64,000 nucleotides of DNA from Prorocentrum cordatum (lineage: Eukaryota; Sar; Dinophyceae; Prorocentrales; Prorocentraceae). This document shows positions 1-64,000 of this stretch, in pieces. Every line of letters begins with the position of its first letter. Position 1 is the first letter of the stretch. The notes beneath the pieces are model-generated. The model had not been told where the DNA came from and searched no databases. It worked only from the letters and a program-made list of their open reading frames with translations. The DNA is taken from positions 1 through 64,000 of the forward strand of contig CAUYUJ010016152.1 in assembly GCA_963575745.1 (NCBI GenBank). Direction: 5' to 3'. Both the position numbers and the translations under genes were made by a program.

Positions 1-93
1 GTGGAGGAGGAGGAGGATGATGATGATGAGGAGGAGGAGGAGGAGGGGGAGGAGGGGGAGGAGGAGGAGGAGGAGGAGGAGGAGGAAGAACAC
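1..93. repeat. GAG/GAT purine microsatellite
   Basis: Nearly pure GGA/GAG/GAT triplets run from the window edge. Reading frames through it encode homopolymeric Arg or Met and are not genes. Confidence 0.95.
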
Positions 94-700
<607 letters not shown>

Positions 701-835
701 AGAAGAGGAGGAGGATGAGGAGGATGAGGAGGGGGGGGGACGGGGCGGAAGAGGAGGAGGAGGAGGAGGACGAGGAGGAGGCGGAGGAGGAGGAGGAGGA
801 GGATGAGGAGGAGGCGGCCTGGCGGAGTAAATGGA
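701..835. repeat. GAG-rich microsatellite
   Basis: GGA/GAG triplets with occasional GAC and GCG, directly continuing the AAT tract. Confidence 0.9.
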
Positions 836-1533
836 CGAGGAACGCCCCGAGGAGCCGCATTTGGGCGCTTCTGGCGCCCAGGGAGAAGACGACTGAGCAG
901 GCTATCGGGTGCCCTCCCATTGCCCGTGCCCTCATCTTCCATGAGAGGGGAGGGGGATGAGGCGGGAGGAGGAGGAGGATGGAGAAAGATGAGGGGGGGA
1001 AGGAAGAGGAGGAGGCCGAGGCGGAACAACGGGAGAGGAGGGGGGCGGGCATACGACGAGGAACTTATTGCAACACGAACTACATACAGTATATGGGGAG
1101 ATCCCGTTCGTCAGTTCTTTCGATCTCCGCGATAGTGTTTCACATGGCGTAGAACACATGGCCTTCATTTGTGGAACAGGCACCAAACGCTAAGAGGATC
1201 GAGGTGGCTGGGGACACCTGGCCATGCTTGCTGCCTCTCCTCACCTGCATACATGCGCCGCTTCTTTTGCAGGCCGTATGGCGCGCCGCGTGCGGCAGTA
1301 ACCATACGGGGGAATTTCTTTCAGTTTCCAGTTCATGGATGAACGATCTGCTACATTATCCCCCCCCCCCCAGCGTGTGTCGTCCGACTACATCGGCAGT
1401 TGTGGGGTTCTTATGGGAAGGACCGCGTTTACTTCATTATGTATGTTTACTACAGGGCTGAACATCTCTGCCCTGCAACATTTCGCCATACCCCTTGTGG
1501 GGCCTCGGCCGCTTGTTCTAAACACGGGGCAGG
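836..1533. other. Unique spacer between microsatellites
   Basis: Mixed-composition DNA with short open frames only. I recognise no protein motif, RNA gene or mobile-element end here. Confidence 0.5.
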
Positions 1534-1792
1534 GAGGAGGAAGAAGCGAAAGAGGACGAGGACGAGGACGAGGACGAGAGCGATGACGACGACGAGCATG
1601 CAGAGGAGGAGGAGGAGGAGGAATATGAGGAGGAGGAGGAAGATGATGATGAGGAGGAAGAGGATGGAGGATAATGAGGAGGAGGAGGAGGAGGATAATG
1701 AGGAGGAGGAGGAGGAGGAACAGGAGGAGGAGGAGGAGGTAGAGGAGGAGGAGGAGGACGAAAACATTAGGAGGATGAGGATGATGAGGAGG
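1534..1792. repeat. GAG/GAC microsatellite
   Basis: Purine triplet tract (GAG, GAC, GGA) that grades into the GAT tract downstream. Confidence 0.92.
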
Positions 1793-1843
1793 ACGCAAAT
1801 AATGATGCTGATGATGATGATGGTGGTGGTGGTGGTGATGATT

Positions 1844-1918
<75 letters not shown>

Positions 1919-2068
1919 GTGATGATGCTGCTGATGATGATGATGGTGATGATGATGCTGCTGATGATGATGATGAAACTGATGAAACTGATGATGATGA
2001 CGATGATGATGCTGCTGCTGATGCTGATGATGCTGATGATGATGATGGTGATGATGGTGATGATGATG

Positions 2069-2100
<32 letters not shown>

Positions 2101-2247
2101 GATGATGCTGATGATGATGCTGATGATGATGATGATGATGCCGATGATGATGCTGATGATGATGATGCTGATGCTGCTGACGATGATGATGATGATGATG
2201 AGGATGCTGATGCTGATGCTGATGCTGACGATGATGCTGATGCTGCT

Positions 2248-2302
<55 letters not shown>

Positions 2303-2324
2303 CTGATGATGATGATGATGATGC

Positions 2325-2416
<92 letters not shown>

Positions 2417-2425
2417 GTCGTTATC
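1793..2425. repeat. GAT microsatellite, about 630 bases
   Basis: Mostly GAT triplets with dispersed GCT, GGT and GAC variants. The long poly-Met, poly-Asp and poly-Ile frames are repeat artefacts. Confidence 0.95.
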
Positions 2426-2738
2426 TGAACTTTAAGCCTGAAGCAGAATGAGAGCCGCCAGATACGTTCGCCTGTTTTCCAGTTGTTGGGTTTCGCATCA
2501 GTCGACAGCATGTGTGTATCTGCCTTGTAGCCTTTCCTCTCGAGGTGTGGCCTGAGGGAGCAAACCTCGCCCAATTAGGCTTCCTCCTGGCCTGGATTGT
2601 TTTGGGCCCGACGGCTCACCAGCACCTCGTCGGCGGTGCCGTGCCACCACCCCCGCCTCCGTCGGCTGCAGAAGCCGCTCTGGAGCCTGGGGCGCCGTCG
2701 GCTGAGGACTGCGCCGCCTGGCCCCCGCCCGCTCCGCA

Positions 2739-3790
2739 GTGCGCGGAACCAGTCGTGGAGCAGCGCGCGCCCTCGCTCGAGGGGTGCGCCGCCCTGCTCG
2801 TGCAGTGCTCGGCCGAGACGCTTCGCTGTCCGAGCAGGCGACGCTCCAGCTGGTGCTCCTCTCTCTCGCGTGCCCGGTGCTCGTGGAGGGGCTCCGCTGG
2901 CTGGCGTCCAGGCTCGCGCGCTGCGGTCGGCGCCAGGCCCAGCGGCCCAGCGCGCCCGCGCCCGCGCCCGAAAGCACTCGACCAGCGCCGACTTCTCCGC
3001 CCGGAGGCGCTCGGCCGCCGCTGCAGCACCAGCCTCCAGGCGGGGGAGTCTATCGATGATTGACGGCGATGGGGTCTTCATCGAGTATGCGGTGCAGCCA
3101 CCGCTGCTGCACGGTCTTGTTGTGGTGGCTGTGTCATCGGTTCGTCCTACCAACTGCGTGGTCGTCACTCCCGACGACGACCTCTACATTGAACAGTTGG
3201 GGCCTGGCAGCACATACGTCCGCGCGTGGTATTGCCGCGTCAGTGGAAGTGGTCCCCCGCCCGCTGCTGGTGGGATGCCCGCGTACGAGTTCACAGCCCC
3301 GCTCTCGCTGGCTGACTTCGCCGCGCTGCGCCCAGCCGCCATTCGGATGGTTGCCGAGCACGACGCAGCGCTCATCGCCGCGGGGGTCGGGCATGCCGTC
3401 GTCCCTGCCGCAGCCGCTGCCGGCCCTGGCCCCGCCGCGGCCGCGCCAGCTGCCCCGCCGCGTGGTTCTGCCGCCGCGGGCGGCGCTGCGGGCCTCGCGA
3501 CGGCTCGGCTGGGCCTGGGGGGCTGGCGGGCCCCGCGCCGGCCGTTGGCCCTTCCGCGGCGGCGGTCGCCACCGCAGCTGGGGCCCCTCTAGCGGCGGGG
3601 GCCGTCGCTCCTGGGGCCGCTGCCGCCGCCGGCGCCGCTGCTGGGCACGGAGGCCTTGGCGCTTGGTCGCTGGCCTTGGCCCTGCGCGGACCACCGCCGG
3701 GGACGACTCTTGCACTTTGCCTGTCGCCTACGACATGGAAAGCAAGCGCCACAAGGAGTTCCGCGACGTGGTCAAGGAGATGCGCTAGCA
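2739..3790 (+). pseudogene. N-terminal part of retroelement protein, frameshifted
   Basis: One frame near 2820-2900 encodes a hydrophobic stretch (LVLLSLACPVLVEGL) suitable as a membrane segment. Another frame from about 3057 encodes DGDGVFIEYAV, then VVVTPDDDLYIEQLGPG, then an Ala/Pro/Gly-rich low-complexity tail to about 3600. The two pieces lie in different frames, so at least one indel separates them. The function of this N-terminal region is unknown. Confidence 0.45.
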
Positions 3791-4245
3791 GGCCTGGCCT
3801 GACGGGGTCGTGCCAGGCTCTTGCGCAGTCTTCTGGTGCTCGAACTTCATGCTGGAGAACGGCGGTTCGGCAGTGGGACACCACGTCGCGTTCCGCTCTG
3901 CCTGCAGCCTCGGACTCGACGACCCAGCCATGCTGTTCCACTCGGAGCTGTCGAAGTCCCTCCAGACGGCGATGTGCGACGACCAGGCCAGCAACCTCGC
4001 CTTGATGGAGGTCATCTGCCGCCGGCTCCAGTTCTGCGAGGAGAAGCTCAAGGGCCGCATCCTCGGCGCGACAGGGTCTGGCCACCATGAACACGACGAG
4101 AGCTGGTTCTTCACGGGCCTGCAGAACACCCGAGGCGCCAAGGCGCGCCCCGCCCTCTCGAAGTGGGTCGCCGAGCAGGTGGCCACTGAGACTGCAGCAC
4201 TTAGGCTGACCGCCCGGCCGCCTCGATTGATCAAGGCTGCTGCTT
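3730..4245 (+). pseudogene. Gag-like domain of decayed retroelement
   Basis: A frame ending at 3788 carries YDMESKRHKEFRDVVKEMR. After a stop and frame change, the frame from 3810 carries PGSCAVFWCSNFMLENGG, then FCEEKLKGRILG and a segment ending SKWVAEQVATET. These read as a charged, mostly helical domain between the N-terminal region and the RT. The frame change at about 3788-3810 and the loss of a clear continuation after 4210 make this a pseudogene. No nucleocapsid zinc knuckle is visible. Confidence 0.5.
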
Positions 4246-5140
4246 GCGCCATGGCCGCGCTCGGGGGCTCGCGACGCAGGCCCCTTGCTCCTGGCCGATG
4301 TCGGCCAGTCGCCGGAGAGACAGTTTCCCTTTCTCGTTGCTCGAGGTGCCCGCCAGGCTCCCAGGCGGCTCGCGAGCTGTTCTGCGACGTCGGCAGCGGC
4401 TTCGGCACAGTGCGGAGCTGGCGAACGGCGCGATCGCCTCCCTCAACTTGCTGGCTGGCCGCCCACGCAGCGGGCCCGCTCAGATTGACGCGGCCGCCCA
4501 GGCGCCCGCCAAGGAGATCGTCGTGGACCATTGCGTTGCGCTGGGCCCCCCGCCCCAGGACGTCGGCACCCGCGGGGGCCTCCGCGAGCTCCGCGGGAAC
4601 GCCGTCGCGCGTTGCGGCTCCTCCCCGGTCGCGCCCTGCAGCTGGGGCCTCGTCTCCCGGCCCGTGGCGAGCGCCGCTCCTGTTTCGCTGTCAGCCGCGT
4701 TCGCCCCGGCGCACCACTCATGGTCGCGGGATCTATTGGCCAACTCGCATCGTAGTACTGATGGCGCTGACAGCTTGCGAAGGGAGTCGGGATTGGCGCG
4801 CCCGTGCTCCGACCCCGCATTCCGCGCCCCCTCGCGCTACTCTGGCTTCGTGGAGCAGCTGCGCTCCCGCGGCATGGCGCGCTTCGCCGCAGCCTCCGGT
4901 CGGCCGCCGTCGCTCGGCGTCTTCGCGGCGGCCAAAGAAGGGCGGCGCCCAGAGGATCATCTTGAACGCTCGGTGGGCGATCCTGTTTTTTTTTGCCGCC
5001 GCTCCGCGCGCGGCCTCCCGCGGCGGCCGCCTTCGGCCAGCTCGCGACCGCCGAGTGCGGCGTCTGCTACGTCTACGTGGGCGACATCCAGAATGCGTTC
5101 TGCGCCATCGCGATGCCCGATGCGATGGGCGACGCCATCA
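4246..5140 (+). pseudogene. Reverse transcriptase N-terminal fragment
   Basis: Frame 2 from about 4310 encodes VPARLPGGSRAVLRRR and ELANGAIASLNLLAGRP, then YSGFVEQLRSRGMARF near 4840. A second frame near 4935 has GGAQRIILNARWA, which fits the RT fingers. A third frame at about 5070-5120 has CYVYVGDIQNAFCAI, which fits RT motif A with its catalytic Asp. Three frames in 300 bases show multiple indels. Motif C and everything after it are absent. Confidence 0.5.
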
Positions 5141-5317
5141 GGCCAGCCCCCGCGCGGGCCGAGGCGAGTGCATCCCGCGCCAGGACGGCTCCAGAGGGTG
5201 CCGGGCCTGCGCGGGCGAGTGGCTTGAGCTCGTGAGCAAGAGTGGTTTCTCGGGGAGAACGGTGCAGGCAAACTCTAGAAACCTATTCTCGCCGAGCACA
5301 ACTAGCCGCCTGAGCGC

Positions 5318-5402
5318 GGAATCATCATCTTCTTCATCGCCATGGTCATCATCATCAACATCATCATCATTATCGTCGTCATCATCTCATCATCAGTTTC
5401 GT
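5318..5402. repeat. Degenerate TCA microsatellite
   Basis: TCA/TCG/TCT triplets immediately downstream of the truncated RT; the truncation point and the repeat nearly coincide. Confidence 0.8.
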
Positions 5403-5430
5403 CATCTTCAAGAATTATCATTTTTTCAGA

Positions 5431-5870
5431 TGAAATCGCATGGATTTTCTAAGACATCGTGGCTCCCGAGGGATCGTATGGATGGCCATCGGAGTCCCAT
5501 GGATTTCCTAAGGGTTCTCATGGCTTTCCGTAGGAATACAATACATATTTCGCGGAGTCCCTATGGGCATCTTCAGGAACCCTAAGAAATGCAAGGTGGT
5601 TCTTATAAACTTCTTCAGGGATTCCATTGATTTCCTGGGGAATTCGATGGGTTGCCGCAGGAATCCGATGGGTCTCCGAAGGAGCCGTGTGGATTCCCTT
5701 AATATTCTCACGGATTCCCCAAGGAACCTTTTGAATGTCCAACGGAATCTTGTGGCTTTCCAAAGGAACCCTCTAGATTGCCATCGGGATCCTATGGGTT
5801 TCTCGCAAAATCTCATGGGTTTCCCCGGGCGCATTATTCCCCGCATGTTTCGTGAGGTTTTGGATTTATT
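5431..5870. repeat. Degenerate GGATTTCC-type short repeat
   Basis: Variants of GGATTTCC, AGGAATCC and ATGGGTTTCC recur roughly every 25-35 bases. No frame carries a recognisable domain. Confidence 0.6.
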
Positions 5871-5939
5871 CCCGCCCGCGTCGCACCCGCGTCTTCTTCG
5901 CGCCCCCCATCCCCCCTGCCCCCCCTGCTCCTCTTCCGT

Positions 5940-6370
5940 TCTGGCTCGGCACTTCCTCGACGCCGCAAGGGGCGCGTTAGGGGTGGCCCCCCTCTCCGTT
6001 GCAGGCTTGCAGGGCGTGGCAGGCGCTGCAGTTCCTCGACGCCGCAGGGGGTGCGCTGGGGGTGGCCCCCCTATCCGTCGCAGGCGCGCAGGGCGCGGCA
6101 GGCGCGGCATTTCCTCGACGCCGCAGGGGGCGCGCTCGGGGTGGCCCCCCTTGTCCGCTGCAGGCATGCAGGGCGTGGCAGGCTTGGCGCCTCCTCGACG
6201 CCGCAGGGGGCGCGCTGGGGGAGGCCCCCCCGACCGTCGCAGGCTCGCAGGGCGTGGCAGGCGTGGCATTTCCTCGACGCCGCAGGGATTAAATCGTACA
6301 TGGTTTCCGTCGTCGCCGTGGAGGTCCCCGATCTGGACTCCGCGCGGCGTTATCTCGACGCTAGAGGGGG
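5940..6370. repeat. 79-bp tandem repeat, five to six copies
   Basis: The sequence TCCTCGACGCCGCAGG recurs at 5954, 6033, 6112, 6192 and 6271, with a diverged copy at about 6350, giving a 79-80 bp period. Each unit contains a GTGGCCCCCC block and a GCAGGGCGTGGCAGGC block. The period is not a multiple of three, so frames do not persist. It is embedded between two stretches of the GGATTTCC-type repeat. Confidence 0.85.
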
Positions 6371-6539
6371 TGCGCAGGGGGGTCGGTTTCCCAGGGCCTG
6401 TGGGCCCCCTCAGGGCACTCAGGCGCCCGAGGCTTGGCCGGCGCCGCCGGCGGCGTCGGCAAGGACGCGGCCGCCTGCATCGTGCTTGCAAGTTCCACGT
6501 CAGCTATCATCGCGCCAGACCTATCATAAGTATGCGGGT

Positions 6540-7050
6540 TTCTTTGGTCGCGTAATTGATTTCTTAGGGAAGTCAGTGGGTGTCCTTGGTTTCCGATCGA
6601 TTTCTTTGGGATTCTCAAGGATTATCATAGGATTCTTATGGATGTCCCAATGCATCCCACCGATTTCCGAAGGAACCCGTTGGATGTCCAGAGGAATCCG
6701 TTGGATTTTCTACGGGGTCCCATGGATGTCCTGAGGACTCCGTTGTATTTCCATGCGATTCCGATGCATTTCCAAAGGAAACCAATGGATTTCGTACGGG
6801 ATTCAGTAGATGTCCACATGCTTCCAGTGGATATCCGAGGGGATCCTATGGGTCCCCATTGGGATTTATGAAGTTTCCGAAGATACCGATCGATTTCCTT
6901 CGGATTCATTGATTTCTTAAGAAATCCAATGGGTTTCCATTGGCTTGCTCTTGGCCCACGAAGAATTCGCATGGAGTGCCGCAGGAATCCCATGGATATC
7001 CGGAGGATTCGCATGGATTTCGGGAGGACTCCTACGGATCATGCTTCTAA
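6540..7050. repeat. Second field of GGATTTCC-type short repeat
   Basis: Same degenerate motif family as at 5431-5870, resuming after the 79-bp array, as if the array arose inside one longer field. Confidence 0.55.
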
Positions 7051-7060
7051 GCGTTCAGGA

Positions 7061-8042
7061 TCATCCTGGGAAACCGCCGTTACAAAATTGCATCATCGCA
7101 TCTCCACGGCTCGCGGCGGTGGAAACCAGCCGCTCAGACAGAGAGCGGGGCGAGGACATGGCGCGAATCTGGCGGCGAGAGCCCGGCAAAGCGGCCATCG
7201 GTTTGCCGTTGCGCGACTCCGACCCTGCCGGATCCGAGACGTTCGTGGAGGCGCGCGCAACGAATGGACAGGCGACCGTCGCCATGGCCAGACAGGGCCA
7301 TCATGCCGCGGAGCCCGACGCCAGCGAGCCGGAGACCTCAAGGGCAACCTTGGACTTGCTGGTGCTGCTCGATGCTTAGCTAGACGCGTGGCCGAACGAG
7401 TTGATGAAACATCGGCCTCCAGAGCGCGATGGCCCTCTTGCAGCGGGCCGCGCCAGAAGGCGCGGAGTTCGGCGCGCGGCAAGCCATCGACTGCTTCGAC
7501 GGAGCATGGGTGGGCAAGATGCCACATCAGTGTCTCTCGAAGAAGGTTTTTTAGATGCACCGCGCTGTGGATCAGAAGGGCGCCCGCATCCGAGGTCGCG
7601 ACGCGTCCATCAGTATGCGGTCCAGGTACGCGGACGTCGGAGACTGCCTGGGCGGCGCCCTCGCCGCCGCTGGCCATTGATTATCTGGGGAGCTTATCGA
7701 ATTCAGCGCGCGCCTCCCCTATGCCCCTCTTCGCGCGCTCACCCCTCGCGCCCGACGGAAGATACGCTCGTTCGCGATGACGGTGGCAGCGCTGGCGCCG
7801 AGAGGGGCACGCGCAGGCGACGCAGGACTTCTCAGCCGCGCACCGCAAAAAACACGAGCAATCGCGCGAGGGACATCGACGGCAGCACGGGCAAACGAGC
7901 GCGCCCCGCTGCATTCGCGCCCTCCGGGGCGCCGCTGACCCCGCGCTGGACATTTCACCCGGCCGCGCCGGGGGCCGCGCCTAACCCCCGCCCGCCCGCA
8001 TGCGTCCCTCCCCGGACCCCCGACCCGAGCACCGCGAGGCCG
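7061..8042. other. GC-rich segment upstream of the LINE endonuclease
   Basis: Open plus-strand frames are present, but I see no family motif. By position it could be the 5' region of the LINE that follows. Confidence 0.3.
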
Positions 8043-8054
8043 TATTCGGGCGAC

Positions 8055-8830
8055 TGCGGGGGCTGCTCGTGGAATTGCGAGGGCTTGATGGCATCCCAAA
8101 CCAATGGGCAAGCAGCCATCTGCAGCCGCGTGGCCCAGCTTATGGCATCGCGCGACATCGGCATTTTCGTTGATGCGCACGGCGCCAAGGGCAAGGAAAA
8201 GGCTATCGTTCTGCCCACTGGTTGCGCGGCCCGCTGGCCCCGCTTCTCAGGCAGCAGGGCCGGGGGTGGGCTTTGTGCCCGGGGCGGCATTTTTCGACCA
8301 GTTTGCCGCGGTCCAGGATGGGCATTTCGAAGAGCTGGAGCCTGGCCGCGTCGTTCGACTCCGCCTGTGCGGGCCCGGCGGCGCCTCGACACATGGCCGG
8401 GTTATCTCGCTGCGGGCGAGGGGGGCGCTCTCGATCGGCAAGCTCGCGATCTTTCGCGCAGCTTGATCCGGCATCGCGTGGCCCCGCAGAACACCGCCTA
8501 TTCCATGCTCGCAATGATTGGAATGCTGTGTTCCATTCACATAACCGCTGGTGCTGTGCTGGAAAGTGTCGGAGCGGGAAAACGGACGATCAATGGTCCG
8601 CGGTGGCAGCAGACGCAGCGGTTCCACCGAAGGGCCTCCATGGACTTTTATCCGGAGGGGCGAGCGCATTTCCCGAGGATTGCGACGTCGCGCGTTGAGC
8701 GGGTGCATATCAACCGCCGCCCTTCGGGGCAGTTGGATCGCAAGTTCGGCTGCAGCGCGTTATCTCGAGAACCCGGCCTCTCGTTGCATGCGCCGCTGTC
8801 ATTCTTCCGAGCGAAGCCTAGACGCCGCGA
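8055..8830 (+). pseudogene. AP-type endonuclease of LINE, broken
   Basis: The domain opens with CSWNCEGLMA at about 8064, matching the W-N-x-x-G-L start of the exonuclease-endonuclease-phosphatase fold. It continues with RDIGIFVDAHGAKGK, where the usual Glu-x-His appears as Asp-Ala-His. The frame then shifts near 8250 to one reading AAFFDQFAAV and EPGRVVRLRLCGPGG. The C-terminal part (8680-8820) returns to the first frame with SRVERVHINR and LSLHAPLSFF, corresponding to the family's S-R-x-D and SDH-type motifs. It would nick target DNA for target-primed reverse transcription; here it is not functional. Confidence 0.6.
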
Positions 8831-9188
8831 GGGCGCCTTCAGCCGCGCGATTGACGACGGCGCCGACCACGACGACGAGCGCGGCAGCGCGCCCCAGCAC
8901 AGACCCTTCAAAATATCCAGCTGCGCGGTCAACCGCCCTGACTGGCCAAGACGGGTTGCTGCCGCATTGGGGTGCTTGTCTCATAATGCATATGACGTCG
9001 ATGGCCTAATCCGCAGGCCGGTGCTCGTCGAGTGGGCCATGCGCGCCGTCTCAGCGAACGTGTCCAGGGAGGGCATGTACGCCGCTGCCGCCACGAATGA
9101 CGAGAAGCTCGGTTGCGCCCGCGGATTCGCCAGAGCGGCCCAGGCGGTCAACTTGGCCGAAATGTATCGGATGTATCTGAATATCTAA

Positions 9189-10300
9189 GTATCGGGGTGT
9201 TCGTGGACCCCAAAAGCCATCTGCGTGCTTCCCATGGATTTCGATCATCTCGTGACCGCGCCGTTGCCCCGCCCGCGTTGGCCGCGCGAGGGGGCGACTC
9301 TAGCCGCAAGAACACCATTCTGAATAACAGCTCCCTCCACGTGCTGAAGCGCGTCGCCCAGGGGGCGCGCGCTACCGTCAAGTCCGTCGAGACCTCGACG
9401 GGTAGTTATGCGACGAATCCCGCGCCCATTACGATGGAGCTTGGGGCCCACTGGGCCCGAACTTTCAAGAGGGGGCCAATCGACCGCCATCTGCTTGCGG
9501 GGCGGCCGCGGGAGACGCTGCCGCCGCCCTGGCTATCGCCGGCAACGGAGGGCCCAGACCGCCGGCGGCTACGAGCACAAGCTCGCGCGGGCGCATTCCT
9601 GGCGAGCGGCCCGCGCAGCTGGGCGACGCCGCGGGGGGCTCCTATACCTGCGGCCGACTGCGCTGGCGCATCCGCACGTAGGGCGGGGCGCGCCATTCGC
9701 TGCAGCGGCGCCAGGTCCGGGCGGCGCCCAGTTCGAGGTTTGGCGAGCACTCGGCCCCGCGGGGCCCCCATCCCGCGAGACGTGGCGCGACGATGTTTCG
9801 GGGGGGCACGAGGCGCAGAAGAGCTGCCGGCGGTCATTTCGACGAGGCCATGGGCTACCCGCGCCGTTGCAACGATTGTGTTCTCGTATGCTTGGCCAAG
9901 AACAGGAGGGTTCAGATTTGTTTTTTGTTTGTTTCTGATTATTGGCATTATTATTTTTCTTTCTGGGGGGGTCCAGGGGGCCCCCCCAGGGGCTTCGCGC
10001 CCCGTGTTTCGACGGGTTCCAGGGCCCCTGGGGGCCCCTCTCGAAAACCTTTTGTTTCGAGCAACTGAATTGAGCCCCCCCCGGAAGAACGCGCGAGCGT
10101 CGCGTCGGGCGGCGTCCAGGCACGCGCGCCGGCCGACGCCCGCCCGCTGAGCGTCGTCGACGCGGGCAACTTCATTATCGCCAGTGGGCGCGCAATCGCT
10201 GGGAAGAGCAGTTGGCAAAATTGATCCTACCTAGTCAACTGGGTTTCTTGCTTGTCTGGTCCATCTTGGCGAGTCAGTTTGACGCGGGCACCGCGAGAAT
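9189..10300. other. LINE inter-domain region with GC-rich palindromes
   Basis: This lies between the endonuclease and RT remnants. Frames are open in places but carry no motif I recognise. At 9965-10045 runs of G and C (for example CCAGGGGGCCCCCCCAGGGG) could form a stable stem. Confidence 0.35.
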
Positions 10301-10319
10301 GATTGCGTCTCTAAGCCGC

Positions 10320-11090
10320 GAGCACGGGGCCTGATTGCTCATGGACTTCGCCCCGGCATTTCCGTCGATCTCCGAAGAGTTCAGGTTCGCCGCGCTTTCC
10401 GCGATCGGCGCGCCGAATCAGGCGATGGGCTCATTGAGAGCTTTCCATCCAGATTCGCACTGTCGCGTCTGGCGCGGTGCCGGGGAGTCTGCGGGGCCCT
10501 TGTTTGAATCCGGAGATCGCCGGGGCTGTCCGCTCTCCCCAGCTATCTGCGGCGCGGTCGCCGAAATTATGATGGGCCGCGTTGAGATGGAACCGCCCAG
10601 ACACCGTGGTCAGGGCATGCGCTGATGACGCTGCGCTCGCCTGGCTGGATTTTTGGCTGTGCGCGTTGCGTATTCGAGGAATTCGGAGTTATGTTTGGGT
10701 TGCATCTGAATTCGCACCAATGCGTTGCGATGCCGATGGGCGCGGGGGCGCTGGAGCTGTTCAGCTGGCGTGAAGACAGGGAGGTGCTCGGGAAGTCTCA
10801 TATGCCTGTCGCGGATTGCTGCGAATATCTCGGCTTCTTCCTAGACCCCGGTAAAAGACGTCTTGGCTCGACCCCGCCAGGAAGTATTGTGGCGCTGCGG
10901 GGATTTGGCGGACCATGGCATCGGCGTGTACTACTCGCAGTGTCCACATTGGATTGCATCGGCCAGATATTGTCCCCGCTGAGATCTTGGCCATGGGAGA
11001 GGCGGGCCTCAACTTGATCCTCGTGGGCCCACATGGTCGGGCATCGCCAGGTGATTTTCGGAGGCTGAAGGAACATTATCAACGCGTCTC
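10320..11090 (+). pseudogene. LINE reverse transcriptase remnant
   Basis: Motif A reads LLMDFAPAFPSIS with its Asp codon at 10344. Motif B reads RRGCPLSP at 10515-10538 in the same frame. Motif C reads ACADDAAL at about 10615-10638 but in another frame. Motif D (EFGVMFGLHLNSHQC) and the YLGFFLDPG turn lie in a third frame. A downstream segment with LDCIGQILSPL and LNLILVGPHG resembles the post-RT region of LINE ORF2. Two frame changes between motifs B and D mean it is dead. Confidence 0.7.
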
Positions 11091-11299
11091 ACGCGGCAGC
11101 CCTCGTCGCGGAGCCCAGGCATCCAAACTCTGGGCGCGCCCCTGGAGCCCAGCGCGCGGGGCGCGACATGGCGAGCAGGGCGCGGGAATCTCAGAGGAGC
11201 TCTGCGGGGCCCATGGCAGCTGCATAACCGGATGCGATGGGGGGGCTGGTACTCCAGGGTATTCGCGATCACCCTCGATAGCGCTTGGCGAGGGTTCAG
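11091..11299. other. Junction between LINE remnant and Pro-rich repeat field
   Basis: No motif recognised; probably the decayed 3' part of the LINE. Confidence 0.3.
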
Positions 11300-12680
11300 C
11301 GAACAGTTTGCCCTGCTCCCCCCCTCCTCCTTCCCCGCGCGCCGACGCCTGCGCGGGCCCCCAGTCTGGGGCGCGCGCCGATTCCTAGTCCGACAGCGGC
11401 CCCCGCCCTCCGCCCGGCGCCGCCGCCGACTTCCAGCCCGACGCGCGCTCGTTCGCGACCCGCGCAATCCCCGCCTCCTAGGGCGATGTTGACCGAATCT
11501 CGTGCCCGACTTCGACTCCCGCGCCAGCGCCGACTTCTAGCCTGGCGCTTGTGCCATATGTCTGCCGAGCGCCTTCGCCGATCTCCACCCGCTCGTCGAC
11601 GCCGCGCTGCGCCCGCGCTGCGCCGGCGGCTGGGCGGACGGCCGACGCGGAGACGATGGGCCCAGCGCCGGGTCCGACGATGGTCCGACTCCGAGCCCGA
11701 CTGCCGGGCCGGCGCCTGCGCCGAATCCTTCAGCCTTTCCGCCATTCGCAGTGGCCTCCGACTGAAACAAGGCCGACCCCGTCGCCAGTTCCCAACCCGA
11801 CGCTTGCGCCGTCTCCCAAGCCGTGGCCTGGAGGAAGATCCGGCGACTTAGCTGCGGCCCCGTTCGTCGCCTATGCCGCCCCCCAGTCCGTCGCCAGCGG
11901 CGGCACCCGCGCCCGAGGCGCCAGGGCAGGCGCTCGGGCTCGAGAGAGGATCCGGCCAGCTAGCTGCGGCCTGCAGCCCGACGCCTGCGCCGGCCCCCGC
12001 CCCGTTGCTTGCGCCGGTTCCCATGCCGAAGCGCAGTGAGTCGCTAGCTTCGGCCTGGGCAAATCCTTGTCCGGGGCAGACGCCCTCCTCGGGTCGCGGC
12101 AGAAACGTGCTATTCCGCATCCGACTAGTCCGACGCTGGTTACGGTTCCATCTCCGATGCCGGCTCCAAGCCCGTCGCGACGCCGGCGATGATTCTTCGT
12201 CCAACGCCAGGGCGACCCCGGGCCCGGCGCTTGCGCCGACCTCCAAAGCGACGCCCGCTCCCGGGGCATATTCGAATCCCGGACCTCACAGGCAACCTCA
12301 ACGGTCGCCCTTGGGCATACGTATGGTTTGGCTACAGCATCTCGTTTCGGGAAGCGCATGTGCGCGCAGGCCGCGCGACGGTAACGTCGCGGTGCCGTCC
12401 GACGCTGGCGCCGATCCAGGATGGCGCAGCATGGCGAACATAACCGCCGGCGCGCCCGCCAGCGTGACCCGCTCGACGACGGTGAGCGGGGCAGGGGGCG
12501 CGTCGTTGGCGACGACCGCAGGCTTGCGCAGCACCGCGGCCACAAGTGCCGACGCATCTCCGACCTGCCCCAGCTTCGACTACATGTTTGACGCCTACTC
12601 TGGCTCCGTCCCCCGCCGCTACCTCAAGGCCGACTCCGGCTCCGACTCCGGCGTCGACGCTGGGGGAGGTGACCGTTTAG
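11300..12680. repeat. Degenerate short repeat, CCGACGC/GCGCCG type
   Basis: Variants of GCCGACTTCCAGCCCGACGC and GACGCCTGCGCCGGCCCCC recur every 20-30 bases, encoding Pro/Ala/Arg-rich sequence in every frame. I see no conserved domain. Confidence 0.5.
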
Positions 12681-13212
12681 ATAGCCGCGGAGAGCTTGTA
12701 GTCTTGCTCATCGATTCCCAGCTCTATAGAAGCGAGCAGCACCAAGCCGACCACGACGGTGGGATACGCAACTACGCCATCCAGCACTACGGTACCCCGC
12801 TGTACCACGATGTCGACTTCGAAGGCGTCGCGCACCACGCCGCTCACCAACGCAGTCGACATGGGCGGCGCCGCGTCCGTCCACCGCGGCGGAGTCTGAC
12901 ACCGCGTTGCTGACTTGTGCCCTGGAATCGCGCAGCTTCGGGTCTCCAGCGCTGCAGCGCCGCTGGCGCGCGCCTCCAGCCCGTCCCAGGCGACTCCGTG
13001 GACTCGATGGCCGCTGTTGCGTCTTTCGCGGAGCTGAAAGGCTATCTGCAGGATTTGCCTGCCGATCCGCCCCGCGCCGCCCTTCGCGTGCAAGTGCGAG
13101 TGTTCCAACGCCCTCTCCTCTGAGACGAAGGACCAGGCGCTGAGCTCCATAGGCAGCTGGCGCTCCACGCCTCCCCAGTGGCCCCGCCCCCTCCCTCCTC
13201 CATTCGCATCTT
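12681..13212. other. Unassigned spacer before TAG repeat
   Basis: Short open frames on both strands, none with a recognised motif. Confidence 0.35.
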
Positions 13213-13215
13213 AGC

Positions 13216-13293
<78 letters not shown>

Positions 13294-13310
13294 CGTAGTA
13301 GTAGTACTAC

Positions 13311-13344
<34 letters not shown>

Positions 13345-13363
13345 CGTAGTAGTAGTAGTAGTA

Positions 13364-13443
<80 letters not shown>

Positions 13444-13444
13444 T
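13213..13444. repeat. TAG/AGT trinucleotide microsatellite
   Basis: About 230 bases of TAG triplets with a few CGT and ACT variants, running straight into the assembly gap. The repeat is a likely reason the assembly broke here. Confidence 0.95.
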
Positions 13445-13544
13445 NNNNNNNNNNNNNNNNNNNNNNNNNNNNNNNNNNNNNNNNNNNNNNNNNNNNNNNN
13501 NNNNNNNNNNNNNNNNNNNNNNNNNNNNNNNNNNNNNNNNNNNN
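13445..13544. other. Assembly gap of 100 N
   Basis: Exactly 100 undetermined bases, the customary placeholder for a gap of unknown length. Sequence to the left is GC-rich satellite; sequence to the right is AT-richer coding DNA. Whatever joins them is not known, and the 5' part of the element on the right is lost in it. Confidence 0.98.
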
Positions 13545-13545
13545 T

Positions 13546-14292
13546 ATTGAGTCACAGGCTATCCGCAATGGAACAAAAGTGCATTTCTTCAATATCTTGG
13601 AGCTATCTTCAGTCAAACATGAGGAACTTCCTCCTGATCTACGTAAATTCAAGGGCAGAGTGGTGGTTCAGGGCAATACAGGCAAAGATGAAACTGGTTT
13701 GGCCGCCATATTCGCCGACGCCGTTTCCAGTGCTTCGCATATAGAGGCTTCCAAACTTTGCGATGCTACTGCGTTATTACCGCAATATGCGGGAGAGCAA
13801 AGTGACGCACCTGGAGCTTACACGCAGGCATTATTATACGGCGACGGACGAATTGATCCAGTTGATACCTGGATTACTATACCTAAATGGCGACAACCGA
13901 CATCATGGTCAAAATGCAAGAACCCAGTGTGCCGACTGCGATTGGCACTATACGGACACCCTTTCGCAGGTGTCTTTTGGGAACGAAAATGCCGTACATG
14001 CTTGGAAAGCGTCGGTTTCGAGCCTATTTCAGGATGGGAATGTGTATGGAGACACAACAAACTGGGACTGATACTTTCAGTATATGTGGACGATTTTAAA
14101 TTGGCCGTCCCAGCTCATAATCTACAGACTGGCTGGGATTATATTCGTAAAAGCGGTATCGATTTGGATCCACCTACTCCATACTCACAATATTTGGGTT
14201 GTGGACAACAAGCATATGATGTACCGCAGAGCATCTTCGACAAAAGAATGTCCACAATACGCCCTATGCTACCTGCACACAATGAGAAATAA
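13546..14292 (+). CDS. Copia-type reverse transcriptase, 5' partial
   Basis: The frame is already open at the gap edge, so the true start is upstream. The fingers region shows KFKGRVVVQGN near 13650. Motif A appears as SDAPGAYTQA with the Asp codon at 13804. The Copia-type motif LRLALYGHPFAGVFWE lies at about 13935-13983. Motif C is LSVYVDDF with both Asp codons at 14089-14094. DPPTPYSQYLGC follows, fitting the thumb. All RT catalytic aspartates are therefore present. The segment ends at TAA 14290-14292, and the same frame continues directly into RNase H-linked sequence. The product would copy element RNA into cDNA. The stop may be a mutation, a readthrough site or an assembly error. Confidence 0.75.
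   Translation: MESQAIRNGTKVHFFNILELSSVKHEELPPDLRKFKGRVVVQGNTGKDETGLAAIFADAVSSASHIEASKLCDATALLPQYAGEQSDAPGAYTQALLYGDGRIDPVDTWITIPKWRQPTSWSKCKNPVCRLRLALYGHPFAGVFWERKCRTCLESVGFEPISGWECVWRHNKLGLILSVYVDDFKLAVPAHNLQTGWDYIRKSGIDLDPPTPYSQYLGCGQQAYDVPQSIFDKRMSTIRPMLPAHNEK
14290..14292 (+). other. Isolated in-frame TAA in Copia pol
   Basis: The codon series AAT GAG AAA TAA TAC AAT keeps frame on both sides, and sequence upstream (RT thumb) and downstream (basic linker, RNase H) belongs to one polyprotein. Confidence 0.8.
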
Positions 14293-17200
14293 TACAATAC
14301 GGCAAAACACGTTCGTGGTATTCGACATGACATGCTTGGTTTTACAGATCAGTGCATTGAGCGGTACCTGGAACGCGCCTCCAAGCGCGCCCAGGGAACA
14401 GGGTCACGTCGGAAACGATCCGACTCGCCGAGGGCTTCGCGATCCAAATCGCCATCCTCCTCCGGGTCGGTCGCCAGACCTACTAGTGTGCTCAACGCAC
14501 GGACAAGATCATCCAGCCCAGCAAAATCGGTCGACACAACTTCTACCAACACCATTCCCGCCACATACCATGATCTACCCGACGCAGAGACCCCTGGCAT
14601 AGAGGACACCTCCTTCACTGAGTCCGACTATTCAGACGAGGGCGTTCTCGGCCAGGACGCGGCAAGTGTTCTCATGAAGATCCTGTACTTGGCACGTTGC
14701 TGTCGTTTCGATCTTCTACATCCGGCATGTATGTTGGCCAGAGAAATTACCAAATGGAATACTACATGTGACAAACGTCTACATCGGTTGATATGCTACA
14801 TCAAAACGACGCGTACACATTGCTTACACGGATGGATAGGCGATTCGTCAGACAAGTTATCCATCATGCTCTTCACTGACGCCTCGTTCGCTGATTGCAT
14901 TACATCTTCCAAATCCACTACCGGTGTTTTTGCTGCGCTTGTTGGACCCAATACGTTCTTTCCAGTCAACGCTGTATGTAAGAAACAAACGGTTGTTTCA
15001 CATTCATCTATTGAATCGGAGATCGTTGCTCTCGATTCCGCACTACGACTGGAAGGGTTACCACTACTATCATTCTGGGAAGCCGTGGTGGGAGTTGCCA
15101 AAACATGCAAAGAGAAGAATACATGCCTGAGTAGCCATCGACACGTTGACCCGGCGATGTGTCCTACATTGGCAGCCAAAAAGAAGCGTAAACCATCGCC
15201 TCGCAAGGCACCCCCTACTCGGGGATCTTCTCCTAGCCGTAGGCAACTACCGCTAAATACGGATTTGCCTACGACTCCAAAGAGACGTACGATATCCCAT
15301 GAAGGTACCGTACTACACGTGGATCCAGAGCCAGCTCCAGAGATCAGTGCACCGAAAGTACGACTTATCGTCCTGGAGGATAACCAGGCCGTTATTAAAA
15401 TTGTCCAAAAGGGACGTACACCAGCACTTCGTCATCTTCATCGTACTCATCGTATCAATCTGGATTGGATATGCGAAACATGCCAAATTGAACATATCGA
15501 GCTTAAATATGTAGGAACAAAAGAGCAGATCGCAGATATGATGTCCAAACATTTCGAGACCAAGAAAGCAGACCTTTGGAAGGACCTCTTGGAACACTCG
15601 CTTATTTTTCCTGTTACTCCGATACAATGTCCGCCGATACGAGGGCCTCGGAGGCCCGACGGTTTACCTCATGAAGCGGAACCCCCTAAATTGAATGGAT
15701 GCCCAGAAATATGCAAGATATTGCTGACGGAAAAAGAAAGATGGGGCGATGTAGGATCAGAATGCGGATTTCAGTGTGTTGGGCAAGCTAGCCATGAGGG
15801 ACTATGTGCATGCATGTACCACTATGGCGTACCAGCCGCAGATACTGCGTCGCGCACACCTCGTTCACGCGCACGTTCACCGCACGGTAGACATCCCCGC
15901 CATCCTCCCTCACCTCAACGAGATGCAGAGAGAGTTAGGACATTGATTATTCGTTCACACCGCAGCAATTTTACGACTCGAGCTGCAAAGCTTACAAGCA
16001 TCCTGTTTGCCGCTTGCGAGGCGAAAGTAAGGGAGATCGGTTCTAATCCCGACCCCTCCATCCACGAGATGGATCAGGCACAGCCGCTCAACCTCGTCGG
16101 CTGGCCCATCGGCTACGACAAGGAGTACGACCCGAACGCCAGGGACGATGACCGCGTGGGCTTCGCGTACCGCGCTCAAACTGGTCGTCCTCGTGATCCC
16201 GAAGATGGTTACATATACATACATCAACGGCGTGCCGATCGGAGCGGAGAATTTGATCTCCGCGTACCCGACGAGTCTTCTATCCGTGAACTTGCCCGCT
16301 TCGCGTCCGTCGAGGCTAAGAAATGGGCCAGCACTGAGAGTGGATCCGTCGGCGGCAACGCCAACTACGAGTACAACACGTTCACAGCTACGCCGTGGCT
16401 ATCTTTCATGCGTGCTATGTGTATGATTTCCAGCCTTTTCAATCGTAATCCTTCAGTACAAGACAGTGTTCGTGGACTACATGATCATTTGAATGCGACG
16501 ATCCCAGGATCAGACCGCAAATGTCCACCATCAATCTTTACTACAATGATACTGAAGACGGAGTGGATGATGATTCACAACGATTGGTCCAAAATTGGCA
16601 GTGCAGTTCTGGGACAATACACCGAGGACAGCGTTACGGATACGCAAATCTATTACAACAATGGTCTGAGTGCACCATCCGATGTATACCAGAATGGATT
16701 GGTAACGCCATGCTATGCTCCTAAAATTGATCGTGCAATGGCCAAGCTACCTACTCGTCCACCTGGCATCGCCAGGACATCGGGTACATCTGGACACATC
16801 GGTCATATTGTCGAGGATAACTTGGCCACCACCACGAGAGCTTTTTCCGACCTTACCCAAACAAAGAAGTTCTGCCGCAAGCTTACTACATGGTTGACTG
16901 CGCGCGGAGGCTTTGGAAGTATCGGATCAAACTCCAAGACGGTGGCAACGCCATCCGACCATCCGAATGGTTGGGTGGCGATATTGGATGATCCACAAGA
17001 TACAGAGCGTACCTATCGTTGGACACCATACAACGAAGGCAACGACTTCTTCGGCGACGCTGCTGACCACATGGGTTCGAATGACCCTGGCATGACTCCT
17101 GGCAATGATGTTGACCCATTTGAGCTGGACCACGCAAAATACAGTGCTTTCTGTGGTGGTCGCTTGGTTTCTACCCTATTGTCAGACAATGGGTGGCACT

Positions 17201-18213
17201 CACTCGTACAAGAGGACTTGGGACTATTATTACATCATGCATTTGGGCCATCGGGTCATGCGTACAACTGGACCAACTTGTACACTGATTCAACATGGAT
17301 CATGCATCCGAAGAAAGGGGCTAAGGGTGCAAACCACAAGAAGTACCCCACTTTCGGCATCGACGAGCTCAACGCTGCCCGGAAGAGAATCGACCTCGCC
17401 AAAGCATCAAATACTGCTCTTGTACCGCTATTCATGCCGTGCCTTAACCGCGCGGAATACATGGGTGGCGCTACTCTTGAGCACCTGTCGACCATGATCC
17501 GCGACGACATCATGATGTGGGCATTCTCTTTTGGCAATTACAGGGAATGGTTCAGACATAATGACACGCCGATCGGTCAAGATTGCGTTCTCTTGCCTGA
17601 AACTGGTTATGAGGGCGTACGATACGGAATGGAGGAACTACGCAAGCAACGTTTCGAGAAAGAGGAAAGCCGTATCAACGCTCTTCTCAACAATCAGTTT
17701 GAGAACACTCTCGAGCAGCGCTATATGATCAGGAAGATCCGCGAAGCCAGAGGCCTCATGTTTCAAAGCGACAACGCTTCCATCAAGAAGTGGCGCGAGT
17801 TGAACGAGACCATCTGGGAATATTGGGCCAATGATTTCCCATCATCCATAAAACAAAGACACTATCACAGGGGACTCAATGCCATGGTAGTATGGAGCGC
17901 GAACGACATCGCATGTGCCAATCCTGGACAGAACACCATCGACATGCGCCGACATCACAGTCGTGCTCCTACCAACGTACACGAGCTCCAAAAGATGGAA
18001 TGTGAGGGCGGCGTCCCGACGCTCATGCCCGTGCACGTGCTCGTGGACGTCTCACGTTTTGTCGATGTGATGCAGTATTTTCGCTGCCCCACGGTCATGG
18101 GACTTGGAAAAGCAGCGCAATGGGGCGTACACCCGAACTTTGATCACCACACGAGCGACTTGATCACTATCATGCAGAACCGTGGTATCACTGTTCTTCC
18201 ATCCGACCATTGA
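14293..18213 (+). CDS. Copia RNase H plus long unknown extension
   Basis: A first ATG lies at 14332, but translation as part of the upstream polyprotein is equally possible. A basic Ser/Arg/Pro-rich linker (about 14365-14530) joins RT to RNase H. RNase H shows MLFTDASFAD (Asp codon 14878), SHSSIESEIVAL near 15000-15035, LEDNQAVIKI (Asp codon 15379) and KEQIADMMSKHF (Asp codon 15535), so the four acidic positions appear conserved. A second basic linker with KKKRKPSPRKAP at about 15178 splits the RNase H halves and could act as a nuclear localisation signal. Beyond 15620 the protein continues for about 860 codons. It has a Cys-rich patch at about 15700-15825 and no domain I can name. Confidence 0.65.
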   Translation, partial: YNTAKHVRGIRHDMLGFTDQCIERYLERASKRAQGTGSRRKRSDSPRASRSKSPSSSGSVARPTSVLNARTRSSSPAKSVDTTSTNTIPATYHDLPDAETPGIEDTSFTESDYSDEGVLGQDAASVLMKILYLARCCRFDLLHPACMLAREITKWNTTCDKRLHRLICYIKTTRTHCLHGWIGDSSDKLSIMLFTDASFADCITSSKSTTGVFAALVGPNTFFPVNAVCKKQTVVSHSSIESEIVALDSALRLEGLPLLSFWEAVVGVAKTCKEKNTCLSSHRHVDPAMCPTLAAKKKRKPSPRKAPPTRGSSPSRRQLPLNTDLPTTPKRRTISHEGTVLHVDPEPAPEISAPKVRLIVLEDNQAVIKIVQKGRTPALRHLHRTHRINLDWICETCQIEHIELKYVGTKEQIADMMSKHFETKKADLWKDLLEHSLIFPVTPIQCPPIRGPRRPDGLPHEAEPPKLNGCPEICKILLTEKERWGDVGSECGFQCVGQASHEGLCACMYHYGVPAADTASRTPRSRARSPHGRHPRHPPSPQRDAERVRTLIIRSHRSNFTTRAAKLTSILFAACEAKVREIGSNPDPSIHEMDQAQPLNLVGWPIGYDKEYDPNARDDDRVGFAYRAQTGRPRDPEDGYIYIHQRRADRSGEFDLRVPDESSIRELARFASVEAKKWASTESGSVGGNANYEYNTFTATPWLSFMRAMCMISSLFNRNPSVQDSVRGLHDHLNATIPGSDRKCPPSIFTTMILKTEWMMIHNDWSKIGSAVLGQYTEDSVTDTQIYYNNGLSAPSDVYQNGLVTPCYAPKIDRAMAKLPTRPPGIARTSGTSGHIGHIVEDNLATTTRAFSDLTQTKKFCRKLTTWLTARGGFGSIGSNSKTVATPSDHPNGWVAILDDPQDTERTYRWTPYNEGNDFFGDAADHMGSNDPGMTPGNDVDPFELDHAKYSAFCGGRLVSTLLSDNGWHSLVQEDLGLLLHHAFGPSGHAYNWTNLYTDSTWIMHPKKGAKGANHKKYPTFGIDELNAARKRIDLAKASNTALVPLFMPCLNRAEYMGGATLEHLSTMIRDDIMMWAFSFGNYREWFRHNDTPIGQDCVLLPETGYEGVRYGMEELRKQRFEKEESRINALLNNQFENTLEQRYMIRKIREARGLMFQSDNASIKKWRELNETIWEYWANDFPSSIKQRHYHRGLNAMVVWSANDIACANPGQNTIDMRRHHSRAPTNVHELQKMECEGGVPTLMPVHVLVDVSRFVDVMQYFRCPTVMGLGKAAQWGVHPNFDHHTSDLITIMQNRGITVLPSDH
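18211..18213 (+). other. Isolated in-frame TGA in the extension
   Basis: The frame remains open for 1,306 codons before and 1,841 codons after this TGA, and amino-acid character does not change across it. The next ATG in frame is not until about 18274. Confidence 0.8.
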
Positions 18214-21200
18214 GTGGATACGTACGACAGGGTTACCCCACAGGCTTGGCACGCCAAACAGAACAACCATAACATGGCAATGTTTACAACGCAATGCTGC
18301 GACGCAGTATGCTATCGCAATTTTTGCGCATTGATACAGTCTCTTCCTTCTCAGCCATATCCATTCAGGCCGCCATTGCTGACTTCTGTCACGGACAACC
18401 AGGCCTACACGCAGGCCAAAGAAATCATGGCAGCCTTCGACTTCAGAGAAAAGTTGACAAACGAATGGAAAAGAGACCTCAGCCTCACAACGTTGATGAC
18501 ACAGACGGCAAACGAGACGGCTCATTGTGCGTGGATGGCGTCATGTGCCGAGGGCACATTGCCGGCATCACTGCCTGCCGAGACGGGCGACACGACTGAG
18601 CCGACTCCTGGAAGGTCGACACGTACGCCAGCACCTGACCCTGGCGATCCTGACCAAACTCTTCCTGATAATGATCCATGGGTTATGGCATACAACGACT
18701 TATTCCAGTACCTTATGTTGTTGATCAAAGAATACCTTGGGGCTTGGGCATCTTGGCATTCTCTTGAGAAAGATGAACTTCTAGAACCCAAGATCGTCAA
18801 AACTGTTGAAGATGCACATGCAGTTACTTGGGTTGTATTCGAGCAATTCTTACATCAGATCAAAGACTTGGATGGAGACGATAATGCGACCAAATCAAGA
18901 CTCATTGCAGAAGAAAACAGATTGTCTTCTCACCGCATCGGCCCAGCTGCCGAGAACGAGAAGAACATCGAGGCATGCAAAACATTCTTCAAACAGAATG
19001 CACTGGATCGAGTTGCTTTGGGTCATGACCCTAATGTTCCTACAGCCGTATGGAGGGCAGCTGATGACACAGCACAGCCAGCCCCACCAGGCCCATTGCC
19101 TGATCCACTGCAACCTGGACCGCAATCGATCAAAGCGTCGCAACCATCGACTCCAGAGCCTAAAGCAGAACAACAACCAGCAGATCAGCTCCCAAAAGCT
19201 GAGGCGGTACCGATCCCTGATGACGGCACCGACCTTGAGGCAATGGAGCTGGAGGCAACTCCTGCTGAGGAGGAGCCTTCTCCACATGAGATGAATATGT
19301 TGTCATGGCAGGACAGTTGTGAGCGTTCCATGCACGAGGATACCAGCAAGCTCGGGATCTTCGATAACTCATGCACTATTCGCGAATGGAAGATACAGTA
19401 CGGCGTCAAAGATGAACATCCATACATGTGCCCAATGTTGCGGGGCACGAAAGCGACCAATGGATTTGCCTGCATCGAAGACCGAGAGTGGTACGAGCAG
19501 CTACTGCATGATGATAGTGTAATTGCTCATGCGCCTGACATTGCACAATCTGGTTGTTTCCCAGAATGGAAATGTATACCATTACCACATTACGACGATG
19601 TACGTTATGGTCCTGAGCTAATTGATGAAAAATGGCTGGGAACAAACAAATACATGAGCAAAGACATCACGACTATGTTACGCCATGAGATTCACTACAA
19701 AAAGTTTTGGATCAACCAATTTCATGACAGACGTATTAATATCTGTGACAAAACAACAAAGAATGATTGGAAGATCCCAAGCAATTGGAAATCATTTAAA
19801 GAAATGGTTGAATGGAAATTCCGAGATCGCAAAGAAAGACACAATGGACCATCCATGGAAGCGGCAGTGGCACATTTCAAGAAAGACGGTGAAAATGATG
19901 GATACACCGATTGGAACGACTACTATCCGATATTCATTATTCGTGCGTTCCAGAAGCATATTGACCCTCAGAAAAACAGAATCGAGATATACGCCAAGCC
20001 GATTCCTGACGGAGGTGACCCCAGCACTTTTGACTGGAACAGCGTTATTGCTATTCGGTGCGTTGGTGGTCACAGTTGTGTCAACCCAACTTCAAAGCCA
20101 TGGAACATGGGATGGGAGAGCTTACAGTGGACAGATGTCAAATATCTCCATCATGGCACAGCATCCCGTGCCTGGAAGAACATATTGAAGACAGGGATCA
20201 TTCCTGGATATGTTGAACCACATTCTCAGAGAGACAGCAATTACAAGCCATCGCAGCGATCTGAGGCATTCTTCAGTTCTAGCACATATTTGAACAATGT
20301 TCAAAAGAACCCACATACTTCAGTGGAATCGTACAAGTTCAACAGCTACAAGAACGAAGTCGAGCTGGTGATCAACATGGAAATCGCCACAAAAGCAGGT
20401 TGCAGATTTTGGTTGGGTGCTCAGGGCGCTATCATGACTGAGGACGTGGTACCCGCTGCGGCAATTATTGCAATTCGCCGCCTCAAACCACACCACATGC
20501 ATGGCCAGCAGTTGCGGCCAGACGGCGACCCATGGGACTACCCGCCATTGGCAGCCAGAGAGCCATTGAGCAAGTACGAGATTTGCGCCTGCCTCCCTGG
20601 AGAGCTTATTGACGACCCACCTGGATTGGCACCTATCGACCCCGACCACGACATGGAGCCTCCAAGGACGACGCCAGCATCAGCACCCTCGGCCAGGCCG
20701 GGGGGAACCCCTGCTGGCCGTACATCCGCAGAGGACGCCTTGGATGAGCAAATAGTACGCGCTATGATTCAGGAGACCAATCACAAAGCAGATGATAAAG
20801 AATGGTTAATTGCATTGTCACATTGTCGTGAAGCTCTTCGACCAATCACATCAAAGATCATGCAAAAAGATTGGGATCGTCGTCCTGCATTTAACGATGT
20901 TCGAATGGGCGACTTCATTGTCATTAAGAATTGGGGTTCTACCAAATGCTTCCACTACGACAACCATTGGCCCAAAGGCAATCACAATACCAAGATTGCC
21001 ATGTCCAAGGGACACATATATGGTCCAATCATCCATTTCGGCATCTTCGACAAGTTCTTTGCGGTACAAGTACCTATTCTCAACTACGGTTTACGATGGG
21101 TAAATATCTGGTATAATGACAAAAGCATGCCCCTCAAGGGCGTTGTATTTGCATTACCGATTCGTATCGAAGAACACGCCATCGATCCAACATGGATAGA

Positions 21201-23739
21201 GACTGCCCTGAAAGGCCCGACATCATGCAGCGAGGAGATACTGCAGCACAAGGTTAGCGGCAGCTTACCATACCTTGGAATGCCTAGCATCCATAGACCA
21301 CGTATTCCGCGTACACCACCAAGAAGGCCCGCTCCACGGACACCTGATCCAGACGAGCTGGTGGCCACACCTGCCGAGGACAACGCTCAGACGGGCGACA
21401 TTCCTCAACGGGGTACAGCATCATCGCATGATCCACTGATCACCGTAATCGTGGACATATCAAATATCGTTCTTACTGCAGATGAGAAAGCTGCGAACGA
21501 CAACATGAAGGCAGACCTCTCGGCAGACATCCAAGCAGAAGAGCAGATCGAGGCAAGCATCCTCGATAACATCATTGATCCGCCATCGAATTTCCTTGAT
21601 CATCCAGACTACGACCCCGACGAGGATTCAAGATGGATTAGACAGTCTGATGATTGCCGCGTGTATTGTTGGACATCGGCGTTAGTGGTGGATTCGCCTA
21701 TGATCAAGATGAGGCAGATCATCGAGATACACAGTGGCGCAGACAGAATCGTAATGGACAAAATTCAGTCACATTTACAGTTTGAAATTCGATTTGGATC
21801 GAAAGCATGGAATGCGGAGTCATATCAATTGAACTACAATCATACCCACAAGTGGGCACGTGAATTGCCCAATTGTGGTGCAGATCATTTCTTCAAAAAG
21901 TTGGTACACTACCTCGACCCAGAGACTATCGAGGAGTCGACCACAGGCATCTTTCAATGGATTTCCAAAGTATACCAGAACATCTTGAAATATATTATTG
22001 TGGAACTACCAGATTTCGCCAAGGAAGTCATCCATGACAACCATCCTGCACTTCAGGCATTGCGTGACCTATACAAAAATTGTACTGCGACATACGGTGA
22101 TCCAGAGTTTCCTGCGTGGGAAGAGCTGGTGGAAACACCTGCTGCGCCTCGAAAGGACGGCGCTGAGCAGGATATTCCCCAGGACCCAGGCAGCGTTGCG
22201 TCTGCAGCTCCCGATCAGGAGACTATGGTACGTATCATAGCCGAGCAGACGGGACTCAAGCGCGAGGAGGGCGACAACGAGGCTACCTTGCAGAAGCAGG
22301 CTCGCCGTCTTCGTGAGGAGAACGTATGTCATGGCGGTACTGAGGATACCGACAACGTCAAGGTAGAGCACAAAGGACTGCCAGGGGAAAGGTTGTCTCG
22401 GATCGAGATCGAGGGTTTAAGCAGATCGATCGCTTCCAGACCAAACACCGAGATCAATCGTGAGGCGATCAATCAGATCGGTCAGAGCCTCGCTCGCGGG
22501 CAGGACACCCGCTGGGGATCCCGCGATCACCTGACTTCGGCAGGGGCCCCCGAGACGATCTTGCATCCCATACCGCTCTGTAACAATTGCGGTCGAGATC
22601 TGTCCCTCGGTATCGTCACAGGTGACGGCACACTCTGTGATATATGTTGGCAATGCACTGTGGCCGTAGGCGCCACAGGTAAGAGCACCGCCACACAGAG
22701 TGACCTCGCGTACCTCCATAAGTTGACGAACTGGATCAAGACGACGTTGTCCGAGGACCAGGTCGCGAGATATATGAAGGATGGCGCACATGTCATTATG
22801 ACGGGTGCGCGATCCCCCATAGGCACAGAGAAAGATCAGTTGCGGAGATTGGCCAATACGTCCAAAAAGAGGTATCAGAAGTGGGTCGAAGCCGGTAGCC
22901 CGCCTGCACACGAATGCAGATTAATGGGCGAATCCGAGGACGACCGACCTCTGTACTACCCATACGCCAATCTCATTCAACGCTTTCTCAACGACCTCAG
23001 ATTCCATCATCAGATGACAGGAGCCCGCGTTAATGTCGGCAAGAAGCCCTGGAGAGTCGAGGACATGCGCGACGCGTGGGACATCCTTGACGTCAGTATT
23101 AGGACAGGACAGGCTGGTCGGAGAAAGTGGTGGCTGAACGAGGGACGCATTGACAGGCAGACGCGGCAGGCGCGCGGACTGATTACGGTTTCTCTCCCTC
23201 GAAGGGACGGAACCCGTGAACAGTTCACCCAGCGCAAGCTTGCCGCGATTGCCAACGAACTGATAGGCTCCCTCGATCCGCCACACACTGACCAGAGGGG
23301 GGGTCGTACAGGGATGATAACCGATCCAGATACACACTCCCGACAGTCCGATGACGCCATGGAGCCGCGGCCGCCGCCGCGGCCGCCGCCGCGCCCTGCT
23401 CCTGGCGACGCCGCTGCATCCAGCGCCTCAGGCGCAGAGGACTACATGCCCGCGATGCCGCGCGCCAAGAGAGCACGTACATCTGATTACGCTGCTTACT
23501 GGCGCCACAAACTCGAGGACAGCGATTGGGGTCTTCGATACTGGAGTTATTACATCAAATGTTGGATCTACATTGCGATCAACAACGACGAGTATGTGTA
23601 CATCCAGGATATCACGCACAACGATTGGTTCCGCAACTGGATCCCGAGGACCACTTGGGAAACGTTTACGACAAGCTATGTGACGTACAACGGCCAGAGG
23701 GTGTGGGACCGCAGGTTCTACAAGGACGGCGACGCGTAG
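18214..23739 (+). CDS. Element polyprotein C-terminal part with Tpt1/KptA-like domain
   Basis: 1,841 codons plus no frameshift, starting right after the TGA. Residues are counted from 18214. Residues about 1-430 are unassigned and include Pro-rich linkers. Residues about 480-760 form a Tpt1/KptA-like RNA 2'-phosphotransferase domain (see separate entry). The middle part, about 840-1040 and 1130-1310, is well-ordered looking but unrecognised. Residues 1456-1481 contain a C-x2-C and C-x2-C-x2-C cluster (CNNCGRDL ... CDICWQC) that may bind zinc. A short basic run PRAKRARTSD near 1746 could be a nuclear signal. The C-terminus is aromatic-rich and ends at TAG 23737-23739. If not part of a retroelement it could be a host gene, but continuity of frame with RT/RNase H argues for one polyprotein. 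Confidence 0.6.
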   Translation: MDTYDRVTPQAWHAKQNNHNMAMFTTQCCDAVCYRNFCALIQSLPSQPYPFRPPLLTSVTDNQAYTQAKEIMAAFDFREKLTNEWKRDLSLTTLMTQTANETAHCAWMASCAEGTLPASLPAETGDTTEPTPGRSTRTPAPDPGDPDQTLPDNDPWVMAYNDLFQYLMLLIKEYLGAWASWHSLEKDELLEPKIVKTVEDAHAVTWVVFEQFLHQIKDLDGDDNATKSRLIAEENRLSSHRIGPAAENEKNIEACKTFFKQNALDRVALGHDPNVPTAVWRAADDTAQPAPPGPLPDPLQPGPQSIKASQPSTPEPKAEQQPADQLPKAEAVPIPDDGTDLEAMELEATPAEEEPSPHEMNMLSWQDSCERSMHEDTSKLGIFDNSCTIREWKIQYGVKDEHPYMCPMLRGTKATNGFACIEDREWYEQLLHDDSVIAHAPDIAQSGCFPEWKCIPLPHYDDVRYGPELIDEKWLGTNKYMSKDITTMLRHEIHYKKFWINQFHDRRINICDKTTKNDWKIPSNWKSFKEMVEWKFRDRKERHNGPSMEAAVAHFKKDGENDGYTDWNDYYPIFIIRAFQKHIDPQKNRIEIYAKPIPDGGDPSTFDWNSVIAIRCVGGHSCVNPTSKPWNMGWESLQWTDVKYLHHGTASRAWKNILKTGIIPGYVEPHSQRDSNYKPSQRSEAFFSSSTYLNNVQKNPHTSVESYKFNSYKNEVELVINMEIATKAGCRFWLGAQGAIMTEDVVPAAAIIAIRRLKPHHMHGQQLRPDGDPWDYPPLAAREPLSKYEICACLPGELIDDPPGLAPIDPDHDMEPPRTTPASAPSARPGGTPAGRTSAEDALDEQIVRAMIQETNHKADDKEWLIALSHCREALRPITSKIMQKDWDRRPAFNDVRMGDFIVIKNWGSTKCFHYDNHWPKGNHNTKIAMSKGHIYGPIIHFGIFDKFFAVQVPILNYGLRWVNIWYNDKSMPLKGVVFALPIRIEEHAIDPTWIETALKGPTSCSEEILQHKVSGSLPYLGMPSIHRPRIPRTPPRRPAPRTPDPDELVATPAEDNAQTGDIPQRGTASSHDPLITVIVDISNIVLTADEKAANDNMKADLSADIQAEEQIEASILDNIIDPPSNFLDHPDYDPDEDSRWIRQSDDCRVYCWTSALVVDSPMIKMRQIIEIHSGADRIVMDKIQSHLQFEIRFGSKAWNAESYQLNYNHTHKWARELPNCGADHFFKKLVHYLDPETIEESTTGIFQWISKVYQNILKYIIVELPDFAKEVIHDNHPALQALRDLYKNCTATYGDPEFPAWEELVETPAAPRKDGAEQDIPQDPGSVASAAPDQETMVRIIAEQTGLKREEGDNEATLQKQARRLREENVCHGGTEDTDNVKVEHKGLPGERLSRIEIEGLSRSIASRPNTEINREAINQIGQSLARGQDTRWGSRDHLTSAGAPETILHPIPLCNNCGRDLSLGIVTGDGTLCDICWQCTVAVGATGKSTATQSDLAYLHKLTNWIKTTLSEDQVARYMKDGAHVIMTGARSPIGTEKDQLRRLANTSKKRYQKWVEAGSPPAHECRLMGESEDDRPLYYPYANLIQRFLNDLRFHHQMTGARVNVGKKPWRVEDMRDAWDILDVSIRTGQAGRRKWWLNEGRIDRQTRQARGLITVSLPRRDGTREQFTQRKLAAIANELIGSLDPPHTDQRGGRTGMITDPDTHSRQSDDAMEPRPPPRPPPRPAPGDAAASSASGAEDYMPAMPRAKRARTSDYAAYWRHKLEDSDWGLRYWSYYIKCWIYIAINNDEYVYIQDITHNDWFRNWIPRTTWETFTTSYVTYNGQRVWDRRFYKDGDA
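19651..20490 (+). other. Tpt1/KptA-like RNA 2'-phosphotransferase domain
   Basis: The family transfers an internal 2'-phosphate from RNA to NAD+. Visible motifs, numbered from 18214: MSKDITTMLRHEI with Arg490-His491 (codons 19681-19686), matching the S-K-x-L-x-x-x-L-R-H start; IRCVGGHSC with Arg615 and Gly-His-Ser 619-621, matching IRAxQGHS; LHHGTASRAWKNIL with His647, the NAD-site HGT; Arg682 before AFFSSS; and INMEIATKAG followed by GAIMTEDVVP at about 738-747, matching the last strand. The Arg-His-Arg-Arg set seems complete. The spacing between Arg491 and Arg615 is longer than in compact bacterial KptA, implying an insertion. Assignment rests on motif order, not on a profile search. Confidence 0.7.
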
Positions 23740-23947
23740 TGAGTCGGCCGCAAGGCCCACTGCTCAAGAGCAGAACTTCCGCTCATCAAAGTTCGCCTTG
23801 AGCGGTGGCTAATACATTCTTTTAGGCCACTTCAATCTTTCACACAAGTGGCCATACACACATATAGATATCTTTTGCGATCACCGAGGCAGCCTCCTAA
23901 GGAGCAACGCCAACGGGAGTCGCCAAACAGATTTTTATACATCATTT

Positions 23948-24104
23948 TCGTGTTCATCAACACGACATTTTTTCCTGGCCAGGTACTTGCTTTAACACAG
24001 ATTTGCATTTCTTTCAGGATCGTGTTCGTCAACGCGATCTTGGCATACATTTGCTTTTAGGCAGACTTGTGTTTGATTTCAAGATTGTGCTCGTCAACGC
24101 GATC
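23948..24104 (+). repeat. Three related stem-loops, TCGTGTTCRTCAACRCGA family
   Basis: Copies lie at 23948-23965, 24018-24039 and 24083-24104. Each pairs around a four-base loop (CATC or CGTC). Differences between copies mostly preserve pairing by switching A-T, G-C and G-T pairs, which suggests selection at the RNA level. Confidence 0.7.
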
Positions 24105-24171
24105 TTAGCATGCGTATTTTAACAATTCAACAATATTGCGTCGAGAATAATCTGCTAGCTGGTGGCAACAC

Positions 24172-24196
24172 CTGCCTCGCAAATCTTGCGAGGCAG
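24172..24196 (+). other. Perfect 11-bp hairpin
   Basis: CTGCCTCGCAA and TTGCGAGGCAG flank a three-base ATC loop. There is no U tract after it; role unknown. Confidence 0.75.
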
Positions 24197-24445
24197 TTTA
24201 CATGTTGCCTTGGTGCTCAGATCTTCTTTCTCCGCCTACCTTTGTCTCATTCTTCTCCTCCCTCGAGTGCCGAAGCGTGTTGGGGGGCGCACCGAGGGGG
24301 CGGCAAAGTCCGCCTGGAGAAGAAAAAGAGACCCAAGGTATCTCTTCTTACCTCAACTTGCAACTGGGCTCCGCTGACTTTTAGCCCAGCTGCCTTTCAG
24401 ACTTAAGGTAAAGGAGTTCAGAGGTTACGGATTCCATCCTGCTGA

Positions 24446-24479
24446 TCCCGAGTCCTGCCTTCACGGGCGGGATTCGGGA
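24446..24479 (+). other. 14-bp hairpin with two G-T positions
   Basis: TCCCGAGTCCTGCC pairs with GGCGGGATTCGGGA around a six-base loop. The two non-Watson-Crick positions are G-U in RNA, so the fold is better as RNA than as DNA. Confidence 0.6.
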
Positions 24480-24682
24480 CGGGGGGTGTGTATGGAACCC
24501 GTGTAATACCCTCATATATACTCCTTATCCTTACCTCTCCCGCACCTGGCCGTTTGGGCTCAGGTACTGAGTTTGAGCGATCGTACCTTGATCGCTTGGG
24601 AGGGAAAGATATCCATCTATCCCTCCATCTCTCTACCAACGGATCAGGGGTTCTGTACTCTTGTACTTCAACCCCATACACA

Positions 24683-24722
24683 CCTCCTCCTCCTCCTCCT
24701 CCTCCTCCTCCTCCTCCTCCTC
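24683..24722. repeat. TCC microsatellite
   Basis: Pure CCT triplets at the 3' limit of the AT-richer element. Confidence 0.95.
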
Positions 24723-25060
24723 CCCCTTCCTTTTTGTGCAAGGGCTATGGCGCACGTGCCACTTGTTTGGGCTCGGGCAGTGAGGTTCCCCATCCTCCTC
24801 CTTCTCCTCGTCATCCTCTTCATGTTGCTGACGCCGCTGCCTCCTCCCCCTCCTCTTCCTACCTTTTTGTTTGCTCTCCCTTTGTTCTCTGGTTTCAGCT
24901 TGTTGTCTTCTCGAGTCTCAGCGCGTTCCTTCTCGCCCAGAGCGGTCTGGGAGTCTGGTCAGAACATGCTCAGCAGGAGCGCGGAGGTTCCCCTCCTCAT
25001 CGTCGTCGTCCTCCCTCTGCTCATGTTGCTGTTGATGTGCCCTCGTCGTCCTCTTTTTGA
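24723..25060. other. Pyrimidine-rich spacer
   Basis: CTC- and TCC-rich DNA between two microsatellites; frames through it are low complexity and no gene is seen. Confidence 0.5.
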
Positions 25061-25238
25061 CCCTCCTCCTATTCCTCCTCCGTCCTCTCCTCCTCCTCCT
25101 CCGCCTCCTCCTCCTCCTCTTCCTCCTCTTCCTCGCACCCCTCCCTCCTCCTCCTCCCATTTCCCCTCCTCCTCCTCCTCCTCCTCCTCCTCCTCCTCCT
25201 CCTCCTCCTCCTCCTCCTCCTCCCCTTCTCCTCCTCCA
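25061..25238. repeat. TCC/TCT microsatellite
   Basis: CTC/TCC triplets, purest at 25165-25225. Poly-Glu and poly-Pro frames on either strand are artefacts. Confidence 0.93.
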
Positions 25239-25429
25239 GCTCTGTCTCCTGCTCCCTCCCTTTTCCTCCTCTCTGAATGATTCCTCGTCGCGCAGCGCGT
25301 TCCAGAAGAATCTTGCCGGAACGCGCTCGGAAGGAGCGCCAATGCTCTAGGGCGACGCGCACGGATCGCCATTAGACGACTGCGCAAACAGCTTGGTCAT
25401 GTGCCCCGGGCCCGCCTCTGGGAGGCCTA

Positions 25430-26440
25430 AAATTGCCCCGGGGAGCCTTCAGACAGCAATCCCGGCGGCCCCAGACGGTCTCGAGACACCCCTAAGACGC
25501 CGTCCAGGGGCCTCTGGCGACGCACGATGCGTTTTACATTGCCCCGGAGGCCCCCAAGACGCCCGAACAGGCCATTAGGATGCCGCCCAAGAGCGCCCCG
25601 AGAGGGCAAAATCGTTGATTGTCATTGTTATTTCAATGTTGTTTTCATTATCGCTGTTTCGTGTTTCCAGCACTAAAGCACCGCCCAAGAGGCTCTCCAA
25701 ACCATTCCAAGACGGCCCAAGAGGCCCCCAAGAGGGCCCCAAGACGGCCCAAGAGAGCCCCGAGACGGCCCCAGAGCCGCTCAAGACGGCGCAAGAGGGC
25801 CCCAAGAAGGCCCCGAGAGGGGCCCAAGAGAGGGAACGCGAACTGAGAAATCAAGTTCTCCGCCCGAAGATGGCTGCAAGAGGCCCCAAGAGGCCCCCAG
25901 GAAACCCCCAGGAGGCCCCACGAAGCCCCCAAGAGGCCGCACGATGCGTTTTACGTTGCCCCAAAGGCCCCCAAGACGCCCCAGGAGGCCTTTAAGATGC
26001 CGCCCAAGAGCGCCCCGAGAGGGCAAAATCGTTGATTGTCACGTGTTTTTTTCCATGTTGTTTGCGTTCTCGCTGTTTCGTGCTTCTGGCGCTAAAGCAC
26101 CGCCCAAGAGGCTCCCCAAACCGTTCCCAGATGGCCCAAGAGGCTCCCAAGAGAGCCCCAAGACGGCCCAAGTGAGCCCCGAGACGGCCCCAGAGCCGCT
26201 CAAGACGGCGCAAGAGGGTCCCAAGAAGGCCCTAAGAGGGGCCCAAGACAGGGAACGCGAATTGAAAAATCATGTTCTCCGCCCCAAGATAGCTGCGAGA
26301 GGCCCCAAGAGGCCCCCAGGAACCCCCCAAGAGGCCCTACGCAGCCCCCAAGAGGCCGCACGATGCGTTTTAAATTGCCCCAGAGGCCCCCAAGACGCCC
26401 CCAAGAGCGCCCCGAGAGGGCAAAATCGCTGATTTCTGTT
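25430..26440. repeat. About 410-bp tandem repeat, 2.4 copies, CCAAGA-rich
   Basis: The block AGAGGGCAAAATCGTTGATT recurs at 25601 and 26018 and, diverged, at 26415 (periods 417 and 397). GCACGATGCGTTTTA recurs at 25522, 25939 and 26358. Inside each unit, GCCCCAAGAGG-type heptamers repeat many times. Each unit holds a similar open frame (starting MLFSLSLFR or MLFAFSLFR) rich in Pro, Lys and Glu. I regard it as a by-product of the repeat. Confidence 0.85.
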
Positions 26441-26459
26441 ACAATGTATTTTTTGACAT

Positions 26460-27020
26460 TCTCGCGGCCGAGGCCCTCAGACATCCGATGTCGTGATTTT
26501 TTCAATGCGCGGTCCCCGGAGGTCCCGGCCCTTTCCCCAGGACCGGTTTTTCGCCCCGAGTTGTTTTTCGACAGCCGCGTGGCCCGTCGGGAGCTCCTGG
26601 AAACCGAAAGCCCAGAAAATTTGCGTCGTGATTTTATCACGACGTTGGAGATCTGCCGACGAGGGCCATGGCCCCGCTCGCCGGGCTCCGGCGGCCGAGG
26701 GCCCCAGACACCGAAAGTCGTATTTTTTTTCAATGCGCGGTCCCCGGCGGTCCCGGCCCTTTCGTCGGGGACGTTTTTTCGTGTTGGGCCGTTTTTTGAC
26801 AGTCCCCGGGCTCTCTAGGGGCTCCTCTACAGCCGAAATCGCGAAAATCTTGGTTGTGTTTTTTCACGACGTCGGAGATCTGCCGACGAGGGCCGCGGCG
26901 GGGAGGCGCCGGGCGGCCCCGCCCGCGGGGCCGCGGCGGCCGAGGGCCCCAGACATCCGATGTCGCGATTTTTCCCCAGCGCGCGGTCCCCGGATGTCCC
27001 GGCCCTTCCCCTGGGGCCGG
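26460..27020. repeat. About 235-bp tandem repeat, 2.5 copies
   Basis: CAGACATCCGATGTCG or its variant recurs at 26478, 26705 and 26950. Each copy is followed by TTTTT, a GCGCGGTCCCCGG block and a GTCCCGGCCCTT block. Intervening GAGATCTGCCGACGAGGGCC also repeats. Confidence 0.8.
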
Positions 27021-27414
27021 TTCTTCGTCCACGCATGAAAATCAACAAGTAGTTTTTGCAGTTTTCCGTTGGGCCTTCCCCTGGCAGACTTGGGAGCCTT
27101 GGGGGGCATCATAGGGCCATCCCGGAGGACTTCGATCAAAAAAAGGGGGGGTGTTTAAGCCAGAACGGGCCCCGAACGACAAAATCAGTGAATTTGCTTT
27201 CTCGCTGAGGCTATCTTGCTCGCTCCACCCAGTCGCGGCCCAGGGAAGAGGGCGCGGGTGAGGAGGAGGGTGGGGGGGGATGAAGAGGGGAGGGGGGGAT
27301 GGGAAGCTCGCTTCAGCATGGGGAAAAGTGGGAAGGGGTCATCCCCTCCCCGCGGGGTGAGCCCCTCCCCGGAGGGGGTAAATTTCTCTTCGGGCAGCCC
27401 GCCGCCCCTCCCTC
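27021..27414. other. Spacer between satellite blocks
   Basis: G-rich and mixed DNA; no motif or gene recognised. Confidence 0.4.
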
Positions 27415-27595
27415 CCTCCCTCCCTCCTGTTTCTCCTCCTCCTCCTCCTCCATCTCCTCCTCCTCTTCCTCCTCCTCCTCCTCCTCCTCCTCCTCCTCCT
27501 CGTGCTCCTCTCCTTCCTGTTCCTCCTCCTCCTCCTCCTCCTCCTCCTCCTCCCCCTCCTCCTCCTCCTCTTCCTCCCCCTCCGGAAAGGGTAGC
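27415..27595. repeat. CCT microsatellite
   Basis: CTC/TCC triplets with some TCTTCC interruptions. Confidence 0.93.
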
Positions 27596-27941
27596 CGGCC
27601 AAACCGCTCACGCCCAGAGGGCCGGCGGGATGCTGGACGGGGGCCCCGGTGTTCTTCGTCGCCCAGGGCATCCCTCCGCGGGGCCTCGGGCTTGGGCGAG
27701 GGGGCTCACACTGTCAGGGGGGCAGAGGAGGAGCGGCGGCCATTCGGAGTGGAGGCCCATGCCAGAAGAACACCGTGCTCGCCTCCAGGGCGCCCTGGAT
27801 TTTTTGAGTTTTGATGGTTAGATGGTTAACGATGGATAAAGAAATGCGCGATGTTCCCACGACAAGAAACCATGGGGGTCTTGGGGTCTCAGGGTTGGGT
27901 TTCCTATGGGCTGGCCTCCATTGTAGGTGCCGCGCTTCCGA

Positions 27942-28118
27942 AAAACGCTATAAACATATATTTTGGCGCTCCGCACAGATTTCTTGGATCCGCGCGGGGC
28001 CCCCCCCCGCGGCGCCTCAGGCGCCGCCCCTGGCGCGCTCCGCGCGCCCGGGAGGGGGGTCCAGCGCAAATCCAAGAAATCCGCGCGGAGCGCAGACAGT
28101 TTCTGTTTATGGCGTTTT
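27942..28118. repeat. Fold-back element with imperfect 54-bp arms
   Basis: The inner arms 27966-27995 and 28064-28093 are 30 bases each and inverted, both centred on GATTTCTTGGAT, with about four mismatches. The outer arms AAAACGCTATAAACA (27942-27956) and TGTTTATGGCGTTTT (28104-28118) differ at one position. The loop contains a further perfect palindrome, GCGGCGCC-TCA-GGCGCCGC. This is the shape of a MITE or fold-back insertion. No flanking target duplication was identified. Confidence 0.75.
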
Positions 28119-28690
28119 CCCTTCTTCCGAAAACGGTCCAACATTTTCCGTTGTGATTATTTTGTTACGGCGCGATCGTGCCACTCTGGGCCTGCGGCTC
28201 CTCCCGTCCGCCTCCACCAGGCGCTGGCGCCGCGCGCGGCCCTGCAGCCCGCGACGCCTTCGATGCACCAGAACTTTCTGCAGGAGGCCCCTGGGAGGCT
28301 TCCGGATTGCCTCAGTGTGGCCCCAGGCGCCCTCAAGTCGGGCCTCCCCGCAGCCAAGATGGCAAATGACGGCTTCAGATTGCAGAACATCACCTTCGGA
28401 CTGCCCGGAGAAAACCCGACGATGCTCCCAAGGGACCCTAATTAAGAATCCCCAAGACGCCCCCCCCAAGAAACACCCAAGAAGTGCCTCCAACAGCAAA
28501 TCGAGGAACCCCCTTGAAATGGCCTTTCAAATGGCCCCACGAAGACCCAAGAGTTCCCCAAGAGGCCCTCAGGAGGCACGACTATGTCACGTGTCACGCG
28601 CCTGTGTTTGATAGCGCTGTCCAAGATATTCCAGCGCCCCCCAGGCCTGGGCTAGAACTTGAGCACGCGCGAAGCGCGCGCGATGGTTCT
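28119..28690. other. Spacer with CCAAGA-type repeat motifs
   Basis: The region 28440-28580 again has CCCCAAGA/CCAAGAGG motifs like the 410-bp repeat. A short frame at 28261-28445 lacks any recognised domain. Confidence 0.35.
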
Positions 28691-28714
28691 AGTATATATA
28701 TATATATATATATA
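28691..28714. repeat. TA dinucleotide microsatellite
   Basis: About eleven TA units, then CACACC. Confidence 0.9.
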
Positions 28715-28729
28715 CACACCAGGCGTGAC

Positions 28730-28985
28730 CATGATCGCATTGACGCAGATGTACTCGCCCGCACTCAGACTCATTCACATTCAGACTCACTCGCGCTCAG
28801 ACTCCACCCGCGCTCAGTCTCTCGTAATTCGACGTATCGTCTTCGTTCGTGTTGTGTACCCCGCCACGCAATTCGGCGCGCCCCTCGTGCGGTTCGTTGC
28901 CCCGTAGGGGGCGCCGCCGAAGAAGATATTCACAATTGCGGCACTCGCAACTGCGTATGGTTGGGTCCTTCGCCAGGCTAATTTG
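28730..28985 (+). repeat. Satellite cassette tail module, copy 1
   Basis: A CTCAGACTCATTCACATTCAGACTCA-like stretch is followed by one minisatellite-like monomer (about 28865-28920). The conserved tail then runs ATATTCACAATTGCGG ... CTGCGTATGGTTGGGTCC TTCGCCAGGC (28928-28980). The same order recurs at 30990-31193, 32320-32561 and in part at 55804-55855. Confidence 0.75.
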
Positions 28986-29611
28986 GACTGGGATGGTGCG
29001 GGCGGGTGAGCAAAGGGCCCTCACGGTTCCTGGTTGGCTGCCCGTCGCCAGGGGGAAGGGAGCGTATACTAATAGGGAACAGTGATCAAGACGCCGTCTT
29101 CGCCTGCAGGCTGCCCCGATCACGCCCACCCGCCCCCCCAGCACATGAAAAGTACCCGGGCAGCAGCGCGTTCAGCGGTCGTCCATGGATGGGCAGCTGC
29201 TGGGGACCAATGCAGACCCCATGTGCGCGATGGGGCGAGGTGCGCCACGCATGTCAGGCGCTCCAGGTGGCCGGTCACCCCTGGGGCCCAAGCGTGCCAG
29301 GCACGCCTCGCGCGCCAGATGTGCCGCGTGCTCCGCGCGCGCCACGGCGCGGCTGTGCCGGGTGCGCCACGCCCAGGTCACGCGCAGAGCGTGCCACTGG
29401 CGCCCGCGCGCGTGACAGCATACATCGGGAAACCTGGCGCCCCCCACCATCCTTGTCGAAAACCACTGCGCAATCGCGGCGGGGAGGCCATCATGGTGTC
29501 TGGTGGGCCTGCGCACAACAGGCAATATGCCAGCACCCCCGAGGTCCTTGCTGAACACCGGTGGGCAGGGATCGCGGGGTGGCCGCGCATGATCCAGATC
29601 TACCCGCGAAA
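28986..29611. other. GC-rich spacer between cassettes
   Basis: Open frames on both strands without a recognised domain. The motif GGTTGGCTGCCCGTCGCCAG (29031-29050) reappears slightly changed near 32601. Confidence 0.35.
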
Positions 29612-31193
29612 TGCATGTTGTATCGCTTTTCCCAACCAGCCTGTGTTGTTGGGTTTTTCGTCTGAAGACACGCTCGCCGCGTTCCCTCCCTCCTTCCTTC
29701 CTTCCTTCCTTCCTTCCTTCCTTCCTTCCTTCCTTCCTCCTCCTCCTCCTCCTCCTCCTCCTCCTCCTCCTCCTCCCGTTCCCCCTTCATTTCGTGGTCC
29801 CATAGGGGGCTCCACCGAAGGCTCCAGTGGGACCGCCCGCATGCGTCATCCACCACCCAGTACAGCGTTTCGTGGCCCCATAGAGAGCTCCACCGACGGC
29901 TCCACTGGGACCGCCCGCATGCGTCATCCACCACCCAGTACAGCGTTTCGTTGCCCCATTGGGGCTTCCACCGAAGGCTCCCCTGGGACCGCCCGCGTAT
30001 GTCATCCACCACAACACGCCGTTTCGTTGCCCTATAAAGGGGGCTCTACCGAAGGCTCCAGTGGGACCGCCCGCATGCGTCATCCACCACCCAGTACAGC
30101 GTTTCGTGGCCCCATAGGGGGCTCCACCGAAGGCTCCAGTGGGACCGCCCGCTTGCGTCATCCACCACCCAGCACAGCGTTTCGTGGCCCCATAGGGGGC
30201 TCCACCGAAGGCCCCAGTGGGCCGCCCGCATGCGTCATCCACCACTCAGCAACACGTTTCGCGACCGCATATGGAGCTCCACCGAAGGCCCCAGTGGGAC
30301 CGCCCGCATGCATCAACCACCGCCCAGCACAGCGCTTCGTGGCCCCATCGGGAGCTCCACCGATGGCCCCAGAGGGACCGCCCGCATGCGTCATCCACCA
30401 CCCAGTACAGCGCTTCGTGGCCCCATAGGGGGCTCCACCGAAGGTTCCACTGGGACCACCCGCGTGCGTCACCCACCACCCAGCACAGCATTTCGTGGCC
30501 CCACAGGGAGCTCCACCGATGGCCCCCGTGGGACCGTCCGCATGCGTCATCCACCACCCAGTACAGCGTTTCGTGGCCCCATAGGGGGCTCCACCGAAGG
30601 CCCCAGTGGGACCGCCCGCATGCGCCATCCACCACCGAGCACAGCGCTTCGTGTCTTCACAGGGAGCTCCACCGAAGGTCTCCGTGGCGGACCTTGCGCG
30701 GGGCCCAGTGGCGGAGTTCGCATGGCGGCGAATTTCGATTTCCGGAGCTTGTTCGTCGTCTTCGACGTATTGAGGCCGCTTTCGGGCCGCGCATCCCGGG
30801 CGGGAGCCAGCCTGCTCGCTCTCTCTGCTCCGCGCAGCGGACGACCCGCGCGCGTCGCCCAGCGCGCGTCGCGGGGACTCCGCGCGGCGCCGCGCCCGCG
30901 GCCTTGGACGCGGGCGCGCGCGGGCAAAGAGGGAGAAGAGTGACGGGAAGGAAGCGGGCGCGATTCTCGAGAGGTGCGCCGACATGGGCGTTGATATTTA
31001 TGCACGTAGACTCACGCGCGCGCAGACTCATCCACAATCGCACCCACTCGCTCTCAGTCTCGCGCACGGACCTATCGTCTTCGCTCGCGTTGCGTGCCCC
31101 GCGACGGTTCGTGGCCCCGCATGGGGCGCGGGCGAAAATGATATTCACAATTGCGGTGTTCGCAGCTGCATATGGTTGTGTCCTTCGCCAGGC
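29612..31193 (+). repeat. Composite satellite cassette, copy 2
   Basis: The order is: head with CTTTTCCCAACCAGCCTGTG (29612-29672); TTCC and TCC tracts (29686-29775); a 78-bp minisatellite (29785-30690); a unique-looking block with GGAGTTCGCATGGCGGCGA (from about 30714); a CTCAGTCTCGCGCACGGACC block; and the tail ATATTCACAATTGCGG (31141-31193). The next cassette repeats the same modules in the same order and orientation. Confidence 0.8.
29785..30690 (+). repeat. 78-bp minisatellite, about 12 copies
   Basis: TTCGTGGCCCCATAG starts recur at 29791, 29869, 29947, 30023, 30103, 30181, 30258, 30336, 30414, 30492, 30570 and 30648. Nearly all steps are 78 bases (76-80). The unit contains GCTCCACCGAAGG, CCGCCCGCATGCGTC and CCACCACCCAGTACAGC. 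Because 78 is a multiple of three, several frames on both strands stay open, but these are not genes. Confidence 0.95.
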
Positions 31194-31312
31194 TTGCTGG
31201 ACAGGGGTGGTGGTCTGGCGCAGAGCAGGCAAACTGAGGCCTTCCGCCGATCGGGCCAGAAAACAATGCGAAGTGCTCGTGGGGCCCACGAGCATGACCC
31301 AAGGTTTTGCCC

Positions 31313-32561
31313 CAACGTGTGCTTCGTATGGTTTTTCCCAACCATCCTGTGGTGTGGGTTCTCGTTTTGAAGAGACGGCCCCCGCGTTATTCATTCCTTC
31401 CTTCCTCCCCCCCTCCCTCACTTCGTGGCCCCATAGAGAGCTCCACCGAAGGCTCCAGCGGGGCCGCCCGCATGCGTCATCCACCGCCCAGCACAACACT
31501 TCGTGGCCCCATAGGGATTTCCACCGAAAGCCCGAGTGGGACCGCCCGCGTGCGTCATCCATCACCCAGTACAGCGCATCGTGGCCCCATAAGGGGGCTC
31601 CACCGAAGGCCCCAGTGCGGCCGCCCGCATGCGTCATCCACCACCCAGCACAGCGCTTCGTGGCCCATGGGGATTCACCAGGGGCCCCGAGGGGGCCGCC
31701 CGCGTGCGTCATCCACCACCCAGCAGAGCATTTCTTGGCCTCATAGAGAACTCCACCGAAGGTTCCAGTGGGACCGCCCGCATGCGCCATCCACTACTCA
31801 GTACAGCGCTTCGTGGCCCCACAGAGGGCTCCACCGAAGGCCCCAGTGGGACCGCCCGCATGCGCTATCCACCACCGAGCACAGCGCTTCGTGACCCCAT
31901 AGGGAGCTCCACCGAAGGCTCCAGTGGGACCGCCCGCGTGCGTTATCCACCACCCAGTACAGCGTTTCGTGTCCCCACAGGGAACGCCACATAATGATTC
32001 CATGGCGGAACTGGCATGGCGGCCCAGTGGCGGAGTTCGCATGGCGGCGACATTCGATTTTCAGATGATTTTCGTTGTGTTCGACGTATTGAGGCCGCTT
32101 TCGGGCCGCGCATCCCGGGCGGGAGCCAGCCTGCTCGCTCTCTCTGCTCCGCGCAGCGGACGACCCGCGCGCGTCGCCGGGACCCCTTCGGGGCGACCGG
32201 CGCGCGTCGCGGGGACTCCGCGCGGCGCCGTGCCCGCAGCCTTGGACGTGGGCGTGCACGGGCAAACTGGGGAAATATCAAAGGGAATGATGAAGCGGGC
32301 ACGATCCTCGTGAGAGGCGTGCCGACATGGGCGTCGACATTCATGCACGTAGACTCATGCGCGCACGCATTCATCAACAATCATACTCACTCGCTCTCAG
32401 TCTCTCGCACACAGACCTATCGTCATCGCTTCCGGTGTGTGCCCCGCCACGCATGTTGACGCGCCCTTCACACGGTTCGTGGCCCTGCAGGGAGCGCGGG
32501 CGGAGATGATATTCACAGTTGCGGTATTCACAACAACATATGGTTGGGTCCTTCGCCTGGC
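31313..32561 (+). repeat. Composite satellite cassette, copy 3
   Basis: Head TTTTTCCCAACCATCCTGTG (31333-31352) with TCGTTTTGAAGAGACGG, a short TTCC tract, and a minisatellite (31422-31995). Then come the GGAGTTCGCATGGCGGCGA block (32032-32050), GGCCGCTTTCGGGCCGCGCA (32093-32112) and the tail ATATTCACAGTTGCGG to 32561. It matches copy 2 module by module. Confidence 0.8.
31422..31995 (+). repeat. 78-bp minisatellite, about 8 copies
   Basis: Unit starts at 31422, 31500, 31578, 31657, 31732, 31810, 31888 and 31966. The monomer is the same as in 29785-30690. Confidence 0.93.
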
Positions 32562-32984
32562 GAATTGACAGGGTTGGGGAGATGTGTTAGTATTCGTCCT
32601 GATTGGCTGCGGGTCGCCGGGGGGAAGGGGTAAGGGGTAAGGGGAAAATGGGCGGCGGCGGCGGCGGCAGAGCTTTGCAGGCGCACGAGGCTGACAGTTG
32701 GCATGCGAAAAATGAGCAAGTCAGCTCAAATGCCGCGCTGTTTATGCGGTGCTTTCACACGTGGGGAGGGGTTTTATCGCGCCTGGGCTAACCCATCTCG
32801 GAGATATCCCTGGGGCCAGGCCGCGCTGACATTTCGGCAAAATCGGAGTGGCCACTGGGCCATTAGATTCTTTTGCAGGCGACGGGACCAACTCACAACG
32901 CAGCCTCACAAGCGTCCCCCAAAGGGCGGGGTGGATGATGACCCTGCCTAAACCACTCGCGCCCGAAAGGGCCAGTGGAATTCG
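32562..32984. other. Spacer after cassette 3
   Basis: Contains GGATTGGCTGC-like sequence shared with 29031 and a short GGGGTAA repeat (32621-32644). No gene seen. Confidence 0.35.
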
Positions 32985-33450
32985 GGGCTCTCAGTACGGA
33001 TCCCTTTAGTGATGAGTCCTTAGTGAGGACGCCTTGAGTACGAATCTCCTCAGTATGGATCCGTGTAGAAAGGGTAGTTGCCCATGCTTCTTCCTTTAGC
33101 AGCGGATCATTTGCGAGGACACCTTTGGGAATGGATCCTTCGTAAGGTTGTATCGAGTGAGGCCTCCATGGTGGGGGTGGCTTTAGTGAAGGGTATCCTC
33201 GGGCGGAACGGGCCCCTGCATTAAGGACTTTTTCGTTTGTAAAGAGTCCTTACAAAGGATGTGGGCTTCTTAATACGGGATCTTTCGTGAGCATTCCTTG
33301 AGTGAGGAATGCTTAGTTCGGATTGGTAAGGACGTGTTTTTTTATCAAGAAATCCTTAGGAAGGATCCCTTTAGTGGGGCATCCAGAGTGAGGATCCCTC
33401 AGTAAGGACCTCTGCAGTAACGACTCCTTCGCAACTCCTTTTCGTATGGG
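32985..33450. repeat. Degenerate AGTNNGGATCC-type short repeat
   Basis: Variants of TTAGTGAGGA, CAGTATGGATCC and CCTTAGTAAGGA recur about every 20-30 bases through 460 bases. No coding signal. Confidence 0.6.
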
Positions 33451-33635
33451 ACTCTTAAAACGCGCAGGGGCGAATCGATCCTGGAAACCGTATTGATGCT
33501 CCGATCAATCTAGTGTGGGCCATTTTCTGGACCTGAGCGATTCGACAACGCGTGCCGATGTTTGCTCGCGGCGTCGATTGATCCGATCAACATTATATTG
33601 CCGAAGGGCGGTTTCCGCCTTGGTCGGGCGACCTG

Positions 33636-33818
33636 CGATGAAGCGCAGCCTTTGGACAGCCATGGAAGGAGCTGCTCGGAGTCCTGCGATGGGCGCGGGA
33701 TCTGCACCTCACGGGAGGCGCCGTGAACAGGCTGCGGCACATCTCGGAGGTCAACGCTTCCTTGCTCGAGCAGGTCCGTGAGGTGCTCGACAGGCCCCGG
33801 CGACGCCAGGAGCTGGAC

Positions 33819-33883
<65 letters not shown>

Positions 33884-34110
33884 GCACTGTCGTCGTTTAT
33901 AGCGTCGTTGTCAAAGTCGGCGTCGTCGGCGCCAGGAGCTGGATCGGCTTCTCCGCAGGGCGAGCAGGCAGAACCTGTGCTTGACAGAGCCGGCTGCTCA
34001 GGAGCTCGCCAAGCTCGCCGCTGACGCAAAAAGGTGGCTGGCTCGCGGGATGAAGGCGAAGCGGAACTGGGAGAAGGAATTCTGGGCGCTTCGCGTACCC
34101 CCACCAGGAG
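33636..34110 (+). CDS. Charged helical protein fragment, split by GTC repeat
   Basis: The frame from about 33642 reads WKELLGVLRWARDLHL, then GAVNRLRHISEVNASLLEQV and a basic end RRRQELDR. A CGT-codon run then encodes poly-Arg. After it, the same frame resumes RRQELDRLLRRASRQNL, ELAKLAADAKRWLARG and ends near EKEFWALR, where a possible GT donor follows (GTACCC at about 34100). The helical, charged character suggests a coiled coil. It resembles a protein family I associate with dinoflagellate genomes but cannot name. A TAG at 33900-33902 inside the repeat insert breaks it. Upstream in the same frame, a TGA lies about eight codons before the fragment. Confidence 0.4.
33804..33946. repeat. GTC microsatellite between two copies of a 17-bp coding segment
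   Basis: CGCCAGGAGCTGGAYCG occurs at 33804-33820 and 33930-33946 with one difference. The (CGT)n tract lies between. The offset is 126 bases, 42 codons, so frame is kept. Confidence 0.85.
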
Positions 34111-34237
34111 TGGGGCTTGCGCCCTCGCAGCTACTTGCCGTCTGCAGCTATACCTGGTTGCCGGTTACCCTGGCCGCCCGCTGCTTCGACTCATTGCATG
34201 TGACCCTGGCAGTACTGGTATCCAGCCTACCGCCAGC

Positions 34238-34365
34238 CTTTTCCACTCGACGGCCCGCCGCTGAGGTGCTGCGTGAGGCTCTGGCCCACCGCTTTAGGTT
34301 AATTCGTCTGTGCGCGCCCCGCTCTGACTGGACTCGCCGCTGGCGCGCTCGCCTGCGGCCGCTGA
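34238..34365 (+). repeat. Dispersed repeat, copy A
   Basis: CGGCCCGCCGCTGAGGTGCT, CGCTTTAGGTTA and CGCTGGCGCGCTCGCCTGCG are shared in order with 37807-37962, followed in both by CGGCCGCTGA and a TATCCCC motif. Confidence 0.8.
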
Positions 34366-34599
34366 CTAAAAAGTATCCCCCACCAGCTCCTCTTGCTGTT
34401 CTCCTGTTGTCTGTCTTCTCCTTTCTAGTGTGCAATTTGGGCTTCTGCTGGTGAGCGGTAGCTCTGGACGGCGCGCGGCTTCTCCGTTTGCGCTCGCGAT
34501 CACAAAATCCCCACCAGCCTATCCAGAAACATTAGATCGCCAGGCGAGTTGCATTGATCAGGAAAGTGTAGAATCATGCAGTGTAACATCCGCCCTGGA
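34366..34599. other. Spacer
   Basis: Follows the dispersed repeat; no motif recognised. Confidence 0.3.
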
Positions 34600-35085
34600 A
34601 GTGTTTTCTCGGAGGTACTTGGGAGCAATATTGGGTCTCTCTTGGGGTTTTCGCGAAGCCTGTTGGGGCACTCTTGGGGACCTGTGGGGTTCTTTTGGTG
34701 AGGAATCTTGGGCCCCTGGGGGTGTTGGGGAGGCCTTTGGGGGTCGTCTTTGCCCTGTGGCTCAAAAAGAGGGGGTTCTCAATTCAGGTCCACTCCGCGG
34801 AGGGTCAAACATTCCGTCGGGAGGCCATCTCAAGCCGCTGTTGGAAACTCTTGGGCGTATTTGGGGGCCCATATTGCGGCATCCGAAACAAACCACACAC
34901 ATGTCCCTCTTAAAGTTTGGGGTTATTGGGAAGGTCCGTATTCGAAGGGCACTTGAAACCGTCCTGGGGCCGTCCTGAGGCCTCTTCGATGTGCGTCAAA
35001 AGCTTCGTTGGGCCATCTTGAAGTACCTTGGGCAATCTTGGAGGCCACTTTGGGCACTGAGGCCTTCTTGGGACCATTTTCGGCC
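34600..35085. repeat. CTTGGGG-type degenerate repeat
   Basis: CTTGGG, TCTTGGGG and GGGGCACTCTTGGGG variants recur throughout. This is the reverse-complement sense of the CCCCAAGA motif in 25430-26440 and also resembles 63060-63250. Confidence 0.55.
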
Positions 35086-35183
35086 ATCATCTGCGGTCCA
35101 ATGGGTCGCCCCACCCCCAGTCCCCCTACCAGGCCCAACGGGGGGGGTGGGGGGAGGGGTAACCGAATCCCGCGAGCAGGGGA

Positions 35184-36140
35184 TGGAGGAAATGTGGCAA
35201 AGAGAGCACACAACTCTCCAAACCACCTGCGCCCAAAGAGCTGGTGAGATTCTTGACGCTTCGCGAAGCAACCGGCGGCAGCCCTCCCGACAACCCGCTA
35301 GGGGCGTTCGGATCAGACGCCCGACGCCTCAGCGAGGGCCCGCCCGAGCGACGCCAGCCGAGGGGCAACGTCAGAGCCAGCCCACCGCCCAAGGTGACAC
35401 ACGACCTTCCACAGAGGCAACCCTCCCCTGCTCGCAAGCCGGAGAACAGCAGCTCACCAGCAGCAGCGTCAGACAGTCGTTCCCCTCCCCCCCGTGGTGG
35501 CGCGATCGTCGCTTCCAGCCAGGCAGCTCCAGTCAGCCCGCCCCAGGCCCTCAGCCGCAACCCCAAACAGCCAGCTCGAGACCGCCGCTCGCCAACCCCC
35601 GCGAATGGGGCTCGAAGCGGGTCTTTGACGACCTTGTCGATCCCATCGGAGGGGGTCCCATGTACAAGGAACGATTGGGCAATGTCGATCTCGACAAGAC
35701 CGCGGAAACACCCGCAGCCAAGATCTCCCGCCTCCAAATAACCCTGGAGGGAGTCTTCAGCAGCATCTGGCATGCCTACACCCGCATGCACCCAGCAGGG
35801 GCCAACGTCCCGAAGAGCGACCCTGCGCTGAGCCCTGAAGGCACGTGCCAATGCTATCTTTGACGCCTGGAGACGCTGCGGGTATGATGCTTACGAGATG
35901 GACCGCAAACGTGGGCTCCAGGTCATATGGGAACGGGAGCGCGACAAGTGGTCAGGATACCAGGGCACCAGCGCCCCACAGTACAAGGGTTACGCCACAA
36001 GCTCACGCCAACCTTGGGTATGGGACCCATGGTCCTGGTCGCAGGCCTGGGATGGCGAGGATTGGCAGGCCGCGGGTAAACGCGGCGGTGACGACAGCAG
36101 TGACGGGAAAGGGGACAAGCGCTCCCGTACATGGCGATGA
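35184..36140 (+). CDS. Hypothetical protein, one-base frame change
   Basis: A first frame to 35863 encodes a Gln/Arg/Pro/Ser-rich disordered region. It is followed by an ordered-looking part: REWGSKRVFDDLVDPIGGG, KISRLQITLEGVFSSIWHAY and PALSPE. At about 35838-35841 the coding sense moves to another frame that continues naturally with ARANAIFDAWRRCGYDAYEM, GLQVIWERERDKWSGY and a Trp/Asp-rich tail ending RSRTWR (stop 36138-36140). I read this as one protein of about 300 residues with a single extra G, either a mutation or a base-call error. I recognise no family. It has the best host-gene character in the window. Confidence 0.45.
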
Positions 36141-36376
36141 AGCCCCAACCCCTGCACACCGTCGGGCCCCGCTGCGCCGCACCATGATCACGGGCGCTTT
36201 TCTGGCACTGTTTTGGCTCCGCCGACGGCTACCCAGCCGAACCTGCCCCGACGCACCTGACCGGACGCCGACCTGACGCCCCGGAGGGCAGCCGACCGCA
36301 GCTGTCCTCTCCAAGTGGTGCAGGTATGTCAGGCCTGCCGGGCTCGCCGTGGCTTTGCCTTTTATTCTTCAGTTAA

Positions 36377-36454
36377 AACAGGGCCCGTTAGGCCACGAAG
36401 GAACGCGTTTCGAGATTATCGCTCTTCTCATTTATAACAGGGCCCGTTAGGCCA
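36377..36454. repeat. Direct repeat AACAGGGCCCGTTAGGCCA, two copies
   Basis: Identical 19-mers at 36377-36395 and 36436-36454. Each contains the palindrome GGGCCC and sits beside an AT-rich stretch. Confidence 0.9.
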
Positions 36455-36499
36455 AGGGTTTCGCACGTCCGTTCTTAGACATCATGCAGAGGCCGTTTG

Positions 36500-37095
36500 C
36501 CACCCCTGGTTTGGACCTCGGACATCGCGAATGCACGGTGACTTGGGCGGGGGCCTCCGACGGCGGCCCCCGCTTGTTTCACCCTAGACGCGACTCCCGC
36601 AGCACTCGCTGTGGCCGTCGTCCGACTTGCAGGCGGTGCTCCTTCCCTGGTGCCACTCCTTGCCCAGCCCTCGTTGCTCCCTGCCCTCGGGAACAAGGAC
36701 AGCAGGCTGCTGACAATACTGGCTCGTGGATCACCGCCGGGGCCGTGGTCCACCTGTCCCCCGCGGCCCTCGGCCCTCTCCTTCCTGAGCATCGAGCAGT
36801 GGCTGCTAGCAACGTCCGGGGTGGACCTCCGACATCACTTTTGGACGGCGGCTTGAGCGATGGCCACCGACGACAGCCCCCGTTGTTTGACCCTAGACGC
36901 GTCTGCTGCAGTCCTTGCTGTGGCCGTCGCTGGACATGCAGGCAGTGCCCCACCCCTGGTGCCCCACCCCTGGTGCCACTCCCTGCCCAGCCCCCGCTGC
37001 TCCCCGCCCTTGGGAACTCGGGCGGTGGCCTGCTGCTGACAATACTGGCTCGTGGGCTACCGCTGGGGCTGTGGCCCACCTGTCCCCCATAGGCC
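36500..37095. repeat. About 326-bp tandem duplication
   Basis: Matching blocks in order: GACCCTAGACGCG or its variant, CTGTGGCCGTCG, GGTGCCACTCC, and CTGCTGACAATACTGGCTCGTGG at about 36708 and 37034. The second unit has an extra small GCCCCACCCCTGGT duplication. Confidence 0.8.
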
Positions 37096-37806
37096 TCAGG
37101 CCTGCTGTAGTTGTTTTCATTCCTGGCGAGTCCCTTCCCCGCGCCTCCGGGTGGGCCGCCGCGTCGGGGTGTCACCCCCCTCGGCTGGGCCCCCGTTCTC
37201 CCCGCCGTTCGGTGGCGTCGCCCCCCACCGCCCTAGCGTCCTGCTTTCCCGCCCGAGTCGCGGTTTCTCCCCCCTTCGACGGGGCCTACGGCCGTCTGTG
37301 GTTCAGCTTAGTAGACTTTCCGTGCTCCTGCCACGCCGCGTTTGCAGCCGTGGTTTCAGTCCCGGGTCCTCCACGTGGTGTCGGCTGTCGCCACTTCCGG
37401 TGTGCTGACTGCGGGCTCGTGATCCGTCCCTCGTCAGGGCTTTTGGTGTGCGACTTTGCTTGCGCTACCCCATGCGCTTGTTCGTGGTGACCCGCGCCAT
37501 TTTGGCCGCGCGGCAGCATGGCTGCCTCTCGCGCCCGCGCGTTCTGCCGCCGTCGGACTTTGCGGCTGCTGCCACCCTGGTTCCTCGCAGCCTGCCGGCG
37601 CTCGCGCCCGCGCCGGGCACCAATTCGACTTCCGACAGTCGGTCCTCTTGGCTGCGGCCACCCTGGTACTCTCGCAGTTGTCCTGGGGCTTGCGCTCTTG
37701 CATCATTTTCTCGGTCTCTGTCTCTGGTCGTTGTTCTTCCCGACTACCTGGCGCCTCCGACGCCTTGCGTACGTGCGCGCTGGCAGTGCTACTCAGTATC
37801 AGCAAG
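37096..37806. other. GC-rich spacer
   Basis: No recognised domain in any frame. Confidence 0.35.
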
Positions 37807-37962
37807 CCCCCTCCACTCGCCGGTCCGCCGCTGAGGTGCTGCGCGCGGCTCCGCCTAGCCGCTTCAGGTGAGGGCGCGCCCCGTTGCTTTAGGTTATTTC
37901 GTCGTTGCGTGCCCCGCATTGACCGGGCTCGCCGCTGGCGCGCTCGCCTGCGGCCGCTGATT
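37807..37962 (+). repeat. Dispersed repeat, copy B
   Basis: Partner of 34238-34365, same orientation, about 3.57 kb downstream. It carries a small internal insertion before TTTAGGTTA. Confidence 0.8.
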
Positions 37963-40024
37963 TAACAGTATCCCCGCCTGTGCCGTGCCCCCTCTGGCTC
38001 AAGCCTTCTCCTGGGGGGTGTTCCCCCCCTGGGGCCAGGGCTCGAGGGGGCGCCTGTGCGCTGCGCGGGTGGGCCGGCCTCGCGCGTGGGCGGGCTGCGC
38101 CGCGCGGGCGCCGTCGGCGCCGGAGGAGCTTGCTACCCCCCTCTGTCTTCGCTTCAGCCATCGGCGACCTGGGGGTGGAGGGCGAGAGCGACGGGCGCTC
38201 CGCCATAGGGCCCTGGGGGCCGATGTTGGGGACGAATGTGAAGGGTTAGCGCGAGGCCTGGGGGCCCTCGCACTGCCTGCTGACACTCGAGACCTCGGAT
38301 CCTTCGGGGGCGCATGCGGCGTGCGATCGCTCGGGCGCCTCGGCCGCGCGTTCCCCTCGCACGGGTGATTTCGTTTCGGATCGCGCTAGCGGGGTGGTTG
38401 AGGCTGCGGGCGCGCCGACGCCGATCGTGGGCCGCGCGTCAGGAGACGACGGCCCCCCTAATTTTTCTGTTTAATTTTGATGTGCACGCGGCGATCAGCC
38501 ACCAACCACGGTGGGAACGCGCGCCATATGAAGGCGCGATGTTCACTCGCACGCCCGACCGCGAACCCCCCAACACCTCCGGCTTTCGGGGCGCCAGACG
38601 TCGGCCTGGGGGGGGGGCAGGGGGCGCCCCATCTTATCAGTGTGCTCGCGACGATCAGTCGCCTACCGAGCGGGGGAGACGACGCGAGCTGTCCACCCGC
38701 CCCGTCCGGCCACGTCCCTGGGGGGCCACCCGACGATATCACCTTATCAATCCCATTTGGCCCCGCCCAGGCTTGGGGGGGCACCCGGCGCTGCCGAGAC
38801 GGGGCGCCACGGCAAACTCGACGGCGCGCCCTCGGATGGCTGCGGCCCCTCGAACCGCGCGCGCAACGTCGCGGGAGCTGGCGGCCGCGTCGTGCTCCAG
38901 GGCGTGCCGCGAGGCAGAGCTATAGGCAGGGCCCTCCCAGCGACGCACTCCTGAGCTACGGGCGCCCTCGGGGGCCGAGCCGGGGCGCGCTGCCGCCGCG
39001 CTGGCGGGGGGGCCCAGCGACGGCGAAGATGGCCTGGAACGAGAATCGGCCGCTGGGCCGCGGGGCCCAGCGCCGGGGGGGCTTGCCCTCGAGCTCCCCC
39101 GCCCTGGGGGCGGTGTAAGACCACGCGCGGGGGCGCGGACTCAGGGGGGCGGTCGTTCTGTCCTTGACTCAAGGGGGCGGCGGAGCGACGACGCAGGATC
39201 AGCCCGCCCCGTCCGCGCAGATATGGGTCGCAGCGGAATTGCGATCGCAGCGATCTTTCGGTCCAACCGCCGCCCCCTGCGGGCGCTCGCGAGCCGCCCC
39301 CGCCTTGGTAAGCCGACCCCGCCGCGCCGTGCACCAGTGCCCTGATGCCCATGGACCTCGCAGGACTCGCATGGCTGGCAAAGGAGGATGACAGCGCGGC
39401 GGGGGCCGACTGGGCGGGGCAAGACCGCGCCCGGCTCAGCTACTCACCGTGAGATTTGCCGAGCTGTTGGATATGTGCGACGAGCAGCAAAGCTTTCCAC
39501 GGAACTGCGAGCCCCCCAGCCCAGGGGAGGAAGCCGCGGCCGACAATTAATTCCACTTCACGTGGGAAGCGCCCTCTATTGCGACGTGGGCGGCCGGCAG
39601 GGACAACCCTAGAGGCTGATCCTCGAGCGCCGAGGGCCCTCGTGGCCCTTTTCTCGCTCCAGCTAGCCCAGGTGCGCGCCGCGGCCCTTTCCTGCTCTCG
39701 CACAGGACGCGGGGCCTCCTCATTCGCGAGCGGAGGCAGTCAGTCATTCACTGGCCCACGCATGAGGACTTGCTACGCTGGGCAAAGCACTGCCCGGACC
39801 CTAGACGGCCCTCCCGGCGCCGTCAGCGCCCCCGCTACGAATCGCCCAGTTTCCTTTGATCTGGCGGGAGAACCCAGATTGATAACGCCAGGAAGTTCCG
39901 TTCTGGTCCTTGGGATCGCCACAGTGCGGTTGGGCGGTCAGATAGGCCCAGGCGATGCCTGGCCGTGGGATGACGTCGCGGTATATCCCGACATGGGGCG
40001 CTGGTCCGAACCCAGCGCTTTGAT
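37963..40024. other. GC-rich DNA without recognisable genes
   Basis: Many overlapping open frames on both strands, as expected from high G+C. I see no family motif, tandem array or RNA gene. Confidence 0.4.
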
Positions 40025-41068
40025 GTGGCCTCTGCGGCTCATGGCTCCTTCGTGGACCATGGGCAGGGCGATGCCCAGTATGCGTCCGTCCGCCTAGCAA
40101 CTCCATGGCAGACCGACGGACGCCCCCACGAATGCGGGGCTGCGCCCCCCAATGACCTCCCGGGAAACGAGATGCTGACCTGCTTCGCGCATGCCGCGCA
40201 GGGGTTCGCCCCTGTCTCGTGTCATCTATGCGACAGCGTCGATCGCATGGTAGATCACTCTACCGCATGGCTCGTCTACGAACTCCTTGGTGCCTGGGCC
40301 GAGCTCAGCGAACGGTCCGAAGCCTTCGCGGGTTCTGGCCCTGCTGGGATGCACGCGGCGCGCGCCGCCGGGGCCTTGGCCCGGCCATGCGCCGCCCCCG
40401 TCGCTTGGGCGGGCCAGATCCGCAAGACACTTCGCATTGACATCCGCGCCGGCGGCTTCCCCGAGCCATCGCAGCCCGTAGCCGCGCCAATTTCTTCGCC
40501 GATCCGCCCCCCCGCCTGGGGGGCCTCCCGCGCGGGGCCTCCGTTGACAGGACCGCAGACCCCAGATGCCGACGACGTCGCGCGCCTGCTCTGCCTGGGG
40601 CCGGTCGCAGGCGAGTCGGCTTGGCTTCATCACGACGTGGGCATGCGCATCGCACAAGCAGCCCCTGCAAGCGATCAGCCATGCGCCGACAGACATGAGG
40701 TCGGTCGCAGCATGACCTCGAACGAGAACGAGTCGACCCGACGCGCGCTCCAAATTCTGACCACCAGACTCGACAGGAACGACGCAGTAGGAGGCATCGT
40801 GGAGCGCGCTCTCATTGTGCATCTGCGCATGGACAGGACACAGCAACAGGGTGACGAAGTAATGCCTTGCGCCAGCGACCCGACCCCGACGCCGAGCGAC
40901 GTGTCGGGGCAGCTCGCGAGCACGCCGCGCCCGTCATGTCCCGGGCGGGGCCCGCTCGCTTCGTTTCTACTAAGGCACAGAAGGGGCCGCCGCGGGAACC
41001 TCATGGACGAAGTGCGCGCCGTCAGACGAAGGGTGGCGACGGCGACCCTCCCCCCGCTCTGTCGATAG
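40025..41068 (+). CDS. Hypothetical open frame, 347 codons
   Basis: The longest frame in this GC-rich stretch. Its first part (ALQ..CHLCDSVDRMVDHSTAW) and a later stretch (TRRALQILTTRLDRNDAVGG) are less biased than their surroundings. No known domain, and start codon not supported. It may be fortuitous, since stop codons are rare at this base composition. Confidence 0.2.
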   Translation: MASAAHGSFVDHGQGDAQYASVRLATPWQTDGRPHECGAAPPNDLPGNEMLTCFAHAAQGFAPVSCHLCDSVDRMVDHSTAWLVYELLGAWAELSERSEAFAGSGPAGMHAARAAGALARPCAAPVAWAGQIRKTLRIDIRAGGFPEPSQPVAAPISSPIRPPAWGASRAGPPLTGPQTPDADDVARLLCLGPVAGESAWLHHDVGMRIAQAAPASDQPCADRHEVGRSMTSNENESTRRALQILTTRLDRNDAVGGIVERALIVHLRMDRTQQQGDEVMPCASDPTPTPSDVSGQLASTPRPSCPGRGPLASFLLRHRRGRRGNLMDEVRAVRRRVATATLPPLCR

Positions 41069-41695
41069 AGCGCCGTACTGGTGACCTTCATTTGGGGCCC
41101 CGCTACGATCGCGGGAAGGGAACGTCTCGCGCATGCCTTCCAAAGGATGAGCCTGTGCACGCGCGCGCTAGACGCGGCGGCCGAATGCTTGGAAGGAGCT
41201 CGGGTGCAAACAGGAGGGGCTGCGCGCGACCGGATAGAGGTGCAAGTGCTCCGCGCCGCTCGGCCACCGGGCGCCCCGCCCCAGCCCCCCGCTGCGGAGG
41301 CTGCATAGACAGGCCTGCGCAGCAGATCATGATGGGGCACCTGGATCGGGAAGGTCACCTCCAAATGTCAGTATTATCAGAGGATCGGAGAGCTGCGGAA
41401 GCGTGCGCAGCGGCCCGGAGCAGGACTGCGACAGGCCCCCAACAAGAAGGAGGCGAGGGGTCCTGCCCGAGTTCGCAGATGGCAGGACTCATGGCACGCC
41501 ACCCCCGCGACGCAACTGGACAAGGCGCCGCCGACCTACGCAGTGAAGGGGGTAAGGATGCGCCAGAGCTGCGCCATGAATTCTATTCGAGCGCATCCAC
41601 CTGGCCGGGCGACAACGGGCAGGCTTGAAGGCAAGCCCCGCGACCCCCCCTGAACGCCAGCTCCTTGAACCCAGAAAAGGCCACCTCGCTTAGGG
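41069..41695. other. GC-rich spacer
   Basis: No feature recognised. Confidence 0.35.
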
Positions 41696-42487
41696 ATGCA
41701 TTGCGCGACTTCGACAGGGCTGATACGGCGCCGGGTAGGTGGGCCTCGAGCTCTTTCGCCCCCCCTGCGACCGCACTTCGGTACCTTCTCGAAACCTCTC
41801 TGCGCCGCCGGGCGCATCGATCCCAGACTGTTCGAAGTCATCGCGAATTGGCTCGTCGGATGCGACGTGCGCGCGCCCTGGCAACTGCGATGTTTCCTGG
41901 AACTCGCCGCTGGTCAAAGAGCAGACGCCTTCCACGCGTGCGAGAGCCCTGGGCCGCAAGTGTTGCGCGACGCCCTGATCCACGCGGGCCTAGCGGCAGC
42001 CGCGGATGACACGTGCGCCGCCTCAGACACAGCCGCCCTACTGGGGGCCCTTGGCGCAGCAGTGGCCGCGGCTGCGCCCGCCCTTGGCCCAGGGCCCGCT
42101 GCGCCGCGCGCAACCATTGGGGGCGCCGACCCATCCTGCTGTCTGATTTGCCATGGAGAGCGCGGCGCTGTCGCCAACGCCCTCGTCCCATGCGGACATT
42201 GGCGGCGCCCGCCGATCCTAGGAACTGCCCGGAAATCAACCTCACCGACGAATGCAATAGCGCCATCGGCACCAGCATTCGCGAGGACGGGGTGGACGCC
42301 GCCGCCCGCGAAGCGGCGGGCAGGATGGGCGCGGGCATCGATCCCTCCATCAGAAACCGGCTCTAATATCCACTGGGCAAAGATTGCAGAGCCCTACCCT
42401 CTCCCTCTGGCCAAGTTGCTTGTACAGTGGATCGTCGCGTCTCGAGAGGCTCGGGGCCTCCAGCACCTGAGGGAAATTGTAGCATGA
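41696..42487 (+). CDS. Fragment with RING-like Cys/His motif
   Basis: The frame encodes an Ala-rich helical part (PRLFEVIANWLVGCDV, WQLRCFLELAAG) and then CCLICHGERGAVANALVPCGHW at about 42138-42203. The C-x2-C-x12-C-x-H spacing fits the first half of a RING-type zinc finger. The expected second half (further C-x2-C pairs) is not found in frame. If real, the protein would be an E3-like or regulatory protein, but the finger is incomplete. Probably a pseudogene or an exon end. Confidence 0.35.
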   Translation: MHCATSTGLIRRRVGGPRALSPPLRPHFGTFSKPLCAAGRIDPRLFEVIANWLVGCDVRAPWQLRCFLELAAGQRADAFHACESPGPQVLRDALIHAGLAAAADDTCAASDTAALLGALGAAVAAAAPALGPGPAAPRATIGGADPSCCLICHGERGAVANALVPCGHWRRPPILGTARKSTSPTNAIAPSAPAFARTGWTPPPAKRRAGWARASIPPSETGSNIHWAKIAEPYPLPLAKLLVQWIVASREARGLQHLREIVA

Positions 42488-42510
42488 CGGCCCAGATACT
42501 ACAATGGGTA

Positions 42511-42847
42511 TGGGCCAGATTTATGTCCTGGGAGCGTCCACAGCCTTTCGACAGATGAGACAGTTGAGCCCGTCTCTATCTGCATCGAACCATCTGGTCT
42601 AGCGTTATGATTGTTTGTTCTCAGAACGGTTTTCCTGCCACAGCGTCCGAGCCGCAAAGGGTGGGGCCCCTCTGAGACGGTCATGCCATGGCCGTTTTGG
42701 CACCTCCATCCCTCCCCTAATCCTTCTGTTGGTTTCAACCGTACTACCTTTAACGCTGTCTCGGGGCCAGATTTAGGACATGTCTCCCGGGGGCGTCCAC
42801 AGCCTTTCGACAGATTAAACAGTTGAGCCCGTCTCTATCTGCATCGA
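42511..42847 (+). repeat. Pair of about 80-bp direct repeats
   Basis: GGGCCAGATTTA, CGTCCACAGCCTTTCGACAG and CAGTTGAGCCCGTCTCTATC occur at 42511-42588 and again at 42764-42847, both ending TGCATCGA. About 175 bases of unrelated sequence lie between. Confidence 0.9.
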
Positions 42848-43581
42848 GAAAAACATAACTGCCGTTTTTTGGGGGCAGCTCGACACCTCTGCCCAAGCAA
42901 CCAGTTGCCGCGAGGTCCGCAGAGCCCCAGAAGGGCCCAGCCTTTCGCGGCGACTGGGCCCCTTCACCACCACCTGCTGCGCGCGCGGGAGGGCCGAGCT
43001 CGGTCGCGGGCAGGGGCGAGTCAAAACCTGGGCCGCCTTTTGGCCCCGCGACACTGAAGAACCTGATGGGTGCGAAAGGCCTGCCTCCAAAACGTGAACC
43101 CGGCGGAAAGACCGGCCAGGGCGCTGGCGGCCTGCCAAACCCATTGCCCGTCGGCAAGCAGCCGCAGCCTGGGCCGGAAGGTCTCCATGTGGAGCCCTTC
43201 TGGCCAGAAGCGAAAAAAAGAGACGGCAAAGCTGGCCAGTGCCGCGCAGGCAAAATGCCAGGGCGGCCTCCGGCTGAAGCGCCGCCGAGTCGCCCGCCGC
43301 GGCCTCGTCATCCGCCGGGCCGCCGACCGCGCTGCTCAAGCCAAGGTCAAGGGCTGTGCCCTCTGAGCAGGGCGGCGCTGACATCCCAGCCGGGGCGGGC
43401 GCGCCCGGCAAAGGAGGGGCCCCTGGCCCATCTGCAATGCCGACGCAAACCGCGCCCGAAACATCGAAAGAAAGGTCGCGTGGCAGATTTAGCAACGCGC
43501 GACCCCTGAGCCCCCGAGAGGAAAAACCCAAGCAAACAATCCTCACGATAACATGCCCGTTGCCATTCCAAGACGGCATGA
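42848..43581. other. Spacer before the second Tpt1-like element
   Basis: No convincing gene. Frames are open but unrecognised. Confidence 0.35.
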
Positions 43582-44340
43582 CTGCTACGTCAGACTGGTG
43601 GTCTCACACTTGTAAGCGCAGGCCATGCCATATTTACTTACGTCCATGATGAGCGATTCGCAAGTGCATGCTGGACATGGAATCGCTGCGATGGCTGGGT
43701 AGCTGCCATGGGCGTTATGTTTCGCATTTGGGGTGGTAGGGATTGCGACGGCATCTGCAAGTGGATGCGTAGACAACCGCGAGACTACGTAACGTGGTTG
43801 CTCCTGCACATCGCGAATATGACTGACAATTGGGGTGCCAAGAAAGCCCGCCTCCAGCTGAAGCGCTCGCGCGACGATGAGGATGCCCCGATACTGTGGA
43901 TCAGAGCCGCTAGTGGGCACTCGTTTCCTGGCACAGTATGCCCAGTATCATTGTGCATTCCAGTGACAGCTCTAGGCGGCCAAACTTCCGATGTCACTGA
44001 CGATGCCCCCAAGTTCTTCGCGCGCGGAGCCAGGTGGGCATGCCTGCCGGGCATCCTCGAGCGCGGGCTGTCCTGTCGTGCAGAGCACTACCCAAGAGGA
44101 CAGCACGTCCGGCAGTTCGTGCACGGATGCCCGTACTTGCCCGGGGACTCCGCAACCCGTTGAGGCCTCAGGGCCGACGCTGACCTATACATTTTCATAT
44201 CTATCCCGCGTCTACTGCAAGATGGAGCAAAGGTGTGGCGTTCTGCTAAGGATCTTGTTCTGACGGAAGGCTTCAAAGGGGTCACCCCGATCAAGTGCTT
44301 CATGCAGCTTGCGTTGGGTCCCGAAGGCGAGTTTAGAGAA
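43582..44340 (+). pseudogene. Second Tpt1/KptA-like domain, degenerate
   Basis: The same frame reads CDGWVAAMGVMF (the G-W-V element of the N-lobe), KKARLQLKR, and ILWIRAASGHSFPG with Arg at 43903, a strong match to IRAxQGHS. Then comes FFARGARWACLPGILERGL, where the NAD-site HGT has become Arg-Gly-Ala (44023-44031), and RGQHVRQFVHGCPYLPGD. After a TGA at 44161-44163 the frame continues ADADLYIFISIPRLLQDGAK and DLVLTEGFKGVTP (44251-44292), the C-terminal signature of the family. The lost His and internal stop indicate an inactive copy. The Leu-Arg-His start is not found. Confidence 0.72.
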
Positions 44341-46323
44341 GTCTGGCACAATCCCCCGTACTTTTATGACGCCAGCTACGAGCTTCGGGAATTGGCCGAT
44401 CACCATGGACGACGTCGCCCTTCAGAACAGCTGGTTCGAGCCCGAAGCGCTTTTCGGTGTCGGGGCGGCCGCGTCCATGGGATATTTCGGCGCAGAAGAG
44501 TCCGCCAACGGTCAACCGACCGACGTGAGCCTGCTAATGGATGCGGGTACTCCCGTTGACATAGCCACACCAACGAAAGCTGGGCCACCGGCAGCTCTGC
44601 CGACCGACGCCAGCTCATCTTCCTGGATGACGCCACCACCCAATGATGTGTCTACTCTGTGAGATGTGTTCGCTAGTTTCGACCCTTGGGCAGCCGCCCT
44701 GAACAACGTGCCAGCAGGGCCGCCCATCAGCTTCGGTCCGGCAAGGCCACGATCAAACGCTGGCTCTACTAGGTGCGAGCCCATGGCGCTCGGTCAGCCA
44801 AGGTCCGAGTCGAGCCTCGCGTCAGGGGCGGACGCGCTCAATGGCTTACAAGCAGCATCGATGAGCAGCGAAGACCTCATGCAACGCATGGCCAATCCGC
44901 GCCAGCGCCCAGACCTGGCCGCCGCCATTAGGGCGACAACGCCCGTCGGCAACCCACGCCAACGCCAGGCCACTAGCACCCCAACAAGCTCGCCGACTGC
45001 AGCGCCAAAAACAGCCCAGCCTGGACATTGGCAGTTGGCGCTTGAGCAGCAGAGGAGCATGCCACAACAACATCGGACAGCCATGTCTGAGATGAGGTTG
45101 CTCGGAGTGGATGTGACCGATCGGAACAACTGGACACCGCCCTGGAAGTGGCGCCCAAACGCGAGTCCATCGGCAGACCATCCAGATAGGCCGCCATTTG
45201 TTCCAGCAGTTGACGCACATCCAACATACCTTCCACTCCAAGTGCTGGCCCCGCCACATGGATCAGCCGCTGTTTCCCGAGCATTTTGCAGAGATCAGCG
45301 GAACGCCAATGGTGGGCCAAGTGCTCCAGAACCACATGGCGCGGGATCTGGCGGATGATTTCTACCGCTTGCAGGCGGCGCGTGTCCCAGGTGCGGGAAT
45401 TTTTCCGCGCGTGGGTTATCACCCATCACCGAATGGCCCAGATACGATTGCGCAACCACTTGCGCTGGATATCAACCCATCTGCAAGCACCCCGCGGACA
45501 TAGTGGCACGATATTCATGCGATGGCGCAAGCAACTATGCAAGCAGCGGAAGTAGCCGGCAGGGCTGCGCGCGACAGAGACGCAAGGCGCATGCAACACC
45601 CGACAGCAGCGCCCAGCGCGGACGCGCGCAGACTGCGAGGTCGACCCCGAGGTCCAGGGACGGACCACCGCCGTCTGCGCGCGAGGCGTCGGAGCCCACG
45701 CTGCAGCGGCAAAGGCGGACGCACTCGCAGTGCGCCGCGTGCCTCAAGTCTTTCGCACTGCGCTGGAACATGTGGAGGCTGAATGTTGTCGCCCATATCA
45801 CGGAGAATGAATGCTGGGACCGAAACGCTCGGGTGCACGTGTCAAGAGGAATGGCAGGGGCCGGTGTAGTGGCCCCATGTGCCATTTGCAGGGGGCCTGG
45901 TATCATCGCGGCGGAGTATCCCCATGCGGGACACGTTGACGCAGCGAGTTCAGCAGCAGTTGCCACCCAGCAGGCTCAGGAGATCTCTGACCTGCGCAGG
46001 AGGCGGGATGCAATCTTGATGTCGATTTACCAGACAAGCTCGGCCACGAGCAGCCCGATGCCAGCACCATTGCCAGCACCATCGCCAGTAATGGCCACGC
46101 CAATCCCGCTCCTACATGATGCGGAGACACCTGCAGTGAACGCCCCGTCGATGAAAGACGCGGGAACACCTGCCGCCCGTGCAATGCCTTATCCCTTCAA
46201 CAACGCACTGCTGGGCCGCCTAGAACAAAAACAACAGGCGGGTTCAAGACGCCACTGCAGCCACGTTCGGCCACGTTCAGGAGGGTGGATCCCCCATCGA
46301 ACGATGCGATATTGTAATGGGCG
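44341..46323 (+). pseudogene. Gag-like region, multiply interrupted
   Basis: Frame 2 carries MDDVALQNSWFEPEALFGVG from 44405, a TGA at 44660-44662, then FASFDPWAAALNNVPAG and a Gln/Pro/Ser-rich stretch to about 45270. Another frame reads FPEHFAEISGTPMVGQVLQ near 45270-45330. From 45503 a Ser/Arg-rich part leads to CAACLKSFALRWNMWRL and CAICRGPG (45733-45895), two C-x2-C pairs that may bind zinc. Then comes a helical stretch AQEISDLRRRRDAIL followed by Pro-rich repeats (PMPAPLPAPSPV). The layout resembles a Gag with a disordered centre. Confidence 0.4.
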
Positions 46324-47030
46324 GTGGCTGCAGAAAGGGCAAGGTATGAGCAGCCCACAGCGTTAATGCTGCAGGACAACGAGGTTCGAACCACTGGCGA
46401 AGCAACGCACGTGCTGCCTGAGCCGCTCAATGCCAGGAGGCACGCCGACTGGGCAATGGAGTGTGAGCCTGCCAAAGTGGCAGAGGTGAGTGCCTTTAAG
46501 GGCAACTGGGGTCCTGCGACTCTTAACCTGTCGAGGAACCGGTTCATCGTCCACCAGGGGGGGCTCAAAAGGCAGATGGGTGCGGAAGCATGCGCAGTCT
46601 CGATTCCAACCGGTATGCAGCACGCGCGTTCAGCAGGCAGGCTCACAAGTCTGATTCTTCGCAAACGCAGTATGTAAGTGGACATTGGGTCGAATATCGA
46701 TATCATCGGAACCAACGCAGCACGAGAGGTCGATGACCAATCCCGCCAGCATGGACACATGCCGAAGGTCAGGAACTTAGAAAGGCTGCTGTGCGTCAGC
46801 GGAGTTGGCAGTGGCGCAGCCAAATGCCAGACCCTGGGGGCATTCAAGAGCGCGCGTTGGCACCAACATCACAACTTGCCACCGACCGCGAAGGTGGGCG
46901 CTTTTGTGGGTAGCGTCGCGGATCTGGCTCAGACCTGCCCGCCATCCTTTGCCTTGCCCCCATGCAGTCGGAGAGGGCAATCTGGAGGAGGGCAAGGAAC
47001 GCATTATCTTCCCAGGTTCGCACACGTAAG
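46324..47030 (+). pseudogene. Retropepsin-like aspartic protease, broken
   Basis: The key motif VDIGSNIDIIGTNAAR lies at 46678-46725, matching the D-[ST]-G active site with Asp-Ile-Gly-Ser. It is followed by LERLLCVSGVGSGAAKCQ near 46770-46825. A TAA at 46675-46677 directly precedes the motif in the same frame. Upstream, NRFIVHQGGLKRQMG is in frame. The protease would mature the polyprotein. The Thr/Ser to Ile change and the stop argue against activity. Confidence 0.5.
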
Positions 47031-47898
47031 AAGTGCAGCATGGCAAAGGCGCGCAGGTTCTGACGCTGGCCATCCGGCCATCCCATGCTCCAAGTAGGAG
47101 GGGGGCGCTCCTGGAACAGAGGGCGCGTCAGCAGCGGAAGCTTTCACATATGTCAGTGCAGGTGGCTCCTCCCAGCGCGCGACATAGGCCGACCGTGGAC
47201 AAGAGTCTCGGGCATGCCAGGGCACTGGCGAGTGCAACCGCGAGACGTTGAGCTGTTTCATGGATCAGGCTGTGGATGGCGCTGTCGCCATGATGGTCAG
47301 CTCGACAATGGGCCACTGGCATCGACTCGATCGCCCGATGAGTCGCAGCGAGATGACGCGCGCGCTCCTGGCAGGCATCCACTACGGAGTGAGGGAGGCA
47401 GTTGACAAGTGGGATCCAGACCCCGTGGCGAACCTCTTCCATCCACATCTGGGGAGGCGAGGGGCTGGCTCACAGGGGGCCACAATGTATCAGGGCGGCC
47501 GCGCCCAGAGGAGATCGGGGCAACATCCCGATTGCGGAGGACATGCCACAAGTCTTCCACATCGGAGACCCTAGCTCGTCATCGCACGACGCTGCCGAGC
47601 AGGGCACGAGTGGGGGAAGGATATATTCGAGCGACGAGACGCTGGGCATCCTGCCCCGCGTCGACGACCCCCGTTGACGGGGGCAGGCGGGCCTTTTGGC
47701 CAAGCCTGCTTGCCGCCCTGATGGAGGCCAGAGGCGCGGGCGCGTGCCTCGCGGCAGAAACATAAGCCAGGGCGCGCGCCCGACAACAAACGCTGACTCC
47801 CATCGCTCCAAAGCGTTGATTGTGCAAGATATACGCACGACTGCCGCCGAATTGCGCCGCCGTGCCAGAGCTATGAACACAGTTGGGATGTTGGGAGT
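47031..47898. other. Unassigned region, possibly 3' remnant of the preceding element
   Basis: A frame at 47248-47450 (AVAMMVSSTMGHWHRLDRPM) looks ordered but is not recognised. Nothing else supported. Confidence 0.3.
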
Positions 47899-47959
47899 GC
47901 GCTGTGCTGCAGCCTTTTTGGTTCAAAAAGTATCGCGGCTCCGAGGGGGGCGCCGCGCG
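47899..47959 (+). repeat. 60-bp direct repeat, left copy
   Basis: GCGCTGTGCTGCAGCC, TTTGGTTCAAAAA and ATCGCGGCTCCGAGGGG occur here and at 55887-55946 in the same orientation, with few differences. Confidence 0.85.
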
Positions 47960-48639
47960 TGGTAGCGGAGCCCGTGGCCTGAGGATCCACGGGGGTCTGT
48001 CGGAGGTGCGAGCCAAGCGGCTGCGGGGGGCTCCGCGGGCCGCGGAGGGCGGCCCAGCGGCCGGCGGGGGGGGCCCGCAGGCCGCGGGGGGCGACCGCGC
48101 CCAGCCCAGCGGTCAGCGGAAGACCCGTGGGCGGCGAGGGGCAGCCCCCAGACCCCTTTCAGGCCGAGGCGCGGCATCGGCGGGCGCCGCCGCGACGGGG
48201 CGCAAGCAGCGAGGGCGGCGGCGATCGGAGAACGCCGCCTGGCGACGACAGCGGCGCGGAGACGTCTGCAGGCCGCTGGAGTCGACGCTGAGCCTCGTCG
48301 AGAAGATCGTCGGGCACGACATCGACTTGCCGACCTTCACGCACCGCGCGTTCGGAGACGTCGTCTTCGACCCCGCGCTGGGACACGCTTGGACGCTCGA
48401 CGACGTTGTGGGCGAGGACGGCAACTCCTTCGTGGGCCACGACAGCGAACCCGATGCGGCCTTCGTAGCGTGGAGGTTCAGAGATGGAGTTGGAGCTGCT
48501 ATCGGCAGCGCCGCAGCAGGCAGCGGTCGACCCCGCAGCCGCGGGCGCAGCTGCAGAAGGAGCCGCGGCGCAGCCTCAGCCGACCGCTCAGCAAGTGCTG
48601 GATCCTTCGCGGGCCGTGACTGCACGAGCGGAAGCTGCC
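47960..48639. other. GC-rich lead-in to the Copia element
   Basis: A frame near 48285-48480 reads VEKIVGHDIDLPTFTHRAFG and WTLDDVVGEDGNSFVGHD, which looks protein-like but is not recognised. It may be the 5' coding part of the element. Confidence 0.35.
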
Positions 48640-48818
48640 GAGAAGCGAGCTCAATAGTTGGATGGGGCGAGCGGAGACGACGGCCAGACAGCAGAACGCC
48701 CAGCTTCAGCAGCTGCAGCAGGCGCTCCAGCAGCTGACGGCCGCGGGGGGCACCGCGGCGGCGACCCCAGTGCTAGCGAGGAGCGAGGAGCGCCGGAAGT
48801 GGGGCTTCATAGCTGCTG

Positions 48819-49400
48819 ACGAAGCCAGCGCAGTTCGAAGGCAGCGAAAGGGCGTGGCCCGCGTGGTCGTTCAAGTTGCTGGCGTACATCGCGACGCCCG
48901 ACGACGACCTCTACCAGGAGATGATCACAGTCGGCCAGACGGCCGAGGTGGACGTCACCAACGACGCGTTGGACCTGGCGCATCCAGCGCTCGCCGGCGC
49001 GTCTGGGCAGCTGTGCCGCATGCTCGTGTTGCTCCTGGAAGACAAGGCGTTCACCATGCAGCGGCCGATCCCGAAGGGCGAAGGACTGTTGGCGTGGCGC
49101 AAGATGGTGAAGGAGTTCGAGCCAGACCAGCCAGCCAGCGTCAGCTCTGGGTCGGATGAGGAGGCTGATGGGGCGGGCGTTCGGAGCAGCGACGATCGAG
49201 ACCGACGTGAACGAGTTCGACGCGGTAGTCCAGACGCACGGGCGGGCGGCGGCGCGGTGCCCAGCGACATCAAGGCGGCGATCCTCATCGCGGGGATCCA
49301 GGACAAGGACTTGCAGCAGTGGCTGATGGACAACGCCGACTGCCTCGGGGACTACGACGGGATCGCGAATTACGCGAAGACACACCACCTGACGAACAGA
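48819..49400 (+). pseudogene. Copia Gag domain
   Basis: Begins with PAQFEGSERAWPAWSFKLLA (from 48825), the common start of this Gag family, then ALAGASGQLCRMLVLLLEDK, EGLLAWRKMVKEFEP and, in the same frame, DIKAAILIAGIQDKDLQQWL. The usual middle portion is shortened and Ser/Asp/Arg-rich, so an internal frame change may be present near 49140-49255. After 49390 the coding sense moves to other frames (PDEQKTFRDAAEV, PMDIGSLAATLA). It would form the particle shell. Confidence 0.6.
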
Positions 49401-49439
49401 AGACGTTCAGGGACGCAGCGGAGGTCACCACGGCGGACG

Positions 49440-50335
49440 ACAGCGGGCCAGCACCGATGGACATCGGGTCCCTTGCGGCGACGCTGGCAGCGGGCCAGCA
49501 CCGATGGACATCGGGTCCCTGGCGGCAACGCTGGCAGCGGTGACGATGGCCGTAAAAGCCATCAAGAAGGGCAAGGGCAATGGGGGAGGGGGAGAGCAAA
49601 GGAAGCGACGGCGGCAAGAAGGGATGCGGACAGCTCTACAACGGAAACAAGGACTCCCGACCCCAGCACCAGGCGCAGAAGCACGGCAATGGCAGAGATG
49701 GCAATGATGGTCAGCGCGTCGAGACGCGCACGTGCAGGAGGGGCCATCAAAAGGGCCACCTGATGAGAGACTACCCTGGCAAGACTACGAGAGTGAACAG
49801 CGCAGCCAGCAAGACGATCGAGCTGAAGGGCGCGTTGAACTTGGTTCAGCTGCTCGCGCCCGCGACGGGCGCAGCAGCGTCGAGCGCGCCGTCCGTGGCG
49901 CCGAGCAGCGTCGCGCAGGCGCGTGCCAGCGCCGTGCAGCTGTCAACGGCGAGCTTAGATGCTGCTCCGAGAGGCGGCAGCTCCAGCTCAGGCGCTGGTG
50001 GGGCAGCGGGAGACGCCGCGTCCGCCATCCAGTGGGCGCTGCGCCTGGCGGCTCAGGCCGCTTATCTTGTGAATCGGACCTCGATGCTGCGAGCTCCACG
50101 GGCTGGCGGCCCAGGAGGCGACAACGACAGCTACGACGAGTACATCATGGTGGACTCGGGGGCCTCCAGAGCGACGTGCCCACGCAGCCATGCCCCGAGC
50201 GTGGCGACGCGTGAGCCTGCCCAGCACAACGACATCCGCGCCGCGGACGACAGGCGCGTGAAGCACTGCGGCGAGAAGAGCGTGCAGTACGACTTTCTGG
50301 ACGGCTCAGACGTGCACGGAGTGGGCATCACTCCC
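49440..50335 (+). pseudogene. Zinc-knuckle remnant and retropepsin
   Basis: A 54-bp stretch encoding PMDIGS is tandemly repeated at about 49456-49520. A frame from 49580 holds CRRGHQKGHLMRDYP (about 49732), a CCHC knuckle in which the second and last Cys are lost. Further on the same frame has DEYIMVDSGASRATCP with the catalytic Asp codon at 50152, the D-S-G-A site of a Copia protease, and CGEKSVQYDFLDGSDVHGVG. The frame moves near 50335. Confidence 0.65.
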
Positions 50336-50339
50336 CATC

Positions 50340-51830
50340 ATGGGGGCCGCCGAGGCCTGCGACAACGGCCACTCTGTGCTGTTCCCGGCGGGCTCGTACA
50401 TTGTGCCCGCGGCGCTCAGCCTACCAGAGGGCATCGCCAACGCGCCCCTGGTGCGACAAGACAACCTGTTATGGTTGCAAGGGCGCGTCGCGGGGGCCGC
50501 CGCGACGACATCAGACGCTGCGGCTCAACCCAGTCGGCAGCAGCTCCCGCGGCGACCGAGCAGCCCCAGCGCGCGGGCGCCGCTGGCAGAGGCAGACCCA
50601 GACGAGGTGCCAGCCAGGGCGAAGCGGGTGCCACCGCTCCCCAGCCCGGGGGAGGTCGACAAGCACGAGCTCGCCGACCTGCCACCGCGAGGCTGGTGCG
50701 ACAAGTGTGTGCCTGCCAAGGCGGCAGACGATCCGCGCCGACAGGGCGGCGGGTCTGGCAGTATCGACGGGGTGCAGATGGACTACCTGCAGCCTGGCGC
50801 CGTGGTCGCAGCAGAGGAACTGGCGGCCTCAGCCAGCAGCGAGGCTTGGTTGGCGTCAGCGGACCAGCAGATCGACCAGGCCGTCCTGGTGCCGCAGCTG
50901 GTGGGCCCAGTCGCTGGCGACGGCGTGGAGGTGCCGCTCAACGCGCTGGTGGTGGCGCATCGGCAGTCTACTGCAGTTCGCGCGGTCTTGGGGCCGAAGG
51001 GTATGCGCCCCTTCATGTCCATTGCAGCGAGTGCAGTTATCGACGCGTGGGGCATCGCGGAGTGCATCCTGCGCACCGACCAGGAGCTGGCAGGCCATTC
51101 GCTGGCCGAGCAGATCTCCGAGGAGCGGAAGCTGAAGGGCTTCGAGTGCCAGCTCACGGCGGCGCCTCCCAGGAGTCATTCTTCGATGGGCTTCATTGAG
51201 GCCATGGGCGACTGGGTGGCCAAGCAGGTGCGCGTGATCAAGCTTTAGCTCGAGTCGGGCATGGGCGCGCGTATCCCCGTGTTTCACGGGGTCATGCCGT
51301 GGGTGATCGGGCGCGCTGGGTGGCTCCTCACACGGTTTGCCGTCGGACAGGCCTCTGGCAAGGCGGCCTGCTGCGTCAATCGGGGCATGCCGTGCCGGGG
51401 GGATGTGGCCACGCGCGGAGGGGTTGCGTGGGCCCGAGTGCCAGGCGACCGCGCTCAGAAGGCAGAGGCCCAGTGGCGCTTGGGTGTCTGGCTGGGCAAG
51501 ACCGAGAGGAGCGACGAGCACCTGGTCGGTGGGTCGCGACAGACCAGCCGCGTCCGCGCGATCGGGGGGCAGCCGAAGGAGCGGAGGTTCAACGTGGACG
51601 CGCTGAGCAGCTTCGCGGGCTTGCTTGGGGACCTCCAGTCCAAGCCTGAGCGCGCGGACACAGCAGCAGAGCAGCCCCGGGGAAGCGCCGAGCCCCGCCA
51701 CGGCGACAACGTGGCGAGGGCGCGACAGGCGCAGGCACAACAGCGCCAGGCCGAGGAGGCGCTGCTCCAGCGGCGGAAGAACCAGCGCGCCCGCCTCCAG
51801 GACCTCTGGACGCTCCGCCAGGATCCCTAA
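50340..51830 (+). pseudogene. Copia integrase with internal TAG
   Basis: The zinc-binding pre-integrase end reads HELADLPPRGWCDKCV (50664 onward). The core has Asp in VQMDYLQ (codon 50781), Asp in RTDQE (51078) and Glu in GFIEA (51198), giving a D-D-E triad with 39 residues between the last two. A TAG at 51246-51248 follows VRVIKL. The same frame then continues LESGMGARIPVFHGVMPW, LLTRFAVGQASGKAA and WRLGVWLGK, the normal C-terminal part, to a stop at 51828-51830. Spacing between the first two acidic residues is about 98 residues and includes a diverged middle. Confidence 0.7.
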
Positions 51831-52129
51831 GGTGCTGGGTAGGCGAAGCGGCGCGCTCCCACGCGCGTGCAGGAAGCGCATGTGGGGGGAGCTCTTGGAC
51901 GAGGCGAATCGGCAGGCAGCGGTCCACCCGTTGCCAGGCGACGCCGTCGCAGCCAGATGCAGGTGGACGCGGCAGCGGTCGACCCCGCGGCCGCGATGGT
52001 AGCGGCAGCAGGTAATGCAACAACAGCGGCGAGTTCATTCCAGCCACCTCTTGCAGAGGGCGGCTCAGCGGGCAACTCCGCGGGGGTGGGCGTGGACGCG
52101 AGGGGCCGACCAGCAGCTCAACGAGACGT
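51831..52129 (+). other. Deleted or scrambled junction between integrase and RT
   Basis: The RT fingers and motifs A and B expected here are not visible, so most of the RT has been lost. Confidence 0.45.
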
Positions 52130-52615
52130 TGGACATCACGTTGGGCGTGCAAGGTGACGACTTCGTGGCCGAGGGCATCTCGGCGAAGCTGGGCGTGCTC
52201 GACGCGTTGCTGGAGGAGCACATCGAGATGCAGAGCCGTGGTCGGGTGGGACCGGGTGCCACCGGCGGCGACCGCGGCAGGCTGCTCAAGCGACACATCG
52301 AGTGGCGGGTGACTCCGTCTCCTCGCTTCATGTAGAGAGCAGATGACTCGCGCGCGGACAACCTGCTCGAGCTCTTGGACCTGCCAGCTGACACGACGAA
52401 GCCTCAGACGAGCCCAGGCTCGAAGGCCGCGGGAGGCTCCGTGCCTAAGGAGGCGGTTGTGGACGAGCGGCTCAAGAGGTTGATTCCCGAAGCAGGCGGG
52501 ATTCTGACCTACCTGTCCCATGACGTGCCGCAGGTGCAGTACGCAGTGAAGATGATCATGGCGGAAGCGTCGAAGCCTACGCCACTCGCTGAGGTCAGGC
52601 TCAAAGCGGGCTGCG
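52130..52615 (+). pseudogene. Copia RT C-terminal remnant
   Basis: Motif C reads LGVQGDDFVAEG with Asp codons at 52156-52161. It continues KLGVLDALLEEHIEMQ, GRVGPGATGG, LLKRHIEWR and, after a stop at 52333-52335, LLELLDLPADTTK and GGILTYLSHDVPQVQYAVKM. This is the normal connection between RT thumb and RNase H in the family. An indel near 52600 moves the frame. Confidence 0.65.
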
Positions 52616-52624
52616 CGGTACCTG

Positions 52625-53130
52625 GTGGGGTGCCCAGTGACGGAGTGGCGCTACCCGTTGCAGGACCTCCCAGTCACGGCGGACGTCGAAGGCGACAGTG
52701 ACTGGGCAGGGGCGGATGACGCGAAATCCACGCAGTGCACGGTGATGATGTCCGGGAACCACTGCCTGGAGGTGACGACGTCGACGCAGGGACTCGTGGC
52801 GACGTCAAGCGCGGTGGCACCACTCCTGGCTCTCAACAGGGCGGGTGCCTCCGCTATCCTGTTGCAGCAGATCCTCGCGCTGTGCGGGATCCACGCCCAG
52901 GGAGTTGCTGGTGCGGACAGCTCGGCCGCGACGGGGGTGGCCCACCGAGTGGGGTCAGGCCGAGCGCGGCGTCTCCGCATCCAGGACTTGTGGATGCAGG
53001 AGCGCGCGCGGACGAAGGATCTGAAGGTGATCAAGTTGGACGCGGCGGTGAACCGAGCAGACATCGGGACGAAGTGCCTGGGCGGCTCGGGGATCGAGGT
53101 CTTGCTGAAGCTCATGGGGCTAGCGAGAAG
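52625..53130 (+). pseudogene. Copia RNase H
   Basis: Frame 2 reads GCPVTEWRY, VEGDSDWAGADDAKSTQC (first acidic position), STQGLVATSSAVAPLLALNR, GADSSAATGVAHRVGSGRAR and VNRADIGTKCLGG. The S-x-T-Q, D-S-x-A-A and N-x-A-D-x-x-T-K signatures of Copia RNase H are all present. The usual Glu in S-S-x-E-A-E is replaced (SSAVAPL), so activity is doubtful. It would remove the RNA strand after cDNA synthesis. Confidence 0.7.
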
Positions 53131-53870
53131 AGGGCGCGCGGCTGTCCATGTGAGCGACTCCACGGCGGTTGTGCTGAAGGTAGTCGCATCAGCAGCATGT
53201 GTGGGTGGCGTAGCGGGGGGCACCGCAGCCATGGAAGGAGGCCAGGCAGCACGATCGGCATCGTCATGCCGCTGTTCCTGTTCATGCTGGCGTACATGCT
53301 GGGAGCCACGGTCGTGCGCGCTACCTCGCCAAGAGGCGCTCGAGGGGGCGTCAGCCCGACGCCGCGGGCGGCGAGGTACCGGAGGGCACCGACGACGGGC
53401 GAGAGGACAGCGCTCAGGGCGGACGAGAGCGGGGGGCGCCGCCTCCAGCCACAGAGCGCGCGGGCGCTCAGGGCGGGCGAGAGCGGGAAGCAACGCCTCC
53501 AGCCTCGACGAGCGCGGACAAGGGTCTGGCAGCGGGCAGCGCCGCGCCGACCAAAGAAGGACCTCGGCAGCGACGGCAGGTCGCGTCGAGGATCGCGGAG
53601 TGCCAGTACGAGGAGCTCCACGGCGTTCCACTCAGTGGCGAGCAGATAGCTGTCAGGGACGAGCTGGTGCGTTGCAGGGTGGGCGAGCTGAGGGCCGCGC
53701 TGCGGGCGCGGGGGCTCAGCGCGACAGGCCCGAGGGCGAACCTGCCGGCGGGCTGGCGAGGATGGCGGCAGGGCCATCCAGGGCCAAGCAGGGCCCATGG
53801 CCGAGCATCGACGAGCTGGTCGGGTCAGCGACTACGACGGCTGCGAGCGCCAGCACATGACGGTGTCCAA
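53131..53870 (+). pseudogene. Copia C-terminal tail: membrane segment and SAP-like motif
   Basis: A frame at about 53258-53320 encodes GIVMPLFLFMLAYMLGATVV, a good transmembrane segment. It is followed by Arg/Gly-rich low-complexity sequence with an internal short duplication. A later frame (53660-53760) encodes VRCRVGELRAALRARGLSA and TGPRANL, which fits the SAP DNA-binding motif (L-x-x-x-L-x-x-R-G-L-x-x-x-G-x-K/R-x-x-L). The last part GPWPSIDELVGSA ends near 53860, where the satellite head begins. Confidence 0.5.
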
Positions 53871-53874
53871 CGAC

Positions 53875-55855
53875 CCTTATATGTTTTCGTTGTTTCCCAA
53901 CCATCCTGTGGTGTTGGGTCCTCGTTTTGAAGAGACGGTGCCCCGCGTTCTCCTTCCTTCCTTCCTTCCTCCCGCTGCCTCCTCCCCCTCCTCCTCCCCC
54001 CTCCCCCCCTTCCCTGCGTTTCACCCACCCAGTAGAGCGCTTCGTAGCCTCATAGGAGCTCCGCCGACGGCCCCAGGGCTGCCGCCCGCATGCGTCACGC
54101 ACACCCAATTCGGCACACCCCTCACACGTTTCGTGGCCCCATAGGGGGCCCCACCGAAGGCCCCAGCGCTGCCGCCCGCATGCGTCACGCACACCCAATT
54201 CGGCACACCCCTCACACGCTTCGTGGCCCCATAGGGAGCCCCCCGCATGCGTCCGCACACCCAATTCGGCACACCCCTCACACGCTTCGTCGTCCATAGG
54301 GAGCCCCACCGAAGGCCCCAGTGCTGCCGCCCGCATGCGTCCCGCACACCCAATTCGGCACACCCCTCACACGTTTCGTGGCCCCATAGGGAGCCCCACC
54401 GAAGGCCCCAGTGCTGCCGCCCGCATGCGTCCCGCACACCCAATTCGGCACACCCCTCACACGTTTCGTGGCCCCATAGGGAGCCCCACCGAAGGCCCCA
54501 GTGCTGCCGCCCGCATGCGTCCCGCACACCCAATTCGGCACACCCCTCACACGTTTCGTGGCCCCATAGGGAGCCCCACCGAAGGCCCCAGTGCTGCCGC
54601 CCGCATGCGTCCCGCACACCCAATTCGGCACACCCCTCACACGTTTCGTGGCCCCATAGGGAGCCCCACCGAAGGCCCCAGTGCTGCCGCCCGCATGCGT
54701 CCCGCACACCCAATTCGGCACACCCCTCACACGTTTCGTGGCCCCATAGGGAGCCCCACCGAAGGCCCCAGTGCTGCCGCCCGCATGCGTCCCGCACACC
54801 CAATTCGGCACACCCCTCACACGTTTCGTGGCCCCATAGGGAGCCCCGCCGAAGGCCCCAGTGCTGCCGCCCGCATGCGTCGTTCGGCACATAATGGCAC
54901 ACCCCTCACACGTTTCGTGGCCCCATAGGGAGCTCCACCGAAGGCCCCATGCCGCCCGCATGCGTCACGCACACCCAATTCGTCGTGGCCCCACCGAAGG
55001 CCCCAGTGCTGCCGCCCGCATGCGTCACGCACACCCAATTCGGCACACCCCTCACACGTTTCGTGGCCCCATAGGGAGCTCCGCCGAAGGCCCCAGTGCT
55101 GCCGCCCGCATGCGTCCCGCACACCCAATCGGCACACCCCTCACACGCTTCGTGGCCCCATAGGGAGCTCCACCGAAGGCCCCAGTGGCGGCGCTCACAT
55201 GCGCATGCGTCCCGCACACCCATTTCGGCACATCCCTCACCGGTTTCGTGGTCCCATCATCCACCGAAGGCCCCAGCGGCCGCGCTCACATGCGTCCCCG
55301 CCACCCATCCCGGCACGCCCCTCACAACAACAGGTTTCGTGGCCCCATAGGGAACTCCACCGAAGGCCCCAGTGGCACCGTCCGCATGCGTCACCACCCG
55401 CACCCAAATCGGCACACCCCTCACACGTTTCCCCCCTAGGGACCGAAGGCCCCAGTGGCGGCGCTCACATGCGTCCCCGCCACACATCCCAGTACACCCC
55501 TCTCGCGCTTCGTGGCCCCATAGGGAGCTCCACCGAAGGCCCCAGTAGCGGCGCTTACATGCGTCTCCGCCACCCATCCCGGCCCCCCCCCCCCGCAGCA
55601 GCATCATGTTTCGGGGACCCATAGGGAGCTCCACTGGAGGCCCCAGTGGCGGCCCTCACATGCGTTTCCGCCACCCATGTCGGCACGCCCCGCGCGTGTT
55701 TCATGTCCCCATAGGGAGCTTCGCCGAATGCCCCAGTGGCACCCATCTCGACACACCCTTCACACGTTCCGTAGTCCTATGGGGATTTCCACTGAAGATG
55801 AAACCCGCAGCTGCGGTACTGACAACTGCATATGGTTGGGTTCTTCGCCAGGCTA
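53875..55855 (+). repeat. Composite satellite cassette, copy 4
   Basis: Head TTTCCCAACCATCCTGTG with TCGTTTTGAAGAGACGG (53875-53938), a TTCC/CCT tract (53955-54015), a long 90-bp minisatellite (54030-55790) and a tail with CTGCATATGGTTGGGTTCTTCGCCAGGC-like sequence (55826-55855). The unique block seen in copies 2 and 3 is missing. Confidence 0.8.
54030..55790 (+). repeat. 90-bp minisatellite, about 20 copies
   Basis: TTCGTGGCCCCATAGGGAG starts recur at exact 90-base steps from 54375 to 54825 (54375, 54465, 54555, 54645, 54735, 54825) with almost no differences. Flanking copies are diverged and of variable length. The unit is the 78-bp monomer with CCACCACCCAGTACAGC replaced by a longer ACACCCAATTCGGCACACCC segment. 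Ninety is a multiple of three, so several frames stay open on both strands. Confidence 0.95.
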
Positions 55856-55886
55856 TTTTTTGTGTTTTTTTTTTTTGGGGGGGGGG

Positions 55887-55946
55887 GCGCTGCGCTGCAG
55901 CCCTCTTGGTTCAAAAAAGATCGCGGCTCCGAGGGGGTGCCGCGCG
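55887..55946 (+). repeat. 60-bp direct repeat, right copy
   Basis: Partner of 47899-47959, 7,988 bases downstream, same orientation. It is preceded by runs of T and G (55859-55887). Confidence 0.85.
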
Positions 55947-58048
55947 CGCCGAGGATATGCGTGTGATCGCATTACCAATAACAATGTAATGGCATCGGTG
56001 GGGACGTAATATCTTGGAGGTATACTTTTTGGAGACTACGCAGTGCTCTGGGTGGCCGCGCCCGCTGTGTGGCAGATTGCCCGGCAGATGGGCTGGGCAA
56101 CGCTATGAGAGAAAACGAAATCTCTTGACTAGAGCATGTGCTCTACGGATGCAAATAGTCATCATAGGACAACCTGGATATTTCTGGAAACTAACTCCAA
56201 TTCGGAGGTTCTCCAAAGCTAAAAGCTCAGAGAGATCCGGATGCGTCTTTGTCCTTTTGAGATTAAGTTTGGTACTGCCAATATGTGGTCCCGTCTCTAT
56301 ATACAAATCTGCACATCATGCCGGACAATGCCAACAACACTATGGAGATGCACGTGTAAGAATGCTAAGGGGTATCAGTTAGACAGGTGCGGGCATGGCC
56401 AGCAACATGCCGCATGGAGAAACAGAATGACAGCGCTGATTGTGGACCAGCTCTGAGAAGACACTAGCAAAGCCAACGCGAAAGTATACATGAAAGTGTT
56501 CACCCGGGCTGGTACGAATGTGCACAACTACATACAGTCCTTGACAGTTGCCGCGTCGGGGCGACGCTGTGCGTCGCGTTGCTCTTGACTTCCACACATT
56601 GAAGGCGATTGAAGACATCGAGGTTGAAGGTCATGCGACCGGATGTAAGTGGCAGGCGCCGTTGCCCAACGGATTCCGTAACATGCGCGCGAGACCGCAG
56701 TGAGCATCAGCCCCCCAGGTTTTGCTCAGGCATGGGCAACCGCCCAACCGCGAGAAACGAGTTACGTTCATCGAAGACGGTCGATCTCTTCTCCTCTCGA
56801 TGGGGCTTGGCCGGAGCGCGCTTGAAATTCAGACTTTTCCGACGTTGGTGGGCGCGCCAAATTGGCAGGCAGGTCTGCCACTTGATGCCCGGATCAGACA
56901 TTTTGGAAACAAGCATCACACCGAAATGTATACCGCAAATATGGCGGAGGCGGCATCAACGATTGTGGTGGCGACCTCAAAAGCTCAGGGGATGCCGCGC
57001 CGCTCCCCGAAGTTCTAGGGGAAGAGCTGGAGTCAGATGATGACGGCAGCTTCATTACCAAGCGGCATTGCGGGCGCGCGCGCGCCGAACAAAAATGCCA
57101 CTTGTCCCACCCTCGGCGATGGCAGGAACAACTTCGTAGATATGTTAGATCGTGCGGGGGCGCTGGTGGCATATCGCAACTCGCTTTCAAAAGGACTCTG
57201 GCGGTAACCTAATAACGTGACCTGGGCAACCCACGAGTACAACAAGGTGTGGAACATTATTTGCACGTGCGCTTTGTCAAAATAGTTAAGCTACAACCCT
57301 GCTGCAGAACCGCGGGATTGCCATCGTACTTCAACTCCCCAGTCAACCGCGATGCCTGGGACAAGCGCCACAGGGAGGATTTTCCCCACGTCACCTTCTG
57401 CGGGAAGGTAGCCGTCATTCAAGATGACCTTCCAACGCATGTTCTTTAGTAGCAACCGGTTGGCACCTGGGTAGATGATTGCTGTTAGTCGAACGCAGGG
57501 CCGTTTGCACGCAGGTAAAAGACTAGTGCTCGACAGGGCCACGCGATTCATATGTCGCTGTCATCAAGAAACTGACTGGGATGATGGCCAACCATCAAGC
57601 GAGTCTTAGGCGTGTTAAAGCAAGAGATGCCATGGCAATCGTGAGCGCGCCCAAGCGTGCAAACGAGAACTGGCACAGGCGGCCCAGTGCGCGCCAAACG
57701 TGCAAACTCTGATCGTAGATGCAATCCAGATAGCATAGCCCCTTTACACACGAGGCAAGCATCCTTTTGCCGACATGCATTACGAAAGCACCCCCGCGGT
57801 CGGTTTCGATCTCGATGATCCCACTGTACCAGGGGAAGAGAACGGATCCATCGAACGACAAACATCGGGCGGAGTTAGTTGCCCAGCTGGCATCGACACC
57901 GTCCAACTGAACTCGCCAAGTCACAGCCGACATCCGCGTCAGTGTCATTGGTCTGATAAGGGGATCCATTACTGTGCATGCCCAAGCTGCAAAAACGATT
58001 ATGGCAGAAACAAGCGGGGCAACCTGGTGACGCTAGGCAAGTGTTGTT
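55947..58048 (+). other. Possible 5' part of the third Copia element, unrecognised
   Basis: AT-richer than its left flank. Frames such as PPNREKRVTFIEDGRSLLLS, LDARIRHFGNKHHTEMYTAN and MAEAASTIVVATSKAQG (56735-57000) look protein-like and recur with small frame changes. They could be gag or protease of the element whose integrase starts at about 58440, but I see no diagnostic motif. Confidence 0.35.
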
Positions 58049-58439
58049 TTGCCCAACCACGACATTTCCAGACAACCACGGACAAGCCTCGCCGGTGCGC
58101 CAGCACCGGCGGAAGGAGCACCCGCACCTACTGCTGCCGCTGCGCCCGCAGCGGCACCAGACGACCTCTTTGACGATGTAGCTGCGCCAGCAGAGCTACC
58201 GCCAGCTCGACAGAGACCGCGGGCAGAAGCACGGCCGCGTGCGCCTCTCCCCTCACGCAGAAATCCCAAGGTCACCACAGTGGGCGCCAGCAGCTACGAC
58301 ATGACAAGAGGCGCACGCAGTGGCTCTGGGGCTGGCAGCTCTTCTGACCCCCCGCGTGTCGCGGGACGTCGCGAGCGAGAGGGGAGCGGCGCGGCCCCGC
58401 TTCCTCCCCCGCCTCCAGCGGAAGCGCGGCCACGTGCAA

Positions 58440-59520
58440 GACTGCCTGACTGGTCAAGAATTGATATTCCTATAAGTCTTCAAAATCTACGGGTTTACGA
58501 TCCGACCGCCGCGCTGGAAAGGGCTACGAAAACTCCACTTACGCTGGTGCCACGCTTCTGAACCAAAGATGCGTGCAATTCTGTCGCGTGTAGGAATTGA
58601 TGTTGTAGGACTAAGCATGATAAAAAAAAGAGTAGTGGACTCATGCCGCGAGTGCAGGGCCTGGGAGAAGCCAGGTAATAGTGTTAAGCCGTCAACATGC
58701 CCCCTGGCAAATTCAGCGAAGATGTCGAGGGTGGTTTGATGTTCAACAAACAACGCGTCGCGTTTCGCATCATCGACCGATGCATTCGTTGGACTGCAGG
58801 CCAAGATATCGCCGACAGGACGATGCATGCGGTATGGGACGCCAATCGCAGCTGCTTGATGCAACGCGGCCGAGTTACAGTACTGCGTTATGAGGGTGAA
58901 GGCGCTCTAACAATGATACAGCCAAATCCATCCTGAAGGCTAAAGGCACAGAGTTTCGATTCGTGCCCGAGGCCAGCATGCCACTACCATCGAAGCACGC
59001 GACGGCATTCTGATACACGCCCTCCATGCTATGGATGTAGACTTAAAACGGAGCCATATTCCATTGGTTTTCACGCGCCTATTTCACGAGAGCCGATTTC
59101 TCTGCAGTGCTATCACATTATACAATGGGGTGTCGCCATGCCAAGCACTGCATGGCCGACGATCGGCGCGTTTACCAGATATACAAATACTGGACTACCA
59201 ACGGGCGACGGAAACGTCCAATCACAACCGGGAACAGAGGAACAGAGAAATAAGTATTGAAGCCGCTACACAGGCTACAGCAGTAGCCAAAGCCAAGAGA
59301 AGCCCGCTCACAATAACGACAGCAGCAGGACACCACAACTATCAGCCAGGGGATCTCGTGGACTACCACCGCCCAGCCACTACCGCAGAGGACTGGGTGG
59401 AGGGAACGGCCCGTGCCCCGCAGCCCGTGATTGCCCTGACCGTGGTCGGGCCGTAGTGCAGGTCGGCGGCCGGGAAATCTTAGTGCAACGCCCTGACTTA
59501 CGACGCGCGCTATAGATTGA
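58440..59520 (+). pseudogene. Copia integrase, broken
   Basis: A frame from 58524 reads LHLRWCHASEPKMRAIL and, with the downstream VVDSCRECRAWEKPGN, fits the His/Cys pre-integrase domain. The next frame reads LMFNKQRVAFRIIDRCIRW with the first catalytic Asp at 58775, and VLRYEGEGAL where the second acidic position would be. From 59031 a third frame reads HIPLVFTRLFHESRFL, ITLYNGVSPCQALHGRR and HHNYQPGDLVDYHRPATT, the C-terminal domain. At least two indels. Confidence 0.6.
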
Positions 59521-60536
59521 AGTATTCATGGTCCGCGAGATCGGCTGCGATACTACGGCAACTCGAACGTCGTCGGCTTTTATCGCGAGCCTGCCCTCGG
59601 GGAAACCCGTCATGACATGTGGCTACCTGCCGACCAAGAAACTTGCGGATGACCACGGCGAGACGTCTCTCGCCAAATTATATTTAGCTTTGCAGTTCAT
59701 AATTTTTCAGCACTCTAAGATAGGAAACGTAGTGCGGTGCGTTTGGCGAAACGCATCCACATATTACCAGCAGCGCCCTTTGCTGATAGCTGTGCTTCGG
59801 CGTGCTATGACAACGACGCCGCGCCAGGATTTCATTGCTATGGATCGGAAGGTGCCGCCCTCAATGTCCATGATGTCACTGGAACCGCGCGCGCACGAAT
59901 AATCCAGTGTTTGAAGTCTTCAAAGCCTCTAGCAGGCTTTGACGAGGACCTCTTAAAACTTGAGGGCCCGACGGACGCGCCAGCGTCGGGCGGCCGCGCC
60001 CAGGAGGGGAACGACCTCCAGCGCCGGCCGCGCTCGACGGCAGGCAGCCGACCATCGCTGAGGAACCAGGAAGGGGCCCAGCAGCCCACATCATGAGAAC
60101 GTTTTATTTCGAGCTGCAATATGAGAAGGAGGCGCCCTCATGGGAGCCCTTGTGTTCTGTGCCCGCCGAGGTGGTTACAGACAACCGCGCGCTCGTGGCT
60201 GTGGCCTTCGAGGAACAGTGGCACTTGGAGAAATAGGTGATGCTCGGAACCACGACGCCGAGAAAACCTTACTTGTAACTTGGGCCACAGCAGACGACGA
60301 GACTTGCGATCTCGATTCGGGCGAACGCGGTCAGTCCCTTGAGCCGTGCTTCGCTATCGACATGGCTAGAGCTGTTCTGTCAGAGCAATGGCGGGAGTCT
60401 TTGCGCTGCGACCAAGTAACCGCAAGGCGCGTGCACGTGTCAGCCGCAGCTAAAAGAGCTGCGGGCGTCAAGGAAGACGACGTCCTGACTGGCCACGGCA
60501 GAAATACAAGCCAACCCGACAAATCTATCTAAGGTT
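59521..60536 (+). other. Linker between integrase and RT
   Basis: Frames carry fragments such as VFEVFKASSRL and AHIMRTFYFELQYEKEA near 59900-60130 but no conserved motif. Likely polyprotein linker in decay. Confidence 0.35.
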
Positions 60537-61600
60537 TTGTACGCGGAACTCAAGCTATGGTTTGGTAACAAGTGCTTACGCATGCAGGACATCAAACATG
60601 CCACCGACATCATGACCTGTGCGCAAGAGGAAGTTTTCGAGAACGACAAGGGAGAGATGGGACGAACTGTACGACTGCGCCTTGTTCTTCGCGGCTTCGC
60701 GGACTTCGAAGCATGCGACGTGGAAACCTTGTCAGGCGCAGCTCGTCGAGCGCGCCAGAGACTGCTCGCCAGCGCGGCCGCGCGCGAGAAACAGTGGGTC
60801 ATGGCGCCCATTGATGTCGATGGTGCTTTTTTAAAAAGGCCTGACCTATCGCGAGTTAGCAGAAGCCGCGGGAGAGAAAGAGCGCGTGGTCTGCTTTGCT
60901 TTTCCACCTGGTTCAGCCTCGGTGCTGCGCGCGCTGCCCGGCTTCTCGTCCAATGACGAGGCATGGCGTTGTTTGCAGCATCTTGAACCGGGCGCAGGCG
61001 CCGAGGGCGCCCCCGGGGCGTTCCCATTGAAGATCAGGACCATCGCGCGAGGATGCTGGCTAAAACCTACGTCATGCGATCAAGAATTTGAGACAAGACC
61101 GAACCTATTAACAGCCAAGCACGTCGATGGCATAAACGTGGCGGGGGTGGGGGGCAATATCGACATATGTCAAATGCGTTGAAATTGCGTTCAGCGCATG
61201 CGACCTGGGAGCGAACGCTGTTGCACCAACCGCGCCGCGCGCGGCGCTGAGACCAAGGGCGGCCGCGTCTTGCTAGATCAGGATGACTATGTTATGCAGC
61301 TTCGCACTACGCAGCGCCCAGAACTCACGGGCGCTGTGGCCGAAGAAATGGCCGCGAAGACAGCGCCCGACGTGTTCATCAGTTTGCGCGGCGCCTTGGC
61401 GCATGCGCTGATCGCTCAGGCGCGGTCAATGGCGCGCGCTGCGTCCTCGCGACGGCACAGGGCCCCGCAAACCTCAACAAATGAAGACTTAACGCCGCCG
61501 CGCGCAAACTTCAGCAAGGTCCATGAAGATAGCATATCAGCTCGTGACTCCGGCAGGAGAATGGGGGCCTTCACAGTGACCTTGGGCGTCGCCGTCTGAA
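60537..61600 (+). pseudogene. Copia reverse transcriptase with mutated motif C
   Basis: Frame 0 reads VRLRLVLRGFADFEACDVE, LSGAARRARQRLLASAA and APIDVDGAFLKR (motif A Asp at about 60814). The frame then changes; frame 1 reads PGSASVLRALPGF, GAPGAFPLKIR and LLTAKHVDGINVAG. Motif C, normally Y/H-V-D-D, is HVDG here, so the second catalytic Asp is lost. After an in-frame TGA (61180-61182) the frame continues LLDQDDYVMQLRTTQRPELTG and LRGALAHALIAQAR. Confidence 0.65.
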
Positions 61601-61846
61601 TCGATGCATAGATAAAGAGGTCAAGGGAGACGGCAGCCGAGGGGCCGAGATTTTACATCTCAGACACGCGCCGAACAGCAAGGCAGTAGTACATCTGATC
61701 GATGCATACTGCAAGGCAGATCGCTCGCAGATGCGCGCCAGCCCTCTCCAGCTGAAACTCCCGGCGGCCGCTCATTGTCCTGAGGACTGCCGCCCTATTG
61801 TAGTTACTGTGCGTCAACTTGGAACTTGACCCCTTAACTCCCAGTC

Positions 61847-61903
<57 letters not shown>

Positions 61904-62192
61904 CATTGTAGAGTTCGGTGGTCTCAGCATGACGACCATCCTTGCCATGGAAGCTGGGTCAAGTAAGATCTTGAAGAAGCCGACTGGATGCGCCCTGCTG
62001 GGGCGCGCCAGTTGGGCGAGACAGATGGTGGGCCGAGGTATTGTTCACAGCGCGCAGTGTGGTGATTCGCGGGGCTCGGCCGCCAATGGCCATGCCAGAG
62101 GGCGTGTCAATCGGGCGTGTCTGTTGCAAGTAATGGAGGGCAATCAGTCCTTCAAATGCGAAGTACAGAAGTACACACCCAATCGAAACTAG
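61601..62192 (+). pseudogene. Copia RNase H split by T35A19
   Basis: The right part, in frame from 61917, reads FGGLSMTTILAMEAGSSKIL, KKPTGCALLGRASWARQM, GIVHSAQCGDSRGSAANGHA and LLQVMEGNQSFKCEVQKY, ending at 62190-62192. The left part is in other frames with several stops. The T/A run lies just before FGGLS, where family members have ordinary coding sequence. Confidence 0.55.
61850..61903. repeat. T35A19 homopolymer palindrome
   Basis: Thirty-five T followed directly by nineteen A, inside an RNase H remnant. Confidence 0.95.
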
Positions 62193-62371
62193 AAAAATAC
62201 ATCGCCAACATAAGGGGTGCCCTATTCAGGGCCAATGGATAGGAATGAGGACGATTACTCAAACGCAGACAAGTAGTTATCATGTCCCGGCCACGGGCAT
62301 GCATGCCTACACGCAGTTATCACTGCCCGGCCACGGGCATATATCATTATATATATATATATATATATATT
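62193..62371. repeat. Short direct repeat and AT microsatellite
   Basis: CCCGGCCACGGGCAT occurs twice, about 41 bases apart (near 62286 and 62327), with GTTATCA before each. An (AT)n tract of about 23 bases follows (62348-62370). Confidence 0.8.
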
Positions 62372-63059
62372 CATATGCATACACATATTTAATATTGTAC
62401 CCGCGGCTACCAAGAGAGCCCAGACACGGGCATATTCCTTTTTAGTTTTTGAGGCGGTCTGACCGCTTGGTCGCGCTCCCTTGCGCGCCGCGCGCTTTGT
62501 CGCCCGGCTCACTGGCTGGGCGCCCCTCTTCATTGCCTGAGTCGCGCGGCCTTGCCCGCGACTGCCCATAATCGCTCGCGGCTTGTCGTGAGGTGATGGG
62601 CCCGCGACTGGCCCCGCAGCTCTGCGCTGCTCTTTTTGTGTTTTGTTACTGTGTGCTGTGAAGGATGGTAATAACAATCCCCTTTATCTTCCTTCTTATT
62701 TTATTTTATCACGACTTAGATATAGCGCTGCCCCCCCCCCCTCTCCCGACTTTCAGCGAGGTTTAAGGGGGCGCTGTGCAGCGAACGCTGTTTCCGACGC
62801 TGTCTCGGCTCAAGACTGCGCAGTCCTATTCGCCAGTTGCACGACTGCGCGCGATTCTATTGGGATCGTAGCATCAGAGGAAGGCCGCGTCTATCTACGA
62901 TGCGCCCCTCTATTCCATGGCTTCTCTCTTGCCTCTCGCCTTGCTTGCCGTCGAGGGGTGGGTTGTGGGGTGCTTCGATGCGTCGCCGACGTTATCTTGA
63001 GAGTGGGGTTCTCAGCTTATCGCTTCGCGGTCAAGCCCTGAATCCTTACTATTCACTTT
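62372..63059. other. Spacer, nothing recognised
   Basis: Mixed composition with poly-C (62731-62741). No domain or RNA gene identified. Confidence 0.35.
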
Positions 63060-63250
63060 GGTTTCTAAGGGGGGTCTCCCCCGAGAGCGATTGGGGCCGT
63101 CTCGTGGTCCTTGGGGGGCCTCTTGGAGGCGCGCTGGGAGCCGTCTTGAACCATCTTCGGTTATATAGATTCACGTTGGGGGGGGGGGCCTCTTGGAACC
63201 ATCTTGGACCATGGCGGCTCGCGGAGCCCCCCCAGAAACTTCTGGGCGGG
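63060..63250. repeat. CTTGGGG/TCTTGGA degenerate repeat
   Basis: CCTTGGGGGGCCTCTTGGAG, GTCTTGAACCATCTT and CTTGGAACCATCTTGGACC variants; same family as 34600-35085. Confidence 0.5.
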
Positions 63251-63559
63251 GGGGGGGCCCATCCCCGAAGGGAGAGAGGTTTTGGAAGAGCAAAGGACTG
63301 GTGGGACTAGACAGAACAGTCCATGCGCCCCTCCGCACCGCCAGGTCCCTGCCCGTCTCACTCGATTTGCCTGCGCCTGCACTGTCTGATGCTGCTGCTG
63401 CTCTTCCTTCTTGACCCGTGTCTCCGCAGCTATGTACTTGGCTCTGAGGAAGCGGAAAAGGAGCGAGCCTGCGGCGCGCGCGTGCGTCGGCCGGCGGACC
63501 GGCCTCCTCTCTTCAGTGTTACTTTAATGCATGCTTGACGGCATTGCCCCTCCTCGCCC
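63251..63559. other. Spacer
   Basis: No feature recognised. Confidence 0.3.
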
Positions 63560-63826
63560 ATGCCATCTGCGGAGCCCACTGACTATGAGACGTCATCGGG
63601 ACATCTTGCAGGGATTATGCATATCCAGGCAGAAGACTGGTTATCAGCCGAAAAGACGGCACAGCCGTTCGCTTGGCAGAGCATGGGACCTCACGAAGGA
63701 GCGCTCGGGATAACAGAACATCGAAGGCCTTCTGAGCGTGACACAATTATAAGCGCCTCAGCGAGACGTCAGAATTCCTTTATTCTTCCGAATATAAGCA
63801 AACGTCAGAGACTACGTTCGATTTGA
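63560..63826 (+). CDS. Hypothetical open frame, 88 codons
   Basis: Starts at ATG 63560 and has moderate base composition (MPSAEPTDYETSSGHLAGI, then DWLSAEKTAQPFAWQSMG). No domain recognised. It could be the 5' coding part of a further element that continues beyond the window. Confidence 0.2.
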   Translation: MPSAEPTDYETSSGHLAGIMHIQAEDWLSAEKTAQPFAWQSMGPHEGALGITEHRRPSERDTIISASARRQNSFILPNISKRQRLRSI

Positions 63827-64000
63827 CAGAATGGGATTCGTCGGTTGATTCAGAGAGAAGATCCAGAGAGTTGCATCCGGGCGGAAGGTATGGCACAGCC
63901 AGAACTTCTACCGGGGGACCGCCCGAATTTGTGATGGCACACTGCTAGGAAGTTTGTAGTTTCACATAGATATATGATTATATAAAATATAATCTAGACT
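63827..64000. other. AT-richer window end
   Basis: No feature recognised. Confidence 0.3.

Follow-up and report, generated by a model that had tools for sequence, protein, structure and literature searches.

Can a retrotransposon encode, as part of its own polyprotein, an RNA 2′-phosphotransferase of the Tpt1/KptA type, the enzyme that completes tRNA splicing in cells? This question is raised by a 64,000-nucleotide stretch of Prorocentrum cordatum DNA (referred to below as the window), in which the original prediction had placed a Tpt1/KptA-like domain at 19651..20490, within a Copia-type polyprotein and in the same frame as the reverse transcriptase (RT) and RNase H. The motifs do lie at this place. 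The domain belongs to the Tpt1/KptA family and is best explained as permanently built into the polyprotein of a giant Copia-type element, probably a LTR retrotransposon. Between an assembly gap and the stop codon at 23737-23739 there is a single reading frame, as had been claimed, but the window copy is not intact, being divided into three pieces by two in-frame stops (Table 1).

Table 1. Features annotated in the window (Cth, Clostridium Tpt1)
Feature	Position	Strand	Basis or remark
Assembly gap (N)	13445-13544		5′ part of the element lost in the gap
Copia-type reverse transcriptase (RVT_2), C-terminal part	13546..14289	+	PF07727, E 6.2e-7, 29.7 bits, cut-off 31.6
In-frame TAA stop, window copy	14290..14292	+	
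RNase H region	14860..15590	+	DASFAD ... EDNQA ... ADMMSKHFE by eye; limits approximate
In-frame TGA stop, window copy	18211..18213	+	
Polyprotein C-terminal tail, Tpt1 domain inside	18214..23739	+	1841 codons and stop
Tpt1/KptA-type RNA 2′-phosphotransferase domain	19606..20523	+	Residues 465-770 of the last frame piece
Tetrad Arg-His (= Cth Arg18-His19)	19681..19686	+	Alignment A3; roles PMC6333775; R 19681, H 19684
K-x-R motif, last codon (19978-19980) the third tetrad residue (Cth Arg68)	19972..19980	+	K and R in 47/47 rows
HGT NAD+-binding motif (Cth His101-Gly102-Thr103)	20152..20160	+	Alignment
Fourth tetrad residue, Arg (Cth Arg121)	20257..20259	+	Alignment
Probable 3′ LTR, 196 bp, TGTGTATGG...CCATACACA	24487..24682	+	Ends by eye
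Decayed second Tpt1 domain, family-B-like element	43753..44364	+	tblastn 28% identity, E 1.5e-13

The two stops are taken as damage of the window copy because other copies run open: one reads through the region of the first stop, and in three the frame stays open for 5,671 codons (about 17 kb), a length which may count N as open (1,499 codons were read in one of the three). On the strength of these copies, a changed genetic code for TAA and TGA was rejected. The RNase H region contains a low-complexity insert, seen by eye, and is placed by the three segments listed in Table 1, which we take to be RNase H motifs; a Pfam scan of 14293-16500 gave no match, RNase H included. The probable 3′ LTR has inverted ends and is directly preceded by a G-rich tract (by eye).

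The identity of the domain is supported by profile searches. Against PF01885, a check set beforehand, the isolated domain scores 31.5 bits (E 2.2e-7), above the curated cut-off of 26, and the whole 1841-aa open reading frame (ORF) falls just below it (23.9 bits, E 4.8e-5). The profile was found, at E 0.01 or better, in all 10 members scanned of family A, which comprises the window element and its copies; these members were drawn from 30 loci. A Tpt1 HMM made without family A gives the domain 25.8 bits, against 10.4 for the top scorer among 5,000 residue shuffles, and over the 791 six-frame pieces of the window this wider HMM finds the Tpt1 ORF at E 2.1e-5. With an HMM of prokaryotic KptA only, the domain scores 14.7 bits against 8.9 for the best shuffle, and the ORF ranks first among the same 791 pieces, but at E 0.05. 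In hhalign, the family A profile aligns with 29 prokaryotic KptA, hand-picked from the 80 loci returned of 345 relatives, at E 8.4e-8, the NAD+ lobe alone being aligned. Family B, a second group of Tpt1-carrying elements described below, reaches E 6.9e-17 in this kind of comparison; A and B matched against each other give no significant hit (hhalign, E 0.12). Judged from its sequences, the RNA lobe of family A is divergent and interrupted by insertions.

The window domain has no match among PDB sequences in phmmer, even at E 10, nor in an NCBIfam scan; the family B domain matches human Tpt1 (E 1.3e-10) and mouse Tpt1 (E 7.6e-9) among the PDB sequences. In a set of 5.8 billion proteins, where candidates were limited to 0.55-1.75 times the query length, searches with the 1841- and 1876-aa queries yielded no relatives at E 0.001 among 323 and 497 candidates, respectively. 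The family B domain alone was matched by two of 155 candidates, both from EukProt (P0001, P0002). These records are labelled Pyramimonas sp. and contain a family-B-like Tpt1 of 74% and 69% identity; they may reflect either a real wider spread or culture contamination. Among viral contigs, 59 pattern matches included no relative.

The Tpt1-like fold implied by the original prediction was obtained as a homologue-aided model. The predicted structure has two lobes, an RNA lobe and an ADP-ribosyltransferase lobe, at a mean pLDDT of 60 with Tpt1 homologues in the input alignment; family A sequences alone gave a pLDDT of 34 and no usable model. Target-normalised TM-scores in Foldseek are modest, ranging from 0.37 to 0.70 over 21 Tpt1 rows.

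The genome searched comprises 4.13 Gb in 21,875 contigs. The dinoflagellate spliced leader is absent from the window and from 152 loci of this genome, a result that carries no weight for or against a dinoflagellate host. With the window domain, 135 places were scored out of 1,568 first-look candidates. Their identity is 94-100% throughout; 10 have a stop within the domain, and three hold the 5,671-codon frames. The Copia assignment made from the window is borne out by copy L072, which is 97.7% identical to window 13546-15372 over 609 aa and in which integrase is followed by RT in one open frame. A 4.5-kb piece of this copy is stop-free through integrase and RVT_2 to RNase H, the latter recognized by motif, which is the Copia order. 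Both Pfam matches lie slightly below their cut-offs: rve at residues 260-335 (E 9.2e-7, 29.5 bits, cut-off 32.6) and RVT_2 at residues 924-1109 (E 4.1e-6, 27 bits, cut-off 31.6). The integrase region also matches the NCBIfam IS481 transposase (E 2.2e-10), far below cut-off. The region of the 3′ LTR (24440-24682) was scored at 40 places in the genome. In 30 of these, among them the window, its end lies 5,023-5,093 bp from where a listed family A domain starts; the remaining 10 have no listed domain close by on their contig.

A search of the genome with PF01885, in which 150 rows were scored out of 2,877 candidates, revealed further carriers. The first seven rows (L001-L007) comprise Tpt1 genes of host type, fragments or a further gene group, with cellular Tpt1-type genes at L001, L002 and L005. 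L005 and L006 are alike and L007 is diverged, and together they form a Tpt1-type gene group distinct from the cellular L001 and L002; this may represent a gene that has been duplicated or is mobile. Scores in the other 143 rows range from 71.3 to 91.5 bits, in open frames of 287-4,482 codons, some of them stretched by N runs. They constitute family B, of which 27 fetched loci were compared mutually and the rest were assigned by score alone. One copy, read in pieces, has a 2,941-codon ORF in which a CCHC knuckle (19.9 bits, cut-off 20.8) is followed by Tpt1 at 84.8 bits, then by a RING finger at 34.7 bits (cut-off 27) and, by eye, a retropepsin-like motif. A second ORF starts after one stop, and RVT_2 matches occur further along (37.9 and 34.3 bits, cut-off 31.6); a Pfam scan of family B pieces gave no rve match. 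Tpt1 thus lies in the first ORF, ahead of the protease-like motif, in family B, and behind RNase H in family A.

Direct repeats of about 252 bp bound all three family B copies considered (97.6, 99.2 and 98.8% identical), whose overall length is 15,957-15,965 bp, and each copy is flanked by a 5-bp target-site duplication (TSD): GGGGC, AGGTG and TGGTC. Because paired LTRs and TSDs are present in all three, family B is a LTR retrotransposon of about 16 kb, and it has probably been active recently. The LTR ends are not TG...CA. Immediately inside the 5′ LTR lies TGGTAGCGGAGCTGG (L015 4611-4625), a candidate primer-binding site, since it seems to resemble the sequence complementary to the 3′ end of a tRNA. 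The first ORF (L015 4372-9999, L016 3-3194) shows hydrophobic segments at its start by eye, and its RING finger, matched by PF17123 (34.7 bits) and PF13639 (28.4 bits), is an unusual cargo for a LTR element.

In the Clostridium enzyme, Arg18, His19, Arg68 and Arg121 form an essential tetrad, and His101 and Thr103 contact NAD+ (PMC6333775). Four residues of the window domain align with this tetrad. In the original reading the third had been assigned to IRxxxGHS; the Arg of that motif (20056) is not a tetrad member, as the equivalent of Cth Arg68 lies in K-x-R, at 19978 (PMC6333775). An alignment of 47 rows was used, four from family A, 11 from family B, three host cellular Tpt1 and 29 prokaryotic KptA. 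R-H (whose placement depends on aligning across an insertion), K-x-R, GH, HGT and the last Arg are identical across all four groups wherever a row extends. Two incomplete EukProt rows deviate: P0001 is without the R-H columns and reads HGA for HGT, and P0002 has neither HGT nor the last Arg. The Arg at 20056 is conserved in 46 of the 47 rows; among host rows, one has Lys in the Cth Ser10 column and two have Thr for the Ser of GHS. The key positions are invariant in all 30 family A loci, window included (14 distinct proteins). They are also kept, in a domain without stop, in all 25 family B copies compared, L009 and L010 being excluded from the 27 hits because the fetched stretch ends inside their domain.

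What is observed is homology, conservation of the catalytic residues, a large number of copies, two carrier families and selection on the family B protein. On this basis it is quite probable that an active Tpt1-type enzyme is carried and kept by these elements. The domain would presumably be made within the polyprotein, be active and use NAD+ on RNA ends. Because two retrotransposon families in one genome carry Tpt1, the data suggest that repairing RNA, or marking its ends, is important to such elements.

Ribonucleases leave 2′,3′-cyclic or 2′-phosphates, and a junction sealed by ligation of the fungal/plant type retains an internal 2′-phosphate. The domain, either released from the polyprotein or working inside it, would be near the element RNA and its tRNA primer, and would clear the phosphates or mark the RNA ends; phosphate removal at a sealed junction would let reverse transcription pass or prime. 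Tpt1 enzymes have been described to transfer the RNA 2′-phosphate to NAD+ (PMC6333775). Given an active enzyme, repair of element RNA or of its primer is rated the most likely role, in a tentative way. ADP-ribosyl marking or capping of RNA ends ranks behind it as a somewhat weaker possibility, action on host RNA or proteins appears improbable, and any other role would be somewhat more improbable still.

The best-surviving alternative assumes the same enzyme in another role, in which it would ADP-ribosylate RNA ends, either to cap or mark the RNA of the element or to attack that of the host, and would not repair RNA. The domain identity is shared with the preferred explanation and the two are not exclusive; as a replacement for repair it is considered rather unlikely. 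Although the tetrad residues for step 2, the phosphate removal, are kept and there is no sign of a host target, TRPT1 and bacterial homologues do ADP-ribosylate phosphorylated RNA ends (PMC6582358). In addition, in alignments read by eye, the equivalent of Cth Arg139, which contacts the NAD+ phosphate, is Lys in family A and a residue other than Arg in family B, leaving both families without the second phosphate-binding Arg. Runella Tpt1 with alanine at this position shows no activity when NAD+ is low, and its ADP-ribosylated intermediate builds up (PMC6333775). The change appears to be a real difference of the two families and may alter their chemistry.

It might also be supposed that the Tpt1 fold is retained purely for binding RNA or nucleotides, for instance during packaging, and that family A has little or no catalysis left. 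The modest profile score of this family, its divergent RNA lobe and the replaced Arg139 equivalent fit such a role, as does the Gly that takes the place of Gln in RAxQGHS, a position at which alanine is tolerated in Runella Tpt1 (PMC6333775). The retention of the tetrad and of HGT in every family A locus and family B copy compared (30/30 and 25/25) speaks against it, and this reading is regarded as decidedly unlikely.

Protein constraint is evident in family B, whose median dN/dS is 0.198 (range 0.077-0.555) for copies from high-scoring rows. These values refer to 270 usable pairs of 300, the pairs left out having saturated dS (those with L041) or dS ≤ 0.02; L040 differs from the other copies by dS > 1. 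In family A, across 30 loci, shared changes are 22 silent to 7 replacing in the domain, 28 to 23 upstream and 34 to 18 downstream, and the corresponding single-copy changes are 9 to 7, 45 to 72 and 47 to 98. Constraint in family A is given no weight because its loci were chosen as the best protein matches to the domain, which biases the silent/replacing contrast. A host Tpt1 gene piece caught once and merely carried along would have had a source in the cellular Tpt1-type genes of the same genome (L001, L002, L005). This passive carriage is nevertheless very improbable: two element families carry Tpt1, with 135 places scored for family A and another 143 found with PF01885 for family B (27 loci compared), and the family B protein is kept across dS > 1 between subfamilies. 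Least probable of all, the very long open frames could be those of host genes whose long products merely contain RT-like parts, but RVT_2 and rve matches and, in three of three family B copies, LTR pairs of 97.6-99.2% identity with 5-bp TSDs oppose it.

Whether Tpt1 was captured once or twice is addressed by a tree in which family B groups with host cellular Tpt1 (96/97) and family A stands elsewhere, on a branch of length 10; the tree program flagged long branches that come together and bootstraps that had not settled. The AU test does not reject A and B as one clade (p 0.39). From the sequences, two captures appear somewhat more likely than one. The two families also share a segment, residues 709-787 of L072 and 237-327 of L016:3198-8000, with 35% identity over 91 residues (E 9e-11). 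Since it lies between integrase and RT in A and near the start of the second ORF in B, shuffling between the lineages is possible. It may be proposed, with less than even confidence, that two separate Copia lineages each took up Tpt1, at different places of the polyprotein, as tRNA-primed LTR elements encounter RNA that is cleaved or 2′-phosphorylated and gain from a packaged NAD+-dependent RNA repair. If such uptake in two lineages is true, it would amount to a retroelement-encoded RNA repair system.

The window holds two Tpt1-carrying elements, because a decayed family-B-like element is also present. Its Tpt1 domain has one internal stop, has lost HGT and shows no R-H by eye; an HMM scan of the window places this region at 43582-44556 (E 7.1e-6). 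By tblastn, a RING-region match follows at 45662-45997, and parts of the second ORF and RT at 55950-61320. About 9 kb of unrelated sequence separates the two parts of the element (43753-47081, 55950-61320). Gag-like and DSGA protease-like motifs seen by eye at 48813-51250 look like those of another Copia element, possibly nested inside the decayed one.

Among known systems, Tpt1/KptA/TRPT1 proteins (PF01885) have in common with the window domain the two-lobe fold (by the homologue-aided model), the R-H-R-R tetrad and the HGT and GHS motifs. The characterised members considered here are cellular enzymes, whereas the window domain forms part of a retrotransposon polyprotein; its RNA lobe contains insertions, and its contact to the NAD+ phosphate is, by eye, altered. 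Tpt1 is present in many organisms without a known route to 2′-phosphate junctions, which is described as an open question (PMC6333775). A retrotransposon that keeps Tpt1 by selection, apart from tRNA splicing, is a defined system in which to search for substrates. A few positive-strand RNA viruses also have KptA domains in their polyproteins, for which a function in RNA processing has been proposed (PMC9503650). Beihai picorna-like virus and Botrylloides leachii nidovirus are thus similar in having KptA inside the polyprotein of an RNA-based replicator, a likeness drawn from their description; they differ in being RNA viruses rather than retroelements, and the words "retrotransposon" and "retroelement" are absent from the main text of that report.

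With Ty1/Copia elements, family A shares the integrase before RT and an RNase H recognized by motif, and family B the RVT_2 match over cut-off, LTRs, 5-bp TSDs and a CCHC knuckle just below cut-off. Unlike them, the present elements are very large (about 16 kb in B, an open frame of about 17 kb in A), and carry the extra Tpt1, the RING finger (B) and long tails without Pfam matches.

No description of a Tpt1-bearing retrotransposon was found in the openly licensed literature searched, the nearest cases being those of PMC5890265 and PMC9289625. Few activities are known to have been captured by retroelements, and the present elements add to them an enzyme of RNA repair or RNA ADP-ribosylation. 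In Symbiodinium, LINE and DIRS elements carry a DNA methyltransferase (PMC5890265). They are likewise dinoflagellate retroelements with a captured nucleic-acid-modifying enzyme, and the capture is seen in more than one element type and domain order; their cargo is not an RNA enzyme, and the elements are not Copia. In orchids, 25-kb Gypsy elements carry an AlkB m6A demethylase that is active in vitro (PMC9289625). They are likewise giant LTR elements with a captured RNA-modifying enzyme, whereas their AlkB is encoded in a separate ORF, in a Gypsy background, and is a dioxygenase rather than an NAD+ enzyme.
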